64,000 nt of DNA from a virus, in IMG/VR virus record IMGVR_UViG_3300042691_055965, positions 124,001 to 188,000 of that record. The stretch is one strand, 5' to 3'. The translations under genes and the position numbers were made by a program. Every line of letters starts with the position of its first letter. Within the stretch, counting starts at the first letter, position 1. The notes under the pieces are model-generated. The model was not told where the DNA came from. It did no database searches and was given only the letters and a program-made list of their open reading frames with translations. Below, piece after piece: positions 1 through 64,000 of this stretch.

Positions 1-600
1 TTGCCAATTTATTTTAAGTGATGCGGGACAAATAATTAAAATTTTCTTTGCTCCTGATTCAAGAGCAGATATAATTGTTGATGTTGTTTTACCAAGTCCC
101 ATGTCATCTGCCAAAATAAACTTTTTGTTACCTACCAATTTTTGAATGGCTTCTTTTTGGTGTTCCATTGGAAGTCTATGGTTATACTTTCCGTAATCGA
201 CAACAACGTTTTTAACTTCATTGTCTTTTATTAATGCCGACTTTGGTAACCAAAAATCATGAATAGTTTCACCACTCCAAATTTTTCCCCAAATATGATA
301 TGATTTGTCTTTTTCTACCAACAATTTTTCAACATATATTTCTGTTGGTTCTTTTGTATACATTTTATCTTCTTTAAGTTTTTTTCCAAAATAAGAATCT
401 AACTTAACCCATTTTTTTGCAACTTTCGGGGTTGTATTTTGATAGTTGATAATATACTCAGCTTGACTTCTTGTGGGAGTAAAAGACTTACTATTTAGTT
501 TTTTGTTCTTAAGATTCAATATAAAATTATTAGACCCATTATAGTCTTCTAATATTTCTAATGATTTTTTTTCTGGTGTAGATGATACTAATTCTTCCAT
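1..600 (-). CDS. SNF2-family DNA helicase/ATPase, N-terminal part (runs off left edge)
   Basis: This leftward gene is open at the window edge; the first 200 codons are visible from an ATG at 600. About 160 residues in is a Walker A region, LADDMGLGKT, followed by KKILIICPASLKINWQ. That is the signature of superfamily 2 SNF2/RapA-type helicases (motif I DMGLGKT, motif Ia CPxSLxxNW). Known relatives remodel or branch-migrate DNA; phage versions are compared with T4 UvsW, but the exact role here is inference. The roughly 150 residues before motif I are not recognised. The gene is divergent from the structural gene at 659, and a TATTTATA box in its own orientation lies 5 nt before the ATG. The catalytic half is outside the window. 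Confidence 0.85.
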   Translation of the reverse strand, partial: MEELVSSTPEKKSLEILEDYNGSNNFILNLKNKKLNSKSFTPTRSQAEYIINYQNTTPKVAKKWVKLDSYFGKKLKEDKMYTKEPTEIYVEKLLVEKDKSYHIWGKIWSGETIHDFWLPKSALIKDNEVKNVVVDYGKYNHRLPMEHQKEAIQKLVGNKKFILADDMGLGKTTSTIISALESGAKKILIICPASLKINWQ

Positions 601-605
601 TGCAC

Positions 606-613
606 TATAAATA
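606..613 (-). promoter_or_regulatory. TATTTATA box (putative phage promoter) for the helicase
   Basis: TATTTATA reads on the minus strand and ends 5 nt before the helicase ATG at 600. It is half of a divergent pair with the box at 648-655. Promoter function is inferred from recurrence. Confidence 0.5.
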
Positions 614-647
614 AAAATAGTAAATTCTAATAAATAATCAATTAAAG

Positions 648-655
648 TATTTATA
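648..655 (+). promoter_or_regulatory. TATTTATA box (putative phage promoter) for the neck gene
   Basis: TATTTATA reads on the plus strand, 3 nt before the ATG at 659. With such a short gap the transcript would be nearly leaderless if this is the core promoter. It is the divergent partner of 606-613. Confidence 0.5.
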
Positions 656-658
656 GAT

Positions 659-1174
659 ATGGCACAAAATAAAGTTCCAATTACAAGATTAAATAAATTT
701 TTTTCAGAAGAAGATTTCAATTTGGATATTGAAATGGGTTCTGAATGGTTGCATGGTGATATGAATTTTACACTTGTGTTGTATAGGGTTGATAGACAAA
801 AAACAGATAAAGATGATGTTTATGGTGAAACAACGGAAGACGGTATACAATTTTTACCACCTGTCGAATTTAAAGGATTAGTAAAAATAGAAGCACCAAC
901 TAATGTCGACTTGGGTACTTCTAAACTTGCTCAATCAGAACCAGGTAATTTGACAGTCAGTGTTTACCAAAGTTATTTAGATGACATGAACATAGAAATA
1001 TCATTTGGTGATTATATTGGTTATTACGAAACGGAAGATTTTGTAAGATTTTATTCTGTTGTAAATGACGGAAGGGTGTTTGGTGATAATAAGCACACAT
1101 ATGGTGGATACAAAAGATTTTATAGAACAATCACGGCATCACCTGTTAACACAAATGAATTCAAAGGATTATAA
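659..1174 (+). CDS. Putative neck / head-tail connector protein
   Basis: A 171-aa soluble protein without signal peptide or membrane segment. It opens the rightward structural cluster, 2 nt before a gp15-like gene that in turn precedes the sheath. In T4 this position is held by neck proteins gp13/gp14. The central part (LYRVDR near residue 41, VYGE, FLPPVEFKG) and the C-terminal half (GDYIGYYE, FYSVVNDGRV near residue 132) look like a beta-rich connector protein. I recognise the pattern only loosely, so the neck assignment is inferred mainly from gene order. A head-completion or tail-terminator role is the main alternative. Confidence 0.5.
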   Translation: MAQNKVPITRLNKFFSEEDFNLDIEMGSEWLHGDMNFTLVLYRVDRQKTDKDDVYGETTEDGIQFLPPVEFKGLVKIEAPTNVDLGTSKLAQSEPGNLTVSVYQSYLDDMNIEISFGDYIGYYETEDFVRFYSVVNDGRVFGDNKHTYGGYKRFYRTITASPVNTNEFKGL

Positions 1175-1176
1175 TA

Positions 1177-2406
1177 ATGGCTTTACCAAAAAAAATAAAA
1201 AAAACTTTACCTTTGATTCCTACCAAAACTGGTAAGGAACGTAGGGAAGAATTACTTCAAGACATAACAAAAGATGGGACTTATCTTCCAAAAGGGGTTT
1301 TACATGCCGACTTGGATAAAGGAATGTTAGATTTTGTTAAAGATAAACTTGAGCTTGTGGTTGACAAAAAAAAAGTCCCAACAATAGATAGAATCATTAC
1401 CAACCAAAGTTGGGCACAATTTACACAAACTTGGGATTTTCAAGATTTAGATAAAAACATAACGTTACCTTTTATCACAACATTAAGGGCTCCCGAAGTA
1501 AAGTACGGTACAAATAATGCGGGTAGAGCAAACATACCTGAAAGACGACAATTTTTTTATTATACAGTACCCACTTGGGACGGACAAAGAAAAGGTGCTG
1601 ATGTTTATAAAATACCACAACCAATCCCTGTGGACTTAACCTTTACGGTTAAATTATTTTGTAATAGAATGCGTGAAGTCAATGAGTTCAACAAAATTTT
1701 GATGAGGACTTTCACATCTAAACAAGCTTACACACAAATAAAAGGACATTATATTCCATTAACGTTAGAAGATGTTAGTGATGAATCTGCTAAAGAATTA
1801 GAAAAAAGGAAATATTATATTGCAAGTTATAAGATTTTGATGATGGGACTTTTAATTGATGAAGAAGAATTTGAAGTTACACCAGCAATTTCAAGGCAAC
1901 TAACGTTGTTTGAATTTACAACAAACAATAGAAAAAAACGTGCAGTAATTGAACCGTCAAATCCAACAAACTTCGATTTAGATTTTACATTCGTAACAGG
2001 GAACACACAACTTACTGAAGTTTTTAGATATGATGCTGATATTGTTGTTGATAGTATCGTGAATTTAGATAACTGTTATTCAGTAACATATTCTTCAATA
2101 ACAAATAACACCCTAACGTACACTGATTGTTCAGGTGTTATCACTACAGTCCCAACCAATTCAGGTGATACTAATACTATATGTGTAAAATCAGCAACAG
2201 CACCAACATTCACGGTTTCATCGGGTGGAACAATTACTGAAGGGGTGTCTTGTGCTTCAAGTTATTCTGTGTATATAAACAACAATTATATTGGAGATAA
2301 TGTTCCTGTGATACAAATTAGTAGTGGTGATACCTTAAAAATAATTGCTTACAAAAATAACCCATCTGAAGTTTCGATTATTAAAACTAAAGTGTCACTT
2401 ATTTAA
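1177..2406 (+). CDS. Putative tail terminator / proximal sheath stabiliser (gp15-like) with extra C-terminal domain
   Basis: A 409-aa protein starting 2 nt after the neck gene and lying upstream of the sheath, the position of T4 gp15 (272 aa), which caps the tail tube and sheath. The core (residues about 70-250) has PQPIPVDLTFTVKLFCNR at 148-165 followed by a helix with FNKILMRTF, similar in layout to gp15-type proteins; this is judged by eye. From about residue 270 the chain is different: Ser/Thr-rich, with six cysteines (DNCYSV, YTDCSG, NTICVK, GVSCA among them), and looks like an appended beta domain. That extension explains the extra length. The assignment is moderate and rests on order plus weak similarity. 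Confidence 0.5.
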   Translation: MALPKKIKKTLPLIPTKTGKERREELLQDITKDGTYLPKGVLHADLDKGMLDFVKDKLELVVDKKKVPTIDRIITNQSWAQFTQTWDFQDLDKNITLPFITTLRAPEVKYGTNNAGRANIPERRQFFYYTVPTWDGQRKGADVYKIPQPIPVDLTFTVKLFCNRMREVNEFNKILMRTFTSKQAYTQIKGHYIPLTLEDVSDESAKELEKRKYYIASYKILMMGLLIDEEEFEVTPAISRQLTLFEFTTNNRKKRAVIEPSNPTNFDLDFTFVTGNTQLTEVFRYDADIVVDSIVNLDNCYSVTYSSITNNTLTYTDCSGVITTVPTNSGDTNTICVKSATAPTFTVSSGGTITEGVSCASSYSVYINNNYIGDNVPVIQISSGDTLKIIAYKNNPSEVSIIKTKVSLI

Positions 2407-2556
2407 TTATTCACCATACAAGTCTTTTGGTTTTTCACAAGTTTTTCTTATAAGACTTTCTATAAATTTGTGAATTTTTAATCCTTTTGCTTCGCAGTAT
2501 TTTTTTAACATAAAATGACTTTCTTCTGAAATCTTTATATTTTTAATTTTTTTCAT
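2407..2556 (-). CDS. Small ribbon-helix-helix-like protein (49 aa)
   Basis: A short minus-strand gene between two rightward virion genes. It starts at an ATG at 2556, and its stop codon abuts the stop of the gp15-like gene (2404-2406). The protein begins MKKIKNIKISEESHFMLKKY and continues with a helix containing KFIESLIRK. A basic strand followed by two helices is what Arc/MetJ/ParG-type DNA-binding proteins look like, so a small repressor or regulator is plausible but unproven. A TATTTATT box in its own orientation lies 3 nt upstream, which argues that it is a real gene. No zinc or catalytic residues are evident. Confidence 0.55.
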   Translation of the reverse strand: MKKIKNIKISEESHFMLKKYCEAKGLKIHKFIESLIRKTCEKPKDLYGE

Positions 2557-2559
2557 ATT

Positions 2560-2567
2560 AATAAATA
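2560..2567 (-). promoter_or_regulatory. TATTTATT box for the minus-strand RHH-like gene
   Basis: TATTTATT on the minus strand, 3 nt before the ATG at 2556. Same orientation relative to its gene as the plus-strand boxes. Confidence 0.45.
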
Positions 2568-2653
2568 TTTTTTAAGGTAGAAAAAAGGTAGAATTTTTTC
2601 ATACTATATGTCCTAATAAAATAATCAACAAAGTTTTTTACAGATTTTGAACA

Positions 2654-2661
2654 TATTTATA
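2654..2661 (+). promoter_or_regulatory. TATTTATA box upstream of the sheath gene
   Basis: TATTTATA 32 nt before the sheath ATG at 2694, with an AT-only leader. It lies in the 137-nt non-coding stretch between the minus-strand gene and the sheath gene. Confidence 0.45.
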
Positions 2662-2693
2662 TAGTAAAATAAATCTATATATAAATTTTAAAA

Positions 2694-5600
2694 ATGGCAT
2701 CTACAAACAAAGTATTCGTTTCGCCTGGAGTTTATACTTCAGAAAGAGATTTAACTTTTGTTGCCCAAAGTGTGGGGGTAACTACATTGGGGATTGTTGG
2801 TGAAACCTTACAGGGTCCAGCCTTCGAACCTATTTTCATAACTAATTTCGACGAATATCAAGTATATTTCGGTGGAACAAGTCCTGAAAAATTCACAAAC
2901 ACACAAATACCTAAATACGAAACATCTTATATTGCAAAAGCGTATTTGCAACAATCAAATCAATTATTTGTTACAAGAGTTTTAGGTTTGTCAGGTTATG
3001 ACGCTGGACCGTCTTGGTCAATTACAACTATTGGTAATGTTGATCCAGGAACTATTGGTTTATCTGCAAATACATCAGGTGTACAAATCGTTAACTTTAC
3101 TGGAACTACAGGCGGAAGTTCTAACGTTGTTATTACAGGTACATTACCATCTCTTATTTCATCAGATTTTTACAATCCATACACTACATTCAACGGGGGT
3201 ACATCTTCTTTGAATGCTAATTTCCAATCGTTTATTGCAAACGAAATCGTTTACCAATCAACCGCATCTTTAAATGCTCAATCAGGTACAACCGCATTAT
3301 TTTGGGGTACAGTAAGTGATGCGACTTTTAACTCTGTTACAGGTGCAACAATTGGTGCAGGATTAAGTGCGTATTCAGAAACTTTTGGTGTAAGTAATGT
3401 ATTATTATCTCAAGCAAATTTATCAGCAACAACAAACGATCCTTGGTACTACGCATTATTTGACTATTCACAAGTTGCAAGTGTTGGTTCTTACGATGGT
3501 TATGGTTTTGGTACTACTTTAGGAGCAATCAATTCTATCGGTGTTGGTTCTTATTCAGGTTATTGTATTATTTCAGGTACAACATATTCAGGTACACCGT
3601 ATTCAGGTTGGGATGATTTAGTTATTGCAACTTTAAGAAGTAGAGGTATCACTAACTATTCTTCAACACAACACGGGCCATTGTATCAAGTTACAGGTAT
3701 AACCGATGTTCAAATGGTTTGTACTGGTTCATATTCGGCGGTAACTAAAGACCCATATGCAACATTTGTTGTAAGTGGTATTACAAAAGATGCTGATACG
3801 TTCACTTTTGAAACATCATTGTTAAGTACGGATACTGAATATCTTTCTAAAGTATTTGGAAGAAGTAACTTTGGTAAAGATAGAACTGAAGTTCCTTTAT
3901 TTGTTGAAGAAGTTTATTCAAGTTTATTATTGAACGGATACAGACAAGGTAAGGTACGAGGTTTGAATTGTGATTTAATCGAATTGGATAGTGCGGTTTC
4001 ACAAGCATCAGGTTCAATAGGTTTTTATTTAGAACAATATCAAACACCAGAAACCCCTTATTTGGTTTCTGAACTTCGTGGTAATAAAGTTTATAAGTTA
4101 TTTAAGTTCAAACTTATTTCTGATGGAAATGCTGCAAACAGACTTGTTAAGATTTCAATTGGAAACGTTTCTTTTAACAATGGAACATTTGATGTATTTG
4201 TCAGAGACTTCTATGACAACGATCAAAACGTAAGAGTTATCGAAAGTTTCACGAATTGTTCATTAAATCCATCTTTGAATAATTATGTAGCAAACAAAAT
4301 AGGTACAGCTAATGGTGAATACAACTTAAATTCTAAATACATAATGTTAGAAATGAGTGATGAAGCACCTGAAGATGCACTTCCTTGTGGATTTGAAGGT
4401 TACATTATGAGAAACTATAATCAAGCACAACCACCATTTATAGTTTACAAAACAAGATACTTACAACCTGGTGACGTTATTTACAACCCACCATTTGGTT
4501 CTACAAGTGGAGCTGATAATCCTGTTATTTCAAACGGTGAAAACCCAAGAAAGGCATACTTAGGTATATCTAATATTACTGGTGTTGACTATGATTATTT
4601 TGAATACAAAGGTAAACAATTACCTGCTAATTTAGAAACTGATACTACAGGTCCAAGTTGGACTTATCAAATCAAAGGGTTCCACATGGATAGTGGGGCA
4701 ACTGTGGTAACTATGTTTGATACATTAACATCAGCAACTACACAAGCGTTTGAAGTAGGTGCTGGAAGTTTTAATTCAGAACCAACTGATCCTGATAACC
4801 CTTATTACAGATTGAACACACGTAAATTTACTTTGTATCCTTATGGTGGTTTCGATGGATGGGATATCTATAGAGAATATAGAACAAACAGTGACACATA
4901 TGCTCTTGGACAAACAGGTTATAAATATGGTGCGGCACCATCATCACAATTCCCTACAGCAACAGGATGGGGAGCGTTCAAACAAATTTCAGGTCCTAAT
5001 CAAGAAGTGTGGGCAAATACTGACTATTACGCATACAAATGGGGACAAACAACTTTTGCTAACCCTGAAGCGGTAAACATTAACGTATTTACAACACCTG
5101 GTATTGATTATGTTAACAACTCAAATCTTGTTGAAGATGCGATTGATATGGTTGAAACAGATAGAGCGGATTCAATTTACATATGTACTACACCTGATTT
5201 CAACTTGTTCTTACCAACATTTAGTGATGTAACAGAAGGTTTAATTTATCCACAAGAAGCGGTAGACAACCTTGAAGAAACAGGAATTGATTCAAACTAT
5301 ACAGCAACCTATTATCCTTGGGTATTGACAAGGGATTCAGTTAATAACACACAGATTTATTTACCAGCAACTGCTGAAGTAACTAAAAACTTGGCGTTGA
5401 CTGATAACATTGCATTCCCTTGGTTCGCATCTGCAGGTTACACAAGAGGTTTAGTAAATTCAATTAAAGCTCGTAAGAAGTTAACACAAGAAGATAGAGA
5501 TACTTTATATAAAGGAAGAATCAATCCAATTGCTACTTTTTCTGATGTGGGTACAGTAATTTGGGGTAACAAAACTTTACAAATTAGAGAGTCTGCTCTT

Positions 5601-5912
5601 GACAGAATTAATGTTAGAAGATTGTTGTTACAAGCAAGAAAACTAATTTCAGCAGTAGCAGTAAGATTACTATTCGAACAAAACGATGATAAAGTAAGAC
5701 AAGACTTCTTGGATTCTGTAAACCCAATTTTGGATTCAATTAGAAGAGATAGAGGTTTAATTGACTTTAGAGTAACTGTTTCTAACACACCTGAAGATTT
5801 AGATTCAAATACATTGACAGGTAAAATCTTCTTAAAACCAACAAGAGCGTTAGAATACATTGACATCGAGTTTGTGATTACACCAACAGGAGCATCATTT
5901 GATGACGTTTAA
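2694..5912 (+). CDS. Contractile tail sheath protein (gp18-like), enlarged
   Basis: A 1072-aa sheath subunit that polymerises around the tail tube and contracts during DNA injection. The N-terminus (VFVSPGVYTSERD, residues about 7-19) matches the SPGVY start typical of sheath proteins. The C-terminus (DRGLIDFRVTVSNTPEDLD, then LKPTRALEYIDIEFVIT) matches the conserved C-terminal handshake region. T4 gp18 has 659 residues; the extra length is mainly a Ser/Thr/Gly-rich stretch at about residues 105-370, probably a surface-exposed inserted domain. A strong hairpin terminator follows the stop. The sheath call is firm; the nature of the insertion is inference. Confidence 0.93.
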   Translation: MASTNKVFVSPGVYTSERDLTFVAQSVGVTTLGIVGETLQGPAFEPIFITNFDEYQVYFGGTSPEKFTNTQIPKYETSYIAKAYLQQSNQLFVTRVLGLSGYDAGPSWSITTIGNVDPGTIGLSANTSGVQIVNFTGTTGGSSNVVITGTLPSLISSDFYNPYTTFNGGTSSLNANFQSFIANEIVYQSTASLNAQSGTTALFWGTVSDATFNSVTGATIGAGLSAYSETFGVSNVLLSQANLSATTNDPWYYALFDYSQVASVGSYDGYGFGTTLGAINSIGVGSYSGYCIISGTTYSGTPYSGWDDLVIATLRSRGITNYSSTQHGPLYQVTGITDVQMVCTGSYSAVTKDPYATFVVSGITKDADTFTFETSLLSTDTEYLSKVFGRSNFGKDRTEVPLFVEEVYSSLLLNGYRQGKVRGLNCDLIELDSAVSQASGSIGFYLEQYQTPETPYLVSELRGNKVYKLFKFKLISDGNAANRLVKISIGNVSFNNGTFDVFVRDFYDNDQNVRVIESFTNCSLNPSLNNYVANKIGTANGEYNLNSKYIMLEMSDEAPEDALPCGFEGYIMRNYNQAQPPFIVYKTRYLQPGDVIYNPPFGSTSGADNPVISNGENPRKAYLGISNITGVDYDYFEYKGKQLPANLETDTTGPSWTYQIKGFHMDSGATVVTMFDTLTSATTQAFEVGAGSFNSEPTDPDNPYYRLNTRKFTLYPYGGFDGWDIYREYRTNSDTYALGQTGYKYGAAPSSQFPTATGWGAFKQISGPNQEVWANTDYYAYKWGQTTFANPEAVNINVFTTPGIDYVNNSNLVEDAIDMVETDRADSIYICTTPDFNLFLPTFSDVTEGLIYPQEAVDNLEETGIDSNYTATYYPWVLTRDSVNNTQIYLPATAEVTKNLALTDNIAFPWFASAGYTRGLVNSIKARKKLTQEDRDTLYKGRINPIATFSDVGTVIWGNKTLQIRESALDRINVRRLLLQARKLISAVAVRLLFEQNDDKVRQDFLDSVNPILDSIRRDRGLIDFRVTVSNTPEDLDSNTLTGKIFLKPTRALEYIDIEFVITPTGASFDDV

Positions 5913-5919
5913 TAAAAAA

Positions 5920-5937
5920 GGGGGTAGAAATACCCCC
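5920..5937 (+). terminator. Intrinsic terminator after the sheath gene
   Basis: A 7-bp stem GGGGGTA / TACCCCC with a GAAA loop, followed by an AT-rich T-containing tract. It starts 8 nt after the sheath stop codon. Confidence 0.8.
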
Positions 5938-5962
5938 ATAATTTATTTTTTATTTAATAGAT

Positions 5963-6100
5963 ATGAAAATTGAAAAAAAAATCATTAAGGAAAGTTTAAA
6001 TGATAAAACAATTCACGTAAAAACATTTTCTAAAAATAAACAAAACATAGTTATTTCAGAAAAACAACTTGAAAAGTTATTGGAAAATCTTCAAAAGTGA
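5963..6100 (+). CDS. Small lysine-rich protein (45 aa), unknown
   Basis: ATG at 5963, stop TGA at 6098-6100, with the stop overlapping the ATG of the next gene (TGATG), which suggests translational coupling. The product starts MKIEKKIIKES and ends with a predicted amphipathic helix (ISEKQLEKLLENLQK). It lies just after the sheath terminator, with TATTTAAT as a weak promoter-like box at 5951-5958. I do not recognise the family. Coupling to the HAD-like gene is the only functional hint. Confidence 0.5.
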   Translation: MKIEKKIIKESLNDKTIHVKTFSKNKQNIVISEKQLEKLLENLQK

Positions 6101-6978
6101 TGGATATTAGAAAACATATTTTGGAATACCACAAGAAAAAAATTACAGAGGGATTCACGTCTGAAGGTGAACCTGATACAAAATATTATGCTTTTGATTG
6201 GGACGACAACATTATGTTTATGCCAACGAAAATAATGGTTCTTTCCGACAACGATGAAGAAATAGGAATGTCTACCGAAGATTTCGCAGAACACCGACAT
6301 CAAATAGGTAGTGAACCTTTTGAATATAAGGGGGCAACTATTGTGAATTATGCACCTAATCCATTTAGATATTTTGGTGTAGAAGGTGACAAAAGATTTA
6401 TTATTGATTGTATGACAGCACCTGTCGGTCCTTCGTGGAATGATTTTGTGGAATGCATCAATGGAGGTTCAATATTTGCAATTATAACAGCAAGAGGACA
6501 TACACCTTCAGTGTTAAAAGAAGCAGTTAAAAATCTAATTGTGTCCAACAAAAATGGAGTCAACTACAAAGAAGTGATAGAAAACCTTAAAAAGTATGAA
6601 CAAATAATAAATCAGTCTGAATCAGTAAATGAGCAAGTTGACATAAATTTCAACGGAAAAGAATTGTTAGAAAGTTATTTAGATAGGTGTATGTTTGCTC
6701 CTGTTTCTTATGGTGAAGGAAGTGCATCTAATCCTGAAGAAGGAAAAATCAAAGCAATGAGAAAATTTATTACATATTGTAAAGAATTGGCAAATATGAT
6801 TAAAAAACCAGGAAAGTTCAAAAATGATGTTGTTAACGATGAAATTATCCCATTTATAGGTTTTTCAGACGACGATCCAAGAAATATAGAAAAAATGTCA
6901 CAATTTTTAGAAAAGGAATATTCAGATAAACCAGTAAGAACATATTTAACTAAAGGAGGTACTAAAGAAGAAATATAA
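6100..6978 (+). CDS. HAD-superfamily hydrolase / phosphatase-like protein
   Basis: A 292-aa protein from ATG 6100; a GTG one codon earlier is possible, but the TGATG junction favours 6100. HAD motif I is FDWDDN with Asp33 and Asp35. Motif II is IITARG, whose Thr is conserved in the family. A lysine in EEGKIKAM may serve as motif III, and FSDDDPRNIE near the C-terminus is motif IV. The family transfers phosphoryl groups through the first Asp. An insertion between motifs II and IV (about residues 150-215) forms a cap-like region. It sits between sheath and tube genes, so it may act in virion assembly or be a passenger enzyme; the substrate is unknown. Confidence 0.75.
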   Translation: MDIRKHILEYHKKKITEGFTSEGEPDTKYYAFDWDDNIMFMPTKIMVLSDNDEEIGMSTEDFAEHRHQIGSEPFEYKGATIVNYAPNPFRYFGVEGDKRFIIDCMTAPVGPSWNDFVECINGGSIFAIITARGHTPSVLKEAVKNLIVSNKNGVNYKEVIENLKKYEQIINQSESVNEQVDINFNGKELLESYLDRCMFAPVSYGEGSASNPEEGKIKAMRKFITYCKELANMIKKPGKFKNDVVNDEIIPFIGFSDDDPRNIEKMSQFLEKEYSDKPVRTYLTKGGTKEEI

Positions 6979-7040
6979 CTTATACTAGTAGTATATTTTC
7001 AAAATAGACAAAAGTAAATAGAAAAAAATAAAACAATAAA

Positions 7041-7048
7041 TATTTATC
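7041..7048 (+). promoter_or_regulatory. TATTTATC box upstream of the tail tube gene
   Basis: TATTTATC 29 nt before the ATG at 7078, in an A-rich leader without a Shine-Dalgarno site. Confidence 0.4.
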
Positions 7049-7077
7049 TAATAAATAAAAGACAAAAAAAATAGACA

Positions 7078-7566
7078 ATGGCTGATTTGTTAATGAAAAT
7101 GCCCTTTCAGTATGAACCTAAAAGAGCTAACCGATTTATAATTACTTTCCCAACATCCTTGGGTATCAACTCTTGGTATGTTGAAAGTACGTCACGACCG
7201 AGTATTAAAATAGAATCCAAAGATATTCCTTTCTTAAATACTAAAACTTATGTTGCTAGTACTTTTGAATGGGAAACAATTAATGTAAAGTTTAGAGATC
7301 CAATCGGACCTTCTGCATCACAAGCATTAATGGAATGGGTTCGATTACACGCTGAATCAGTAACAGGACGTATGGGTTATGCTGCTGGTTATAAAAAAGA
7401 TGTTGATTTGGAACTTTTAGACCCAACGGGGGTTGCTGTTGAAAAATGGATTTTACAAGGATGTTTCTTAGAAGGTGTTAAATTTGGTGACTTAGGTTAC
7501 GATAAAGCGGATATCATGACTGTTGATGCTACACTTCGTCCTGACAGATGTATATTAGTTTACTAA
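7078..7566 (+). CDS. Tail tube protein (gp19-like)
   Basis: A 162-aa protein, almost the same length as T4 gp19 (163 aa). It has the expected layout: N-terminal RANRFIITFPTS strand, PSIKIESKDIPFLN, a conserved strand pair ending TFEWETINVKFRDP, a helix with ALMEWVRLH, and a C-terminal TVDATLRPDR strand. It forms stacked hexameric rings of the inner tail tube through which DNA passes. It is transcribed alone between its own TATTTATC box and a strong terminator, which would suit high-level expression. Start chosen at the first ATG. Confidence 0.88.
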   Translation: MADLLMKMPFQYEPKRANRFIITFPTSLGINSWYVESTSRPSIKIESKDIPFLNTKTYVASTFEWETINVKFRDPIGPSASQALMEWVRLHAESVTGRMGYAAGYKKDVDLELLDPTGVAVEKWILQGCFLEGVKFGDLGYDKADIMTVDATLRPDRCILVY

Positions 7567-7584
7567 AACAAAACAAATTTTTTC

Positions 7585-7610
7585 AAAACCCATCTATCAA
7601 GGTGGGTTTT
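7585..7610 (+). terminator. Intrinsic terminator after the tail tube gene
   Basis: A 10-bp stem (AAAACCCATC / GGTGGGTTTT, one T-G wobble) with a 6-nt loop, followed directly by more T residues. Confidence 0.85.
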
Positions 7611-7613
7611 TTG

Positions 7614-7642
7614 TTTACATAAAATTCTTGTAGACTTATACT
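7614..7642 (+). promoter_or_regulatory. Sigma70-like promoter candidate for the gp26-like gene
   Basis: TTTACA, a 17-nt spacer, then TATACT, with the ATG 13 nt further on. The TATTTATA box is absent here. Found by inspection only. Confidence 0.35.
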
Positions 7643-7655
7643 TAAAATAAAAACT

Positions 7656-8408
7656 ATGGATCAAACAGCGGCATATGGACAACAAAATTTTAACTTACCA
7701 CACGATGTTGTAAAATTACCTTCAAAAGGTGTATTTTATAAACCAAAAAAAGAATCATTGAAAATAGGTTATTTAACGGCAAGTGATGAAAATTTATTGA
7801 TGTCACAAAATAGTTCATCTGACAATTTAATAACAACACTTTTAAGAAACAAAGTATATGAACCTGGATTTGACATAAATCAGTTGTTAAATACTGATGT
7901 ACAAGCAATTCTTATATTTTTAAGAAATACTTCGTTTGGACCTGAATATAATATATCGGTTAAAGATCCTGTAACAGGAACATACTTTGAAACAACCTTA
8001 ATGATGGATGCGATTGATTTTGAAAAACAAACGGTATTTCCTGACGAAAATGGTTTATTTACTTTCAAACTACCAAAGAGTAACAAAGAAGTAAAATTTA
8101 AATTGTTGTCTTTAGCAGACGAAAAAGAAATAGAAAATTTCACAAAAAGTTACCCACAAGGAATGGTTGCACCTACAGTCACAAAAAGATTAGAAAAACA
8201 TATTGTTGAAATTGATGGTGAAAAAGATAAAGGTAATATATCACAATTCATTTTACAAATGCCAATAATGGATTCGAAAGAACTAAAAAAATTCATTGAT
8301 GTTTGCGAACCTAAACTTGATTTAAAAAGAACAGTAATAGCCCCGTCAGGAGAAAAGGTAACAGTGAATATGTCCTTTGGGGTTGAATTTTTTCGTCCTT
8401 TCTTCTGA
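7656..8408 (+). CDS. T4 gp26-like baseplate / tail assembly protein
   Basis: A 250-aa protein between tail tube and tape measure. The N-terminus VVKLPSKGVFYKPKKESLKI, followed by a helical section with DNLITTLLRNKV and later DPVTGTYFETTLMM, resembles the T4 base plate protein family that includes gp26 (Pfam T4_baseplate, from memory). In many tailed phages the slot just before the tape measure encodes tail assembly chaperones, so this protein may be the chaperone equivalent. A short ORF in another frame follows. Either hub-assembly factor or tape-measure chaperone fits. Confidence 0.65.
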   Translation: MDQTAAYGQQNFNLPHDVVKLPSKGVFYKPKKESLKIGYLTASDENLLMSQNSSSDNLITTLLRNKVYEPGFDINQLLNTDVQAILIFLRNTSFGPEYNISVKDPVTGTYFETTLMMDAIDFEKQTVFPDENGLFTFKLPKSNKEVKFKLLSLADEKEIENFTKSYPQGMVAPTVTKRLEKHIVEIDGEKDKGNISQFILQMPIMDSKELKKFIDVCEPKLDLKRTVIAPSGEKVTVNMSFGVEFFRPFF

Positions 8409-8421
8409 TCACAAAAAAAAT

Positions 8422-8547
8422 ATGCTTGACGAAATTTTTTATTTGTGTAAACATGCAAATTTTTCGTATTCTGACATATTAAATATGCCAACATATGAAA
8501 GAAGATATTTTATTGACAAACTAATCGAGAGTTTTCAAAAAAATTAA
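8422..8547 (+). CDS. Small tail-assembly-type protein (41 aa) before the tape measure
   Basis: ATG at 8422, stop at 8545-8547, and in the +1 frame relative to the preceding gene. The product has LCKHANFSYSDILNMPTYER and then a helix YFIDKLIESFQKN. The MPxYERRxFxxKLxE pattern is common in short ORFs next to tape-measure genes of contractile phages. The frame is open back to 8368, so it overlaps the last 41 nt of the gp26-like gene; it could be made separately or as a frameshift extension. I see no clear slippery site. Function as the second part of a tail chaperone pair is inference. Confidence 0.6.
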   Translation: MLDEIFYLCKHANFSYSDILNMPTYERRYFIDKLIESFQKN

Positions 8548-8554
8548 AGAAATC

Positions 8555-8562
8555 TATTTATA
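8555..8562 (+). promoter_or_regulatory. TATTTATA box upstream of the tape measure gene
   Basis: TATTTATA preceded by AATC, 15 nt before the ATG at 8578. The next unit (10565) has the same context and spacing. It supports the start at 8578 over the ATG at 8638. Confidence 0.5.
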
Positions 8563-8577
8563 TAAAAAGATTTACGT

Positions 8578-10548
8578 ATGCTACTATTTTTTACAGACCC
8601 AACCCTTGGTGAATTTTCAACTAAAGGTGAAACTTTTATGGGGATTGTCGAACAATTAAGATTATCATTAAAAGAGGGTATTGTACCTGAAACTGCCACT
8701 ACAACTATTACCGCAATGGACAACGAAGCAAAAAAACTTGCTCGTACAATAGGTAGCGGTGTCGTTGGAAATACAGATGACTTTAGGGAACAGTTATTTA
8801 CTATTTCTAAAAATGTAGTTGAGATAGGTTTAAGTTTTACTGATGTTACAGATGTAGTTGGTGATTTAGTGGCTGAAACAAAAAAATTGACTTTACCTTC
8901 AACCCAAGCAACAACAAAGATGTTAGAATTTTCAAAGGCGGTAGGACAAACTAGTAAAGAAACAGGTAAAATGGTTGGACAATTCATGACATTGACTTTT
9001 GGACAAAAAACCGCAATCAATGAAATGTCTAAAATAGCAAAACTTGCAAGACAAACCGGATTAGATGCTAAAACTCTTTTGAATACTATGTCTACTGAAT
9101 TGGCTAAAGTTAATTCGTACAATTTTAGAAATGGAAAAGATGGATTAAGTAAAATGGCGGCAGAAGCACAAAGGTTAAATACTACACTAAGTGATATAGG
9201 TGCATTTGCTTTGGCTGATAAATTAATAGACCCAGAAAATGCAATTGAAGTTGCAACAAGTATGAGTATGATAGGTGGTGCGGTTGAGGGAATGACTAAT
9301 CCATTTGCTTTAATGAATGACGCAGCAAACAACGTAGAAAATCTCCAAACTAAAATGATAGAAATGGCAAAAGGTGCCTTTAAAGTCAATGAAGCAACCG
9401 GAGAAATTGAAACAAACTTTATTGCTCAACAACGGTTAAGGGCTCAAATAGAATCGACTGGGGGAGATTATGAAAAGTTAATGTCACTTGGAAGAACGGC
9501 AGCAAAAGAACAACTAGTTCAAAACAAACTTTTATCGTCTGGTGTTGATTTGTCGAAAGTATCAGAGGAACAAATGAATCTTGTGAAATCTTTGACTGAA
9601 ATTGGTGAAGGAGGTAAATTAGAATTAAGAATACCTGGTTTTGAACAAACCGATTTGGTTAGTGCGATTGAAAAAAATCCCACACAGTTAACTGATGCTT
9701 TGAAAAAATATCAAGAAATGGCAGCATTGTCTGATAGGGATTTGGCAGAAAAAAGTTTGAATTTGGAAGAATTACAACAAATAGATACCCGTATAATTAG
9801 AGATGTTGTACTAACAAATCTTGGAAAAACTACTAGAGATCAACTTTTACTAGATATGGTTAATGCTCAAAAAGAGTTAGGTGGTAAGTTTGAAACTACT
9901 GCAGGTGTATTGGGAAAAGGGGCTGAAGAATTTATAACCGCTAGAGGACTACAACAGTTTTTTAATGCCGAAAAAACTAAAGTGGAAGGTAATTTGGGAT
10001 TAACGAAGGAAGATGTTAGAATTGCGGCTGAAAAAAGGGCAAGTAAAGCAAAATTGAAAACATTAAAATTTGATGCGGCTTCAGGTGTACTTAATGAAGA
10101 AGATGCTGCGTTTGGATCGACTAACACCAAAGTACTTTCTTTGGGTAAAGGTGAAATGTTTAAATTTATAAAAGAAGATGAGGCTATTTTTGCTCCAAAT
10201 GCAATAGAAAATCTTGGTATATTAAAAGATGTTTATATGCAAACAATGGGTGTGGCAAAATCAATACCTTCAGAAGTAAAATTAATCGAACCATCGGCGA
10301 CAAAAACAGGAGAAATAGCAAAACAAACAGTAGAAACAAACACAAATGTTGTAACGACTAATAAAAATGAGGACACCATTAATCTCAATATAAATCTAAA
10401 TATTGATGGAAAAAATCTACCAAACAACCTATCAGATATGTTATTTAAAAATCCATCGACTGTAAGAGAGTTAGAAAATAAAGTTATGGACACTTTAGAT
10501 AAACAAGACAGATTAAAAACAAGTAAAGGTAGATTTATTAAAAGATAA
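8578..10548 (+). CDS. Tail tape measure protein
   Basis: A 656-aa, mostly helical, Ala/Lys/Glu/Thr-rich protein directly after tube and chaperone-type genes. Its size fits a tape measure (T4 gp29 has 590 residues). Long runs such as TKKLTLPSTQATTKMLEFSK and repeated small-residue helices predict a coiled-coil rod. This class sets tail length and is ejected ahead of DNA. The start at 8578 is supported by the promoter-like box; an alternative ATG at 8638 would remove 20 residues. The C-terminus has a strand-like LNINLNIDG segment. The call rests on composition and position, not on a specific motif. Confidence 0.75.
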   Translation: MLLFFTDPTLGEFSTKGETFMGIVEQLRLSLKEGIVPETATTTITAMDNEAKKLARTIGSGVVGNTDDFREQLFTISKNVVEIGLSFTDVTDVVGDLVAETKKLTLPSTQATTKMLEFSKAVGQTSKETGKMVGQFMTLTFGQKTAINEMSKIAKLARQTGLDAKTLLNTMSTELAKVNSYNFRNGKDGLSKMAAEAQRLNTTLSDIGAFALADKLIDPENAIEVATSMSMIGGAVEGMTNPFALMNDAANNVENLQTKMIEMAKGAFKVNEATGEIETNFIAQQRLRAQIESTGGDYEKLMSLGRTAAKEQLVQNKLLSSGVDLSKVSEEQMNLVKSLTEIGEGGKLELRIPGFEQTDLVSAIEKNPTQLTDALKKYQEMAALSDRDLAEKSLNLEELQQIDTRIIRDVVLTNLGKTTRDQLLLDMVNAQKELGGKFETTAGVLGKGAEEFITARGLQQFFNAEKTKVEGNLGLTKEDVRIAAEKRASKAKLKTLKFDAASGVLNEEDAAFGSTNTKVLSLGKGEMFKFIKEDEAIFAPNAIENLGILKDVYMQTMGVAKSIPSEVKLIEPSATKTGEIAKQTVETNTNVVTTNKNEDTINLNINLNIDGKNLPNNLSDMLFKNPSTVRELENKVMDTLDKQDRLKTSKGRFIKR

Positions 10549-10564
10549 AAAATCGTTTTAAATC

Positions 10565-10572
10565 TATTTATT
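10565..10572 (+). promoter_or_regulatory. TATTTATT box upstream of the 2009-aa gene
   Basis: TATTTATT preceded by AATC, 15 nt before the ATG at 10588. Confidence 0.45.
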
Positions 10573-10587
10573 ATTAAAACAAATTAG

Positions 10588-13500
10588 ATGGAAAGTCCAT
10601 TGTCTTTTAATTCAAGTGAAAACTTTAGAAAAAAACTATTGGTAAGAAATTTACAACCCTATTCAGTGAATGGTGTTTTTAATGTGCCAAAGTTAGAAAA
10701 CAAAAAAGAAGTTATTTTGGTTGACTATTCTGTTATAGATTCACCTGAAATTGAAAAAGAACAAAAAAATCAAGAAAAAAAAATAATATCCAAAAACAAA
10801 TATAACCCAAACGACGGATTTGGTTTAGTGATTGACATTAATGCTGACAAAAACTATGAAACAAATTTTGGTAATTACGGTTTTAAAAACACGATTGGTT
10901 CTGTATTAGAAACAATTGGTAACAACTCAGAAAAGTTACTATACGTAAATAATTTATACGGTCCGGTTGATTTTTCATCATCATATGGTAACACCGTTGA
11001 TATTAATAAAAACCTTACAACAAATACTAATTTAGGTTTATATGGGTTTAATTTGACTTTTGGAAGTAAACTTGAAACGTTTGCAATACAAAAAGAAGTT
11101 GAATTAATTACAAAAAACCAATACAATCCAACAGAAAACGACAATAGGAGTACAGTTAATATTAATAATGATATTCAAACTGACGCAAACAAAGGACACT
11201 ATGAATATAAAAGTACTTTACAAAGTAAGTTACAAAATAACGGAATAGTAAAAAAAGACGAATTATTAATTGTCAATCAATATAACCCGATACAAGGACA
11301 AAGTAGTGGTGTTGTTAACATTAATAATAACAAACAAACTTTAGCAAACGAAGGTAACTATGGATTTGATAGTACTGTAGGTAGTACTTTAGAACTTAAT
11401 GGTGATTCACAAGAAATTATTCTTAGAACACTCAACAAATATAATCCTGAAAACGTACCTACAGGTTTTGGAAATACTGTAAGTTTTCCTACAGTTTCAC
11501 TATCATCCAATGCTGGACAATATGATTATGTGTCAAACGGACCAACTTTAACAACAGAACAATCACAAACAAATCAGTATGTTGTTAATATATTTGGACC
11601 GCCAAATGGTTATGGTGAAATCATAGACATTAATGCAAACGCTCAAACAAGATCGAATCAAGGTTTATATAGTTTTACATCATCAAGACCTCCACAAACC
11701 GCAGAACAATCAAGAACAATTGCTTATGTGTCAAACGTATATGGTCCTAATGACGATAATGGATATGGAAGTACCATTGTTGACATTGATATAAATTATC
11801 AGACAGAATCAAATAAGGGTGAATATGATTACACAGCATCAAGCCCAGGAAAAACTACGGAACAGTCGCAACAATACGGATACCAAAAAAATAAATTTAA
11901 TAGTGGTGAAGGTGAATTTGAACAAACAACAATAGAAGAACTTTTTCCTTCGTCAATCAATGCTCCTTATTTCAATAGTGACACTACTTTTTATTTTTTA
12001 GCATCAACATATTCACCACTTTCTATTTTAACTGAAGAAAATCCTACAGGAACCGATGGTCCTTTGAGTCAAGATTCAGATTTGGCTAAACTTGGGGCAA
12101 AACAACTTCAAAAAGAATTCAGAACACGAGTTGCTCTTGAGTTGTTCCAACAGACATTAGGAAGTAGTATTTTAACAAACTCATCTGTTACAACAATATC
12201 AGGTGAAATTAGTCCAAAACCTTCTTTCGATCCTTTTGATATATTAGGTGTTGTTACAAACAACATACCTTTAATAGAAAAAAATTATAAAATTACAGAA
12301 CCTGCGAATGTGGCGGTAGAAGCGTTAGGATTTGCGGCCAAACTTGCAGGTTTATATTCACCGTATTCATTAATACCTGGTGAATATTTTGATTACCCAA
12401 ATAGAAACTTTTTGAATCAACTTACAACAAATCCAATAGGTGCTTTCACATCAGGAGTTGGTGGGTTGTTGAATACGTTAGTTACGCCATTTATAGATTC
12501 AAGTTCAGAAAGGTTTCTTGCAAATACATCTAACGCAACAAAAAGTTTATTGTTTGGGCAATTATTTTACAACACATATCGACCACGTTACAGGTTGGAT
12601 TCGGCGAATGCAAATCTAACAGCACCAAAAGAAAATTTTTATATAGGTAAAACTAAAAACTTTGTAAGTGATACTGTCAGTCCTGCTAATGAAATTGCTG
12701 ACGGTGCTTTTGGTAAAAAGAATGTTGGTCCTGTTTTCGACTATGGGTTAATAGGGCAAGACTACGAAGGTAGTGAAGTTCAAAGAAAACTATTTGGATT
12801 GAAATCCTACCCTTACTACGACGCTCAAGGTGGACTACAAGGTGGTTTTTCATGGTCACCAAAAAGTAAAAATTATATAAAACCTGGACAATTAGTTGGA
12901 CCTCAAAATCAAGTTTTTCCGGGACAAACAGAATTCGAATCAGATACAACACTAAGAAGACAATTTGCGGAAACCGATTCATCAAAATTGAGTTTTACTG
13001 ACGGATCGATTTTAGACATAACACAAAAATTAGTTGAGGCGGGAGCAAAATCATCAAACACAAAAGGGCATGTAGGAAATGCAATTAATCAAGTTAGTAA
13101 AGTCTTTAATGATGGATATATAGAATTAACTAAAGGTTCAAGAGTAAGAAGATACCTAACACCAAATGCTATTCAAGAAGGTAATAAGGTTAAGGACATA
13201 GTAGGTTATGAATTTGCTAGACTTTTTACAAAAGATCGTCCTTTTGCTAATTATTCACAATTACAACAAAAAGATGGGATGGTTTATCAAGGAAGAAAGG
13301 CGTCTTATTCAGTTTTAAATAATTCATATAATTTAAATATTGCACCAATGAAAGGTGCTAGTGGGGTAGAATCATCAAATATTGTCGATGGTAAAGTAAA
13401 AAAATATATGTTTTCAATCGAAAATTTATCATGGAGAACATCAAACCGTCCTGGGTTTACCGTTGATGATTTACCAACTTGTGAAGTTGGACCGAATGGA

Positions 13501-16500
13501 GGAAGAATAATGTGGTTTCCGCCTTATGAATTATCATATGATGATACTTCAAGAACAGGTTGGAATCCAAATACTTTTTTAGGAAGGACAGAACCTATTT
13601 ACACTTACAAAGACACTGAAAGAACAGGTACATTGAAGTTCAAAATGATTGTCGATCATCAATCAGTTTTGAATATAATAGTAAATAAAGAATTAGAAAG
13701 AGCAGATTCATCTACTGCAACAAAAGTGGTTGATTCATTTATGGCGGGTTGTTTAAAATATGACATTTATGACTTATTAAAAAAATATAAACAATTCAAT
13801 TTGAGTGATGTCTTTTCTGTAATAAGTGCATTGAATCCAGATGCTCTTAGTACTTTAGTAAAAGAAACGTCAAACGCAACAATCCAAGGTGATGTTACTA
13901 TAGATCAAAATGCAAACATAGCGAATCAAGATACGGGGGCTAATAGTCAAACAACAACAACTGAAACGTTAGATAAGGACAAATTTCAGAACATACAATT
14001 ATTGTTTGGTATAGATACAATAACTGATCAGAATTACGATAGCGTTTACAATAGTTTGATTTCATTACAAAATACAATTATTAATCTAGCAAGTGATAAA
14101 ATTTATAATTACGATGGTACTGAAATTGTCGGTCCTTCAGCAAATTTTGGACTTGCAGATAACGTAGATGATAGACAGTCTTCAATACAAGGAGTATTTG
14201 ATTTTTTACCTACACAGTATGATTTATTCAAAGATATGTTGTCTAAAGTACTTAATACATTAAAAAATGGGTCGAAAGTCACTATTTCTATTGAAGGTTC
14301 CTCAAATATTAACGAAGGTGGTGGGGGTATTGGTTTAACACGTGCAAATTCTATTAAAAAAACAATCGAAGAATATACTGAAGGTGATGATAAAATGTCA
14401 AAATTTTTGGAATCAAGTCCACCACTTCTTACGTTAAACACAACAGACTTGGGGACACCTGTTATTAACATAGAAAATTATAGGGGTATTGATTGTTCGA
14501 AAGGGTTTTCAGATAACGGTGTTTTTCAAAATTCCGTTCAAGGAAATATGTGTCGAGCCACAAAGGTAAGTATTCAAAATGTTACGCCAGGAACCGGACA
14601 AGAAGGTACGTCAACAGCAACAACACCACCTGAAGGTGATTTAGCTAATCCATTTGCTGCTGATAATAGTAATGTTGATAATACACAAACACAATTATTA
14701 TCAAACCCTTATGTACAAAAAACAAAAAATGAAGACAAAACAAATGGTATAAGGGACGGTTTGACAAAAAGACTTTTAAGAAAATTACTTACCGAATGTG
14801 ATTATTTTGAAATGATTTCAGAAAGAAATTCATTTATATATGACGGAATAAAAAGTAAAATAAAAAACTTTCATCCTGCATTCCATTCTATGACACCTGA
14901 AGGTTTGAATTCTAGACTTACATTTTTACAACAATGTATGAGACCTGGTGACACAATACCAACGGCAGTTGAATCAGGTGAAGGTGAAATAGGTTTGCAA
15001 TATAATGATGTATTAAATAGTGCATTTGGTTCACCACCCGTATGTATTTTGAGGGTTGGTGATTTTTATCACACAAAGGTTGTTTTTGAAAGTTTAGATT
15101 TTAAATATGAAACACTTGATTTGAACGCTGACGGAATTGGAGTTCAACCAATGTTTGTTGATGTTACGTTAAGTTTCAAAATGATTGGTGGACATGGTTT
15201 AAGAGAACCAATTAATTCCCTTCAAAATGCATTATCTTTTAATTATTATGCAAATACTGAAATCTATGATGAAAGGGCGGAAGTTACAGAGGACTTTACG
15301 TCAAAGTATGATAGTGAAATTTTTGAACAAATCAAAAATGAAGTAGGTGTAGTTGATAATATACAAAGACCGGCAGTAAATGATGGGGGTGCAACTATAG
15401 GTATTGTTCAAAATACTTTTGTCGATCCACAAACTAATACCATTACTGGAACTATACGATACAAAGAAGTGATGGATGAAATGGTTGCTAAAACACAAGA
15501 ATATGCAAATGGGGTTCTTTCAACTATTGAACAACTTAAAAATGATACAATATGGGGTGGACTTGTTTTATACACCGCAGAAAGAAAATATAAAACAGGA
15601 TTATTTGATTACTTGTTAGGTAACATTACGAATTTAGTTAACATATTTGGTAAACCTGTTGGTTATCAAGACAGGGTAGATCAACTTTTCAAAAAAGCAA
15701 AAGATGATGTGGAAGATGATACATCACCAATTCTTGGTGGGATTTCATTACAAAATTTTCCAAATAATGAAGTTAGAAAAATCAAAAACAAACTAAAAAG
15801 TTTAATAAACGACAGAAAAAATAATTATTTACAGGCACTTGAAACAAACACTTCAAAGTTGATACAGTCACAACTAAATTTTATAAAATATAGTGACCAA
15901 ATTAACTATGTTTTAAGTCAAGTTGATGGTTATAAAAACAAAAGTGGTGGTGTTACAATATATAATATTTCTGGAACTACAGGTGTAAGTCCACAATCAA
16001 ACCCAGTACCTGCTGACACGTACATAGAATTACAAAACGACTTTTTGATTATTAAAGATGACTTGAATAGTTTAAACTCTGAACTTGGTAAGTATCAATT
16101 AATACCTTCAGGAACAACAGAATACAATGAATCGTTTGATTTTGATTTGTTTTTGTCAGCAAGTAGTGATAAAAATAATGTTTTCTTTATGATTTTCGGT
16201 AAAGAAATGTTAGAAGATAGAGGTACGGTTAAATTGGTTGATGAATTACTAGCGGCACTTCCAAATGATGTTATAAGTAAAAATAATTGGATTTTATTTT
16301 TGTATGAAAACCTCGGATTCGATGCGACAATGACGTTTAATGGGGAACCTACAGCGGAAATATCTGGAGGATTATATCAACAGTTCAAATCTTCTAAAGA
16401 TAAATTAGAACAAAATCTTAAAAATTTCAAAGATAACTTTTATAATATCAAGTTTCCAAATGGAACATATCTTCCATTTTCTAAATCAAAAAATAGGGTA

Positions 16501-16617
16501 TTTGATTTATCAGTGCAATTACCTGTGGTGCCGCCAGCGGATCAAAACTTACTTGCTTTATGGTCGACAGTTGACAGTACGGGTGAAGACTTTAACTTAA
16601 AGAAAAAAATGAATTAA
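10588..16617 (+). CDS. Giant baseplate/tail hub-type structural protein with N-terminal repeats (2009 aa)
   Basis: Three regions can be seen. Residues about 70-445 hold eight degenerate repeats of about 52 residues, each with an N-x-(Y/F)-(N/G)-P-like start followed by a V-x-IN-type strand and N-x-G-x-Y. Residues about 960-1110 contain SIENLSWRTSNRPGF and TGTLKFKMIVDHQSVLNIIV, a pattern I associate with tail/baseplate proteins; about 1204-1263 look weakly OmpA-like (KVTISIEGSS, LTRANSIKKTIEEY). Residues about 1478-1566 carry GIGVQPMFVDVTLSFKMIGG, a conserved hub-like core. The gene is coupled to a gp53-like wedge gene (1-nt gap) and a second giant gene. It is probably a central baseplate component; the precise T4 counterpart is unclear. 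Confidence 0.7.
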   Translation: MESPLSFNSSENFRKKLLVRNLQPYSVNGVFNVPKLENKKEVILVDYSVIDSPEIEKEQKNQEKKIISKNKYNPNDGFGLVIDINADKNYETNFGNYGFKNTIGSVLETIGNNSEKLLYVNNLYGPVDFSSSYGNTVDINKNLTTNTNLGLYGFNLTFGSKLETFAIQKEVELITKNQYNPTENDNRSTVNINNDIQTDANKGHYEYKSTLQSKLQNNGIVKKDELLIVNQYNPIQGQSSGVVNINNNKQTLANEGNYGFDSTVGSTLELNGDSQEIILRTLNKYNPENVPTGFGNTVSFPTVSLSSNAGQYDYVSNGPTLTTEQSQTNQYVVNIFGPPNGYGEIIDINANAQTRSNQGLYSFTSSRPPQTAEQSRTIAYVSNVYGPNDDNGYGSTIVDIDINYQTESNKGEYDYTASSPGKTTEQSQQYGYQKNKFNSGEGEFEQTTIEELFPSSINAPYFNSDTTFYFLASTYSPLSILTEENPTGTDGPLSQDSDLAKLGAKQLQKEFRTRVALELFQQTLGSSILTNSSVTTISGEISPKPSFDPFDILGVVTNNIPLIEKNYKITEPANVAVEALGFAAKLAGLYSPYSLIPGEYFDYPNRNFLNQLTTNPIGAFTSGVGGLLNTLVTPFIDSSSERFLANTSNATKSLLFGQLFYNTYRPRYRLDSANANLTAPKENFYIGKTKNFVSDTVSPANEIADGAFGKKNVGPVFDYGLIGQDYEGSEVQRKLFGLKSYPYYDAQGGLQGGFSWSPKSKNYIKPGQLVGPQNQVFPGQTEFESDTTLRRQFAETDSSKLSFTDGSILDITQKLVEAGAKSSNTKGHVGNAINQVSKVFNDGYIELTKGSRVRRYLTPNAIQEGNKVKDIVGYEFARLFTKDRPFANYSQLQQKDGMVYQGRKASYSVLNNSYNLNIAPMKGASGVESSNIVDGKVKKYMFSIENLSWRTSNRPGFTVDDLPTCEVGPNGGRIMWFPPYELSYDDTSRTGWNPNTFLGRTEPIYTYKDTERTGTLKFKMIVDHQSVLNIIVNKELERADSSTATKVVDSFMAGCLKYDIYDLLKKYKQFNLSDVFSVISALNPDALSTLVKETSNATIQGDVTIDQNANIANQDTGANSQTTTTETLDKDKFQNIQLLFGIDTITDQNYDSVYNSLISLQNTIINLASDKIYNYDGTEIVGPSANFGLADNVDDRQSSIQGVFDFLPTQYDLFKDMLSKVLNTLKNGSKVTISIEGSSNINEGGGGIGLTRANSIKKTIEEYTEGDDKMSKFLESSPPLLTLNTTDLGTPVINIENYRGIDCSKGFSDNGVFQNSVQGNMCRATKVSIQNVTPGTGQEGTSTATTPPEGDLANPFAADNSNVDNTQTQLLSNPYVQKTKNEDKTNGIRDGLTKRLLRKLLTECDYFEMISERNSFIYDGIKSKIKNFHPAFHSMTPEGLNSRLTFLQQCMRPGDTIPTAVESGEGEIGLQYNDVLNSAFGSPPVCILRVGDFYHTKVVFESLDFKYETLDLNADGIGVQPMFVDVTLSFKMIGGHGLREPINSLQNALSFNYYANTEIYDERAEVTEDFTSKYDSEIFEQIKNEVGVVDNIQRPAVNDGGATIGIVQNTFVDPQTNTITGTIRYKEVMDEMVAKTQEYANGVLSTIEQLKNDTIWGGLVLYTAERKYKTGLFDYLLGNITNLVNIFGKPVGYQDRVDQLFKKAKDDVEDDTSPILGGISLQNFPNNEVRKIKNKLKSLINDRKNNYLQALETNTSKLIQSQLNFIKYSDQINYVLSQVDGYKNKSGGVTIYNISGTTGVSPQSNPVPADTYIELQNDFLIIKDDLNSLNSELGKYQLIPSGTTEYNESFDFDLFLSASSDKNNVFFMIFGKEMLEDRGTVKLVDELLAALPNDVISKNNWILFLYENLGFDATMTFNGEPTAEISGGLYQQFKSSKDKLEQNLKNFKDNFYNIKFPNGTYLPFSKSKNRVFDLSVQLPVVPPADQNLLALWSTVDSTGEDFNLKKKMN
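10795..11920 (+). repeat. Eight degenerate coding repeats, about 156 nt each
   Basis: The conserved aromatic of each unit falls at residues 72, 124, 179, 232, 285, 336, 385 and 437 of the 2009-aa protein, giving periods of 52, 55, 53, 53, 51, 49 and 52 residues. Shared features are N-x-(Y/F)-(N/G)-P, an IN/DIN strand and NxGxYxxxS. Divergence is high, so this is an old duplication. Confidence 0.75.
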
Positions 16618-16618
16618 A

Positions 16619-16936
16619 ATGCAATACTTTAACCGATATCAAAATTTTTTAATCAATGGTAATCAGACGGTTGTTCCATATGTTACGTTATCAACAAGGA
16701 CTACTGATCAAAGATATATCTATCGTGAAAATCAAAGTAGGCTTGATAAAATAAGTTTTGAAAAATATGGTACTCCTTATTTTGGTTGGTTAATTCTTGT
16801 GGCAAACCCTATTTATGGTGGATTAGAAACTAATATACCTGACGGGGCGGTATTAAATATACCTTATCCGTTGTTGGGTGCATTATTAGACTACAAAAAT
16901 GCGATAGATACACATATTTTTTATTATGGCAGATAG
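16619..16936 (+). CDS. Baseplate wedge protein, gp53-like (LysM-like)
   Basis: A 105-aa protein, 1 nt after the 2009-aa gene and overlapping the next gene by 11 nt. RLDKISFEKYGTPYFGWLIL (about residues 40-59) followed by ANPI and IPDGAVLNIPYPL is the pattern of T4 gp53 and related short LysM-fold baseplate proteins: an Asp-x-Ile-(S/A)-x-x-x-YG start, WLIL, and a closing dG-x-x-(L/I)-x-IP strand. In T4, gp53 clamps neighbouring wedges onto the hub. The tight packing with two giant genes supports a baseplate role. Full-length T4 gp53 is longer (196 aa), so this is a minimal version. Confidence 0.8.
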   Translation: MQYFNRYQNFLINGNQTVVPYVTLSTRTTDQRYIYRENQSRLDKISFEKYGTPYFGWLILVANPIYGGLETNIPDGAVLNIPYPLLGALLDYKNAIDTHIFYYGR

Positions 16937-19900
16937 ACTTACTAAAAACCCAATATATGTTGAAACAGATTATGACAACATAGTCTTGATCGATCCTAAT
17001 AAAATTGTTGTTAACAATGAAGTTAAAGACAGATTGGTAGATCATCAAGAGTTGGTTTTTTATGCTAACTTAGAAACAAGGGTGATTCCTAGAACAAAAC
17101 TTGCAATTGGTGAAAGTTTTGATAGTCCTGTAGTAAACACAACGGTGGCTAGTATGAAAGGTACAGTATCTGATCCTTCCACCGTTATAAATTTTTTACA
17201 ACCACTTGATAAAACACGATTTGACACAACATGGACTGATCAAATAACAGGAAAGGGTTCAAGACAAGGTTTAGGTTTAAATCAAACTAGTGAAACCGTT
17301 ACAAACAATAACGGTACTACTCGATTTTCAAGAAGTGTAAATAATTATTCAGACACACAAATGCTTGGTATAACTAGTATTGAAGTTACAAATCAGGGGT
17401 TTGGTGTTACAAGTGTTAGCGTTAATTTAGTTGATGTTCAGGGTAGAACATTATTTGAACAAGGTGAAAAATCGATTTATTCGGTTTTCTTTAATTTACC
17501 ATACCCGATGTTTTATCTTACCATAAAAGGTTATTATGGTAAATCTATTAGATATGCATTAAATCTTACAAAGTTTAATGCAAGTTTTGATCAATCATCA
17601 GGTAATTATGATATTTCTTTAACGTTTTTGGGAAGATACTCAGGATTATTGAGTGATGTTCTTTTGGACTATGCTAAAACAGCTCCAAAAATGTTCCCAA
17701 CAACAATACAAACATCTAACAGTAATCCTGGTGCATCAAACACATCAATACAAACAACCACTTCATCTGTTGGAAAACAAAAATTGGATGAGGTTTATAA
17801 AATTTACAAATCAAAAGGTTTAATTCCTCAAACCTTTCCGCATCTAACAATTGAAGAATTTGTTATGAGGTGCGACAACTTCAATTCTAATATGAAAGAT
17901 GCTATTGCAAAAGGTGATTTTGCGGTACTAAATGACATACAATCATATCGTGATGTATTGGATTCTTTGAAACAAACAGTTTATACAAATGTCTTAAACA
18001 AATATCTAGATACTTCCAACTTTATTGTTTATGATACTGAAATATACTACGCATTCAAAAATAATATTGATTTTGCGGTAAGAGAAAAAGTATTTGATGA
18101 TGTAAAAATAGAAATAACTGGAGCAATTGATAATTTGAAAAAAAACGCATCCTTTGGTGAAAATGGTTCTTATTTTGTTGGTTCACAAGAATTTACTGAT
18201 CAAAAAATCAACGTTATTTTGAAACCTGACGACGTTTTTGTTGAATTTGATTACACCCAATTAACTGAGGCGGATTATAAAAAAACATTAGAAGTAAGAT
18301 TAGGTAGAAGTGCAACAGATGATGAAATTGCATTATTTAAAGCGCAGTTGACAAAAGATTTTGAATTGTATACAAAAAGGTTAGACAAGGGAACAGGTAC
18401 TTTTGTCAATTCAATTCCCACACTTTTTAAGTACGGAGAAAAAGAAGTCGGTACAACAAATTACAAAACGGATAGTTTTTTAGATAAAATTAATAATTTA
18501 CTATCAACACTCAAAACCAAACAAGAAGAAATCGAACAAAATTTTTCTACATTGTTGGCTCAAGAATTGATTGCAAATGATGCGGGTTTAGGATTTGTAC
18601 CTACTATTAGAAATGTTTATGCTATCTTACTTGCTGGTGTTGATACGTTTTTTCGATTAATGGAAAGAACACATTTAGATTCTTGGAGTAAAAGAACTGA
18701 TCCCAAGAGACTGACATCAATAATACCACCTGATAAGAATTTTAGTACTGAAGCAAAAAATGTAGTAAACTATAGTGGTGAATTGAATGAAAGAAATATA
18801 GTTTATCCTTGGCCGACGTACTTTACTTTAGAAAAATTAGCGGATGGTAGACAACAATATACTGTTCAGTATTTGGCTGATCCTAAATTTGCAAGTGCCA
18901 CAAACGCATTCAATTATTCGATTTGGCCTGAAGTGTTTTTTACTGAAGAATACTTGGATGCTTCGATTAGAAAAATACCATTGACTCTATTATCAAGTTA
19001 CGTAAATCCAAAACTAAATACAAACTATGCGTCTTGTAATGCTATGGAATTTCCTTTTGAAACACAACCATATGAAGACACATCAGAAGTTTCTTTCTTT
19101 TATGAATTTTTTGAAAGATTGTTTTTAACTTCACACTATACAAATATATTTAGAGGTGACTATAAAACAGAACAAGTAGATAAATTTATATCTGACATGG
19201 AAGCACAAAACATTGTGCAAGTTTGTACAGATAACCCAACATTACTTGAAACATTAAAAAACATAAAATTAAACTACACAACATTAATTGATTACATAAA
19301 ATCAATATCTAATAGTGGAACTACTGATAATTGGGCACTTTTTGATAACGATTATTATACAAAAGACTATATAAAAAGTTTAGTAGAAAAAGATTACGGA
19401 TTATATAGTTTGGATACAATTGCTGGAAATTCAATAAAAATTGAAACAGCAATACCACTTGTAGAAAATTTTCAAAGATATTTAGAAAGTACTCAAACAA
19501 CACCTTATAATTATTTAGATGTTTTTCCTAAAATTCAATTTGAAGCGGAATACTTTAACGATACAACAAACATTACAATTTTTTTAGATGAAAAAAAGAC
19601 TTTAGCAAATTTAAAAGAAAATTCAAAAGGGGAAAAACTTTCATATTACGATTATGATATAAATGACACTTACAAAAACTATAACAATTTAATTTTTGTT
19701 ACACCTATAACAATAACACCAATAATAAATAGACAAACATTAATTGATTACTTTAGAGAATCATACGTCAATTATGGTGAAGATATATCAAAAAACTTTT
19801 TAACAAATGATGAATTTTATTATTCTTCTTATTCAGGTAATGTTATCGAAACTCAATTTACCACAATATTGAATTCACCAATTTTTACAAATGCGTTGTT

Positions 19901-22900
19901 TAAAGGTATAGAAAAAGAAAAAAATGGTGATACTAATCCATACATTGCTTTAGGGTATATATATTTATCTTCATTTTCGCAAAAAAGTTTGAGCAGCTCA
20001 TTAGTAAATGTTACAAAGTTAAATTATCTTGATAGTGATATAGGATGGATCTTAAGTAAATACTCAGCAATAAATCAAGTACCTTACAATTATTTATTAT
20101 ACATTGGTGCTGTTTGGCATAGATATAAAACATGGATTGAATCAAACAAAACATTTGATATTCTTGATGACGTTTGGCAAGATTTTGATTACACAAATTA
20201 TTATGATCCTATAAGTAACAATTTGTCAAAAGAATATATTATCAAAAACTACACAGGAGGTACTACACAATTTAGAGCATTTGAAACAATTTTTAATCCA
20301 TCAGGTACTGAATTTACCGATAAATATAATCTAGGATTCTATCCAAAATTGATTAATGATTTACATTGGTATTTTACAAAACAAGACATTTTTACAAATT
20401 ATACCGAAGAAGAATTTACAAGGGCATATGATTCTGGTAAACTTAAAATTGGAAATAATACGTCTGCAACATTTGTTAATTTACCGGGTTCCGACAGTAC
20501 TAATCCAAGTAAAGGAACTATTATTAATTCGACATTTCAATATTTTGTTTTTGATAAAAATCCACTTGTTGATAAAAATAATAAAATTTATGTACCTATA
20601 CCATCATTAGGTAGTGTTCCTGTAAACCAATCGGCTTATGAATGTTTTAATGATATAAAACAAGAAACCATACCGGTTTCTAATAACCCATCAGTTTACA
20701 ATGGATCCGTAAGAACAATGTGGGGGTTACCAAATTTTGGATATTTTGATTTAAATAATATAGATAAAACAAAACCAACAAGATATAAAATTGGTCCAAG
20801 CAATAATTCAAATAGCTCTATTCAATACTTTTTTTCGACTTTCAAAAAAGATATATTAGATGATTTTGAAAAAGCATTTTTAGGATTTTGTAATCCAAAT
20901 GCATCCGCATCTGAACTACTAATTTTACAAGGTGAAAAGTTAAATCCAACATCAACGGATACTAACAAAATACAAAATATTGAACAGAGAAGATTAAGAG
21001 ATCAAATTTTAAATATTTTTAAAGTCAAAGAAGATAGTGTAACTATTACGGGTTCGGAAGATCAAGATTCAAGAAGTATAGCACAATCACAAATTACAAA
21101 TTTTAGTCTTAAAGCTGAAAAGTTTCTAAAATATGATTGTATATTAAAAATTGGAAATCCAGGAAACTTCAACAGGAAAGTATTTTATAATTTTTCGAAC
21201 GATTCCAATTTACAACCAGCAATTGTTACACCATATGAACCATACGTTTATAATTCATTACCGGGATCAGGGCAAACTACCACATTATTATTAAGTCAAG
21301 CAAATAACATATTGGCATGGAGGGCATTAGAATTGTACGTTGGTTTTGTGAATTTAGACGGTTTTACATATACTGATACTGGTTCTACAATTACTGACTT
21401 TTTTATTGATTTAAATATTAAATTTACAAAAGAAAATGTTGAATCACTTTATCAAATCATAAAGATATACGCAAAAGAAAAATACTTAACAACACAATCA
21501 GGGGGTACTTGGAGTAGTAACCTATTTTATCAAGGATATAATTCGTTTTTAAGTTCACAAAACCAATTGATGTCAGAAATGGTTTTAGAAGTTTCATCTT
21601 ATTTGAATACAAATCTACCTACCGTTATAAATAAATTGGATGCAACTAGAAGTAAGGTTGAAGGTGTTGTTACAAAATTAAGTACTTATAATACTTTTCA
21701 AGCATTTAATGATAAATGGATTTCTGGTAGTGATTTAACCACAAGAACAATATTTGAAGACTTTTTATTTCAAGACACATCTAATACTGATGTTGGTAAT
21801 AGTTTACAAATTGATGTAATGGCGGTTTCTGATATTTTAAAAGGTGATAATAATATTTCTATTTTAGATGTGATTGGTTTTATACAATCAATAGACAAAA
21901 ATTCGTTATTTTTTGCACTACCATCATTTACTAATTTTTATGGTAACAATACTCCACTTAAAAGTTCTGAGCCTAAAAACATCGATGTACCAAATTCTCT
22001 TTTTGGTACATATGAAGAAGTAAACTTTTTAGATTCGAGACCTAAGTTTTTGATAGTATATGTTGGTAAACCATCTGATAAACCAGCACAAGAAGATAAT
22101 GCCTTTGTTTTTTATGGGGATGATAGTTACGATTTCAGAAACCCATCAACTAACCCAATTAGGGTGTCAACGGCAGGACAATATAATTTTTCTTTGTCAA
22201 ACAAAGTTGTTGGATTTAATGTTGATTTTGGTATTAGAAATCAAAATATGTTTAAGTCTATACAAGTTAGTATGGATGATAAGAAAAAAACTGCGGCGAC
22301 ATTTTTGGTAAACGATCAGTTGGCTAATGGTGTTAACGGTGACAAAATTGCACAACAAACAACATCACTTTATTCTTTTTATCAAACACAATCTTATAGT
22401 TGTACCATTAGATCGTTAGGTAATGCAATGATACAACCTATGATGTATTTCAATTTAAAACACGTTCCATTATTTTACGGACCTTATTTAATTACCAAAG
22501 TTTCACATTCGATTAGTCCCGATGGTTTTGATACATCATTTGAAGGTACAAGAATGCCAAAGTATGCTTTACCGCAACCTGACGTAATCGCAACATATGT
22601 TAAAACAAATTATTTAGAAAAATATAAAGCTGATATATTAAATACTAAAAACCCGAACACTATTGTTACCGATGTAACAACAGGTTTAGATGATACAACA
22701 AGTGTTGGTATAACGACAAGTCCTGAATCAGAATGTAGTGCATTAATAACTGATCCTGTTTATCAAACACTCCCTTTTGTTAGTATTAGTAGAACACCAA
22801 TAACATTCAGTGATTTTGCCTTTGAAGTCTTGGCGTTACCAAATTATGATAGATATATTGCGACAACAATTTTTGCAATAGCTGCGACAAGAGTATCTAA

Positions 22901-23363
22901 TGGGTTTGAAAACAATATATTACAACCACCAAATTACAACCTATTTGAATTTTCACCAATAAATTTATATCCCGACGATCCTATTTTCAGTGGAAGTGTT
23001 ATTTGTACACAAATCAGAGATTCCAATATTCCTTTGTTTGCCTTTAGTGATTTTAAAGGTCCAATCACTTTTATTTATAATCAATATGTTATTATGTCAC
23101 CTTATTTGACACAATTAAAAGATTTAAATGTTGGAAATACAGAACAAGAAAAGTACGAAAAGGCAATTGCCCAACTAATTATTTCAAGTATAGATACACC
23201 TTACATATATGGTGATCCTGCGGCATCGCCTCCAATACCACCTAGAACACCACAAGAAGTTAAAGATTTTGTTGAATTCAACATTAACAACGACACCATT
23301 TTGAATGCGAGTTACCAAGGTTATATTGGTTCATGTAAAATTGGTTTTAGTTTGTTTGCGTAA
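16926..23363 (+). CDS. Giant baseplate hub-like protein (2145 aa)
   Basis: The start overlaps the gp53-like gene. The N-terminal 250 residues include SIEVTNQGFGVTSVSVNLVD and PMFYLTIKGYYGKSIRYAL, typical of large structural proteins in baseplates of T4-like jumbo phages. The C-terminal part (about 1800-1890) has YSCTIRSLGNAMIQPMMYFN followed by YGPYLITKVSHSI and TSFEGTRMPKY. This is the layout of hub proteins of the gpD/gp27/VgrG type, in which a GN-x-x-IQP strand precedes a closing barrel. About 1500 residues in between are Asn/Tyr/Lys-rich and unrecognised. T4 gp27 is only 391 aa, so the protein is a strongly expanded hub or a fusion. Confidence 0.7.
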   Translation: MADRLTKNPIYVETDYDNIVLIDPNKIVVNNEVKDRLVDHQELVFYANLETRVIPRTKLAIGESFDSPVVNTTVASMKGTVSDPSTVINFLQPLDKTRFDTTWTDQITGKGSRQGLGLNQTSETVTNNNGTTRFSRSVNNYSDTQMLGITSIEVTNQGFGVTSVSVNLVDVQGRTLFEQGEKSIYSVFFNLPYPMFYLTIKGYYGKSIRYALNLTKFNASFDQSSGNYDISLTFLGRYSGLLSDVLLDYAKTAPKMFPTTIQTSNSNPGASNTSIQTTTSSVGKQKLDEVYKIYKSKGLIPQTFPHLTIEEFVMRCDNFNSNMKDAIAKGDFAVLNDIQSYRDVLDSLKQTVYTNVLNKYLDTSNFIVYDTEIYYAFKNNIDFAVREKVFDDVKIEITGAIDNLKKNASFGENGSYFVGSQEFTDQKINVILKPDDVFVEFDYTQLTEADYKKTLEVRLGRSATDDEIALFKAQLTKDFELYTKRLDKGTGTFVNSIPTLFKYGEKEVGTTNYKTDSFLDKINNLLSTLKTKQEEIEQNFSTLLAQELIANDAGLGFVPTIRNVYAILLAGVDTFFRLMERTHLDSWSKRTDPKRLTSIIPPDKNFSTEAKNVVNYSGELNERNIVYPWPTYFTLEKLADGRQQYTVQYLADPKFASATNAFNYSIWPEVFFTEEYLDASIRKIPLTLLSSYVNPKLNTNYASCNAMEFPFETQPYEDTSEVSFFYEFFERLFLTSHYTNIFRGDYKTEQVDKFISDMEAQNIVQVCTDNPTLLETLKNIKLNYTTLIDYIKSISNSGTTDNWALFDNDYYTKDYIKSLVEKDYGLYSLDTIAGNSIKIETAIPLVENFQRYLESTQTTPYNYLDVFPKIQFEAEYFNDTTNITIFLDEKKTLANLKENSKGEKLSYYDYDINDTYKNYNNLIFVTPITITPIINRQTLIDYFRESYVNYGEDISKNFLTNDEFYYSSYSGNVIETQFTTILNSPIFTNALFKGIEKEKNGDTNPYIALGYIYLSSFSQKSLSSSLVNVTKLNYLDSDIGWILSKYSAINQVPYNYLLYIGAVWHRYKTWIESNKTFDILDDVWQDFDYTNYYDPISNNLSKEYIIKNYTGGTTQFRAFETIFNPSGTEFTDKYNLGFYPKLINDLHWYFTKQDIFTNYTEEEFTRAYDSGKLKIGNNTSATFVNLPGSDSTNPSKGTIINSTFQYFVFDKNPLVDKNNKIYVPIPSLGSVPVNQSAYECFNDIKQETIPVSNNPSVYNGSVRTMWGLPNFGYFDLNNIDKTKPTRYKIGPSNNSNSSIQYFFSTFKKDILDDFEKAFLGFCNPNASASELLILQGEKLNPTSTDTNKIQNIEQRRLRDQILNIFKVKEDSVTITGSEDQDSRSIAQSQITNFSLKAEKFLKYDCILKIGNPGNFNRKVFYNFSNDSNLQPAIVTPYEPYVYNSLPGSGQTTTLLLSQANNILAWRALELYVGFVNLDGFTYTDTGSTITDFFIDLNIKFTKENVESLYQIIKIYAKEKYLTTQSGGTWSSNLFYQGYNSFLSSQNQLMSEMVLEVSSYLNTNLPTVINKLDATRSKVEGVVTKLSTYNTFQAFNDKWISGSDLTTRTIFEDFLFQDTSNTDVGNSLQIDVMAVSDILKGDNNISILDVIGFIQSIDKNSLFFALPSFTNFYGNNTPLKSSEPKNIDVPNSLFGTYEEVNFLDSRPKFLIVYVGKPSDKPAQEDNAFVFYGDDSYDFRNPSTNPIRVSTAGQYNFSLSNKVVGFNVDFGIRNQNMFKSIQVSMDDKKKTAATFLVNDQLANGVNGDKIAQQTTSLYSFYQTQSYSCTIRSLGNAMIQPMMYFNLKHVPLFYGPYLITKVSHSISPDGFDTSFEGTRMPKYALPQPDVIATYVKTNYLEKYKADILNTKNPNTIVTDVTTGLDDTTSVGITTSPESECSALITDPVYQTLPFVSISRTPITFSDFAFEVLALPNYDRYIATTIFAIAATRVSNGFENNILQPPNYNLFEFSPINLYPDDPIFSGSVICTQIRDSNIPLFAFSDFKGPITFIYNQYVIMSPYLTQLKDLNVGNTEQEKYEKAIAQLIISSIDTPYIYGDPAASPPIPPRTPQEVKDFVEFNINNDTILNASYQGYIGSCKIGFSLFA

Positions 23364-23380
23364 TTTTTGATTGAATCGTA

Positions 23381-23388
23381 TATTTATA
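23381..23388 (+). promoter_or_regulatory. TATTTATA box before the 74-aa gene
   Basis: TATTTATA 12 nt before the ATG at 23401, separating this pair of small genes from the giant-gene unit. Confidence 0.45.
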
Positions 23389-23400
23389 TAAAAAAAAGTT

Positions 23401-23625
23401 ATGAACGTAAAATTATTATTAGACGATTATTTAAAAAAAGACACAAGAATCACTGAAAAAGAAATGGACAATGGTTACAAACAAGTGTGTGACTTAGATA
23501 CGGGTGATTGTTATACTGTAAGAATGAAAGACGGATTGATTGAAAGATTTGATAATACCGTTAAAACAAATAGAACCCTAAGAGTTGAAACACCTACTGG
23601 GATAAAAACTTTATTAAACGGTTAA
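23401..23625 (+). CDS. Hypothetical protein (74 aa)
   Basis: A small protein starting MNVKLLLDDYLKKDTR, with a central CDLDTGDCYTVRMKDGLIER. Two cysteines six residues apart flank a turn, suggesting a small beta domain. I do not recognise the family. It forms a unit with the gene 4 nt downstream, behind its own TATTTATA box, and ahead of the SSB promoter region. No signal peptide or membrane segment. Confidence 0.65.
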   Translation: MNVKLLLDDYLKKDTRITEKEMDNGYKQVCDLDTGDCYTVRMKDGLIERFDNTVKTNRTLRVETPTGIKTLLNG

Positions 23626-23629
23626 AAAA

Positions 23630-24301
23630 ATGAAAATTGACATCAAAATATTGGAAGAATTAAAAAGATTTAATGAAATTAATCGTTACGTTTTGAGTGA
23701 ACAAGAACCACCCGCAGATGCTCCACCCGCAGACGCAGGTGCACCACCTATGGACGCAGGAGCACCACCGGCAGATGCAGGAGCACCGCCAGCAGATGCA
23801 GGAGCACCACCAGCAGATGCAGGAGCGGCAGAAGAAGTTCCTGAACCAATCGACATTGAAAATGATCCTGACGTAGAAGAAGTAGATAAAGAAGGTGGTG
23901 AAGGTGAGGAAGAAACCGAAGAAATCGATATTACTGATCTTGTTACATCACAAAAAGAAATCAAAGACAAACAAGATGAATTTATGGATAATATTTTTGC
24001 TAAACTTGATGACTTGGAGCAAAAATTACAACATATGGATCAGATTATGAACAAGATTAATTCTTTGGAAACTAAGTTTGATAAGTACCGTCAAAAAACA
24101 CCTGAAGAAAAACTTATGTTACGTTCACTTGATTCCTACCCATACAATCAAAAATTAACAGATTTCTTTGATGATAAGAAAGAAGATTTAGAAGCAACAG
24201 GAAAAAATGAATATATTTTAACTTCAGATGAAATAGAAAATTTTTCACCTAATGAAGTTAAAAAAACATTTAATTCTTACGATACTGAAGAAGGAATGTA
24301 A
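23630..24301 (+). CDS. Ala/Pro/Asp-repeat and coiled-coil protein (223 aa), possibly a packaged virion protein
   Basis: Four sections: a helical N-terminus (residues 1-25, ending YVLSEQ), five tandem 7-residue units APPADAG (residues 31-65, one with Met), an acidic linker (about 66-105), and a coiled coil at about 105-155 (KLDDLEQKLQHMDQIMNKIN) followed by a conserved-looking C-terminal helix region. I do not recognise a family. The N-terminal helix ending L-S-E-Q resembles, in a general way, T4 targeting peptides cut after L/I-x-E by the prohead protease, so a packaged or scaffold-type role is possible but speculative. A strong terminator follows. Confidence 0.65.
   Translation: MKIDIKILEELKRFNEINRYVLSEQEPPADAPPADAGAPPMDAGAPPADAGAPPADAGAPPADAGAAEEVPEPIDIENDPDVEEVDKEGGEGEEETEEIDITDLVTSQKEIKDKQDEFMDNIFAKLDDLEQKLQHMDQIMNKINSLETKFDKYRQKTPEEKLMLRSLDSYPYNQKLTDFFDDKKEDLEATGKNEYILTSDEIENFSPNEVKKTFNSYDTEEGM
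23720..23824 (+). repeat. Five 21-nt in-frame tandem repeats (APPADAG)
   Basis: Five consecutive 21-nt units encode APPADAG, with APPMDAG in the second. GC content is much higher than in the surroundings. The last three units are nearly identical, so the copy number may vary by slippage. Confidence 0.85.
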
Positions 24302-24330
24302 AAATTTAATATTAATAAATGATACAAATG

Positions 24331-24349
24331 GGGGTGTTTATGACACCCC
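24331..24349 (+). terminator. Intrinsic terminator before the replication island
   Basis: A 7-bp stem GGGGTGT / ACACCCC with a 5-nt loop, followed by six T residues. Confidence 0.85.
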
Positions 24350-24357
24350 TTTTTTAT

Positions 24358-24385
24358 TTGACATTTTACAAAAATTACTTATAAT
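24358..24385 (+). promoter_or_regulatory. Consensus sigma70-like promoter for the SSB gene
   Basis: TTGACA, a 16-nt spacer, then TATAAT, immediately after the terminator and 39 nt before the SSB ATG. Both hexamers match the general bacterial consensus exactly, unlike the TATTTATA boxes of the virion units. Confidence 0.55.
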
Positions 24386-24424
24386 TGTTATAGATAAAAG
24401 AGTATAAATTAAAAACAAAAATCT

Positions 24425-25273
24425 ATGGCAAATTCAATCGATGCAGTACTTGCGCAGTACGAAAAAAACTCAACACCGAGTACACAAAGACAAAACATTT
24501 CACAAGAAGACAGAATGAAAAGATATTTTTCGGCAGTACTTCAAAAAAATGAAAAATCAGCACAAAGAAGAATTCGTATCCTACCTACAAAAGATGGTTC
24601 TTCACCATTTGTAGAAGTTTGGTATCACGAAATCCAAGTTAACGGACAATGGGTAAAACTTTATGATCCTGAAAAAAATGACAATGAACGTTCACCACTT
24701 ACGGAAGTATACAACGAACTTATTTCAACAGGTAAAAAAGAAGACAAAGAACTTGCTTCACAATATCGTTCACGATTGTTTTACATTGTTAAGGTAATTG
24801 ATAGAGATAACGAACAAGATGGTGTAAAGTTTTGGAGATTCAAACACAATTATAAACAAGAAGGTGTACTTGATAAAATACTTCCTATTTGGAAAGCAAA
24901 GGGAAATGTCACAGATCCTGAAAACGGACGTGATCTCATCATCGAATTAACAAAAGCAAAAACACCACAGGGTAAAGAATACACTGTAGTTCAAACTATT
25001 ATGTATGATGATCCTGCACCAATTCACACTGACAAGGACATCATGGATGGATGGGTAAATGATGAGCTTTCTTGGTCTGATGTATATTCAAAAAAACCTG
25101 TAGAATATTTGGAAGCAGTTGCAATCGGAGAAACACCAATTTGGAATTCAGATTTGAAAAAGTATGTTTACGGTGAAGAAGCAGAAATTTCACTAGGTGG
25201 AAACAAAAAAGAAGAAGTGTCTGTTGTTGATCCACAAGCAAATGACGAACCTTCAGAAGAACTACCATTCTAA
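24425..25273 (+). CDS. Single-stranded DNA-binding protein (gp32-like)
   Basis: A 282-aa protein. It coats ssDNA during replication and recombination and recruits partners through its tail. The N-terminal basic region is followed by RRIRILPTKDGSSPFVEVWY (residues about 48-67), the typical opening of the gp32 OB-fold. The extreme C-terminus is acidic and ends EELPF, like the partner-binding tips of SSB proteins. The protein contains no cysteine at all, so the zinc-binding module of T4 gp32 (one His and three Cys) is absent. It is monocistronic between a sigma70-like promoter and a strong terminator, consistent with high stoichiometry, and is followed by UvsX. Confidence 0.88.
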   Translation: MANSIDAVLAQYEKNSTPSTQRQNISQEDRMKRYFSAVLQKNEKSAQRRIRILPTKDGSSPFVEVWYHEIQVNGQWVKLYDPEKNDNERSPLTEVYNELISTGKKEDKELASQYRSRLFYIVKVIDRDNEQDGVKFWRFKHNYKQEGVLDKILPIWKAKGNVTDPENGRDLIIELTKAKTPQGKEYTVVQTIMYDDPAPIHTDKDIMDGWVNDELSWSDVYSKKPVEYLEAVAIGETPIWNSDLKKYVYGEEAEISLGGNKKEEVSVVDPQANDEPSEELPF

Positions 25274-25283
25274 ATTAATTTTA

Positions 25284-25309
25284 AAACTTGGGTGTAAAAG
25301 CCCAAGTTT
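25284..25309 (+). terminator. Intrinsic terminator after the SSB gene
   Basis: A 9-bp perfect stem AAACTTGGG / CCCAAGTTT with an 8-nt loop, followed by GTTTT. The UvsX start is only 23 nt further on, so partial read-through may feed it. Confidence 0.75.
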
Positions 25310-25332
25310 GTTTTACATTCAAATAAAAAAAT

Positions 25333-26340
25333 ATGGCAATAAAGAAAAATGATTTTAGTTCATTAAAAAAGAAATTTTCCACATCTGCAAAATACAAACC
25401 ACAAAGATTTTTTGACTTGGGTGAACCATTTTTAGATGCTGTTGGATTACCAGGGCCTGCGATGGGACACATCAATATGTTTTTGGGACATTCTGATACA
25501 GGAAAAACTACTGCACTTGTTAAAACCGCTGTTGACGCACAGAAGAAAGGAATACTTCCTGTATTTATCATCACTGAACAAAAATGGAGTTTTGAACACG
25601 CAAAACTTATGGGATTTGAATGTGAAGAAGTTGTCGATACTGAAACAGGAGAATTAGAATGGGATGGTTTTTACATCTTTAATAATAACTTTGATTATAT
25701 TGAACAAATTACAGATTACATTAATAGTTTGTTAGATGCACAAGAAAAAGGTGATTTAGATTATTCACTTTGTATTATGTGGGATTCTGTTGGCTCTGTT
25801 CCTTGTAAAATGACTTATGAAGGAAAAGGTGGTAAACAACACAATGCAAGTGTTTTGGCTGACAAAATTGGAATGGGTATAAACCAAAGAATTTCGGGTT
25901 CACGTAAGGCTGATTCCAAATACGAAAACACATTAATAATTGTTAACCAACCATGGGTTGAATTACCTGATAATCCTTTCGGACAACCGAAAATCAAAGC
26001 AAAAGGTGGTGAAGCGATTTGGTTGAATTCATCTTTAGTTTTCTTGTTTGGCAATCAAAAAGGTGCAGGGACAACAAAGATTACAGCAACAAAAGACAAA
26101 AGAACGGTTAAGTTTGCATCAAGGACTAAAGTATCTGTAATGAAAAACCACATTAACGGACTTGGTTTCGAAGATGGTAAAATTATTGTTACACCACATG
26201 GATTTTTACCGGGTAAAGAAGCATCCGAAGAAAAGGCATCAATCGAACAATACAAAAAAGATTATGCTGAATATTGGAAAGAAATCATTGGAGTTGACGG
26301 TGATTTTGATTTGAAAACAGAAAAAGAAGAAGTAGAGTAA
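25333..26340 (+). CDS. uvsX: UvsX-like RecA-family recombinase
   Basis: A 335-aa protein that catalyses strand exchange on SSB-coated ssDNA in recombination-dependent replication. Walker A is GHSDTGKTT at residues 52-60. A Walker B-type strand CIMWDSVGS lies near residues 147-155, and NQRISGSRK precedes NTLIIVNQPW, as in UvsX/RecA cores. T4 UvsX has 391 residues, so this is compact, with a short C-terminal acidic tail. It starts 23 nt after the SSB terminator and has no visible promoter of its own. Confidence 0.9.
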   Translation: MAIKKNDFSSLKKKFSTSAKYKPQRFFDLGEPFLDAVGLPGPAMGHINMFLGHSDTGKTTALVKTAVDAQKKGILPVFIITEQKWSFEHAKLMGFECEEVVDTETGELEWDGFYIFNNNFDYIEQITDYINSLLDAQEKGDLDYSLCIMWDSVGSVPCKMTYEGKGGKQHNASVLADKIGMGINQRISGSRKADSKYENTLIIVNQPWVELPDNPFGQPKIKAKGGEAIWLNSSLVFLFGNQKGAGTTKITATKDKRTVKFASRTKVSVMKNHINGLGFEDGKIIVTPHGFLPGKEASEEKASIEQYKKDYAEYWKEIIGVDGDFDLKTEKEEVE

Positions 26341-26360
26341 GAACAATTTAAAATAGTCAA

Positions 26361-27368
26361 ATGACAAAAACGTTATTAGTTGACGGTAACAACTTACTTA
26401 AAATAGGTTTTCACGGAGTAAAAGATTATTTTCATAATGGTGAACACGTAGGTGCTATTTGGCATTTTTTGAACACACTTAGAAGATTTTTAGAAGAATC
26501 AAATTTTGATAAGATAATTGTATTTTGGGATGGTGAAGAAAGCACAACTTTAAGAAGAAAGATATATCCAAAATATAAACTGAATAGGAAACCGTTAGAC
26601 AACCAAATTAAAGAAGAGTCTTTTGACAAACAAAGACAACGTGTAAAACAATATTTAGAAGAAATGTTTGTTAGGCAAGTTGAGTTTCAAACTTCAGAAG
26701 CCGATGATTTAATCGCTTATTATTGTAAAATATCGGAAAAAGAACACAAAACAATTTTTAGTTCTGATAGGGATTTAACACAACTTATTTCAGAAAAGGT
26801 TACATTATATTCGCCAAACACTAAAAAGTACTATAAGAACGGTGATACTGTAAAATTACACAATATTGAAATCCCACATTACAATATCAAAACATTCAAA
26901 ATATTATCAGGTGATAAATCAGATAATATTGATGGAATATATTATCTTGGTGAAAAAACTTTTTTGAAATTATTTCCTGAGATCCTTGAAAAAGAAGTTT
27001 CTTTTACCGAAATTTTACAAAAGGGTGAAGAAATCCTAAAAGAACAAAAAGATAATACAGTATTAAAAAATTTATTAACAGGTAAAACAAAAGAAGGTAT
27101 TTTTGGAAATGAATTTTTTGAAATAAATGAAAAGATAGTCGATTTGTCTAACCCATTAATTAATGATGAAGGAAAAGAACTCGTTGAGTTGTATTATACT
27201 GAATCGTTAGATCCAGACGGAAGAGGATATAAAAATCTGATTCGAATGATGATGGAAGATGGATTATTCAAATTTTTACCAAAGGTAGACGAACAATGGG
27301 TTTATTTCTTAAAACCATTTTTAAAACTAACAAGAAAAGAAAAATCAAAATTCAAAACAAACAATTAA
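26361..27368 (+). CDS. rnh: 5'-3' exonuclease / RNase H (FEN family, T4 Rnh-like)
   Basis: A 335-aa flap endonuclease-type enzyme that removes RNA primers and 5' flaps on the lagging strand. Metal-binding acidic residues stand at Asp8 (LLVDGNN), Asp57 (VFWDGEE), Glu113/Asp115/Asp116 (SEADDLIAY), Asp136/Asp138 (SSDRDLTQL) and Asp185/Asp188/Asp191 (GDKSDNIDGI); the last block is the helix-3-turn-helix DNA-binding site of the family. T4 RNase H has 305 residues. It lies 20 nt after uvsX in a replication operon. Confidence 0.9.
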   Translation: MTKTLLVDGNNLLKIGFHGVKDYFHNGEHVGAIWHFLNTLRRFLEESNFDKIIVFWDGEESTTLRRKIYPKYKLNRKPLDNQIKEESFDKQRQRVKQYLEEMFVRQVEFQTSEADDLIAYYCKISEKEHKTIFSSDRDLTQLISEKVTLYSPNTKKYYKNGDTVKLHNIEIPHYNIKTFKILSGDKSDNIDGIYYLGEKTFLKLFPEILEKEVSFTEILQKGEEILKEQKDNTVLKNLLTGKTKEGIFGNEFFEINEKIVDLSNPLINDEGKELVELYYTESLDPDGRGYKNLIRMMMEDGLFKFLPKVDEQWVYFLKPFLKLTRKEKSKFKTNN

Positions 27369-27372
27369 AATT

Positions 27373-27825
27373 ATGAAAGAGCAAAATGATGTAACAAAAG
27401 TAGAATTTTTAATTACGCTCAATGACAATTTCGTCGTTCAAAGATTCTTCAATGTTAAAGGGTACAACCCAAAAGCAAAAAACAGTGTGGACTTGTATGA
27501 GTACATCAAGAATCTGTCTAACGAACTTAAAACAAAACTTAGAAACAAGTGTGTGTTTTATATGTTGGAAAATCGTTTTCAAATTGAAGAAGATGCAACT
27601 GTATTGGAAACATCAAACACTGAAGGTCCTGAAGTGTTTAACATTATTTTAAAAGTTGGAAATGAGACAATTTGTCATAGAATTTTAGACGCTAAAATAT
27701 ACCCACCAAAGGTAAGATATACGCTGGATATACGCCCATCCATAAAAACCATTTTGAGGAACATTACTGACATTTTATCAGACAAAAATTTAACTCATGA
27801 TTATTTAAATTATTCACTTGCTTAA
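27373..27825 (+). CDS. Conserved-looking protein of unknown function (150 aa)
   Basis: Begins 4 nt after the FEN gene and ends 37 nt before the helicase gene. The protein is mixed alpha/beta: VEFLITLNDNFVVQRFFNVK at the start, a helix around DLYEYIKNLSNELKTKLRNK, strands in the middle, and a C-terminal helix with SIKTILRNITDILSDKN. I do not recognise it. Its place between FEN and the DnaB-type helicase makes a replication accessory role (for example a helicase loader) possible, but there is no sequence evidence for that. Confidence 0.7.
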   Translation: MKEQNDVTKVEFLITLNDNFVVQRFFNVKGYNPKAKNSVDLYEYIKNLSNELKTKLRNKCVFYMLENRFQIEEDATVLETSNTEGPEVFNIILKVGNETICHRILDAKIYPPKVRYTLDIRPSIKTILRNITDILSDKNLTHDYLNYSLA

Positions 27826-27828
27826 TGG

Positions 27829-27836
27829 TATTTATT
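27829..27836 (+). promoter_or_regulatory. TATTTATT box before the helicase gene
   Basis: TATTTATT 26 nt before the helicase ATG at 27863. Confidence 0.35.
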
Positions 27837-27862
27837 ATTGAATCATACTTAAAACAATCAAT

Positions 27863-29242
27863 ATGTCAGACAAAAAAAACTTCGGATATTTAGGAAATAC
27901 TTTTCAAATTCAATTATTAAACAACATTATTTTATACAAAGATTTTTCTAATTCCATCATTGAAGTTATTGACTCCCATTACTTTGATAACCAGTATTTC
28001 AAAATCATTTGTCAAATGATTAAAGAATACTATTCAAAGTATGAACACACACCGACATTTGATACTCTTGAACAATTAACTAAGTCTGAAATCAGTTCAC
28101 CTATGGCTCAAAAGAGCATTTTAGATATGTTGGAACAGGTTAAGAACGTTTCAGACGAAGGTTCAATTTTTGTTCAAGAAAAAGCCTTAAAATTCTGTAA
28201 ACAACAAGAGCTTCAAAAAGTAATGACAAAAGCCCAATCGATCATCGACAAAGGTGATTTCGAAAGTTATGATAAGTTAGAAGAAATGGTAAGAGGGGCT
28301 CTACAAGTTGGTGAAACAGATAAAGGTACAAGTGATGTATTCTTTAACCTTGATGAGGTATTAAATGATGATTTCAGACATCCAATTCCAATCGGAGTTG
28401 CTGGTATAGATAACCTATTAAAAGGTGGGTTGGCTAAAGGTGAAATTGGTGTTATATTAGCACCAACAGGTGTAGGAAAATCAACATTTACAACCAAAAT
28501 TGCAAATCACGCTTTTAACTTAGGGTATAATGTACTTCAAATATTTTTCGAAGACAACCCAAAAATTATCCAAAGAAAACACTTTACCCTTTGGACAGGA
28601 GTTCATCCTGACGACTTATCTGAAAACAGAGAAGAAGTGATGAATAAAGTAAAACAAATTCAGTCGTCAAGAAAAAACAAATTGATTTTGAAAAAATTAC
28701 CATCAGACACTGTAACTATGAATCAAATTAAAAATCAAGTTAGGAAAATGATGGCAGAAGGAAACAGGGTTGATATGATTATTCTTGATTACATTGATTG
28801 TGTTGTTCCTGACAAGGTTTTAGGTGACGAATGGAAAAGTGAAGGTTCGGTTATGCGTGGATTCGAAGCAATGTGTCATGAATTAGACATCGCTGGTTGG
28901 ACTGCAACACAAGGGAACAGAAACTCAATATCATCAGATGTTGTTACAACCGATCAAATGGGGGGTTCAATTAAAAAAGCACAAGTAGGACACGTAATTA
29001 TTACAGTGGCAAAATCGTTACAACAAAAAGAAATGAATTTGGCAACAATAGCAATTACAAAATCCCGAATAGGTAAAGATGGAATTATATTTGAAAACTG
29101 TAAGTTTGACAATGGTATGTTGGAAATTGACACTGAACAAAGTGTAACGTTCTTGGGTCTTGAAGAACAAAAAGAAGAAAGAAATCGTAACAGAGTTAAA
29201 GAACTGTTAGAGAAAAAAAGACAAAAACAGCAAGAAATTTAA
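27863..29242 (+). CDS. Replicative DNA helicase (DnaB-type, gp41-like)
   Basis: A 459-aa hexameric 5'-3' helicase that unwinds the fork and works with the primase at 62268. The N-terminal domain (about 1-150) is helical. The RecA-type core begins with GVAGIDNLLKGGLAKGEIGV, and Walker A is APTGVGKST at residues 200-208. FFEDNPKIIQRKH follows; Walker B-type MIILDYIDCV is near residues 306-315, and the Gln/Asn-rich TQGNRNS motif comes later. T4 gp41 has 475 residues. The C-terminus is Lys/Arg/Gln-rich. Confidence 0.9.
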   Translation: MSDKKNFGYLGNTFQIQLLNNIILYKDFSNSIIEVIDSHYFDNQYFKIICQMIKEYYSKYEHTPTFDTLEQLTKSEISSPMAQKSILDMLEQVKNVSDEGSIFVQEKALKFCKQQELQKVMTKAQSIIDKGDFESYDKLEEMVRGALQVGETDKGTSDVFFNLDEVLNDDFRHPIPIGVAGIDNLLKGGLAKGEIGVILAPTGVGKSTFTTKIANHAFNLGYNVLQIFFEDNPKIIQRKHFTLWTGVHPDDLSENREEVMNKVKQIQSSRKNKLILKKLPSDTVTMNQIKNQVRKMMAEGNRVDMIILDYIDCVVPDKVLGDEWKSEGSVMRGFEAMCHELDIAGWTATQGNRNSISSDVVTTDQMGGSIKKAQVGHVIITVAKSLQQKEMNLATIAITKSRIGKDGIIFENCKFDNGMLEIDTEQSVTFLGLEEQKEERNRNRVKELLEKKRQKQQEI

Positions 29243-29268
29243 AATAAAATTAATTAAATTAGTATAAA

Positions 29269-31128
29269 ATGGATATTTCTCAAAAAATATTAAGTGACAT
29301 TACTGTCTTTATGAAATACGCAAAGTTTCAACCGGAATTGAATCGGAGAGAGACTTGGGAAGAACTTGTTACACGTAACAAAGAAATGCATCAAAGAAAA
29401 TACCCACACATCAAAAATGAAATTGAAGAGGTATATGAAATGGTATACGACAAGAAAGTATTACCATCAATGAGATCATTACAATTTGGTGGAAAACCAA
29501 TTGAAATTTCACCAAATAGGGTTTATAATTGTGCATATATGCCAATCGATCACGTTGATTCTTTTTCTGAAACAATGTTTCTACTTTTAGGTGGTACAGG
29601 TGTTGGTTATTCGGTACAAAAACATCACGTAGAAAAATTACCAGACATCAAAAAACCAAATCCTGAAAGAACAAGAAGATACCTTATTGGTGATTCAATC
29701 GAAGGATGGGCAGATGCGATAAAAGTATTAATGGAATCTTATTTAGGGTATAAGTCATCGACACCTGTATTTGATTTTTCTGACATTCGTCAAAAAGGTG
29801 CAAATCTAGTTACTTCAGGTGGAAAAGCACCTGGACCTCAACCATTAAAAGATTGTATCCACAACATTACAAAAGTTTTGGATAATAAAAAAGATGGTGA
29901 AAAACTTACACCTATTGAAACACATGACATCGTATGTCATATTGCCGATGCGGTACTTGCTGGTGGTATTAGAAGAGCGGCACTTATTTCATTGTTCAGT
30001 GCGGATGATGAAGAAATGATTTCTTGTAAATCAGGTAATTGGTGGGAACAAAATGCTCAAAGAGGTAGAGCAAACAATTCGGCAGTACTTCTTCGTCACA
30101 AAATTACAAAAGAGTTCTTTATGGATTTATGGAAACGTATTGAACTATCAGGAGCAGGTGAACCAGGAATTTATCTTTCTAATGATAAAGATTGGGGAAC
30201 AAATCCTTGTTGTGAAATCGCACTTCGTCCGTTTCAATTCTGTAATCTATGTGAAGTAAACGCATCTGATATTGAATCACAAGAAGACTTTGATGCAAGA
30301 GTTAAGGCTGCATCATTTATTGGTACACTACAAGCGGGATATACTGATTTTCATTACTTAAGAGACATTTGGAAAAGAACAACAGAAAAAGACGCACTTA
30401 TTGGTGTTGGAATGACGGGTATCGGTTCTGGTGTTGTATTAGGTTACGACATGAAAAAAGCAGCAAAAATGGTTAAAGAAGAAAATGAAAGAGTTGCTAA
30501 ACTGATTGGTATTAATAAATCGGCAAGAACAACAACTGTAAAACCATCAGGAACATCATCTTTGGTATTGGGAACATCATCAGGAATTCACGCTTGGCAT
30601 AATGACTTCTATTTAAGAAGAATCCGTGTAGGTAAAAACGAATCAATATATTCATACTTGGCGATTAATCACCCTGAGTTAATTGAAGATGAGTTTTTCC
30701 GTCCTCACGACACTGCGGTAATTACTATCCCACAAAAAGCGCCTGAAGGTTCAATTGTAAGACACGAATCTGTATTTCAAATGTTGGAACGTGTTAAGAA
30801 AGTATCACAAGAATGGATTAAACCAGGACATAGAAACGGACAAAACACTCATAACGTATCCGCTACGGTTTCAATTAAAGAAGATGAGTGGGACTTGGTA
30901 GGTGAATGGATGTGGAATAACAGAGATTTCTATAATGGTTTATCTGTACTACCTTATAACGGAGGCACATATACCCAGGCACCTTTTGAAGATTGTACAA
31001 AAGAAGATTTTGAAAGATTGGTTAAAACATTGTCAGATGTTGATCTTACAAAAGTAATTGAGTTACAAGATAACACCGACCTACGAGGTGAAGCTGCGTG
31101 TGCTGGTGGTGCGTGTGAAATCGTATAA
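29269..31128 (+). CDS. Adenosylcobalamin-dependent (class II) ribonucleoside-triphosphate reductase, compact
   Basis: A 619-aa enzyme that reduces ribonucleotides to deoxyribonucleotides for phage DNA synthesis, using coenzyme B12 and no oxygen. It resembles the monomeric Lactobacillus leichmannii enzyme (739 aa): PSMRSLQFGGKPIEISPNRV then YNCAYMP (Cys88), NPCCEI (Cys314, Glu316), FCNLCE (Cys325), and a C-terminal CAGGACEIV redox pair (Cys611, Cys616). Spacings 314-325 and 611-616 equal those of the known enzyme (408-419, 731-736). It is 120 residues shorter overall. No NrdB-type partner is seen. It lies 26 nt after the helicase gene. Confidence 0.92.
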   Translation: MDISQKILSDITVFMKYAKFQPELNRRETWEELVTRNKEMHQRKYPHIKNEIEEVYEMVYDKKVLPSMRSLQFGGKPIEISPNRVYNCAYMPIDHVDSFSETMFLLLGGTGVGYSVQKHHVEKLPDIKKPNPERTRRYLIGDSIEGWADAIKVLMESYLGYKSSTPVFDFSDIRQKGANLVTSGGKAPGPQPLKDCIHNITKVLDNKKDGEKLTPIETHDIVCHIADAVLAGGIRRAALISLFSADDEEMISCKSGNWWEQNAQRGRANNSAVLLRHKITKEFFMDLWKRIELSGAGEPGIYLSNDKDWGTNPCCEIALRPFQFCNLCEVNASDIESQEDFDARVKAASFIGTLQAGYTDFHYLRDIWKRTTEKDALIGVGMTGIGSGVVLGYDMKKAAKMVKEENERVAKLIGINKSARTTTVKPSGTSSLVLGTSSGIHAWHNDFYLRRIRVGKNESIYSYLAINHPELIEDEFFRPHDTAVITIPQKAPEGSIVRHESVFQMLERVKKVSQEWIKPGHRNGQNTHNVSATVSIKEDEWDLVGEWMWNNRDFYNGLSVLPYNGGTYTQAPFEDCTKEDFERLVKTLSDVDLTKVIELQDNTDLRGEAACAGGACEIV

Positions 31129-31130
31129 TT

Positions 31131-31214
31131 ATGAAAGTAAGTTGGGGAAATAATATAACGTTAACACATCAAGTTTTGATGGCTTTTTATAATATCAGAA
31201 AACAAAACGGGTAA
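31131..31214 (+). CDS. Possible very small protein (27 aa)
   Basis: ATG at 31131, stop at 31212-31214, filling the gap between the reductase and the Cys-rich gene, with 2 nt before the reductase stop end and 1 nt to the next ATG. The product MKVSWGNNITLTHQVLMAFY plus seven residues has no recognisable motif. It is proposed only because it fits the tight packing of the operon. Confidence 0.3.
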   Translation: MKVSWGNNITLTHQVLMAFYNIRKQNG

Positions 31215-31215
31215 T

Positions 31216-31446
31216 ATGTTACAGTCAGCGTCTAAAGATTGGGTTCAAGAATTATTTGTGAAAGAGTTTGTAAGACCTAAACTACAACCAACAGATTTTT
31301 ATTATGATAATCAAGGAAGAATGGTTATGACTGAAAATTATCATCAAAGAAGAGGTAGTTGTTGTGGTAATGGATGTCTACACTGTCCCTACGAACCCAA
31401 ACATGAAAAAGGAAACACAAACCTAAAAGAATCACTACGAAAGTAG
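31216..31446 (+). CDS. DUF5522-like Cys-rich small protein (76 aa)
   Basis: The signature is YHQRRGSCCGNGCLHCPYEP (about residues 42-61): four cysteines in CC-x3-C-x2-C after an H-x2-RG. I recall this pattern from bacterial DUF5522 proteins, which are common in Bacteroidota and are of unknown function. The cysteines suggest metal or Fe-S binding, which is inference. It may have been acquired from a host. The gene closes the replication island; its last codons form the left arm of the terminator hairpin. Confidence 0.7.
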   Translation: MLQSASKDWVQELFVKEFVRPKLQPTDFYYDNQGRMVMTENYHQRRGSCCGNGCLHCPYEPKHEKGNTNLKESLRK

Positions 31447-31450
31447 TGAT
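31431..31450 (+). terminator. Intrinsic terminator closing the replication island
   Basis: An 8-bp perfect stem ATCACTAC / GTAGTGAT with a GAAA loop, followed by eight T residues. The stem starts inside the end of the Cys-rich gene. Confidence 0.9.
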
Positions 31451-31456
31451 TTTTTT

Positions 31457-31464
31457 TATTTATA
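31457..31464 (+). promoter_or_regulatory. TATTTATA box (distal) before the gp25-like gene
   Basis: TATTTATA 30 nt before the ATG at 31495; it partly uses the T tract of the terminator just upstream. Confidence 0.4.
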
Positions 31465-31482
31465 TAAAATACCAAGATATTA

Positions 31483-31490
31483 TATTTATT
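31483..31490 (+). promoter_or_regulatory. TATTTATT box (proximal) before the gp25-like gene
   Basis: TATTTATT 4 nt before the ATG at 31495. Which of the two boxes is used cannot be told from sequence. Confidence 0.4.
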
Positions 31491-31494
31491 GAAT

Positions 31495-31956
31495 ATGGCA
31501 AACGGTATTACATACGGTATAAACTTTCCATTCAGGCAAAGTCAAGTTGGTAAATACCTTTCTTTATCTGAAACTACTGATGAAGAAATAAGAACAGACT
31601 TGGTACACCTTTTATTAACAAGAAGGGGGAGTAGATACTATCTTCCTAATTTTGGTACTAGGTTGTATGAATTTATCTTTGAACCACTTGATGGTGATAC
31701 TTTTGATGGAATAAAGTCAGAAATAGAAGATTCTGTAAAGCAGTTTATACCAAATTTGACAATACAAAATATAATTGTAGAACCATATACTGAATCTGAA
31801 ATGTCAAAAGGTGATTTGAAACCTGAACAATTTGACATTCCTGTTTATCGTGTCCCTGGTGCGAATACTGAAGAATATACGGCAAAGGTACGAATAGAAT
31901 ATATAGATGAAAACAACCCATTCGGATCGAGGGAATTTATAATTATTAATTTATAA
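31495..31956 (+). CDS. Baseplate wedge protein, gp25-like
   Basis: A 153-aa protein of the GPW/gp25 family, which has a lysozyme-like fold without enzymatic function and joins wedge and sheath initiation. Seen: TTDEEIRTDLVHLLLTRRGS (about residues 28-47), then YYLPNFGTRLYEFIFEPLD, the classic gp25 core in which the RxGxR-x3-P-xxG turn precedes a helix. A TTG two codons earlier is also in frame, but ATG 31495 gives the expected start MANGITYG. It lies 4 nt before the gp6-like gene, the same pairing as in many contractile systems. Confidence 0.9.
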   Translation: MANGITYGINFPFRQSQVGKYLSLSETTDEEIRTDLVHLLLTRRGSRYYLPNFGTRLYEFIFEPLDGDTFDGIKSEIEDSVKQFIPNLTIQNIIVEPYTESEMSKGDLKPEQFDIPVYRVPGANTEEYTAKVRIEYIDENNPFGSREFIIINL

Positions 31957-31960
31957 AAAA

Positions 31961-33802
31961 ATGGCTAATAGAAAAATATCATATACTGAAAGGGACTTTG
32001 AAGGATTAAGAAATGATCTGATTGACTATACAAGACAATATTATCCCGATTTAATTCAAAACTTTAACGATGCATCGGTTTTTTCTGTTTTGATGGACTT
32101 AAATGCTGCGATTGGTGATAATTTAAATTTTCACATTGATAGAAGTTTACAAGAAACAATATTACAATATGCGCAACAAAGATCATCAATTTTCAACATT
32201 GCAAGAACTTACGGATTAAAAGTTCCGGGGTTTCGTCCATCAGTTGCTGTTGTTGACATTTCAATTACAGTGGATGCTTTTGGGGATGCGGAAGATGTGA
32301 GATATTTGGGTATATTAAGGGCAGGTGCACAGTTTAATGGTGGTGGAACAACATTTGAAACTGTTTATGATATTGATTTTTCTTCACAATTTAATAGGGA
32401 AGGGTTTATAAACAGAACAAAAGTTCCAGTATTTTCAAGTAACAACAATTCTGTAGGAAGTTATATTATTACAAAAAGAGAAGTTGTTGTTAATGGAACC
32501 ACACAAGTGTTCAAAAAAGTAATCAATCCACAAGATGTAATACCATTTTATAATTTCTTTTTACCTGATAAGAATGTTTTGGGTGTAACATCGATAATTC
32601 AAAAAGAAGGTACAACATATCAAGCAACACCGTCCTTTTCAGAATTTGCAACATCAACAAACAGATGGTATGAAGTAGATGCATTGGTTGAAGATACCGT
32701 TTTTATTGAAGATCCAACAAAACCTGTGGATGAAGCGGGAGTTAAAGTTGGTAGGTACATAAAAACAGATAACAGATTCATAACTGAATACACACCTGAA
32801 GGTTTTTTAAAAGTACAATTTGGTGGAGGTACTGTAACACCTGATGAACAATTAAGACAATTTACAACGACTGGAGTACCATTAAAGTTACAGAACTTCC
32901 AAAATAATATTGGACTTGGTTTAACAGTAAAACCAAATACAACACTTTTTGTTCAATATAGAACAGGTGGTGGATTGTCAAGTAATATTGGTGTAGGAGC
33001 AATAAATCAAGTTGCACTTGCTGATTTTGTGGTGAACGGACCTTCAGAAATTACTAACAATAATGTAATACAATCATTGAAAGTTAATAACATTACTGCT
33101 GCTATAGGTGGTGCAAATCAACCTTCAGTTGAAGAAGTAAGAAATATGGTGACGTATAACTTTGCAGCACAAAAAAGAGCAGTTACAATAAATGATTATA
33201 AGTCGTTGATTGATACAATGCCTGGTAATTTTGGTGCACCTGCTAAAGTTGCAATATCAGAATCTAATAACAAAATTTCAGTTAAAATCCTGTCTTATGA
33301 TAGTACGGGGGTATTAACACAAACGGTATCTAATAATTTGAAAACAAATTTGGCAACATATCTTTCTAAATATAGAATGATAAATGACTACATTTCAATT
33401 GAAGTTGCAAAAGTAATTGATTTGGAGTTTGAGTTTTATATTGTTCTTGATAACCCAGGTGCTCAAGGTGACGTAATAACACAAGTCATCAATACAGTAA
33501 GTAATTATATGTTACCTTCAACTAGAGAACTTGGACAAAATGTTAATGTATCGGAAGTTAGACAACTTGTTCAAAACATTTCTGGAGTTAATGCTCTTAC
33601 AGATTTGAAAATATATAATAAAGTTGGTGGACAGTATTCATCATCTGAAACATCACAAAGATACGTTTCGGTAACGACAAAAGAAATTGAACTTATTGAT
33701 AGTACAATATTTGCTGAACCTGATCAAATATATCAAATTCGATTCCCAAATAGGGATATAAAGGTTAGAGTTAAAAACCTTTCAACGGTAGACTTTTCAT
33801 AA
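31961..33802 (+). CDS. Baseplate wedge protein, gp6-like (baseplate J family)
   Basis: A 613-aa wedge protein; T4 gp6 has 660 residues and forms the inner iris ring of the baseplate. The N-terminus ISYTERDFEGLRNDLIDYTR followed by NDASVFSVLMDLNAAIGDNL is the typical start of gp6/J proteins. The C-terminal half contains RAVTINDYKSLIDTMPG, another family hallmark, and VSEVRQLVQNISGVN near the end. Coupled to the gp25-like gene (4-nt gap). No unusual insertions. Confidence 0.9.
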   Translation: MANRKISYTERDFEGLRNDLIDYTRQYYPDLIQNFNDASVFSVLMDLNAAIGDNLNFHIDRSLQETILQYAQQRSSIFNIARTYGLKVPGFRPSVAVVDISITVDAFGDAEDVRYLGILRAGAQFNGGGTTFETVYDIDFSSQFNREGFINRTKVPVFSSNNNSVGSYIITKREVVVNGTTQVFKKVINPQDVIPFYNFFLPDKNVLGVTSIIQKEGTTYQATPSFSEFATSTNRWYEVDALVEDTVFIEDPTKPVDEAGVKVGRYIKTDNRFITEYTPEGFLKVQFGGGTVTPDEQLRQFTTTGVPLKLQNFQNNIGLGLTVKPNTTLFVQYRTGGGLSSNIGVGAINQVALADFVVNGPSEITNNNVIQSLKVNNITAAIGGANQPSVEEVRNMVTYNFAAQKRAVTINDYKSLIDTMPGNFGAPAKVAISESNNKISVKILSYDSTGVLTQTVSNNLKTNLATYLSKYRMINDYISIEVAKVIDLEFEFYIVLDNPGAQGDVITQVINTVSNYMLPSTRELGQNVNVSEVRQLVQNISGVNALTDLKIYNKVGGQYSSSETSQRYVSVTTKEIELIDSTIFAEPDQIYQIRFPNRDIKVRVKNLSTVDFS

Positions 33803-33854
33803 GATTGTTTATTTTGTTTGATATGATATTACTTTTTAAAAGTGAGTCAATAAC

Positions 33855-33862
33855 TATTTATC
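33855..33862 (+). promoter_or_regulatory. TATTTATC box before the 2106-aa gene
   Basis: TATTTATC 13 nt before the ATG at 33876, in a 73-nt non-coding gap after the gp6-like gene. Confidence 0.45.
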
Positions 33863-33875
33863 AACAAAGAAAAAA

Positions 33876-36800
33876 ATGTTTAAAAGCTATAGAATTAAGG
33901 CAAATCCAGGTGCAGACAAAAATATAAGATTGAAAATCGATCAGGATTTTGACTTGATAGAAATTTTATCTTTAAAACTTAAACAAGAAGATTTATATAC
34001 AAAATTTTGTGCCGATTATGGTGTAGTGGCAGGAAGAGTCATTGCTAATGGTGGGTATGGTGTACCAAACGTTAGTATTTCTGTTTTCGTACCATTATCA
34101 ACTGAAGATGAAGTTGATCCTGTAATTTCTACACTTTACCCATATAAAACAATTTCGGACAAAAATGAAGACGGTTATAGATACAATTTATTGCCATATA
34201 TCCAAGAATACGGTGGGCACACACCAACAGGAACATTTCCTGATAGAAATGATTTACTAACAAGAACCGAAGTATTAGAAATATACGAAAAATATTATAG
34301 ATTTACTGTAAGAACAAATGACAGTGGTGACTTTATGATTGTTGGTGTTCCTTTGGGTATGCAAACTGTTGTGATGGATTTAGATTTGTCTAACATTGGT
34401 TGTTTTTCACAAAGACCTTCCGACTTAATAAGAATGGGACTCGGTGTTGAAGGACAATTTGCTGGTTCGCAGTTTAGGGCAAATTCAAATTTAGCCATGC
34501 TTCCTCAAATCATTAATCTTGCAAAAGAAGTAGAAGTTGATCCATTTTGGGGTGATGATGAATACTGTACAATAGGAATAACAAGGGTTGATTTTGATTT
34601 AAGAGATTCGGGAATTGAAATATCACCACAGGCTATTTTTATGGGTTCCATTTTCAGTAATTCAGATCAAGATGAGTTAAAAGTTAGTTGTAAACCAAGT
34701 CTTAATACAGGTGCTCTTTGTGACATGGTTACACAATCAGGAAAAATATTAGCAATAAGACAGACAATTTACAGTGATACATTAGGGTTTCCTGTATTGG
34801 AAGAATATAAATTTGAAGACGGTGGAAATATCATAGATGATAATGGTACGTGGCTTGCTGAAGTACCCATGAACTTAGATTACATTACAACAAATGAATT
34901 TGGTGAACAAATTTTTTCTAACGATCCGACAATCGGGATACCAACAAAAGGAAAATATAGGTTTAGAATACAGTATCAAAATGAGGATATACAAGGTTCT
35001 AATGTGATACGAGCGGACTATTTAGTTCCGAATCTAAAAGAATATGGTTGGTCGACAAGTAGTATTAACGAACCTGACAACGAAGATTTACAAAAAAAAT
35101 CATACGCCTTTAGTTTAGATTGGAACGATTATGGAGATACTGGAACTACTTTAGGTTTACAAATAATACAAGAAGCTGTTGATTGTGATGATAAGTTTTT
35201 TGAGTTTAACTATAATAGGGTATATACAGTATCAGGACACATAGATAGATGGAAATGGGGGTATTTACCATCTAGAATTCTTGGTATTAAAGAAATCACA
35301 GAAAGAGCTTGTACGGCAACCACAAATAGATTTCCAACAAACGACGCTCAATTCAAATTTGACATTATATTTTTTGTTGTGTACTTCACTTTAGGGTTAT
35401 TTTATCCGTTAATTTATGTTTTTATAGTTGTTTTACACGTACTTGCTTGGTTATACGATATTGTAGTAAGGTTGTGGAATAAACTAGCGGATTTTTGGAA
35501 TGACAATATTGTTAGGTTATGTTATCAAATAAATGACGTGTTAGATACTTTTAATTGGACAGGGTTCAATTGTGATAATTGGTTATTAGAATACATGAAT
35601 CCGCAAAACCCATTTGCAAGATACTCATTACCGATGATATCTTACCCTGATTGTGATAATTGTTCTTGTGAAGTATTAACCATAACAGACGAACTTATAG
35701 AAATATATCAAGACAATGGAAATTTTAGTCCACTAATTGATAGTAATAGTGTAAGAACTTTTAGTAACTATGAAGAAAATTATTTAGCGAATTTAATTCG
35801 TTCTTATGACCCAAATCCTGGTTCATCGAATAGTAATTATGATTTTACAGATGAAACATTGAACGCAGCAATTGGACAAGGATTCGCTGGGTATGTGGGG
35901 GATAAATCGAATGATAAATACAAACTATATAAAACACCTGTGGTAACTTACCCAACGCAGTTTAGCCCAAACGGTGTTTTATCGTTCACAGTCCCTTGGT
36001 CTCAAAGATTAAACATGATGAATTCTAGAGACACATACTTCACAACTGCTCAAATGGTAACAACTGTGAAAAATTTACATCCTGTTACAAATATTGAAAC
36101 ACCGTCAATACCTTTTACAGATCAACCTTTGATTTTAGTTTGTGATCAAGGAACAATATCTAACATTGGTAGTCCTGGAACATTACTATCGTTTACTAAA
36201 ATAGAAGATATCTATGATCCAAATATAACAGGAAACACTGTAAATCAATTTGGAACAGTTTCTATTACAGGAAACTCTACATCAAATTCAACTAATTTAG
36301 TTACAAGGACTGTATCATATTTAAATCAAAACGGAACACAGTCAACATCACAAATATATTTAAAACTTACCCAACAAGGAAAAAGTTACGACTACAAAGC
36401 GGGTGTTGAATATTTTCAGATGATTACTGGTGGCACTATGTCACAGTTTGAAGGGTTGATAGATTTTTCATCATATGGTTTGTTACAAAATTTTGTATAT
36501 GAACATGGAATGAAATTTAGATGGGGTAGAGGTTTGGCAACTACAAATCAACAACCTTTTGGGTTAGGATTTAATGATACTGTTGCGGATATGGTATACG
36601 ATTCACAAGGTAGACTATATTGTGTAGGTGGGTTTACATCATATGGTGGAACACCAATCAACGGATACATAGTTAGATTATTAACTAATGGTGATATTGA
36701 CACATCTTTTAATGTTGGTGGTTCTGGATTTGATTTAATAACAACCGCAATAGATATACAATCTGATGGTAAATTGATTGTTGGTGGATATTTTACAACA

Positions 36801-39800
36801 TATAATGGAGCATCTAACATTAGAATTATTAGGTTAAATACCGACGGAACACCTGACGGGACTTTTGTCACCGGCACTGGATTCGATGATGTGGTTTGGA
36901 AAATAAAAATACAACCATTTGATGGTAAAGTTTTAGTTGGTGGTGATTTCGACAACTATAATGGTGGTGTAACAAAAAAATTAGCACGTTTAACAACACT
37001 TGGGGCTAATGATGTTTTACTCATAGGTAATGGTTTTAACAATAGGGTTTATGACATATCATTACAAACAGATAATAAAATATTAGTTGCAGGTATGTTC
37101 ACTGAATTTAATTCGGCAACAAGATTATATGCTGTTAGATTGAATACTACTGGAACGTTAGATAGTACATTTAGTACGGTAAATCCATTAAATACAAATC
37201 CTATTTTTAATATTAATGATCAAGTGTTAACAATAACACAAGCCGTTGATGGTTCAGGGGATATATACATGGGAGGAGAATTTACACGTTATCAGGGTGC
37301 CGATGTTGGAAGAATTGTTAAAACAACATCTACAGGTATTAGGATTGCATCCTTTAATAATGTAACATTAAATGGAATCTACAAAGATTTTGAAGGTGGG
37401 CCTGTGTTTACAATACTTAATTATTTAGATGCTAATGGTGTAGAAAAACTTTTAGTGGGAGGAGGATTCAACATTTATGTAAATAATAATGGATATGGAA
37501 ATGCGGCATATCAATTAGTAAGATTACTTAACACAGGACAAAGGGATACAACTTTTAACACATCACAAAGCTGGCCGAATGTTGCAGGTGCGGGAACAGT
37601 GGTAACTACCATAATAAGAAGTTCAGTCGCTCCTTATAAAGTGACTGCTTGTGGTAGTTTTAATAATTCTGTTGTGGGTGAAAGAATTAAAAGAATGTTA
37701 GACAACGGGGATGATGATATTACTATTACTAGTACCTTTTCTTACCCAACAGGTCCTTATAACCCAACCAATCAACCGGGGGGTTGGTATAATGTCGATA
37801 GAACATTCAATGCGATTCCCAAAAATATTGTAAGATATTTTGACGATAAAGAAATTATATTTTTAACTAGAGGTGTTGATCCATATACAGAAAAACAAAG
37901 AATTGAATATGATTTGTCTGATTACTTTGGGCAACCATTAAATAGTGTTAAAATTTTAGGTGACTATTATTTGAATGTACCGGTACAACCAAATACTGGA
38001 AACTTACCGGCAACACAAACATGGCAAGTACCTGGGGTTACAAATGGAACTTGGAGAAATAACGCTTTGACACCTGAAAGTCATTTGGTTATCAATAATT
38101 CAAATCCAAGATTGTTTCATTTTCCATTTTGTTCACCCGTAATATCTATACCTATTTTAAATCAAACTAATTATATTCCTATATTTACAAATTTTACTGC
38201 ATTTACAAATAATTCCTTAAAATATTATTCATCTTTAGATAAATCAGAATCTGGATTTGTTTCATACAATGGTGATAGTTATAATGTATCGGATTTTACA
38301 ACACCTGCAGGTGTTAGTTCTCCTTTAAAGTGGGATTGGTCTCCTGGATATAATACAATAGCTCAAACATGGTTTGTAGGTGACCCACCACTAAATTTAA
38401 GTGATGCGGAAATTACTGCTTCGTCACTTCCGATAGGAACTATTGAAGGTTCGACTTTAGTTGCGTCAAGTACGCGAACAGGACAACTTTTCAATGTAAA
38501 TGTTTCATCGCAGATTTTTGCAAGAGTTTATTCACCAGCATATCATTTAAATTTGACATATAATTATGATTGTGAAATTAATAACCCTGGAAGGTTAGTA
38601 TTTAGAAGTGATAGATTACCTACGTCAACACAAACCCAAGTTAGTGGTAATTCATCATATGCAATGTATTTTAACGATAACTTTCAAATGTACAAAGTAT
38701 TGAAAGGGGGAATTACAACTGCTATAAATTTTTCACCGTATATACCATTAGATATTGGTGTATCGCAAGATTTTCAAGATAGACCTTCAGGAAGTACTGT
38801 AAGTGATTTAGTCATAAACAGTCTATCTTGTGAAGGTATGACACTACTATCGTGCTATAGTGGTAATGGTGATACATTTGGTGTTGTCGCTCCTTGCACT
38901 AACAATTATGATGGTAACTTAGAAAAACAAATTGTTGTTGGTGGATGTTATTACTTTGTATCTAAAGAATATTTGTCTAATGAAGAATTAGAAAAAGATG
39001 CTAACAACTTAGCGGAATGGAAAGCTAGATTTATATTTTCATTTGCAGCCTGTAGAGAAATATTTTCGCACACGTTCCAAAACAATTGGGTTAATGGTGG
39101 GTTGTATACATTTGCGTTCCAAAAAAGAGTTATATTCGATCAAAATAATCAACCAATTTATAAATTTTGTGGGGCTAAAGACAGTGCAAATGCACCATAT
39201 CAAGGTCCTGTTTATTATGCTTCAGGTACATCAAATTCATTCTTTTATCGATCCACACCGTATAGTCATACAGAATCTAGATTTGTTGGACAAATACCTA
39301 GAAAAAAATCATGGTTAACAGGTGTTTGGGAAGATGCGGGCGGTAATGATCCAAATGAATATCCTGGGTTGAACAATAGAAATATATTTTTTCCTACGAC
39401 AATAATGGATTTAGGTCCTAGAGATCAATTTGCGAAAGAAGTTTGTTTTAACCCACAATTGGATGGGTATTTAGTTGAGACATTAAGTTCAACATCGTTT
39501 AATCCAACTGATACAATTTTATTATTTTTCTTTTTATCGAGACTTTTAAGTACAAGTACTTCTGATTTGTATTTAGGGGAAGGAAATGCGTCCGTGTTTG
39601 CACTATTTAGTAGGAGCGGTTTAAGAATTGACGGTGATGTTGCTCAAATGTTCAGTATAAATTCTGAATATGGGATTTTACCATTTAATGATCAATTTTA
39701 TGATGATAACGACGTATACTTATCAACAACAAATGGAAACGCAGTTATTGGGGTTTTGTATGAAAGTGACATAGAAAAAAGAAGACAATTAACTCCTGGT

Positions 39801-40196
39801 ATTTTAACTTTTGGTAATGTTTTACAATATAACGGTTATCCTAAAACACAAAATGTTCCGATGTATAAGTGGTTAAGAAATGATTTGAATGGGGGTTATG
39901 TTTCAATATTGGGTGATCAGAATAACAATTGGTATACTTCTTTAGGTGGTATCTATGAAACAAAATATCAAGAAATGTCATTTGTTACTACAGAATATTT
40001 TCAAGCAACAAATGGACAAAATACAGGGTACATTTACAACTATGATAATAACGGTATCCCTACTTTCGATCCATCGACATTACAATCAAACCCTGATTTT
40101 GTTGTTAGTGCTCCTTATCATTTTTATTTTGGACTTTTCAAAGGAAAAAGTTCACTAAATAGATATATTAAAAAATATGTTGTTGGACAAATATGA
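33876..40196 (+). CDS. Giant baseplate-associated protein with hydrophobic hairpin and delta-60 repeats (2106 aa)
   Basis: It occupies the gp7 position after gp6. Residues about 45-175 look like a carboxypeptidase-regulatory/prealbumin-like beta domain (AGRVIANGGYGVPNVSISVF; TNDSGDFMIVGVPLGMQTV). Residues about 497-535 are strongly hydrophobic (IIFFVVYFTLGLFYPLIYVF, then IVVLHVLAWL), enough for one or two membrane-spanning helices. Residues about 895-1280 hold about seven delta-60 repeats (IQSDGKLIVGGYFTTYNG; RLNTDGTPDGTF), predicted to form a beta-propeller. The rest is unrecognised. T4 gp7 has 1032 residues. ATGA overlap with the next gene. Possibly a wedge protein fused to receptor- or membrane-interacting modules. 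Confidence 0.7.
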   Translation: MFKSYRIKANPGADKNIRLKIDQDFDLIEILSLKLKQEDLYTKFCADYGVVAGRVIANGGYGVPNVSISVFVPLSTEDEVDPVISTLYPYKTISDKNEDGYRYNLLPYIQEYGGHTPTGTFPDRNDLLTRTEVLEIYEKYYRFTVRTNDSGDFMIVGVPLGMQTVVMDLDLSNIGCFSQRPSDLIRMGLGVEGQFAGSQFRANSNLAMLPQIINLAKEVEVDPFWGDDEYCTIGITRVDFDLRDSGIEISPQAIFMGSIFSNSDQDELKVSCKPSLNTGALCDMVTQSGKILAIRQTIYSDTLGFPVLEEYKFEDGGNIIDDNGTWLAEVPMNLDYITTNEFGEQIFSNDPTIGIPTKGKYRFRIQYQNEDIQGSNVIRADYLVPNLKEYGWSTSSINEPDNEDLQKKSYAFSLDWNDYGDTGTTLGLQIIQEAVDCDDKFFEFNYNRVYTVSGHIDRWKWGYLPSRILGIKEITERACTATTNRFPTNDAQFKFDIIFFVVYFTLGLFYPLIYVFIVVLHVLAWLYDIVVRLWNKLADFWNDNIVRLCYQINDVLDTFNWTGFNCDNWLLEYMNPQNPFARYSLPMISYPDCDNCSCEVLTITDELIEIYQDNGNFSPLIDSNSVRTFSNYEENYLANLIRSYDPNPGSSNSNYDFTDETLNAAIGQGFAGYVGDKSNDKYKLYKTPVVTYPTQFSPNGVLSFTVPWSQRLNMMNSRDTYFTTAQMVTTVKNLHPVTNIETPSIPFTDQPLILVCDQGTISNIGSPGTLLSFTKIEDIYDPNITGNTVNQFGTVSITGNSTSNSTNLVTRTVSYLNQNGTQSTSQIYLKLTQQGKSYDYKAGVEYFQMITGGTMSQFEGLIDFSSYGLLQNFVYEHGMKFRWGRGLATTNQQPFGLGFNDTVADMVYDSQGRLYCVGGFTSYGGTPINGYIVRLLTNGDIDTSFNVGGSGFDLITTAIDIQSDGKLIVGGYFTTYNGASNIRIIRLNTDGTPDGTFVTGTGFDDVVWKIKIQPFDGKVLVGGDFDNYNGGVTKKLARLTTLGANDVLLIGNGFNNRVYDISLQTDNKILVAGMFTEFNSATRLYAVRLNTTGTLDSTFSTVNPLNTNPIFNINDQVLTITQAVDGSGDIYMGGEFTRYQGADVGRIVKTTSTGIRIASFNNVTLNGIYKDFEGGPVFTILNYLDANGVEKLLVGGGFNIYVNNNGYGNAAYQLVRLLNTGQRDTTFNTSQSWPNVAGAGTVVTTIIRSSVAPYKVTACGSFNNSVVGERIKRMLDNGDDDITITSTFSYPTGPYNPTNQPGGWYNVDRTFNAIPKNIVRYFDDKEIIFLTRGVDPYTEKQRIEYDLSDYFGQPLNSVKILGDYYLNVPVQPNTGNLPATQTWQVPGVTNGTWRNNALTPESHLVINNSNPRLFHFPFCSPVISIPILNQTNYIPIFTNFTAFTNNSLKYYSSLDKSESGFVSYNGDSYNVSDFTTPAGVSSPLKWDWSPGYNTIAQTWFVGDPPLNLSDAEITASSLPIGTIEGSTLVASSTRTGQLFNVNVSSQIFARVYSPAYHLNLTYNYDCEINNPGRLVFRSDRLPTSTQTQVSGNSSYAMYFNDNFQMYKVLKGGITTAINFSPYIPLDIGVSQDFQDRPSGSTVSDLVINSLSCEGMTLLSCYSGNGDTFGVVAPCTNNYDGNLEKQIVVGGCYYFVSKEYLSNEELEKDANNLAEWKARFIFSFAACREIFSHTFQNNWVNGGLYTFAFQKRVIFDQNNQPIYKFCGAKDSANAPYQGPVYYASGTSNSFFYRSTPYSHTESRFVGQIPRKKSWLTGVWEDAGGNDPNEYPGLNNRNIFFPTTIMDLGPRDQFAKEVCFNPQLDGYLVETLSSTSFNPTDTILLFFFLSRLLSTSTSDLYLGEGNASVFALFSRSGLRIDGDVAQMFSINSEYGILPFNDQFYDDNDVYLSTTNGNAVIGVLYESDIEKRRQLTPGILTFGNVLQYNGYPKTQNVPMYKWLRNDLNGGYVSILGDQNNNWYTSLGGIYETKYQEMSFVTTEYFQATNGQNTGYIYNYDNNGIPTFDPSTLQSNPDFVVSAPYHFYFGLFKGKSSLNRYIKKYVVGQI

Positions 40197-41896
40197 GAAA
40201 ACAAGATGACATAAGAATAGTTTTGGGGTCTAAAAGATTTGCCGGATCAGCTAACGTAGATGAACAAATATCAATTAATCTATCGGGTGATAGACGCAAC
40301 TTAGTACAAGGTGATAGAGCATCTTTAGTGAATATTGAAAGTATTTTTGAAGAAGAAAGACAAGCATCCAATATATTCAGATTGAGTGGAAAAATTGTAA
40401 ATATTTTTGACAATACTATATCAGGAACGTCTATTTATACACCATTTAAAAATAATTTATTTTTAATAGACGCTGAACAATCGATTAATACAAATGTATG
40501 GAGAGGTTTTCCACAATATGACGAATTTACATTGATAAGGGAAAGGGGTATTACTAATCACCTAAATTACATTCCTAAAAGTGCCACAAGTTATAATTGG
40601 ATGTTTTATGCGACATATGCGTATAGTAGTACTACCGCACAAACAATGTCATATACAAATGAAAACATTAATTCACAAACTAATGTTTTTAACGTGTCAG
40701 ATGGGATTCCTTTTGTCATGAAAAAAGGAAGTTTAAATGGTAAAAAACTAGTTTATTTTTATTGTGCAACAAACCATAATTTAACTAATGGACAATCAAT
40801 TGAATTAAGTGACCCTATTAATGGGAAAAGAATTTATTCAATTTATAGTGTTGGTGATGGTACTTATAAGTCAAATGAAACTGTTTTTTCTTTATTCGAT
40901 TTATCTTTTGTTAGTACAGAAGTATTTGACGGGAAAACGGGAAATTTCAAAAGAATAAGAGATATTAATAACAGTGGAGAAACAAAATCAAAATACTACG
41001 TTAGATTACATAAAGTTTTAACTGAAAATTCTGAAACTTTTATTACAAAAATGGGTTTTGAAAATAACCCATTTCCAAATAAAAGAAAGTTAGAATATTC
41101 GGCATTAACACCAAACAATGTACAAAGAGTTTCAGTTAAAACAGGTACGCAGTCATATGCTTTCACGGTAAATCCTGACATTGATGTAACAAATTTAATT
41201 GACAACAATGGAAAACCAATAACTGAACTATTTCTTACAATAGTAAACAGGGGTTATGCTGGTTGGTTCAATAAACCTGCACCAAACACAAATAAGGCAA
41301 TAGATATTGGATGGGGATTTAACTTTCAAAAAAATAGTATAGATACTTGGTGGAATCACAATTCTTTGAATAATAAAGATAATATTACAACGGCATCTTA
41401 TATTAATCAGGGGTATACTTTTTATTATAACAAATTTTTAAAGAAAGATGATGTCATAAAAGGTGATTTTTGTGAGTATAATGATTATGAACAAAAAGAA
41501 TATGTTCTGTCACCAATATACCACAAATATTCAATAAATACAAATGTATTTTTTGACAATTCAACAAACGATTATCCATCAGGTTATGTGTATCAACCAC
41601 ATAATAGTATTCCTATAAGGGTTTTTAGTGATTATGTAGAATCACAAAACGCAGAAAACGTGGCTAACGTTCCATTTTATTCGTATTTTTCAGAAAAGAC
41701 AAATCAATTTATTTGGAGAGATCTCTATAGTTATGGATATGTGGATAGTGAAAATTTGGGGTTAAACATACCGTTTACGAATGACGCTCATTACCCTTTC
41801 AAAACTATAAACTTTTTGAATTACCCTGTTATTAGAGATGTGAACGCACCTACAACATCAGGGTATGAAGATCCAACAACTGACGATTGTGAATAA
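40193..41896 (+). CDS. Baseplate-region structural protein (567 aa), gp8 position
   Basis: Starts inside an ATGA overlap with the giant gene, so the two are probably translated together. Order (gp6, gp7-like, this) places it where T4 has wedge protein gp8 (334 aa), but I do not recognise a diagnostic motif. The protein is Asn/Tyr/Ser-rich and beta-type. The N-terminus has DDIRIVLGSKRFAGSANVDE, the middle has YYVRLHKVLTENSETFITKM, and the C-terminal third is rich in aromatic residues (IDTWWNHNSL). A structural role is inferred from context and composition. Confidence 0.6.
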   Translation: MRKQDDIRIVLGSKRFAGSANVDEQISINLSGDRRNLVQGDRASLVNIESIFEEERQASNIFRLSGKIVNIFDNTISGTSIYTPFKNNLFLIDAEQSINTNVWRGFPQYDEFTLIRERGITNHLNYIPKSATSYNWMFYATYAYSSTTAQTMSYTNENINSQTNVFNVSDGIPFVMKKGSLNGKKLVYFYCATNHNLTNGQSIELSDPINGKRIYSIYSVGDGTYKSNETVFSLFDLSFVSTEVFDGKTGNFKRIRDINNSGETKSKYYVRLHKVLTENSETFITKMGFENNPFPNKRKLEYSALTPNNVQRVSVKTGTQSYAFTVNPDIDVTNLIDNNGKPITELFLTIVNRGYAGWFNKPAPNTNKAIDIGWGFNFQKNSIDTWWNHNSLNNKDNITTASYINQGYTFYYNKFLKKDDVIKGDFCEYNDYEQKEYVLSPIYHKYSINTNVFFDNSTNDYPSGYVYQPHNSIPIRVFSDYVESQNAENVANVPFYSYFSEKTNQFIWRDLYSYGYVDSENLGLNIPFTNDAHYPFKTINFLNYPVIRDVNAPTTSGYEDPTTDDCE

Positions 41897-42752
41897 TAAT
41901 TATAGAAAAATAGTAACAATAAACGATGAATTTGTTAATATTCCATTAGAATTAACTTTTGATTTTGATGGTAGAAGTGAAGCAATTGCTGAATATGAAA
42001 GTGAAGTTTTAAGGGAAATAATAAATCCACCACAGGATTTTGAAATAACAAGATTTGCACACCAAGACTATACCACAAACATTACTATTGGACAAAACAA
42101 CCAAATCACAATACAACAACTAAGAACTTCAATTAATTATGAATTCTTTTTTTATGATTTTTTATCAGAAGTAAGTGCATCAACTACCAATAATTGGGCA
42201 ATAGATTACCAAAACGCTTCTTTCACTGATAGTGAAATTTATTATTTTGCAAACAATTTTAAAGGAAGTTTTTTCAAATTAGATTTTTATGACACTTACG
42301 AATCAGAAACACAAAGAATACTTCTTTCAGTAATAATTCCAACACAACAAGGACTAAAAGAACCTGGTTTGGTTGGACCAGTTTCTAATCAAATTAGTGT
42401 GGAAGTAAAAAAACCTAAATTTGTTTTGGATTCACAAGGGGCAGATAAAGAAGGTTTTTATGTTTATTGGTTGAAAGATAAAAACTATTTTCCACCTAAT
42501 GAATTTTATGTAGGTGCAAAGTTTTTTAATGCTAAAAAGGGACAGTTTATAAGAATGATTAATGTTCCGCAATCAACATTTGTTGGTCCAAATGTTTTTA
42601 ATGTTAACAAACAATTGAATTTTTACTACAAGTACATTTTAAATTATGATACGTATGAATATGCTGCGTATACTGAAACTGCAAATGGTACATTAAATAG
42701 AAGGGGGACTGTTTTTAATCCCATAAGATGGTATGAATATGTAAATCCGTAA
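41865..42752 (+). CDS. Structural protein of unknown function (295 aa)
   Basis: Overlaps the previous gene by 32 nt if the ATG at 41865 is used; a GTG at 41889 would give an 8-nt overlap and start MNNNYRKIVTINDEFVNIPL, which looks like a more natural N-terminus. It contains FDFDGRSEAIAEYESEVLRE near the start and PKFVLDSQGADKEGFYVYWL in the second half. It is beta-rich without cysteine. TAATG overlap with the next gene. Not recognised; tail/baseplate location is inferred from the operon. Confidence 0.6.
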   Translation: MKIQQLTIVNNNYRKIVTINDEFVNIPLELTFDFDGRSEAIAEYESEVLREIINPPQDFEITRFAHQDYTTNITIGQNNQITIQQLRTSINYEFFFYDFLSEVSASTTNNWAIDYQNASFTDSEIYYFANNFKGSFFKLDFYDTYESETQRILLSVIIPTQQGLKEPGLVGPVSNQISVEVKKPKFVLDSQGADKEGFYVYWLKDKNYFPPNEFYVGAKFFNAKKGQFIRMINVPQSTFVGPNVFNVNKQLNFYYKYILNYDTYEYAAYTETANGTLNRRGTVFNPIRWYEYVNP

Positions 42753-43834
42753 TGACACCTGAAAAAATAAATATTGTAATTTCACCTGAAGTTCTTTCTT
42801 CAGACATCGTTCAAGAAACATATAAAAATAACAATTTTGGTGTTTATGAAGGATTGTCCTACATTTTAAGTGGTGGGACGGGAAATACTTCGTTATTGAC
42901 GGGTTTGACTATTCCCGTATTACTTACCCAAAAAATAAATGACATCGGTTATTATTCACCATTTGAAGGTTTTTTGGATCAGATAGACACAGTGACAAAT
43001 TTTATATATTCAGGTAATCCGATAAACCCATACAACGTTAAAATATTTAATTCATCATCTTATAATACATCGAGTTTTTTGAATAATTCGACATATAAAA
43101 TTAATTGGGGTGACGGAAACGAAACTTCGGTTTTGGATATAACAAACAACTTACAAGAACACACATATAATACTGTTAGTCAAACATACACAATAACACT
43201 AACACAAACAAATTCTTGGGGAATCACACAAGTTGAAAAAACAGTATCACTACCTTTTACTGGTGTTACAATAGATAATCAATTAGGTAATGTTACTTTC
43301 AATCAGTTAGGTGGAAATTGGTCAGCTACACCAATTAGTTACAATTATATATTCACGGGTGATTCTAATAACAATATAAACCAACAAGTTTCAAGTTATT
43401 ATACACCTGTTCCTTTTTTAGTTTCAGGATATACCATTTCAAGTTTAAACCAATTAAGAAGGTACGGACCTCAATCATATACTGTTGGATACATACAAAC
43501 ATTAGGTAATGGAAGTATTGGGTATGTGACTGAAATTAATAGTTCTTATACTGCCTATACAATTGATAATATATTATATTATGATTTAAGTAATGGGAAA
43601 ACACTTTTTCTATTAAACTCTTCAGGATTTACGTCTAACGATATTGTGGTTTCTGGGTTAACCAAAAATGAATATCTATTGGATTTTGTTATGGATCCTG
43701 AAATACAAACAGACATTCTACTTGAACGTGGTAGATATTCTGCATTAGAATCTTTATTAAGATTGGGTGAAGTAGATAATATTGGAGACATGGAAAGATA
43801 TGGATATGGTTTTTTCCGAATTAATACAACTTAA
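42752..43834 (+). CDS. Baseplate-region structural protein with PKD-like segment (360 aa)
   Basis: Starts at a TAATG junction. Residues about 113-170 resemble a PKD/Ig-like fold (YKINWGDGNETSVLDITNNL, then a closing strand TYTITLTQTNSWG); the W-G-D-G turn is the PKD hallmark. The C-terminus DILLERGRYSALESLLRLGE followed by GDMERYGYGFF looks like a conserved module that I have seen in phage structural proteins but cannot name. It is the last gene of the unit; a TATTTATA box follows. Confidence 0.6.
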   Translation: MTPEKINIVISPEVLSSDIVQETYKNNNFGVYEGLSYILSGGTGNTSLLTGLTIPVLLTQKINDIGYYSPFEGFLDQIDTVTNFIYSGNPINPYNVKIFNSSSYNTSSFLNNSTYKINWGDGNETSVLDITNNLQEHTYNTVSQTYTITLTQTNSWGITQVEKTVSLPFTGVTIDNQLGNVTFNQLGGNWSATPISYNYIFTGDSNNNINQQVSSYYTPVPFLVSGYTISSLNQLRRYGPQSYTVGYIQTLGNGSIGYVTEINSSYTAYTIDNILYYDLSNGKTLFLLNSSGFTSNDIVVSGLTKNEYLLDFVMDPEIQTDILLERGRYSALESLLRLGEVDNIGDMERYGYGFFRINTT

Positions 43835-43849
43835 AAAAACCACATAAAC

Positions 43850-43857
43850 TATTTATA
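43850..43857 (+). promoter_or_regulatory. TATTTATA box before the 302-aa gene
   Basis: TATTTATA 13 nt before the ATG at 43871, in a 36-nt gap. Confidence 0.5.
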
Positions 43858-43870
43858 AAATAAAACAATA

Positions 43871-44779
43871 ATGGCACTTGGAGCTTATGGTATAGTTAGA
43901 CCGGCAGATGTTTCACCACAGGACGTTGAAATAATTTTGCATTACACACCATCAAGGGATGTAACTACAAATTTCGTATTAAAAAAATTAAATGCAGCAA
44001 ATATCTTAACACCATATTTTCACAATTCAAATACAGGAGGTAATGCAAATGTTGAAATCTTAGGTGGTTTATACAACTTAAGATTACCTGCTAGTGAATT
44101 CACAAATGTTGGAATTTATACCTTGTATATTCGTCCCGCAGAAATCAGAACATCGATTACGGATTGTGGTGTGTTATCGGCACTTCCAAACGTAAAAGGA
44201 ATTATCATAGATGTTAATGATGTTCCACAACAGTTCAGAAATAAATTTGTCAACCAAGGTTTAGTAGGTTTTAGAATAGAGTACTTAAATTCAGATGGAA
44301 CAAAAATTCCTAATTTTTATAGAATCGTAACGTCTGCATTCTTTTGTGAACCTGTAATTTCGGATCAAACTAACACGTCACAGAAGGCTATAAGATACCG
44401 ATATGTTGAAGGAAACAGTGATTTAATATTTTTAACACTTTCGCCTAGTTCATCACCAACAAACAAACCAAATGCGACACCATTTATTGGACAACCAAAT
44501 CAAAATATTATAATTACAAATACATTTTTTAATCCAGTGACTATGGAGGTTCAAATTGCTAATTATGATATAGACACATTGGCGATTGCTTTGTATGGTA
44601 ACCAAACTAAAAGTATTGATGATGGGATTTATACATTATACGACACTGCTGGAAATATATACAAACAATACAACTTATTTGAAGTTAGGGATAACTTTAA
44701 TGAACTACTTTATGAAGTTAGACAAGATAGAGGTGCTAACATTGATTTTAGTAAAAACTTTACAAATATTATTAGTTAA
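43871..44779 (+). CDS. Structural protein of unknown function (302 aa)
   Basis: First gene of a unit that continues through the 993-aa protein and the SprB-repeat adhesin by TAATG overlaps. The N-terminus MALGAYGIVRPADVSPQDVE and the C-terminus YEVRQDRGANIDFSKNFTNI are distinctive but unassigned. Beta-rich, no membrane segment. The location and coupling suggest a baseplate or distal-tail adaptor. Confidence 0.6.
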   Translation: MALGAYGIVRPADVSPQDVEIILHYTPSRDVTTNFVLKKLNAANILTPYFHNSNTGGNANVEILGGLYNLRLPASEFTNVGIYTLYIRPAEIRTSITDCGVLSALPNVKGIIIDVNDVPQQFRNKFVNQGLVGFRIEYLNSDGTKIPNFYRIVTSAFFCEPVISDQTNTSQKAIRYRYVEGNSDLIFLTLSPSSSPTNKPNATPFIGQPNQNIIITNTFFNPVTMEVQIANYDIDTLAIALYGNQTKSIDDGIYTLYDTAGNIYKQYNLFEVRDNFNELLYEVRQDRGANIDFSKNFTNIIS

Positions 44780-47760
44780 TGGCTCAAAATAAATTCATAT
44801 GTCCAAAACCCGCACCAGTTGGTTCAGGAACTTTTTCTGATGATTTAGTTGGATTTCAAGTGGTTGCTGGTGGAGGGTTGACGCAAGGAAACTTTCAGTA
44901 TACTACGGCAGTTTTTGACAAGGTTAATCGAAGTTTTGGGACTGGAATTTTTTCAGAACCGTTCAACTTAGAAAACCTGAACATAGGGACAATAGAAGAA
45001 ACGAAGTTATTAATAAAAAAAAATTTTAGTGTTTATCCTAACTTTGATTTATCACAAATAACAAGTTTTTCTTTATATGGTTCACTTCAAAAAAGAATTT
45101 CAGCATCGGTAACAAAAATAATTAATTTTTTTCCTGCAGCAATTCAAATCGATCAACAAAACTATAGTTTAAATACTGGTTACACCGCTTTTAATATAGT
45201 TTATGATGGGGTAGCAGATGAAACGTCATTTGAAGTTGACGTACAGTTTTTTAAAAATCCATTCGATATTGATTACAGTATAAACGCTGCACAAAATATA
45301 TCCACAAGACCTTTTAAAATTAGTGATTTTAGAAACCTTACAAAAAACTACGAAGGGTATTCATTATACACTACAGATTTAACAACAGAATATCAAATTT
45401 TAGATTTTGTTCCAACACAAACATTAACTGCTGGAACAATTCCTATTATTGTTAAGGGTAAACCATTTTCATCAACAACCACAACCCAAACGTTAATATT
45501 GAAACCAAATAACTTGAACACTGAAAAAATATTTCAAGATGCGTTTGATGAAGTTGAAGATTATTTGTTAAATAGGAATGGGTTTCCTAAATATAGTGCG
45601 AAATTCAAATATCCTGACTACGATAGTAATGGGAACTATATTATGATTAATAATATTGTTACATGGAAGTTAGATGGTGTTTGGAACTTGGATATTGTCA
45701 CATCGAATTTTGACAATTATTTAACAACACTTCAAGATATTTCAGAAAGGTTAGATCAGTTTAAAACCAATTTGATAAGTAGGTTTTTAACTTCAGGTAG
45801 TTTGAAAGAATTTGATACTCCCGATCAAAGATTGGAAAAAGTCCTTCAAATTTATGGTAGAAGTTTTGATGAAACAAAAAAGTTTATTGATTCTTTAAGT
45901 AATATTACATCAGTAAATTATATTGTTGGAAACGATATTCCATCACAATTGTTAAGTAATTTAGCGAAAACATTAGGATGGAACACCGACATTTCACCAA
46001 TAACTAATGAAAAGTTATTGGAGTCAATTTTTACAACAACAAATGATGTAATTTATCCTGGACAATCTAAAGAACAAACACCCGCAGAATTAAATTATCA
46101 GTATTATAGAAACTTAATTTTAAATTCTGCTTTTTTATTCAAATCTAAAGGAACGAGAAAATCAATTGAATACATTCTAAGGATGGTAGGTGCGCCTGAA
46201 GCATTAATTGAATTCAATGAATATATTTACATTGCTGATCAGAAAATTTCAACGGATGAATTTTTCGAAGAATACATTACAATATCGGGTGGTACTAAAT
46301 ATGTTGAAACACCTGCACTTTTATCAAATAATACTTTTAAAATATGGGGAGTTCAATATACTGCATTTACAACAAATGGGCAAATTTTCAATGTAAATAC
46401 AGATTTACCTGACTACCCAATAGATACTGATACTGGTTTCCCTCAAAGAGCTGTTTACACTGATGATTATTTCTTTCAAAAAGGGTCAGGGTGGTTTGAA
46501 GTGACACCTGAACACCGTTCACCTGAAGAAATAAGTTATTCTACATCTGATTTAAATTCACAAATACCTGTCATAAATTCTGTCCTTACACCATTTACCT
46601 ATGGAAAAGAATATTTAGATAGGTATCGGTCTTTTCCATTTATGGATTTAGGATTCAACATTACAAAAGTAATTGATAACAAGAAAAGTTGGGTAACAAA
46701 TCAAGTTGGTTTACGAAAAAATCTTCAAGATTTAGCGGCTACAAATTATATAATTGAAGATGATAGACTTGCAATAAATGTTAAAAACATGGAAGTTTAT
46801 TTGAATATGGGACAAGGTATAACGTATGACATTTGGAATATGTCTTCCACATATGGTTATCCAATACCAAACAGTGGGTTTACTTCACCATATCCATCAC
46901 CAGGAAATATCGATTGGACATACATTGATCCTAAACCGAATCAAAAAACATTTTTTGAATTTGCTCAAAATTTCTTTAATAATTTCATTAATGTAAGAAA
47001 TAGACAATATATATCCGATGGTAAAACAGGCGGATACCCAACACTACAGTCAATATTTTGGAAATACATCAACAGTGATCAGTCGTTGAATATTCCAAAC
47101 AACGAATTCACATATCAAAAAATGATTGATTTTACTTTGAGTTTGGGTGACTATTGGGTTAGATTAGTTGAACAATTTGTTCCGGCAACCACTTTGTGGA
47201 ATACTGGACAAAAAATGGATAACTCTATTTTTCACAGACAAAAATATGTTTGGAGACGACAAAGAGGGTGTACCGTCACACCTCTTGTTGTTCCATGTTT
47301 TCCATGTACATATAATGGTGAACCATACACATATGATTGCATCGATCAAACTACTACTTGTGAATTACCATTATTCGATCCAATAGACGTGTTGACAGAA
47401 AGTACTTTACAAGTTACCAATAATCTAACAAATTGTAATTTCAATAACTTGGAATCCAATTGGTATGTTATAGTATCATTAACGAATTTGGTTACTAATC
47501 AAGAAGATATTTTAATTAATGAATATTTTTATACAGGATATGGTCCGAATGCTATAGATAATATAAACGGTAACCCATTGACATACTTTGATGTTATAAA
47601 TGCAATAGACAATAAACTACAGTATTTATATCAATACGGATTGAATTACTATTTTAGTGGTGGTTCACTAATAATTAGTAATTCTTCTTGTTATGCGGAT
47701 TTCACGGATAAACTACTAAATCTAAAAATAGGTTTGGACATTAATATTGTTTGTGCATAA
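44779..47760 (+). CDS. Large baseplate/tail protein, possibly P2 gpI-like in its middle part (993 aa)
   Basis: The middle section has DTPDQRLEKVLQIYGRSFDE at about residues 347-366, then a helix with LLSNLAKTLGW, and YRNLILNSAFLFKSKGTRKS plus IEYILRMVGAPEALIEF at about 443-479. This is typical of tail protein I-type baseplate wedge proteins (P2 gpI; T4 gp7 has a related role). The final 150 residues have six or more cysteines (TVTPLVVPCFPCTYNGEPYT; TTCELP) and look like an added domain connecting to the adhesin genes. TAATG junctions at both ends. Confidence 0.65.
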   Translation: MAQNKFICPKPAPVGSGTFSDDLVGFQVVAGGGLTQGNFQYTTAVFDKVNRSFGTGIFSEPFNLENLNIGTIEETKLLIKKNFSVYPNFDLSQITSFSLYGSLQKRISASVTKIINFFPAAIQIDQQNYSLNTGYTAFNIVYDGVADETSFEVDVQFFKNPFDIDYSINAAQNISTRPFKISDFRNLTKNYEGYSLYTTDLTTEYQILDFVPTQTLTAGTIPIIVKGKPFSSTTTTQTLILKPNNLNTEKIFQDAFDEVEDYLLNRNGFPKYSAKFKYPDYDSNGNYIMINNIVTWKLDGVWNLDIVTSNFDNYLTTLQDISERLDQFKTNLISRFLTSGSLKEFDTPDQRLEKVLQIYGRSFDETKKFIDSLSNITSVNYIVGNDIPSQLLSNLAKTLGWNTDISPITNEKLLESIFTTTNDVIYPGQSKEQTPAELNYQYYRNLILNSAFLFKSKGTRKSIEYILRMVGAPEALIEFNEYIYIADQKISTDEFFEEYITISGGTKYVETPALLSNNTFKIWGVQYTAFTTNGQIFNVNTDLPDYPIDTDTGFPQRAVYTDDYFFQKGSGWFEVTPEHRSPEEISYSTSDLNSQIPVINSVLTPFTYGKEYLDRYRSFPFMDLGFNITKVIDNKKSWVTNQVGLRKNLQDLAATNYIIEDDRLAINVKNMEVYLNMGQGITYDIWNMSSTYGYPIPNSGFTSPYPSPGNIDWTYIDPKPNQKTFFEFAQNFFNNFINVRNRQYISDGKTGGYPTLQSIFWKYINSDQSLNIPNNEFTYQKMIDFTLSLGDYWVRLVEQFVPATTLWNTGQKMDNSIFHRQKYVWRRQRGCTVTPLVVPCFPCTYNGEPYTYDCIDQTTTCELPLFDPIDVLTESTLQVTNNLTNCNFNNLESNWYVIVSLTNLVTNQEDILINEYFYTGYGPNAIDNINGNPLTYFDVINAIDNKLQYLYQYGLNYYFSGGSLIISNSSCYADFTDKLLNLKIGLDINIVCA

Positions 47761-50456
47761 TGGCTTGTATTTCGGGATTTACACTTGGTGGTTATTATAG
47801 TTATGTAGATTGTTGTGGTTTGGTTCAGGCGGGGGTTTCACCTGGACTTGAAAATGTTTGTGTAAGTGCATCAACTTCAGGAACATCAATTGGGGTTTTA
47901 CTTGATAGCGGTTCAACCTGTACGCAAAACTGTAATCAAGGACCTTTAAGTTATGTGTTTACTGTAACTGGGGTTTGTGGTAACCCATCAGGGACTGTAA
48001 CTATTCAATCTTTTGGTGGTATACCTCCGTATACTATTGATAATATTACTCCTGGAAGTTTATCAGCACAAACAAGTTCATCAGATATCACTTTTACTGG
48101 TTTAACAGGTGGTACTTATGTCTTTAGATTAAATGACTCATTAGGTATACAAAATAATGAAATTTTATTTAATGTAGAAATTTCTGATTGTTTTGTTGCG
48201 ACAATAAATAATACAGATGGAACAACTTGTGGTAGCCAAAATGGTAGTTTTTCTATAGATGTAACTTCTACTGCCGCACCATATAATATAGTTCTTTATA
48301 AAAATAATGCAATATTTTCGACATTTTTAACAAACACGGTTCCTTATAATGTTACATCATTAGATGAAGGAATATATTATGCAACTGTTTTTGATTATGG
48401 TATGGTAAGTGCCGTGACGGATAATGTTGTTATAAACCCAAGTAGTGGAACTACATTTGGTATATGGAAAGTTAATACATCTAACTGTGTACCTAATTCA
48501 GGAAAACTTGCGGTTACTGGATTGACAGGTAATGGACCTTATAGTTTTTTATGGTCTAATGGTGAAACAACACAAATTATTACTGGACTTACTGTCGGAA
48601 CTTACACAGTTACTGTCACTGATTTTTATGGTTGCGAAACTGTTGCGTCTGAAACGGTTGGTGTTGCTAATCCTTTAGGTGTAGGTTTAATTACTTCAGT
48701 TAACCCGTCTTGTTTTGATTCAAATGGTTCGATTACTGTTCAACTTACAGGAGGAACCGCTCCTTATACGATATCCGCTAATACAGGATATCAAACTTTT
48801 ACCTTAAGTGATACATTTACCGTACCAAATTTACCTACAGGTCCCTATAACATTTTGGTTAAAGATGCAAATCTTTGTCCTTTATTAGTAAACGCTTCTT
48901 TGACAACCGTAAATGGTTTTGACATTATAAGTACAAACATTACAAATACAACGTGTAATGGTAATGACGGTGAAGTGAATATTGTTTTAACTGGAATACC
49001 TCCATTCTTATTTCAATTAACAGCGCTTACAAACAATTCGATATCAACGCAATTTTCTTCAAATTTAAACACTACATTTAGTAATTTAAATTCGGGAAAT
49101 TATTTATTGTCCATTTCAGGGCAATCAAGTGGATGTGAATTTATACAACCAATAACTATTCAAAATCAACAGAATTTCCAAGTTACAGCAACGACAATTG
49201 ATAGTTCATGTGGAAGTGCTTCTGGATCGGTTATTATAGAAGTCGGAACAGGGTACACGTCACCTCTTGATTATTACCTTATTGACAATCAAAATACTCA
49301 ATCTATAATCGATTATCCTTTTTCATCTTTTACCTTCACATCTATTCTACCTGGAAATTATACAGTCCAAGTAGTTGATGGTAATAACTGTACCGTATCA
49401 ATTCCTGTCACAGTAGGTGCTGGTTCAAATTTTGTCAGTAACGTGATTACAACAAACTGTGTTTCAGGACAAGATGGTATTGCTCAAGTCGTCATATATG
49501 ATGGGGTGCCGCCTTTTACTTATAGTTGGCAAGGAGTATTATCCGCTCAAACAGGTTCTACTGTTACAAATTTAAGTGGTGGTACTTACACTGTTTCGGT
49601 TACAGATGCTAGTGGATGTACAAACTTTCATAATTTTACAATAGTATGTGGTTTCAATAGTTATAGTGGGTCGACAACATATCTTATATGTGAAAGAGAT
49701 TTTATCACAACAAGTGGAACTAAAAGAGGAATACCGGAAATGGTAAGTGAAGGTTTCTTGGATTTAACGACAGGGTACACTAATTGTATTTTAAATTCAG
49801 CGTCCGTGACTTGTCAAATTACATTGAACGGAAGTGCGTTTACACAAACAATAGTTTTTTGGAATGACGCATCATGGCAAAGTGCAATAGAAACAATATT
49901 AGGTAGTATTCCTGAAATAGGACAGTACGAAGTTAATTTATTAAATAATACTTTATATATAGAGTCAAATTGTCAGGGAGGAATTGATCCATTAGGTGAA
50001 ACTGATTTTACATTAGAATTGGTTGTAGATTATGACATTAGTTGTGCTGAAATTGCACCTACACCGACACCTACACCTACGCCAACACCTACGCCAACAC
50101 CTACACCTACGCCAACACCTACACCAACACCTTCGCCAACGCCTACTTATACATCAACAACGTGGTATTCTAATTCTGTTGTGTTTAGTACTGCAAACGC
50201 AACAAATCATTGTTTAACATTCCCTGATGATTGTAATGTGAATTTTTATACAAGTTCAGTGAGTTTAAATGTTGGTGATATTTTATATGATGATCCATTA
50301 CTGACTAATGATTCTGGAAATGTTGCGGTAAATTATGGACCATTTGGTGGTGGTTGGGGATGGATATATCTAACAGATACCTGTCCTATATCAAGTACAA
50401 TTTACCTCGTACAATTAAGAAGTAATGGTGAAATATTAGACATACAAACTTGTTAA
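47760..50456 (+). CDS. SprB-repeat adhesin-like tail protein with Pro-Thr linker
   Basis: About 898 aa from ATG 47760 (TAATG overlap; a TTG 9 nt upstream is less likely). It carries about seven SprB-type beta repeats, e.g. LTGNGPYSFLWSNGETTQII followed by GLTVGTYTVTVTDFYGC; the (G)-x-x-PY-x-x-x-W and GTYTVTVTDA-x-GC motifs recur. SprB repeats are known from Bacteroidota gliding adhesins. Near residues 767-796 is a 30-residue Pro-Thr linker. The C-terminal domain (about 100 residues) with LNVGDILYDDPLLT and LRSNGEILDIQTC matches the end of the protein at 55217. It is probably a distal tail adhesin or fibre. Confidence 0.75.
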   Translation: MACISGFTLGGYYSYVDCCGLVQAGVSPGLENVCVSASTSGTSIGVLLDSGSTCTQNCNQGPLSYVFTVTGVCGNPSGTVTIQSFGGIPPYTIDNITPGSLSAQTSSSDITFTGLTGGTYVFRLNDSLGIQNNEILFNVEISDCFVATINNTDGTTCGSQNGSFSIDVTSTAAPYNIVLYKNNAIFSTFLTNTVPYNVTSLDEGIYYATVFDYGMVSAVTDNVVINPSSGTTFGIWKVNTSNCVPNSGKLAVTGLTGNGPYSFLWSNGETTQIITGLTVGTYTVTVTDFYGCETVASETVGVANPLGVGLITSVNPSCFDSNGSITVQLTGGTAPYTISANTGYQTFTLSDTFTVPNLPTGPYNILVKDANLCPLLVNASLTTVNGFDIISTNITNTTCNGNDGEVNIVLTGIPPFLFQLTALTNNSISTQFSSNLNTTFSNLNSGNYLLSISGQSSGCEFIQPITIQNQQNFQVTATTIDSSCGSASGSVIIEVGTGYTSPLDYYLIDNQNTQSIIDYPFSSFTFTSILPGNYTVQVVDGNNCTVSIPVTVGAGSNFVSNVITTNCVSGQDGIAQVVIYDGVPPFTYSWQGVLSAQTGSTVTNLSGGTYTVSVTDASGCTNFHNFTIVCGFNSYSGSTTYLICERDFITTSGTKRGIPEMVSEGFLDLTTGYTNCILNSASVTCQITLNGSAFTQTIVFWNDASWQSAIETILGSIPEIGQYEVNLLNNTLYIESNCQGGIDPLGETDFTLELVVDYDISCAEIAPTPTPTPTPTPTPTPTPTPTPTPTPSPTPTYTSTTWYSNSVVFSTANATNHCLTFPDDCNVNFYTSSVSLNVGDILYDDPLLTNDSGNVAVNYGPFGGGWGWIYLTDTCPISSTIYLVQLRSNGEILDIQTC
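50058..50147 (+). repeat. Pro-Thr codon repeat (30 residues)
   Basis: Alternating CCN ACN codons, with Ser replacing one Thr near the end. Same type as the four tracts in the gene at 55217. Confidence 0.9.
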
Positions 50457-50457
50457 G

Positions 50458-50745
50458 ATGCCATATTCTATAGACATAACTTCTATGAGTGGTGGGTCAG
50501 CACCTGTCAGTTATTTCATTTGTGATGAAAATGGTAATAATTGTTCTTTTCTAGGTAATACTACAGGTGTTTATATATTACCCGCATTCTATCAACCTGC
50601 AACGACATTAATTGTTCAAGCAATAGACGGTAATAGTTGTTTATTATTTCAAGTAATAGTTTGTGCAGGACCTGAAACATTTTTACTTACAACTGAAGAT
50701 GGTTTTGTTCTTACAACAGAAGACGGTGACGGAATTTTATTCTAA
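50458..50745 (+). CDS. Small Cys-containing adhesin-cassette protein (95 aa)
   Basis: Starts 1 nt after the adhesin stop codon. The pattern SYFICDENGNNCSFLG, then VQAIDGNSCLLFQVIVC resembles the two other small proteins at 50767 and 56847 (xYICDxxxxxC, VKxID-x-x-GC). The C-terminus has a repeated TFLLTTEDGF / FVLTTEDGDG. It is probably a structural decoration of the tail fibre; the function is unknown. The three small paralogues indicate local duplication. Confidence 0.65.
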   Translation: MPYSIDITSMSGGSAPVSYFICDENGNNCSFLGNTTGVYILPAFYQPATTLIVQAIDGNSCLLFQVIVCAGPETFLLTTEDGFVLTTEDGDGILF

Positions 50746-50754
50746 ATTTTATCA

Positions 50755-50762
50755 TATTTATA
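50755..50762 (+). promoter_or_regulatory. TATTTATA box before the 94-aa gene
   Basis: TATTTATA 4 nt before the ATG at 50767. Confidence 0.4.
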
Positions 50763-50766
50763 TTAT

Positions 50767-51051
50767 ATGATAATTCAAATCACAGGAGTAACAAGTGGAA
50801 CGTCGCCTTATGATGTCTACATTTGTGATCCAACAAATACAGGGTGTTTTTTGGTATCAGGGAGTACAGCGATACCACCAACTGTAACTATTGATAGTGA
50901 TTTATTTTTTCCTTATGAAAATATTGTCTATGTCAAGTTGATTGATGTTTTTGGTTGCACGTTAACAGAAACGGTTGTTTGTGGTGGAAAAATTTTCCAA
51001 GACGATTTTGGTTTTGCATTTATGGATGATACTTATTTTGTGTTTCAATAA
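50767..51051 (+). CDS. Small adhesin-cassette protein with FxFQ end, copy 1 (94 aa)
   Basis: Begins MIIQITGVTSGTSPYDVYIC and contains YVKLIDVFGC and VVCGGKIFQDDF, ending AFMDDTYFVFQ. The protein at 56847 has the same plan: VWVCNDC, IKFIDSLGCEVC, then FIFMDGTTYEFQ. The SGTSPYDVYIC segment also resembles half of an SprB-type unit. It precedes a gene with the IHIV-x-x-ND N-terminus, exactly as in the second copy. Function unknown; probably a small virion adaptor. Confidence 0.7.
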   Translation: MIIQITGVTSGTSPYDVYICDPTNTGCFLVSGSTAIPPTVTIDSDLFFPYENIVYVKLIDVFGCTLTETVVCGGKIFQDDFGFAFMDDTYFVFQ

Positions 51052-51064
51052 ACTATTTTGATAC

Positions 51065-51072
51065 TATTTATA
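51065..51072 (+). promoter_or_regulatory. TATTTATA box before the 337-aa gene
   Basis: TATTTATA 7 nt before the ATG at 51080. Confidence 0.45.
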
Positions 51073-51079
51073 AAATAAA

Positions 51080-52093
51080 ATGCCAATAACTTATCAATAT
51101 TTAACCGATAGAACTTTTGCACCATCAAGTGCAATTACACCTAATGCGTTAATTCATATTGTAGATCCTAATGACATTTCACAAAACCCAGACGGTTCGT
51201 CATATAAAGTAGAATTAACAAATTTAACATCCATATTTGGTTCAAGTGGTGACACATTCGTAACAGGTGGAACATATTCTGCAGGAACTGCAACATTCAC
51301 AAATAATACTGGAGGAACATTCAATGTAACAGGATTTACGTTGGCATCAACTGGTGGTACAAATATTAATACAATTATAAGTGGTTCTACTACTGTTATT
51401 AATTTGAATAATACCATAAATTTAACGGGAGTTACCGCAACTACAATAAGTGCAACAACATATCAAAATTTACCTGGTAGTTCATCGGCAAATTGTATAA
51501 CTGAACTTTTTGTGGGTAGAATAAAACCATGTACAACAACTTTCACTGTAAGTGGTGTTACAGTACTTACAAATAGTCCGGGTAAAAATCCTCTGAAAGT
51601 AGTTGCTTCTGGAAATAGTACTAGTGAACCTATTATGAGTGTTTCAGGAAGTAGTGGTGACTTATTTTCAGTAAAAGATAGTTTGACGGGAAATTTGTTT
51701 TCAGTAAACAACATTTCAGGAATCCCTATTATGGAAGTTTATGATAATAATAAAATGAAGTTGGGTTCATTTTCTTCACCAGCATCATATACTACAGTGA
51801 AATTTTTACCAACAACAGGTTTAACTGATGTCTTTTCTATTGATATTAGTGGAAATACGGGGGCGTGGTTTGACTATACTGTTGTAAATGCAATAACACC
51901 AAGTGCCAGGGCGGGACAAATTATGGCAATTTTTAGTGCAAATACAGTAAACTATGTAGAATCAACAACAAGTAGTATTGGAGTTACATCGGCAATTACT
52001 TTGAGTTTGTCTGCAAATTCAACAAACTGTATATTACAAACATCGGCAACCACTTTGGGGTGGGAAGTCAAAACAATAATAAGAAGTATTTAA
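51080..52093 (+). CDS. Tail fibre-like protein with IHIVDPND N-terminus, copy 1 (337 aa)
   Basis: The N-terminal segment ALIHIVDPNDISQNPDGSSY (residues about 24-43) is shared with the protein at 57167 (SLIHIVNTNDVTQNSAGSSY), which suggests a common attachment domain. The middle is Thr/Ser/Gly/Asn-rich and low in charge, with repeated NTTGG- and TT(V/I)-type strands, typical of fibrous beta structures. The C-terminal 100 residues (SARAGQIMAIFSANTVNYVE) look like a fibre-head domain. It is probably a tail fibre subunit; receptor binding is inference. Confidence 0.65.
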   Translation: MPITYQYLTDRTFAPSSAITPNALIHIVDPNDISQNPDGSSYKVELTNLTSIFGSSGDTFVTGGTYSAGTATFTNNTGGTFNVTGFTLASTGGTNINTIISGSTTVINLNNTINLTGVTATTISATTYQNLPGSSSANCITELFVGRIKPCTTTFTVSGVTVLTNSPGKNPLKVVASGNSTSEPIMSVSGSSGDLFSVKDSLTGNLFSVNNISGIPIMEVYDNNKMKLGSFSSPASYTTVKFLPTTGLTDVFSIDISGNTGAWFDYTVVNAITPSARAGQIMAIFSANTVNYVESTTSSIGVTSAITLSLSANSTNCILQTSATTLGWEVKTIIRSI

Positions 52094-52102
52094 TTTTGAA
52101 TT

Positions 52103-52369
52103 ATGGACATTTTTGAAAACAGAAGATATATGATTATAAACTATAGTGAAATCGATAGTGTAGATTTTAGTCAAATATTTCAAACTTACAAAGACGAATT
52201 AAGACTATCGTTAGATGGTACAAAAACTGTAATTAAATGGGACGGGGACACACCAAGTTCAGTTGAATCATTGATATATAAAGACGGACCATATACCCAC
52301 AAAGATATTGTTACGATTATGGTTAGTGATGAATGGACTGATAACTCCGAAACCCCAAGAATTAGGTAA
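52103..52369 (+). CDS. Hypothetical protein (88 aa)
   Basis: Lies 9 nt after the fibre-like gene. The protein has YMIINYSEIDSVDFSQIFQT and a C-terminal EWTDNSETPRIR. It has charged, mixed alpha/beta composition, unlike its Thr-rich neighbours. I recall similar short ORFs next to fibre genes in T4-like phages but cannot name a family. It may be a fibre chaperone; this is only inference from position. Confidence 0.6.
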   Translation: MDIFENRRYMIINYSEIDSVDFSQIFQTYKDELRLSLDGTKTVIKWDGDTPSSVESLIYKDGPYTHKDIVTIMVSDEWTDNSETPRIR

Positions 52370-52380
52370 TATTTAAGAAA

Positions 52381-53115
52381 ATGATAAAAGTAGGAGCAAA
52401 AGAAATAGTAAAAGAAGGATTGGTATGTTTTATGGATCCTGCAAACACGAGTTCATATCAACCAAGTGGTACAACATATTATGATTTGTCTAGTTTTGCT
52501 GCAAAAGCCGTTTTTCAAAATTTTGATACAAATAATAACTTCGATCCGAGTGACGGTGGTGGTAGTATAATTTTTGATGGTGTAGATGATAGTATTCGTG
52601 TTTTTACATATGGTAGTGTAGGTATTACTAATAGTGCTGAAACTGACTCCTATTTATTTACTGATGAAGTAACATTAGAGGCGTTTGTAAAACCAACATC
52701 GTTTACTAGTCAACCTAACATAATAGGTAAAGGTACAAATTTAGGATATAGATGTAGATTTACGTCTGATCAAAGATTTTGGTTATATTCTTCTAGTGGT
52801 GCTAGTATTAATAACATTCAAACCGCATCCAATTTGATAAACCCAAATGAATGGGTTCATGTTGTTGCGGTTTTTAGTCAGTCGGGTCTTTTTGCTTATG
52901 TAAATGGAGTGCTGCAGGCATCAAATTCACAACCATTTTTACCCGACATATTAAACCCAACGAGTATAGCTTGTGTATTACATTTTGGTAGATTTTGTAG
53001 TTCTGGTGAACTATTTGAAGGTAAAATGGGTATTATAAGGGTTTACCATGCGGCTCTTTCCGCTGATCAAGTACTATCAAACTTCAATGCTGATAGGGAT
53101 AGATACGGAATATAA
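52381..53115 (+). CDS. LamG/concanavalin-like lectin domain protein (244 aa)
   Basis: A single jelly-roll domain of the LamG/Laminin_G_3 type. Seen: GLVCFMDPANTSSYQPSGTT (about residues 14-33), SIIFDGVDDSIRVF, the strand TLEAFVKPTSF, NEWVHVVAVFSQSGLFAYVN, and the closing GIIRVYHAALSADQVLSNF, which is the classic end of LamG domains. Such domains bind sugars; in phages they occur in tail fibres and receptor-binding proteins. It lies just before two glycosyltransferase genes. No signal peptide. Confidence 0.85.
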   Translation: MIKVGAKEIVKEGLVCFMDPANTSSYQPSGTTYYDLSSFAAKAVFQNFDTNNNFDPSDGGGSIIFDGVDDSIRVFTYGSVGITNSAETDSYLFTDEVTLEAFVKPTSFTSQPNIIGKGTNLGYRCRFTSDQRFWLYSSSGASINNIQTASNLINPNEWVHVVAVFSQSGLFAYVNGVLQASNSQPFLPDILNPTSIACVLHFGRFCSSGELFEGKMGIIRVYHAALSADQVLSNFNADRDRYGI

Positions 53116-53178
53116 AATTATATATTTCTTTATACAATCTAACATTTATTAATTTTTCTATTTTCATAACATTCTAAT

Positions 53179-54375
53179 ATGAAAATATTTGTACAAATTG
53201 CATCTTATCGTGATCCTGAACTTTTACCAACTATTAGGGATTGTATCAATAAGGCAAAATACCCTGAAAATTTAACTTTTGGTATCTGTTGGCAACGTGA
53301 CGAAACAGAAACTTTGGAAGAATTTTTAAATGATTATAGATTTAGAATATTAGATTATCATTGGAGTGAAAGTAAAGGGCTGTGTTGGGCTCGAAGTGAA
53401 ATACAAAAACTTTGGAAAGGGGAAGAATATACTCTACAATTAGATTCACATCATAGGTTTTTGAAAAATTGGGATGAAGAATTAATCGAAATGATGAACA
53501 TGACAGGTTCGAAAAAACCAATAATTTCAACATATGCTGGAATGTATCAACCATCAGACGACAAGTTATTAAATTTTGAACCTTATAAAATGGTGGCATC
53601 TAATTTCACACCAGGTGGTACTATACTTTTTAGACCTCACGCAATCCCAAACTGGGAAACATTGGAAAAACCAATACCTGCAAGATTTGTCAGTGGACAC
53701 TTTTTTTTCACAATTGGTAAACACTGTGAAGAATATAAATATGATCCAAACATATATTTTGCTGGTGATGAAATTAGTCTATCGATTCGTTCATTTACAT
53801 TAGGTTATGATTTATTTCACCCATATAAGACAATTATTTGGCACGAATACACAAGGGAAGGTAGAACAAAACACTGGTCGGATTTCAATGAGGAAAATAA
53901 AAATAAAGGTGTTGTTGAAAAACAATGGTGGGAAATGGATAATGAATCCAAAAGAAGATTGAGACATATGTTGCAAGAAGAAGATAATAATATTGATCTT
54001 GGAATTTATGGGTTAGGAAATGAAAGGACACATAAAGAATACGAAGATTATGCTGGTATAAATTTTAGACTTAAAAAACTTCACCCCGAAACGTTAAAAG
54101 GTACAAATCCACCAATTAATGATACTACAGAATGGTATTTGGAAGAAGAAAAAACATATACCTATACTTTAGAAATACCCAAAACTGAAAATTTTAAATT
54201 CATATATATTGGTATAGAAAATGAAAAAGGTGATGTTTTATACAGACAAGATTTATTAGAATATCAAAATAAATTAGACATAACAATTAAAAGTTTTTCC
54301 AAACCACACAAATGGATTTATTGGGTAAACGATATCGATGGGAATTGGATTAATAGGGTAGATACAAATTTATGA
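53179..54375 (+). CDS. Glycosyltransferase, GlcNAc-transferase-like family (398 aa)
   Basis: The start MKIFVQIASYRDPELLPTIR and YTLQLDSHHRFLKNWDEEL (Asp89-Ser90-His91 as the DxH/DxD-type metal site) match the Pfam GlcNAc family, which includes the Dictyostelium Skp1 hydroxyproline GlcNAc-transferase. FVSGHFFF and HEYTREGR further on also fit. The enzyme would transfer a sugar from a nucleotide sugar. The acceptor is unknown: fibre proteins, DNA or host glycans are all possible. About 100 C-terminal residues form an extra beta domain. It overlaps the second glycosyltransferase gene by ATGA. A 63-nt gap upstream has no clear TATTTATA box. Confidence 0.82.
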   Translation: MKIFVQIASYRDPELLPTIRDCINKAKYPENLTFGICWQRDETETLEEFLNDYRFRILDYHWSESKGLCWARSEIQKLWKGEEYTLQLDSHHRFLKNWDEELIEMMNMTGSKKPIISTYAGMYQPSDDKLLNFEPYKMVASNFTPGGTILFRPHAIPNWETLEKPIPARFVSGHFFFTIGKHCEEYKYDPNIYFAGDEISLSIRSFTLGYDLFHPYKTIIWHEYTREGRTKHWSDFNEENKNKGVVEKQWWEMDNESKRRLRHMLQEEDNNIDLGIYGLGNERTHKEYEDYAGINFRLKKLHPETLKGTNPPINDTTEWYLEEEKTYTYTLEIPKTENFKFIYIGIENEKGDVLYRQDLLEYQNKLDITIKSFSKPHKWIYWVNDIDGNWINRVDTNL

Positions 54376-55169
54376 AAATAGGAGCATTTTATCAGTCAGG
54401 ACACAAGTTAGTTGCGTGTTATAAAGCATTGGAACAATTAAGAAAAGTATATCCTAATATACCTGTTGCTTTATATGAAGACGGTTCTAAAATATTGGAA
54501 CAGGTAGCAAAAAAATTTAATTGTGATTATAAATGGATTGAACAACAAGGGACAAACCACCCTACATCTGGAAGGGTTTTTGTTAAAGAAGGTGGGCAAA
54601 TTGATTGGCTACGAAGAATCTATGATGCTTGTTTGACAACACTAAAAGATGTTGAATGGGTGGTACACTACGAAGACGACGTTTGGTGTAGGTTTGAAAT
54701 AACCAAACCACCAAAATTTGATATTTCAGGAGCCAATGGTCCATTATATACAAATGAATTATATTCATATTTAAAAAATAGATTTGATGTTTACGATGAG
54801 TCAAGACATCATTGGAGTGAAAATGGTTCTTTACAAAGTTACGGTGCCTGTGGTGGTGCTATTTTTAATAGAGAAAAATTTATCTACATATTTGAAAATA
54901 TCGACAAAGTTCCGTGGGATTATATCTATAAATTGGATACCAGACCGATTGAGTGGTGTGATGCAACGCTTTCGTTTTTATTTCAGTATTTTGGATTTAC
55001 TAGTGGGGTATGGGAAGATTGGGCACAATACGATAGTAAAAATATAGGTAATTGGTGGGATAAAAGTGGTTGGTCGGTTCCTATGGAAGAACAACCTAAT
55101 GTTGCTTTTATTCATGCGTATAAACATTATTATTGTTATAAACCTGAAGATATTGAAATAGATTTTTAA
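54372..55169 (+). CDS. Putative GT-A type glycosyltransferase (265 aa)
   Basis: ATGA overlap with the preceding glycosyltransferase gene, so both are probably made together. N-terminal MKIGAFYQSGHKLVACYKAL and ALYEDGSK are compatible with a nucleotide-sugar fold. VVHYEDDVWCRFEI holds Glu101-Asp102-Asp103, a DxD-like metal site. SYGACGGAIFNREKF and IEWCDATLSFLFQYFGF follow, as in acceptor-site regions of GT-A enzymes. I do not assign a specific family. The pairing suggests a two-step glycan built on one target. Confidence 0.7.
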   Translation: MKIGAFYQSGHKLVACYKALEQLRKVYPNIPVALYEDGSKILEQVAKKFNCDYKWIEQQGTNHPTSGRVFVKEGGQIDWLRRIYDACLTTLKDVEWVVHYEDDVWCRFEITKPPKFDISGANGPLYTNELYSYLKNRFDVYDESRHHWSENGSLQSYGACGGAIFNREKFIYIFENIDKVPWDYIYKLDTRPIEWCDATLSFLFQYFGFTSGVWEDWAQYDSKNIGNWWDKSGWSVPMEEQPNVAFIHAYKHYYCYKPEDIEIDF

Positions 55170-55197
55170 AAAAATTTATGCAAATCAGATTTTCAAT

Positions 55198-55205
55198 TAT
55201 TTATA
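55198..55205 (+). promoter_or_regulatory. TATTTATA box before the 542-aa gene
   Basis: TATTTATA 11 nt before the GTG at 55217; it supports that GTG as start codon. Confidence 0.45.
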
Positions 55206-55216
55206 TATAAAAAAGA

Positions 55217-56845
55217 GTGCCAAATTTATTATTTGAAGGTTGTTGTTACGAGGGTTATCAGTATTTCACTGATGAAGCAGCTTGGATTGCAACTGGTGGA
55301 ACCGCGACTACAGGACAAACATATCATTTTTCAGGTGACCCAATAGTTCCCGATGGTTGTTATACTATAGTATCGGCATTCACATCAGGTTTTACATCTG
55401 TATCATTTACAAATTTAGATGGTGTTTATACAACACAAACAGGATGTACCGATTCTTTGTGTTTGACAGGTGTTTGTTGTAGTAATGATGTTTGCATTAA
55501 CATTTCGGTTTCAACATATAGTGCGTATAGCGGTAATTATGTTGTTGCTGGAAGTTATAATTCTTACCCTTATTGGACAGGTGCAACACAACCTGGGTAT
55601 ATTGGGTTCAATGGTACAAATTGGTGTCTTTCTGATTCACTAACCGGAACTTGTATTTTTTATGGGTCGAACCCAACATTATCAACTTGCCCTGATTTAG
55701 ATACTTCAGTTTATAATACAGGAATTTGTCCACCTGTACCAACACCATTCGATCCGTGTGGTGCATTTGATTTTGATGTTTTAGTTGCTTGTGATATACC
55801 AACACCAACTCCAACACCAACACCGACACCAACACCTACACCGACTCCCACACCAAGTCCAACACCTAATTTATGTTCAGGATTTTCTGTGTCAATATCT
55901 TTTAGTGCTACAACACCTACACCAACACCAACACCAACACCTACACCAACGCCTACGGTTTATCCTTATCCAATAACTGGACAAAGTGTGACTTTTGTTA
56001 TTGACGAAGGTTATTTTAATTGTGTTTCAATAAAACAATTACAGGATTGTGATAATGGTGAAACATATTTAGTTGCCGATCCTTTAATTTTCCAATTATC
56101 GGCAATAACCACAGGCACTACGTTCTTGGGCGCTATAAATGGAGAATTCAAGTGTGTAACATATGTGGGTGATGTTTTGGGAAGTCCATCCGATTTGTTA
56201 ACATTTATATCACTTACATACAGTGGGGATTGTAGTTCATGTATCGCGCCAACACCAACTCCAACACCTACACCAAGCCCAACACCAACACCGACACCTA
56301 CACCGACACCTACACCGACACCAACATATAGTGCGAACACATCATTCGTGTTTACATCTTGTACATCAAATTCGATGATAATTCAAAGTTTGATTCCACC
56401 TACTAACATTTCTGTTGGTAACGTTGTAAAAAATAGTTCAGGAAATTGTTTCACTTATATTGGTTATTTTGTGAATTATACTCCACCATCTGGGTTTATT
56501 TGGTCGACTATAAATTCATTTACGGGTGTTACTGCAACAACTTACACGACTTGTTTAGAGTGTTTGACACCAACACCAACACCTACACCATTATTCAATA
56601 CATATAACGGTAAAGGTGAATTCGGAGTATCGTGTCCTGTTTGTGAATTGACAAATGGTGGTACAAATGTGACTTTCTATAGGTCTTATAGTACTTTATC
56701 TTTACAGACAGGGGATTATATTTATGAAGATACTGCACTTACCATACCTGTAATATTATCATACATTAAGTACGGTGGTAAAATATACAGTGTTGATAGT
56801 AATGGTATGATAACAGAATTTTGTATAGTAAACGGTAATTGTTAA
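55217..56845 (+). CDS. Multi-domain adhesin-like protein with four Pro-Thr linkers (542 aa, GTG start)
   Basis: Small Cys-rich beta modules are joined by four Pro-Thr linkers (residues about 195-217, 234-247, 345-370, 452-458). Modules share a C-(Y/F/V)-T-(Y/I)-x-G-type strand and a C-x-x-C(L/I) end, e.g. [12 protein letters not shown] and YTTCLECL before a linker. The C-terminal domain ([30 protein letters not shown]) matches that of the adhesin at 47760. The segment with SYPYW and NGTNWCLS resembles part of the protein at 57696. It has no ATG nearby; GTG follows the TATTTATA box. Probably a distal tail/fibre protein. Confidence 0.75.
55799..55867 (+). repeat. Pro-Thr codon repeat 1 in the 542-aa gene
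   Basis: 23 residues of alternating Pro and Thr, with Ser at one position. Confidence 0.9.
55916..55957 (+). repeat. Pro-Thr codon repeat 2 in the 542-aa gene
   Basis: 14 residues of alternating Pro and Thr. Confidence 0.9.
56249..56326 (+). repeat. Pro-Thr codon repeat 3 in the 542-aa gene
   Basis: 26 residues of alternating Pro and Thr, with Ser at one position; near-identical 6- and 12-nt units. Confidence 0.9.
56570..56590 (+). repeat. Pro-Thr codon repeat 4 in the 542-aa gene
   Basis: Seven residues of alternating Pro and Thr just before the C-terminal domain. Confidence 0.8.
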
Positions 56846-56846
56846 T

Positions 56847-57146
56847 ATGGCGACATTTGTTACAGTAAACACAGCAACAGGACAGTTCCCAATAAATGTT
56901 TGGGTTTGTAATGATTGTACCACGGGGGCTACAAATATTTGTCAATACATAGACACAATTGATAATGTTGGTGAAATTCCGTTCACATTTCAACTACCAA
57001 CAATTTATGAAACAGCACTTTCATATTCCATCAAATTTATTGACAGTTTAGGATGTGAAGTGTGTGATGCTTATTCGACTTATAAACAATTCCAAGATGG
57101 TGATCCATTTATTTTCATGGACGGCACAACTTATGAATTTCAATAA
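56847..57146 (+). CDS. Small adhesin-cassette protein with FxFQ-like end, copy 2 (99 aa)
   Basis: Starts 1 nt after the adhesin-like gene. The plan matches the 94-aa protein at 50767: VWVCNDCTTGATNICQYI, then YSIKFIDSLGCEVCDAY, KQFQDGDPFIFMDGTTYEFQ. It is followed by an IHIV-x-x-ND gene as in copy 1. Cysteines at similar positions suggest a disulfide- or metal-stabilised small domain. Function unknown. Confidence 0.7.
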   Translation: MATFVTVNTATGQFPINVWVCNDCTTGATNICQYIDTIDNVGEIPFTFQLPTIYETALSYSIKFIDSLGCEVCDAYSTYKQFQDGDPFIFMDGTTYEFQ

Positions 57147-57166
57147 ACATTATATATATTAATTAA

Positions 57167-57694
57167 ATGGCAAGATTAACAGATAAAACAACAGCAACTG
57201 CAGTAACCCAAAGTAGTTTAATTCACATTGTGAATACTAATGATGTTACACAAAATAGTGCGGGTTCATCGTATAGAGCCGATTTAGGACAAGTAGCAAA
57301 TGCGATTGGCGGGTATCAATATTATAGTGCCGTAACAATTACATCTTCAGATATATTAACTTCTAATTCAGTTCCTTTTGAAATATTACCTAATCCTGGT
57401 GCTAATAGTTACTATGATGCTAAATTTATTATGGAATATACGTATAATACAACAGGATACGTTTCGGGTGCTGAAAGTGTTATTTCAGACGGAGTAAATA
57501 GTGTTTATGCTTTGGGTGATTTGGCAAATTTTGTTACAGATACCGTAAATATCGTGCAAAGTATTGAAACCTTACAACCCGCAAAAATGCAACCAAACAA
57601 TCCTTTGTATTTCTTCACAGAAGTCGCGGATCCAACTACAGGTGATGGTGAAATACTACTTAAAATTTGGTATACAATAAGAACATTCGGATAA
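57167..57694 (+). CDS. Fibre-type protein with IHIVxxND N-terminus, copy 2 (175 aa)
   Basis: N-terminus MARLTDKTTATAVTQSSLIH continues with IVNTNDVTQNSAGSSYRADL, homologous to the first 45 residues of the 337-aa protein at 51080. The rest is different and shorter: a beta domain with FEILPNPGANSYYDAKFIME and a C-terminal EILLKIWYTIRTFG, which looks like a compact fibre head domain. The shared N-terminus is probably the site of attachment to the tail. Confidence 0.65.
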   Translation: MARLTDKTTATAVTQSSLIHIVNTNDVTQNSAGSSYRADLGQVANAIGGYQYYSAVTITSSDILTSNSVPFEILPNPGANSYYDAKFIMEYTYNTTGYVSGAESVISDGVNSVYALGDLANFVTDTVNIVQSIETLQPAKMQPNNPLYFFTEVADPTTGDGEILLKIWYTIRTFG

Positions 57695-57695
57695 T

Positions 57696-59345
57696 ATGGC
57701 AGGATATACTGGAAATACTTGTGATATTTTAACCATCTTCCCAATGGGTTTGATTTGTAGTTCAACAAATGCGTATACTCCATTTACAAATGATGGTGCG
57801 ATAACATTGTATATTACAGGAGGTACACCACCGTATACAATAAATTGGAGTAATGGTGCTCATTCACAAAATTTAACAAACTTACAATCAGGAAATTACA
57901 CTGCCACGGTAATTGATTACTATGGGGATTTTACAGCAACAACTACTTGTAATGTTGGATTTGATACTTTTTATTTAGAAAAATTCACAAATTGTTTGGA
58001 TTCAAACAATCAAATTTATTTTTTAGCAAATATTAATAATCAATACCAAGTTGATAAAGTTTATTCTTTAAGTTCACAACTTGGATGTTGGATTAGTGAA
58101 GGTTTACTTTTATATAGTGCTGAAACATATAGTAATTTTACAGCAACAACGGTTTCGGGACCTTTTGATACTTGTCCTGAATGTTTACCAACAGTACCTG
58201 TGATTTTTAATACTTCTGGATTGTGTTTGACACTAACATCTTTTAATGTTGTAACACAAACACAATATTATTCAGGAGGTACAATCAATGGATATCCGTC
58301 ATGGACATCCAACACATCGAATGAAGTTATTTATTTTGATAACACACAATCTAAATGGAAAGTTTCTGGATGGACGGGTGGAGGTATCCCACAACTTCAA
58401 TCAATACAAAGTCCACCAATCGGAGCTTGGACTGTAGTAGGGTTACCACAGTTATTGGCAGGTAATACTGCGGTTGCCGTAACACAAGGGGATTGTCAAG
58501 CAGTAATTGTTGCAAATATCAGTAGTACACCACCAAGTTGTGAAGGTGCAACCGATGGTTATATAAATGTAACATCGGTTATTGGCGGTACACCACCATA
58601 TACATATTCATTAGTGAATGATCAAAATTTTTATCAAATATCAAATATATTCAATGGTTTGTCAGAAGGTGGTTATACAGTATATGTTCAAGACGTTTTT
58701 GGAAATATCACTATAAGTCAAGTTAATTTGAATTCTTTAGTTAGCCCAACATTATATACGTTGAATTTAGTTGTGCAACAAGTAAATCTTGGTAACAACT
58801 CGACAACAAACCAAACTAGAAATTGGACTTACCAAGTTACAGTATCACCAGCACTTCCAATAGGTAAACAGATCAATTTTGATATAACACACGTATCAAC
58901 ATCAATTTATGGAACAACCAACAATGGTTCACCTGTATTATCTTATACCCAATCAACAGGAACTACAGGTGGTGGACAATACTTAACAAGTACAACACCA
59001 ACAACCACTTCTACTTCAGCAACAACTGTTGCATGTACCACATTAAATAATTACACACAACACGTAACAACTACAACCATAAGACAATATAACGCAAGGA
59101 TAACAGGTACATTTGGAACGGATAGTGTTTTTGGTAACGTCACACAAAGTGTAACTGTTATAAATGGTGGAACACCATGTGCAGTATTCGGTAATATTAA
59201 TGATAGTGTTTCAATAACAAATATACAATTGGTAAACCAAGCACCGTGTGAATTGGTGAACACAACCGTTCAACCCGTGTCTTTCGGTGTTTCTAAAACG
59301 GGAACACCTGGAATAGTTGGAAGTAATGTAAATGTGAGTGGATAA
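57696..59345 (+). CDS. SprB-repeat tail protein (549 aa)
   Basis: Starts 1 nt after the preceding stop codon. Two SprB-type units: residues about 34-75 (ITGGTPPYTINWSNGAHSQN; LQSGNYTATVIDYYG) and about 284-345 (VIGGTPPYTYSLVNDQNFYQ; LSEGGYTVYVQDVFGN). Between them, NGYPSWTSNTSNEVIYFD resembles a module of the 542-aa protein. The last 200 residues are Thr/Asn-rich, with runs such as TSTTPTTTSTSATTVACTT. Probably a distal tail adhesin; ligand unknown. Confidence 0.72.
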   Translation: MAGYTGNTCDILTIFPMGLICSSTNAYTPFTNDGAITLYITGGTPPYTINWSNGAHSQNLTNLQSGNYTATVIDYYGDFTATTTCNVGFDTFYLEKFTNCLDSNNQIYFLANINNQYQVDKVYSLSSQLGCWISEGLLLYSAETYSNFTATTVSGPFDTCPECLPTVPVIFNTSGLCLTLTSFNVVTQTQYYSGGTINGYPSWTSNTSNEVIYFDNTQSKWKVSGWTGGGIPQLQSIQSPPIGAWTVVGLPQLLAGNTAVAVTQGDCQAVIVANISSTPPSCEGATDGYINVTSVIGGTPPYTYSLVNDQNFYQISNIFNGLSEGGYTVYVQDVFGNITISQVNLNSLVSPTLYTLNLVVQQVNLGNNSTTNQTRNWTYQVTVSPALPIGKQINFDITHVSTSIYGTTNNGSPVLSYTQSTGTTGGGQYLTSTTPTTTSTSATTVACTTLNNYTQHVTTTTIRQYNARITGTFGTDSVFGNVTQSVTVINGGTPCAVFGNINDSVSITNIQLVNQAPCELVNTTVQPVSFGVSKTGTPGIVGSNVNVSG

Positions 59346-59359
59346 AATAAGATAAAAAG

Positions 59360-59367
59360 TATTTATA
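59360..59367 (+). promoter_or_regulatory. TATTTATA box before the 733-aa gene
   Basis: TATTTATA 4 nt before the ATG at 59372. Confidence 0.45.
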
Positions 59368-59371
59368 AAAT

Positions 59372-61573
59372 ATGTCATACATAATCAAAACAACAAGTGG
59401 TTTAATAAATACAATTCTAACAGACGCTGCTAGGAAAAAAATATCGCAAGGAAACTTTAAGATTTCTTATTTTCAAGTAGGTGATAGTGAAGTGTGTTAT
59501 GATTGTATTACAGGATTGAAACCAACCAATCTAAATGTTTTGATGCCACAATATAACGCACAAAACACAACACCGGCACCTGAAAGTAATCGTTTACAAG
59601 TAAAGTATCCACTTTACGTAGACTCTACATCAGGAAGTACTTACGGTATACCTTTTGATTCATCATTTGTTGATAACATCTATAATACTGCAGCACCAAG
59701 AGGATTTTTTAGTGGTAATGGTTTGACTTACAGTGCGTACACATCATCGGCATATACAATTACACCTAATTTTATTGTTGATAACACAACTTTAAATTCA
59801 GGGACTACTTTAGTATTGTCTGCTAACACTTTAGATGTTACCGTTTCAGGAACAGTAACTCCTGGTATGATATTAAATTTATTTACAAATAATTCTGTCA
59901 CACCATTAAGTGGAAACGCACCATTATTTACTTATGTTGTTGTTGGAATAACTGGTGATACCTATTCGGCAAACACAGTTACAGTTGAAGTTGATAGACA
60001 ATTACCTGACTTTTTGAATATGGGTTACACAGGAAATTCTATTGCCATTTTCTACCCATCTGGAATGACTGCTCTTTATGATTCCGTGACACCTGCACCT
60101 TATTGGGCTACAAATGTAATTAATTTCGAAACAAATTGTGACGTATCACAAGCTGACGTTAAAATATGGAATATGAACATTCCATGGACTGAATCGCCAG
60201 CTGGTTTATTTGTCAGTCAAAATTTGGATTACAATTCGTTCAAATCTACAGGATATACGGGTTCTAAAGAATATTTTGGTTACAATAGTGATACAGGACA
60301 AGTGGATACTGGAGGTGTTTATTTTGTGAACTCTCTTGGACAAAAAATAACGTTAAATCCATCAGATTCAAAGGCAGTTGCAATATTACACTATACAAAC
60401 CAAGCTATTGATAATTTTTATGGTGAAAAGTTCGCTCAACAAGAATATGATTCATCAAATCCGGGTGGAACAGGACAAGCAAGAAACTTTAAAATAAGTA
60501 TTCCTTGGTTGATGTGGCATAAAAATTCAAATGGCACAATTGGAGAAGAATTTTTTACTGATCCAAGTGGGTTTACTTCAATTGACTTATTTCAAGTTTA
60601 TTATATCAAATCTAAAAAAGATGCGGAATTCAACAACCCTGGTATTAGATATTACTATCTTTGGGATACACATGCTAACATCGATGGATACCCAAACAGA
60701 GTTGGTAAAGTTTTCCCTGACTTGAAAATGGTAATTTTTGATGATGATGAAATTGTTGCAGCAATGTCATATAAATCAAACAGAAGTTGGACATTACCAG
60801 CACCTAAAATAGGTACAATAATTCCAAATGCTTGTGAAGGTGTTCTTGGATTAGATGAGGGTTTATTAAGTGCTAACACACAAACCGCATTCGTTACGTA
60901 TAGATTTAATAATAGTGCTTTTACAAATTCATTACATTGTAATTATTACACTAATATTTCACCACAGTTAGTTGATCCTATTCAAACAACCTACAATATA
61001 TTTTTAAAATTTGGAAACGAATTTCCGTTTTTAGTTTCGGACGTTAGTACTATACCAACTGGATATACCGCAAATGAAATGAAAGTATTGGTACAAAAAG
61101 TGGCATCAGGTACAACAAGACCTAATCCTACACAATGGAAAGAAATTGATGTAATGTCACAACTATCGGCAACTACTAGTAACAATTTTTTAACACTATC
61201 AGGTTTGACAGGAGCAACTATACAAATTACCAAAGATATGTATGATACTGCACCAACATACAACTTGAATAACTATATTGATTTACCAACAGCGGCATTA
61301 AGTGGAATTACTCTTAATTTTGGGGGTGAATACTTTTTCTACGGTTCAATTCAAACGGATATTCAAGCAACAATATATGTGATGAATTATCTATGTAATT
61401 TGGGACAAACACAGTTTTTAAGTTCAACCAATCCGACTTGGGATGGGACACCACCGTACATCACTGAAGTTGCTCTTTACAATGAAAATAAAGAACTTAT
61501 GGTTATTTCAAAGATACAATCCCCTGAAAAAAGACAGGGAATCCAACAGTATCCAGTTAAACTTGATTTTTAA
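59372..61573 (+). CDS. Tail/baseplate structural protein with collar-fibre-like ends (733 aa)
   Basis: The N-terminus (GLINTILTDAARKKISQGNF, then ISYFQVGDSEVCYDC) is the type seen at the start of phage tail-collar or fibre-connector proteins: a helix followed by a strand ending in VGD. The C-terminus YITEVALYNENKELMVISKI plus SPEKRQGIQQYPVKLDF is a conserved closing module of such proteins. In between lies a long beta region with SIPWLMWHKNS and IRYYYLWDTHANIDGYPNRV. It is the last structural gene before RuvC. The exact T4 equivalent is uncertain. Confidence 0.65.
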   Translation: MSYIIKTTSGLINTILTDAARKKISQGNFKISYFQVGDSEVCYDCITGLKPTNLNVLMPQYNAQNTTPAPESNRLQVKYPLYVDSTSGSTYGIPFDSSFVDNIYNTAAPRGFFSGNGLTYSAYTSSAYTITPNFIVDNTTLNSGTTLVLSANTLDVTVSGTVTPGMILNLFTNNSVTPLSGNAPLFTYVVVGITGDTYSANTVTVEVDRQLPDFLNMGYTGNSIAIFYPSGMTALYDSVTPAPYWATNVINFETNCDVSQADVKIWNMNIPWTESPAGLFVSQNLDYNSFKSTGYTGSKEYFGYNSDTGQVDTGGVYFVNSLGQKITLNPSDSKAVAILHYTNQAIDNFYGEKFAQQEYDSSNPGGTGQARNFKISIPWLMWHKNSNGTIGEEFFTDPSGFTSIDLFQVYYIKSKKDAEFNNPGIRYYYLWDTHANIDGYPNRVGKVFPDLKMVIFDDDEIVAAMSYKSNRSWTLPAPKIGTIIPNACEGVLGLDEGLLSANTQTAFVTYRFNNSAFTNSLHCNYYTNISPQLVDPIQTTYNIFLKFGNEFPFLVSDVSTIPTGYTANEMKVLVQKVASGTTRPNPTQWKEIDVMSQLSATTSNNFLTLSGLTGATIQITKDMYDTAPTYNLNNYIDLPTAALSGITLNFGGEYFFYGSIQTDIQATIYVMNYLCNLGQTQFLSSTNPTWDGTPPYITEVALYNENKELMVISKIQSPEKRQGIQQYPVKLDF

Positions 61574-61578
61574 TCATT

Positions 61579-62184
61579 ATGGCAGAAAAAACCGATTTGA
61601 AGAATTCACCAAAAGTGTTAGGTCTTGATATTTCGACTAAAACTATAGGATGGTCTTTATTTGAAATTCAAACACAAGATTTATTAGAATTAACACACTT
61701 TTCACCTGTAATCAAACCTAAACCTGAAGATAAAATTGAAGAACTTATATTGAAAGTTCATGCCTTTGAGGAAAAATTACAAGGTTATAAAAATCTTGGT
61801 ATTACAAAAGTGATTATAGAAGAACCATTATTAAATTCAAACAATATTTGGACAGTCGGAACATTGTTAAGATACAATTCAATGATTACCAAATCAATTT
61901 ATGATATTTTAGGGATTGTACCTAACTACATTTCTACATACAATTCAAGAAAGTTTGCTTGGCCTGATTTGGTACAAGAAAACGATAAAGGTAAAAGAGT
62001 TTTGTTTGGTGGGTTACCAAAAGATATCGACAAAAAAGAAATTGTTTGGAAAAAAGTATCAGACAAGGAGCCACAAATTACTTGGTTATATACAAAAAAT
62101 AACACACTGAAAAAAGAATGTTTCGACATGGCAGATTCTTATACTTGTGTTTTGGGGTATATGAAACAAGAAAAAATTTGGTAA
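61579..62184 (+). CDS. RuvC-like Holliday junction resolvase
   Basis: A 201-aa RNase H-fold nuclease. LGLDISTKTIGWSLFE places catalytic Asp17 on the first strand, VIIEEPLL gives Glu81/Glu82, and CFDMADSYTCVL gives Asp183/Asp186, so the four-acid RuvC set is complete. It would cut branched DNA before packaging and in recombination. T4 uses endonuclease VII (gp49) for this, so this is a different solution. It starts 5 nt after the 733-aa gene and so may be transcribed with late genes, fitting a role in maturation. Confidence 0.85.
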   Translation: MAEKTDLKNSPKVLGLDISTKTIGWSLFEIQTQDLLELTHFSPVIKPKPEDKIEELILKVHAFEEKLQGYKNLGITKVIIEEPLLNSNNIWTVGTLLRYNSMITKSIYDILGIVPNYISTYNSRKFAWPDLVQENDKGKRVLFGGLPKDIDKKEIVWKKVSDKEPQITWLYTKNNTLKKECFDMADSYTCVLGYMKQEKIW

Positions 62185-62233
62185 TATCATCATAATAAAC
62201 GATAACTAAAAATATCGTATAAATCCCCGATAA

Positions 62234-62261
62234 TTGACATTTCATTCATAATTCTTATTTT
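62234..62261 (+). promoter_or_regulatory. Sigma70-like promoter candidate for the primase gene
   Basis: TTGACA, a 16-nt spacer, then TATTTT, 6 nt before the primase ATG. Same -35 and spacer length as the SSB promoter. The -10 is weak and the leader would be very short. Confidence 0.35.
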
Positions 62262-62267
62262 TTATGT

Positions 62268-63206
62268 ATGAAAGAAGATTCACTGTTAATTGATTTAATT
62301 GAAACCATTTTTGGTGAACCAAAAAGTGTGAACGAGTACAGTGGACAAATTTCAGTAGATTGCCCTGTTTGTTCATATGAAATCAAAGGATTAAGTAAAA
62401 CTGATGGTAAGGGTAATCTAGAAATTAACTACCAACAACACGTTTATAAATGTTGGGCATGTGCAGAAACACATGGAACACATGGACATTTAGGAAAATT
62501 AATCGATCAGTTTGGTTCAAAAAAAGATAAAAAAACATACAAGTTAATTCGTCCTGACAAGTTTGAAAAGAAAGAAAAAGTCTACAAGAAATTAGAACTA
62601 CCAAAAGAATACAAAAAGTTTGAAGATATTCATCCCGTTCATATTCCAAGAAAAGAGGCTTTTAATTATTTGAAAAAAAGAGGAATCACACAAGAAATTA
62701 TAGATAAGTATAATATTGGACTTTGTGTTGAAGGTGATTATGCTGGAAGAATAATTGTACCATCATATAATAAAAAAGGTGAATTAAATTTTTTTGTTTC
62801 AAGATCTTGGAACCCAAAATCAAAGTTGAAATATAAAAATCCTGAAGCGGCAAAAGACTTTTTGATTTTCAATGAAAGTCACATAGATTGGAAAAAAGAC
62901 ATTTATCTTGTAGAAGGGGTGTTTGATTCATTTTTCTTAGATAACTCAATTGCGTTGTTAGGTAAATACGTAAATGATAATTTATGGGAAAAACTGTATT
63001 CAAAAGCAAAAAAAAATATAATAGTGTGTCTTGATGGTGATGCGTTTGAAGATGCTAAAAATATATATCAAAAATTAAATGGGGGTACTTTGTACAATAG
63101 AGTAAAACTTGCTAAACTACCGAAAGACAAGGATGTTTGCGATTTGAAAGGTGAAATAAACCAATACATATTGGAAGAAAAAGATGAATTTAAAATTAAT
63201 TGCTGA
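62268..63206 (+). CDS. DNA primase (DnaG-type, zinc finger plus TOPRIM)
   Basis: A 312-aa enzyme that makes RNA primers and partners the DnaB-type helicase. The N-terminal zinc ribbon has CPVC (Cys32, Cys35) and CWAC (Cys62, Cys65). The TOPRIM core has Glu216 in VEGVFDS and Asp256/Asp258 in CLDGDAFEDA. A DnaG-like linker with RRGITQEIIDKYNIG lies in between. T4 gp61 has 342 residues. It is separated from the other replication genes by 31 kb of mostly virion genes. An overlapping out-of-frame ATG at 62264 was not chosen. Confidence 0.9.
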   Translation: MKEDSLLIDLIETIFGEPKSVNEYSGQISVDCPVCSYEIKGLSKTDGKGNLEINYQQHVYKCWACAETHGTHGHLGKLIDQFGSKKDKKTYKLIRPDKFEKKEKVYKKLELPKEYKKFEDIHPVHIPRKEAFNYLKKRGITQEIIDKYNIGLCVEGDYAGRIIVPSYNKKGELNFFVSRSWNPKSKLKYKNPEAAKDFLIFNESHIDWKKDIYLVEGVFDSFFLDNSIALLGKYVNDNLWEKLYSKAKKNIIVCLDGDAFEDAKNIYQKLNGGTLYNRVKLAKLPKDKDVCDLKGEINQYILEEKDEFKINC

Positions 63207-64000
63207 AGAAATAAGAAATATACTATTTGAAAAACAAAAAGAGTTTCAATTAACTTTCGAAGAAGACAAACATAAATATACTATGGTTGATTCGAAAGGG
63301 AAAATACGTGACGATTTTCCGTCTGTGTCAAAAGTAATGAAACTTTTCTATGATGAATTTCCAACAGAGGAGGCGGCATATAATAAAGCGAAAGGTGATC
63401 CATATGAAGCGGAAAGATTAATGGAAGAATGGGCTCTTGCGGGTAAGAATTCAACAAATATGGGAAGTAGGGTTCACTATGAATTAGAAATTGAAACCTT
63501 AAAAAGGTTCAAATTAAATAAAGAAGTTAGACAACCTTTATATGAATGTGATTTGGAACTTTTGATGAAGGGAGATAAAATGATTAAAGCGGGTAAAAAA
63601 TATTTGGATTTGATGGAAGAACGAGGTGCGGTATTACTTGATACTGAAACAGTTTTAGGACACCCTGAATTAGGGTATACAGGACAACCCGACAAAAATT
63701 GGTTGATGTTTAATAAAAACAGAACCGGATTTGGTATAGTAACAACGGATTGGAAAACAAATAAGAAAAAAAACTTTGAAAAAAACGGGTTCACAAAACC
63801 AATGAAAAATCCTTTTGAATACTTACCAAATAATGCACTTGGACACTATAATACTCAATTACCTTTCTATGGAAAATTATTACTTAAAATGTTAGAAGGT
63901 ACAAAATATGAAGGTATTAGTTACTATGGTTGTGTCATTGTACACTTAGATGAAGAAACCAATTTTACTGAACACAGAGTATCAAGGGATGTGATTGATA
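63184..64000 (+). CDS. PD-(D/E)XK superfamily nuclease, RecB/Cas4-like (runs off right edge)
   Basis: ATG at 63184, overlapping the end of the primase gene by 23 nt; 272 codons are visible without a stop. Motifs: MGSRVHYELE (His98, Glu100), LGYTGQPDKNW (Asp170) and TTDWKTNKKK (Asp189-x-Lys191), then ALGHYNTQLPFYGKLL. This H / GxxD / DxK / QL-x-x-Y arrangement is that of RecB-family exonucleases. It would act in recombination or host DNA degradation; the exact role is unknown. The C-terminal part is outside the window. Confidence 0.82.
   Translation, partial: MNLKLIAEEIRNILFEKQKEFQLTFEEDKHKYTMVDSKGKIRDDFPSVSKVMKLFYDEFPTEEAAYNKAKGDPYEAERLMEEWALAGKNSTNMGSRVHYELEIETLKRFKLNKEVRQPLYECDLELLMKGDKMIKAGKKYLDLMEERGAVLLDTETVLGHPELGYTGQPDKNWLMFNKNRTGFGIVTTDWKTNKKKNFEKNGFTKPMKNPFEYLPNNALGHYNTQLPFYGKLLLKMLEGTKYEGISYYGCVIVHLDEETNFTEHRVSRDVID

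Follow-up and report, generated by a model that had tools for sequence, protein, structure and literature searches.

The window analysed here, a stretch of 64,000 nucleotides, corresponds to positions 124001-188000 of a 229,188-base IMG/VR virus record. Two genes diverge from its short intergenic region at 601-658. The leftward open reading frame, whose ATG lies at 598-600 on the minus strand, matches a phage DNA helicase family (phrog_62, 2e-19; 7.6e-114 in a further search). The rightward ORF, 659-1174 on the plus strand, encodes a protein of 171 aa that has 277 relatives in viral contigs and no match in Pfam or PHROG. Each gene is preceded by a copy of the octamer TATTTATA: the minus-strand copy (606-613) is separated from the helicase ATG by 5 nt (601-605), and the plus-strand copy (648-655) from the ATG at 659 by 3 nt (656-658). 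Re-read from the sequence, the box positions, strands and gaps given in a preliminary description of the locus are exact, and each box points at its own gene, as stated there. Left of the window, a Fe/Mn superoxide dismutase gene adjoins the helicase gene (record 122112-122825, minus strand; PF02777 9e-42, PF00081 9e-24), and in relatives some gene is kept at this position.

Both boxes are conserved. Of 35 distinct related regions upstream of ORF 659, whose start codon aligns across relatives, 31 have TATTTAT at 4-6 nt from the ATG, and the box is retained in relatives to 67% protein identity, also where the flanking upstream sequence differs. On the helicase side, 19 of 24 distinct related sequences have TATTTAn 4-6 nt ahead of the ATG. 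The pair at 601-658 is a predicted back-to-back divergent promoter.

The raw number of TATTTATA copies in the window is ordinary (17, for 12.5±3.5 expected; 15 of 100 shuffles reach 17), a count near that expected if a genome of 69% A+T with AT-rich intergenic DNA yielded such octamers by chance. Their placement is far from ordinary: 10 of the 17 end no more than 60 nt 5' of a same-strand start, compared with 0.55 for copies placed at random, and not one of 20,000 random-placement trials reaches 10. Position, strand and conservation all stand far above composition-preserving shuffles. A chance origin is refuted by the shuffles and the placement trials, and we give it a negligible probability.

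Because genes were called in this analysis from ATG starts and a codon-usage score, box-per-gene counts are approximate: across the whole record, TATTTAT precedes 62 of the 118 free-upstream genes (at least 15 nt of free DNA 5'; box sought within 60 nt) and 3 of the 105 abutting genes. Dinucleotide shuffles place it before 7.7±2.8 free-upstream genes, with a maximum of 15, and it is the most enriched 7-mer found de novo (62 seen, 7.6 expected). Sorted by upstream space, it precedes none of 56 overlapping genes, 1 of 28 genes with 0-4 nt, 2 of 21 with 5-14 nt, 17 of 24 with 15-29 nt, 22 of 35 with 30-59 nt and 23 of 59 beyond. Distinct upstream regions of relatives hold it in 269 of 396 cases when free and in 38 of 434 when abutting. 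Its reverse complement is weakly placed (18, for 9.6 in shuffles) and has no spacing pattern. The oriented phage promoter motif of the preliminary description is thus borne out: it is enriched 5' of the first genes of transcription units in the full genome and in relatives alike, and so passes the test that the description itself had named as able to refute it.

A box that lies near the start codon of many genes, in a host group (Bacteroidota, see below) whose mRNAs carry no Shine-Dalgarno signals (PMC6847099), could also act at the RNA level, as a signal for translation initiation or for processing. The dependence of TATTTAT on free upstream space is promoter behaviour, unlike that of a ribosome signal. 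Abutting and overlapping genes, which need translation equally, almost never carry the box, and it was on this absence that an RNA-level signal was ruled out. The distance to the ATG, which is set gene by gene in three very different ranges, and a conserved block about 15 bp 5' of the box also speak against such a signal, and we hold it to be very improbable.

TATTTAT recurs in the cultured Flavobacterium phage vB_FspM_immuto, for which early and late regions were labelled by gene content. Its late region (the structural and replication part) shows the box at 21 of 44 free-upstream genes, compared with 2 of 52 in the comparison group; in the other part it occurs at 9 of 57 free-upstream genes, and TTG...TATATTTAG promoters recur there. 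A cassette GTTG...TATATTTAG is repeated before many small genes of the early region (about 60-78 kb, within positions 50001-100000) and is followed by a near-constant leader, GTATCAATAATTAAAAC. The positional enrichment, the top rank among 7-mers and the recurrence in relatives and in immuto argue that TATTTAT is a promoter box, and the boxes are, as predicted from these patterns, a genome-wide set of phage promoters.

The preliminary description had offered, as one of two readings, that the box is a mirror of the T4 late promoter, TATAAATA. That reading was rejected. TATTTATA is the reverse complement of TATAAATA, yet compared sense to sense the two are identical at 6 of 8 bases and differ only at the central pair (AA in T4, TT here). 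T4 itself, passed through the same pipeline as a control, behaves as expected, its late genes showing TATAAATA in the sense direction. Two substitutions therefore suffice, and no change of polarity is needed. Sense TATAAATA stands before 12 of the 118 free-upstream genes of the record, where the box is TATTTAT(A).

The gaps between the end of TATTTAT and the ATG are not evenly spread (P = 2e-5): in the record, 21 genes have gaps of 4-6 nt, 3 of 7-11 nt and 21 of 12-18 nt, and a third group lies near 27-37 nt. Relatives show the same valley at 7-11 nt. The short-gap class comprises 22 of the 62 boxes, which start 10-13 bp before the ATG and include both genes of the divergent pair; these two are predicted to be leaderless. 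All further boxes catalogued in the window are on the plus strand. Leadered ones precede the tail sheath gene 2694-5912 (2654-2661; 33 nt from the end of the 7-mer to the ATG), ORF 8578-10548 (8555-8562) and ORF 43871-44779 (43850-43857), and leadered TATTTAT copies precede the tail tube gene 7078-7566 (7041-7047), ORF 10588-16617 (10565-10571), the DnaB-type helicase gene 27863-29242 (27829-27835) and ORF 33876-40196 (33855-33861). Predicted leaderless genes are ORF 50767-51051 (box 50755-50762), ORF 59372-61573 (59360-59367) and ORF 31495-31956, which has TATTTAT at 31483-31489, 5 nt from its start, and an upstream copy of the box at 31457-31464. The 7-mer gap of 8 at ORF 51080-52093 (box 51065-51072) is among the few intermediate ones. 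Boxes also lie at 23381-23388, before ORF 23401-23625, and at 55198-55205, before ORF 55217-56845, which has a GTG start.

Spacing class belongs to the gene and is conserved across relatives. The gene following the sigma gene described below has a gap of 4-5 nt in 39 of 42 sequences; gaps are 10-20 nt for ORF 8578 in 24 of 24 relatives, 31-40 nt for the tail sheath gene in 39 of 41 and 30-41 nt for the tail tube gene in 32 of 33. Leadered spacings drift by about 8-10 nt among relatives, and those of the short class stay within three.

A column profile of the 62 TATTTAT sites contains no -35 element. A is the commonest base just 5' of the box (61%), G and C are nearly absent at positions -16 to -14 relative to the box start, and the DNA 3' of the box is A/T-rich, notably A-rich. 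The base after TATTTAT is mostly A or T, and is G in none of the 62 record sites or of 124 leadered sites from relatives. The start signal was sought at leadered sites alone, which are free of ATG bias. Box positions +12 and +13 are A in 89% and 91% of the 35 leadered sites of the record, and in 94% and 95% of the 124 related ones. The -7 element of Flavobacterium johnsoniae promoters, TAHHTTTG, occupies positions -12 to -5; RNA starts 4-5 nt beyond it, and an AT-rich motif is found near -28 (PMC6847099). Setting the first T of our box at -12 by analogy would place the G/C-poor block at -28 to -26 and the start at box +12.

Short-gap genes have their ATG at box +11 to +13 (+10 in one gene), where leadered promoters carry the start A, and the base directly 5' of the ATG is T in 19 of 22 of them, for 19 of 35 leadered genes (Fisher P = 0.02). 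Some 10-12 bp 5' of the start codon, a TA-like signal is generally taken to mark leaderless genes (PMC3160421). On the simplest reading, the RNA of short-gap genes would begin at the A of the ATG. The bimodal gaps, the conserved class and the match between the +12/+13 A signal and the short-gap ATG support this well in silico, and with it the near-leaderless mRNAs that had been proposed for the divergent pair. The same genes might instead have a true start codon farther downstream, or an RNA start farther upstream, the box then being an ordinary promoter with a short leader. In the T4 geometry (box at -13 to -6, PMC2988020), a 4-nt gap would put the start inside the ATG, and this commonest short gap does set the ATG one base closer to the box than the leadered start signal. 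We consider such a reading unlikely, given that two families hold 4-6 nt across many diverged sequences where leadered families drift, that gaps of 7-11 nt are nearly absent, that T so often precedes the ATG and that relatives of ORF 659 align with it at the start codon. Leaderless transcription of the short-gap class remains our preferred reading. Short gaps are few in immuto (3 of about 30) and common in the lineage of the window, so leaderlessness is not universal; in F. johnsoniae, 87% of transcripts have leaders of more than 10 nt (PMC6847099).

SprB repeats, a type IX signal domain, TAnnTTTG boxes and the sharing of the box with a Flavobacterium phage indicate a Bacteroidota host. Phage proteins with SprB repeats, which resemble surface proteins of gliding Bacteroidota, are encoded at record 6775-8985 and 68661-69257; the former also carries a CHU_C type IX secretion signal domain and has a predicted leaderless promoter. 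Other genes of the record include one whose product was recognised by its sequence as a Clp-type ATPase (47997-50045, minus strand) and a full-length dnaJ (204541-205521; PF00226, PF01556, PF00684).

With such a host, the box could be a variant -7 element for the primary sigma factor, sigma-ABfr, used in an AT-rich form preferred by the phage, with no phage sigma involved. The place of the box, its spacing to the start and the AT-rich block near -28 all fit F. johnsoniae promoters (PMC6847099), and TATTTATA agrees with TAHHTTTG at positions 1, 2, 5 and 7 (T, A, T, T). The consensus also requires T at position 6 and a near-invariant terminal G at position 8 (T-6 and G-5 relative to the start; PMC6847099), where our boxes have A at 6, by definition of the class, and never G at 8, so the plain host-like -7 box of the preliminary description finds no support. 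Host-type TAnnTTTG boxes do occur, before about a dozen other genes of the same genome, and their overlap with the TATTTAT set is almost nil; host-type TATCTTTG is likewise enriched 5' of genes in the record. TATCTTTG or TATATTTG is found without TATTTAT before genes at record 4716, 44049, 51256, 67811, 73304, 193487, 196598, 208075, 220969 and 226445, which are candidates for an early class. This partition, the separate TTG...TATATTTAG promoters of the immuto early region and a sigma-like gene in the phage itself make reading by the host sigma alone improbable, and we favour a phage-encoded specificity factor.

The candidate is a 248-aa protein encoded at record 82399-83145 on the minus strand. 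It matches late-sigma family phrog_234 weakly, a family also matched by 28 of 31 relatives (best 1e-4), and it has a Sigma70_r2 match (E 0.007). Sigma factors are the top solved-structure matches of its predicted model, which is of moderate confidence (pLDDT 70), with E >0.01 and low TM-scores. Profile comparison with six gp55 proteins gave E 7e-5 and a probability of 64%, compared with 5% for T4 gp55 alone. Homologs are present in immuto (78174-78872; 2.9e-19) and in Microcystis phage Mel-JY01, in which no clear box precedes the genes in the sequenced neighbourhood of the sigma homolog. An argument from the base-specific pocket of the gp55 structure (PMC7892883) was set aside (Y97 is conserved here, H95 and T99 are not), since H95 is missing from cyanophage gp55 as well and the alignment is a weak one. 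A phage multisubunit RNA polymerase was rejected as the reader, since beta and beta-prime families were not found in a search that detected all 14 controls. Searches of the record, which is possibly incomplete, returned no gp45-type or beta clamp (phrog_223, PF09116, PF00712), and phrog_168, for the T4 clamp loader (gp44), matched only Clp-like and helicase ORFs; T4 gp45, gp44 and the beta clamp were not found in immuto either. With no clamp or loader found, activation cannot be simply T4-like, and clamp activation may be absent. The sigma match, together with the lack of a multisubunit polymerase, clamp or loader in these searches, makes host polymerase with the gp55-like sigma the most likely reader of the box.

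By gene content, the phage appears to be a distant T4 relative, with tail sheath, tail tube, baseplate hub, gp32-like, RecA-like, 5'-3' exonuclease, portal and head protease genes; no family A DNA polymerase was found in the record, though gp32-, RecA- and DnaB-like genes are present. Boxes stand on the sheath, tube and head protease genes, and on none of the gp32, RecA-like, 5'-3' exonuclease and RNR genes. The DnaB-type helicase gene, a replication gene, also carries one, and the class is therefore perhaps not exclusively late.

In the explanation that we think probable, each box is the -10-type element of a promoter that belongs to a phage-specific class, probably a late one, and the phage is a distant T4 relative with a Bacteroidota host. 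Host RNA polymerase bearing the gp55-like sigma would recognise an isolated TATTTAT(A) with no -35 partner, and RNA would start on an A about 4-5 nt past the 8-mer. For one class, that of the divergent pair, this would be the A of the start codon and the mRNA would have no leader; for the other, an A-rich leader of roughly 7 to 35 nt would lie 5' of the ATG, each gene retaining its class across relatives. We see even chances for a broader proposal, that a widespread group of Bacteroidota phages uses a gp55-like sigma on TATTTAT, with no T4-type clamp and with a fixed leaderless or leadered class for each late gene, in hosts that themselves have mostly leadered mRNAs and no Shine-Dalgarno signals. 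If this is true, leader choice would be a conserved form of expression control, sheath and tube being always leadered. The open-access literature yielded no description of TATTTATA phage promoters or of leaderless late genes in Bacteroidota phages. Such a promoter code would allow late genes and true start codons to be annotated from sequence in a large uncultured phage group, for which a candidate sigma is now named. Immuto and Flavobacterium sp. LMO8 form a cultured pair in which to ask whether T4-type late transcription can do without a clamp encoded by the phage, and whether leaderless phage mRNAs are translated in bulk by the ribosomes of Bacteroidota, for which Shine-Dalgarno pairing is not essential.

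Among known systems, vB_FspM_immuto (Immutovirus) likewise has TATTTAT in its late region and encodes a homolog of the gp55-like sigma; it differs in being mostly leadered, in its 160 kb genome and in having a family A DNA polymerase, no counterpart of which was found in the record of the window. Bacteroidota sigma-ABfr promoters resemble ours in position relative to the start, in the AT-rich block near -28 and in T at box position 5. Our box replaces T by A at position 6 and lacks both the G of position 8 and the -33 element, and the host type is used on a different gene set.

T4 late promoters consist of an 8-bp box one turn 5' of the start, with no -35 element and AT-rich DNA downstream (PMC2988020). 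The phage boxes share this isolated AT octamer and its surroundings and stand before virion genes, sheath and tube among them; the same genome also encodes a putative, distant sigma of gp55 type (a weak sequence match). They differ in the central TT, where T4 has AA; the gp45 clamp, clamp loader and gp33 of the T4 gp55/gp33/gp45 system were not identified in this phage; and a leader with a Shine-Dalgarno signal precedes T4 late genes, whereas many promoters here are predicted to be leaderless. In this last respect they resemble leaderless bacterial genes (PMC3160421), in which the position of a -10-type box makes RNA begin at the start codon; what differs here is the phage-specific box and the host group.

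Follow-up and report, generated by a model that had tools for sequence, protein, structure and literature searches.

A proposed phage-encoded mucin-type O-glycosylation of tail linkers at threonine in a large lake-water phage

We infer from the sequence that a large lake-water phage probably encodes a mucin-type O-glycosylation system that modifies the linkers of its own tail proteins at Thr. Virion self-glycosylation of fibre linkers, the possibility raised in the first-pass annotation, is the best supported reading because the first enzyme has a polypeptide-type family and predicted fold, and because the pairing of glycosyltransferase and Pro-Thr genes persists as one glycosyltransferase replaces another. 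Moreover, the GT60 gene relocates beside a mucin-like gene, cultured jumbo phages with GT60 are rich in Pro-Thr tracts, and one of these, the relative XacN1, has virion glycoproteins. By gene content this would be a mucin-type system, with an initiating polypeptide transferase, extending glycosyltransferases and P/T/S-rich acceptor proteins all present.

The Pro-Thr tracts lie in two forward-strand tail-module proteins of the window, that is, the whole 64,000-nucleotide stretch analysed. The first, a proposed acceptor of 901 residues (47751-50456) with SprB (Ig-like) repeats (PF13573, E 9.8e-18), has a single long linker close to its C-terminus, in which a tract of 30 residues (50058-50147) is a proposed O-glycosylation site. 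The second, of 542 residues (55217-56845), is the principal proposed acceptor. It matches phrog_15511 (E 1.5e-7), a family of unknown function, has no relatives among annotated phages and carries four linkers, with tracts of 23 (55799-55867), 16 (15 of them strictly alternating; 55910-55957), 26 (56249-56326) and 8 residues (56567-56590). Six-frame translations of the window contained no further tracts of this kind. The first-pass annotation had the number and positions of the five tracts right, and they do lie on both sides of a glycosyltransferase gene pair, although the lengths it gave as 14 and 7 residues are 16 and 8. A degenerate DNA pattern for (P[TS])3 matched the 229-kb record 38 times on the forward strand and never on the reverse, and a reversed-pattern control gave no match in the same record, which rules out a chance origin of the tracts. 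Fresh DNA slippage is ruled out as well, since neighbouring hexamers within the tracts were identical in 5 of 45 cases against a shuffle mean of 9.8, no oftener than in shuffled sequence.

Between these proteins stand two forward-strand glycosyltransferase genes, 53179-54375 and 54372-55169, which overlap as previously described: the start of the second shares 4 bp (ATGA) with the stop of the first. The first gene encodes a GT60 polypeptide-type glycosyltransferase, the proposed initiating enzyme. Its match to PF11397 ('GlcNAc') reaches 228.5 bits against a cut-off of 21 (E 2.1e-67), in agreement with the earlier remark that it resembles the Skp1 GlcNAc-transferase family, and it also matches phrog_24687 (E 4e-98). 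Family and motif were computed directly: a DxH metal/donor motif, D89-S90-H91 (53443-53451), is invariant in 25 homologues, as is H222 (WHEYTR), which we presume corresponds to the C-terminal metal-binding His of GT27. Sequence searches of the PDB returned no relatives of use. The best 38 PDB fold matches of its AlphaFold2 model (pLDDT 84.8) are all GT27 ppGalNAc-transferases (E 7.6e-10 and up), aligned over the full chain with a TM of about 0.5. GT27 polypeptide GalNAc-transferases are the starters of mucin-type O-glycosylation, and extended Ser/Thr/Pro-rich acceptors are typical of GT60 and GT27 enzymes. Both the DxH motif and polypeptide Ser/Thr O-glycosylation are traits common to the two families (PMC7185993), and the GT60 enzymes of protists are mucin-type pp-alphaGlcNAcTs (PMC8724618). 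The family and predicted fold of the phage enzyme point to the same activity, polypeptide Ser/Thr O-glycosylation.

The second enzyme (265 residues) probably extends the sugar. Its model (pLDDT 87.4) predicts a GT-A fold, with GT6 as the nearest family, and its sequence holds a DxD-like motif, an invariant E-D-D (HYEDDVW; 54672-54680). The best folds found by Foldseek were GT6 (E 1e-8) with a weak TM of about 0.5 and an rmsd of about 7, and given this TM and the lack of a sequence match we claim a GT-A fold likeness only. Searches of Pfam, PHROG and NCBIfam gave no match, a PDB sequence search no useful relatives, and annotated phages no homologue. YibB genes occupy the same slot elsewhere; kinship of the second enzyme with YibB was rejected at an hhalign probability of 0.7%.

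A baseplate wedge subunit gene on the forward strand (31961-33802; phrog_219, E 6.2e-20), together with the fibre-type domains of orthologous neighbours (YadA-head, Peptidase_S74, collagen and SprB), supports placing the locus in the tail module, a late module away from the early genes. Promoter and terminator scans gave matches at shuffle level only. The LamG lectin gene that had been noted near the glycosyltransferase pair is indeed there (52381-53115, forward; PF13385, E 1.2e-20) and encodes a LamG/ConA-like lectin-domain protein. It is one of several exchangeable fibre genes of the slot, with orthologues in only two of the first 80 relatives (L091 and L092), and its product is probably receptor-binding and outside the enzyme system. 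Neither glycosyltransferase looks membrane-bound from its sequence (maximum 19-residue hydropathy 0.56 and 0.75), unlike the membrane seroconversion enzymes. The phages look like lytic jumbo myoviruses.

For a comparison unbiased by glycosyltransferases we used a conserved forward-strand tail-module gene outside the system (59372-61573), which matches 430 viral contigs, and picked loci through it irrespective of their glycosyltransferases, leaving 34 after dereplication. In 30 of these 34, a glycan gene is present no more than three ORFs upstream of the Pro-Thr gene, a count that overstates independence because the loci are related. Among 91 ORFs in this slot were 21 GT60, 10 YibB, 2 GT29 and one each of GT9, GT25 and GT-D, with no glycosyltransferase among 96 downstream control ORFs. 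The glycosyltransferase family beside the Pro-Thr fibre genes is exchanged for unrelated families across divergent phages; in L107 and L123 GT60 is absent from the slot and a GT29 gene stands in its place. Within-locus permutation of the close set put 12 of 22 at a distance of two genes or less, where 5.8 were expected (p 0.0002, inflated by the same relatedness). Fibre genes turn over in this slot, a variable island where collagen, YadA, LamG and S74 genes are gained and lost among relatives.

In more distant relatives GT60 sits elsewhere in the genome and immediately follows a fibre gene that is usually mucin-like (23 of 27 relocated loci; 4 of 4 after 80% dereplication), and there it opens a cassette with GT25, GT10, GT7, YibB or a carbamoyltransferase. 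There are exceptions. Close GT60 homologues (66-80% identity) stand apart from Pro-Thr genes in L018, L023, L025-L027, L038, L039, L050 and others; of 11 such records, most of them fragments, only 5 have a tract elsewhere. The fibre gene adjoining GT60 in L290 and L292 is S/T/N-rich and has no Pro-Thr tract, and G011, G014 and G017 have tracts and other glycosyltransferase families, with no GT60 seen. At randomly chosen Pro-Thr-tract loci, 111 of 119 had no nearby GT60. GT60 lay no farther than about 9 kb away in 8 of 119 contigs and in 1 of 119 controls with Pro-acidic tracts, a contrast of little weight given the higher G+C of the controls. Profiling of the genes around 36 random tract loci of low GC gave six 2OG-Fe(II) oxygenases but just two families of glycosyltransferase type, one GT60 and one YibB, so phage Pro-Thr linkers as a whole show no general tie to glycosyltransferases.

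Cultured jumbo phages provide a further comparison. XacN1, RAS14 and CM1 have GT60 together with 22, 14 and 14 matches to the Pro-Thr/Ser pattern, whereas RaK2, 121Q, SCTP-2, phiKZ, Atu_ph07 and PBECO4 (2.25 Mb together) have neither. The GT60 cassette of XacN1 adjoins the tail gene ORF325, which has two Pro-Thr/Ser tracts at about residues 3090-3160 and paralogues in ORF232-237, and XacN1 virions hold at least two glycoproteins, which the published text consulted describes without reference to glycan sites, the GT60 family or Pro-Thr tracts (PMC5852040).

It is conceivable that virion proteins are glycosylated, but mainly on folded fibre, decoration or capsid domains, the Pro-Thr tracts being flexible linkers that happen to share the exchangeable island. 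We consider this unlikely, given the extended Ser/Thr/Pro-rich acceptors for which GT60 and GT27 are known, the relocation of GT60 along with mucin-like genes and the complete absence of such tracts from the six GT60-less isolates. It does draw on the gene turnover of the island, on the tract-free fibre genes beside GT60 in L290 and L292, on the many phages that have Pro-Thr linkers without a nearby GT60, and on the mycobacteriophage glycans, which are reported to sit on capsid and tail-tube C-termini (PMC12619734).

A second alternative is that the enzymes alter the host surface (LPS or exopolysaccharide), for superinfection exclusion or to block re-binding of progeny, and that their proximity to fibre genes reflects fibre-receptor coevolution. 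The fibre neighbourhood does change fast, and the cassettes include families of the LPS/capsule-synthesis type (GT25, GT9, YibB and GT10). However, the slots examined showed no recognisable partner of the lipid-carrier or membrane-flippase kind, the enzymes do not appear to be membrane proteins, GT27/GT60 chemistry is polypeptide-directed (PMC7185993), the phages look lytic with the genes late rather than early, and glycoproteins are reported from XacN1 virions (PMC5852040). Overall, we regard a host-surface role as improbable.

Skp1 is a eukaryotic protein, and a pathway like its own would have the linker Pro hydroxylated and then glycosylated by GT60 at hydroxyproline. In favour of this are the Pfam family, which is that of the Skp1 GlcNAc-transferase, and the 2OG-Fe(II) oxygenases, the commonest neighbours of long Pro-Thr tracts in other phages (6 among 109 flanking ORFs; the figure for Pro-acidic tracts is 1 among 77). 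Nevertheless, a PF13640 prolyl-hydroxylase-like gene was not found in the 229-kb record, which may be incomplete, PF13640 occurs in only 5 of 22 searched, mostly GT60-bearing, records, and GT60 enzymes acting on Thr are known. With no PF13640 gene in the record, Thr is the likelier acceptor, and the Skp1 analogy of the first-pass annotation keeps its family but loses the hydroxyproline it implied; we give the hydroxyproline route very little credence. Glycosylation of modified bases in the phage DNA, common among large phages and named, as DNA glucosylation, among possible roles of lineage glycosyltransferases in the moraphage paper (PMC12619734), is scarcely credible here, since the genes stand among tail genes, the nearest folds of the first enzyme are polypeptide transferases and the 229-kb record, possibly incomplete, yielded no gene of the thymidylate-synthase family (hydroxymethylase type).

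Returning to self-glycosylation of the tail linkers, what has been computed is the first enzyme's family and motif, the fold predictions, the order of the genes, their conserved pairing with Pro-Thr genes and the exchange of glycosyltransferase families; we infer that a polypeptide is the substrate and Thr the site, and likewise which sugar is added, how long it is and what biological purpose it has. In our model the phage would glycosylate its tail fibres by means of a compact O-glycosylation module in the cytoplasm, in which the GT60 enzyme puts a first sugar, in alpha linkage, on Thr in the Pro-Thr linkers that both flanking tail proteins carry. This sugar would be an N-acetylhexosamine, with GlcNAc or GalNAc the likeliest, drawn from host UDP-sugar, a step modelled on the GT27/GT60 polypeptide GalNAc/GlcNAc-transferases that act in mucins. 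The GT-A enzyme, co-translated with GT60, would attach a second sugar. Expressed late and in the same direction as the fibre genes, the enzymes could modify folding fibre proteins before assembly, and the glycosylated linkers may form stiff, extended, protease-resistant rods bearing a phage-specific glycan.

More tentatively, and with chances we put at slightly below even, mucin-type O-glycosylation may be widespread in phages, with GT60 acting first on Thr of mucin-like linkers in the tail and a second, rapidly exchanged set of enzymes giving each phage its own fibre glycan. The virion sugar coat would in that case be diversified by cassette exchange, and bacterial GT60 loci that adjoin Pro-Thr-rich proteins might be a counterpart. 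The proposed second set comprises GT6-like, YibB, GT29, GT25, GT10 and GT7 enzymes and carbamoyl-, methyl- and acetyl-transferases.

Few cases of phage virion glycosylation are known, and the literature searched held no defined acceptor sequence class for it. What is new here is a specific enzyme family, GT60, and a proposed acceptor, Pro-Thr linkers, and the proposal is testable through hundreds of phage contigs and the cultured XacN1, RAS14 and CM1. If true, mucin-type O-glycosylation would be a viral trait in bacteria, many unassigned glycosyltransferases among the tail genes of large aquatic phages would be accounted for, and a source of soluble mucin-type enzymes working in the bacterial cytoplasm would be at hand.

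Among known systems, phage-encoded glycosyltransferases also modify the virion in mycobacteriophages (Freeman et al. 2023, as cited in PMC12619734), although there the acceptors are capsid and tail-tube C-termini. Moraphages resemble this phage as aquatic jumbo phages, of Bacteroidota, with several core glycosyltransferase orthogroups; the moraphage paper already lists virion glycosylation as one option and, in the text consulted, does not link it to Pro-Thr linkers or GT60 (PMC12619734). Xanthomonas phage XacN1, likewise a jumbo myovirus, carries ORF334, a GT60 homologue of 42% identity, beside its tail genes, as well as Pro-Thr tracts in ORF325 and glycoproteins detected in its virions, but its host, Xanthomonas, is unrelated. 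By PDB fold the second enzyme comes closest to GT6 (blood-group A/B transferases, BoGT6a), a family it does not match in sequence. The first enzyme shares PF11397, the DxH motif, a predicted GT27-like fold and, as we propose, Pro/Thr-rich acceptors with the GT60/GT27 polypeptide O-GlcNAc/GalNAc-transferases of Dictyostelium, Trypanosoma cruzi and animals. It differs from them in being phage-encoded and predicted to be cytoplasmic, in having a beta-rich C-terminal domain of about 75 residues and no ricin-lectin domain, and in its acceptors, which, to judge from sequence and model, would be phage tail proteins.

The window (G+C 32%) covers bases 124001-188000 of an IMG/VR virus record of 229,188 bp and carries a tail module, identified by a baseplate-wedge gene (31961-33802) together with a long co-directional gene run. 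Two plus-strand ORFs here contain Pro-Thr tracts: one encodes a SprB-repeat protein with a single tract of 30 residues (47751-50456), and the other a protein with four tracts of 23, 16, 26 and 8 residues (55217-56845). The interval separating them holds, besides smaller tail genes, a LamG gene (52381-53115, +) and a pair of glycosyltransferase genes (53179-54375 and 54372-55169, both +) that share 4 bp. The first-pass annotation had placed Pro-Thr tail proteins on both sides of these three genes, as we confirm; its tract lengths of 30, 23 and 26 also stand, but those given as 14 and 7 measure 16 and 8. No further tracts of this kind occur in any frame of the window. Tract codons are mixed and neighbouring hexamers are identical less often than in shuffles, so the repeat looks to be maintained at the protein level. 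A perfect TTGACA-16-TATAAT match lies within the SprB-repeat gene (49282-49309, +), upstream of the glycan genes, with promoter-like counts overall at shuffle level. Outside the window, the source record holds a second Pro-Thr-tract gene of 260 aa (G000:C1 ~28.6-33.4 kb; L569:8625-13362), followed one gene later by three paralogues whose starts resemble, by eye, that of the LamG gene.

The first enzyme, hereafter the GT60 enzyme (53179-54375), was thought from its sequence to resemble the Skp1 GlcNAc-transferase family, and this is borne out by a match to PF11397 (E 2.1e-67). Its D89-S90-H91, invariant across 25 homologues, forms the DxH motif common to GT27 and GT60, two families assigned to polypeptide Ser/Thr O-glycosylation (PMC7185993), and the 38 best PDB matches of its AlphaFold2 model (pLDDT 85) are GT27 polypeptide GalNAc-transferases. 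Protist GT60 enzymes carry out mucin-type pp-alphaGlcNAc transfer (PMC8724618). GT2, our name for the second enzyme (54372-55169), gave no family match in profile searches; it has a predicted GT-A fold (pLDDT 87), nearest to GT6, and an invariant EDD motif. Neither enzyme has an evident membrane segment. In the model we propose, the GT60 enzyme would prime linker threonines in the cytoplasm during late expression and GT2, or whatever gene replaces it, would extend the sugar; the resulting glycan may provide stiffness, protease resistance, or a decoy or adhesive surface. That the enzymes act on DNA instead is unlikely, as no thymidylate-synthase-family (hydroxymethylase-type) gene was found in the record.

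Evidence for linker glycosylation comes from relatives chosen without regard to glycosyltransferases, using a conserved tail-module gene (59372-61573, +) as bait. This matched 430 viral contigs, of which 80 were kept and dereplicated at 90% to 40, with the slot upstream of the Pro-Thr gene visible in 34. The first-pass annotation had suggested looking for co-occurrence of linkers and enzymes, and it is seen: 30 of these 34 loci have a recognised glycan gene no more than three ORFs upstream of the Pro-Thr gene, kinship among loci inflating this and every other comparison count. Slot contents differ between relatives, comprising GT60 alone, GT60 with GT2, GT60 with YibB (PF09612), or GT60 with DUF3431, two unknowns and YibB. 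Other slots hold opposite-strand GT29 (L107, L123), GT25 and YibB (L140), GT9 and a multidomain protein of family GT1 type (L154/L155), a GT25-GT1-GT9 protein (GT1 again the family) and a methyltransferase (L157), GT-D and PfkB (L163/L164), or DUF6625, hexapeptide and FkbM genes (L166); L115, with an incomplete slot in the locus, has GT34 and then GT60 in its full record. Pfam assigned 21 of 91 slot proteins to GT60 and 10 to YibB, with one or two matches for each other GT family, and found no glycosyltransferase among 96 genes downstream of the bait. Taken singly, no argument for the model is stronger than this substitution of unrelated glycosyltransferases next to a shared acceptor-like gene, and the swapping of the second enzyme may reflect selection for a glycan that changes. 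The GT29 (sialyltransferase family) gene of L107 (5222-5809, -; 195 aa; PF00777, E 3e-22) stands where GT60 would be, immediately upstream of the Pro-Thr fibre gene, and that of L123 is in the same position. Just upstream of the window, amid fibre-like genes, two genes (L570:6259-7080 and L570:7373-8251) show by eye a sulfotransferase P-loop-like start (PRAGSTL) in one and a GT9 likeness in the other, possibly representing further glycan-tailoring genes.

GT60 also accompanies fibre genes elsewhere. In six more distant records its genome position differs, and a fibre gene directly precedes it. That gene has mucin-like stretches (e.g. PTPTPTSSPTQTPSNTATPTTTPTNTQTP) in L291, L293, L294 and L296, where GT60 is followed by genes that include members of the GT25, GT10, GT7, YibB, carbamoyltransferase and FkbM families; in L290 and L292 it is rich in S/T/N and lacks Pro-Thr tracts. 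When 80 loci of this relocated type were fetched and dereplicated at 92%, a mucin-like gene lay immediately upstream of GT60 in 23 of 27, with none at +1 to +8, and at 80% the same held in all four lineages. Of the 22 GT60 loci in the close set, 12 had a mucin-like gene at most two genes away, against 5.8 expected (within-locus permutation, p 0.0002). Bacterial-genome loci (n=46) gave six such neighbours at distance one, where 2.1 were expected (p 0.01). Some bacterial GT60 genes also have proteins with very long Pro-Thr or P/T/S tracts encoded nearby (L398 and L403, from Trinickia and Paraburkholderia; L387, L401, L419 and others), which suggests a bacterial counterpart of the pairing. Against the model, Pro-Thr linkers are more common than GT60, and other phages have GT60 genes, 66-80% identical to the GT60 enzyme, away from Pro-Thr genes; records with these detached genes carry tracts elsewhere in 5/11 cases versus 4/40 controls (p 0.015), a difference confounded by host and composition.

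The combined link between GT60, a mucin-type initiating family, Pro-Thr linkers and exchangeable extension cassettes is absent from the literature searched. The Skp1 analogy holds for the enzyme family PF11397 but probably not for the hydroxyproline acceptor: a PF13640 search of the record found no prolyl-hydroxylase-like gene, and the model therefore does not require hydroxyproline. Separately, long Pro-Thr tracts in random low-GC viral contigs (L171-L289) have this 2OG-Fe(II) oxygenase family (PF13640, prolyl-hydroxylase-like) as their most frequent Pfam neighbour (6/109 ORFs, and 1/77 beside Pro-acidic tracts), making proline hydroxylation of phage linkers possible there. Phage virion glycosylation as such is already known, and one study names it among the possible roles of lineage glycosyltransferases in moraphages (PMC12619734). 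Among ~50,700 annotated phage records, the GT60 enzyme matches only XacN1, CM1 and RAS14, which have 22, 14 and 14 matches to a degenerate (P[TS])3P pattern, distributed across several genes, versus none in the GT60-less RaK2, 121Q, SCTP-2, phiKZ, Atu_ph07 and PBECO4 (2.25 Mb). CM1 and RAS14, near-identical in size and matches, count as one lineage, so that two lineages are compared with six. Several of the consecutive XacN1 (AP018399) genes ORF232-237, which encode hypothetical proteins of similar size, show Pro-Thr patterns, as do ORF350 and ORF370, located close to the tail-sheath gene and to a structural gene. XacN1 GT60 (ORF334) is the first gene of a cassette (carbamoyltransferase, unknowns, YibB) adjoining a tail gene, ORF325, with two Pro-Thr tracts close to the C-terminus; the RAS14 counterpart has two short ones. 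XacN1 virions are reported to contain at least two glycoproteins, for which the published description suggests the phage's own glycosyltransferases as the source (PMC5852040).
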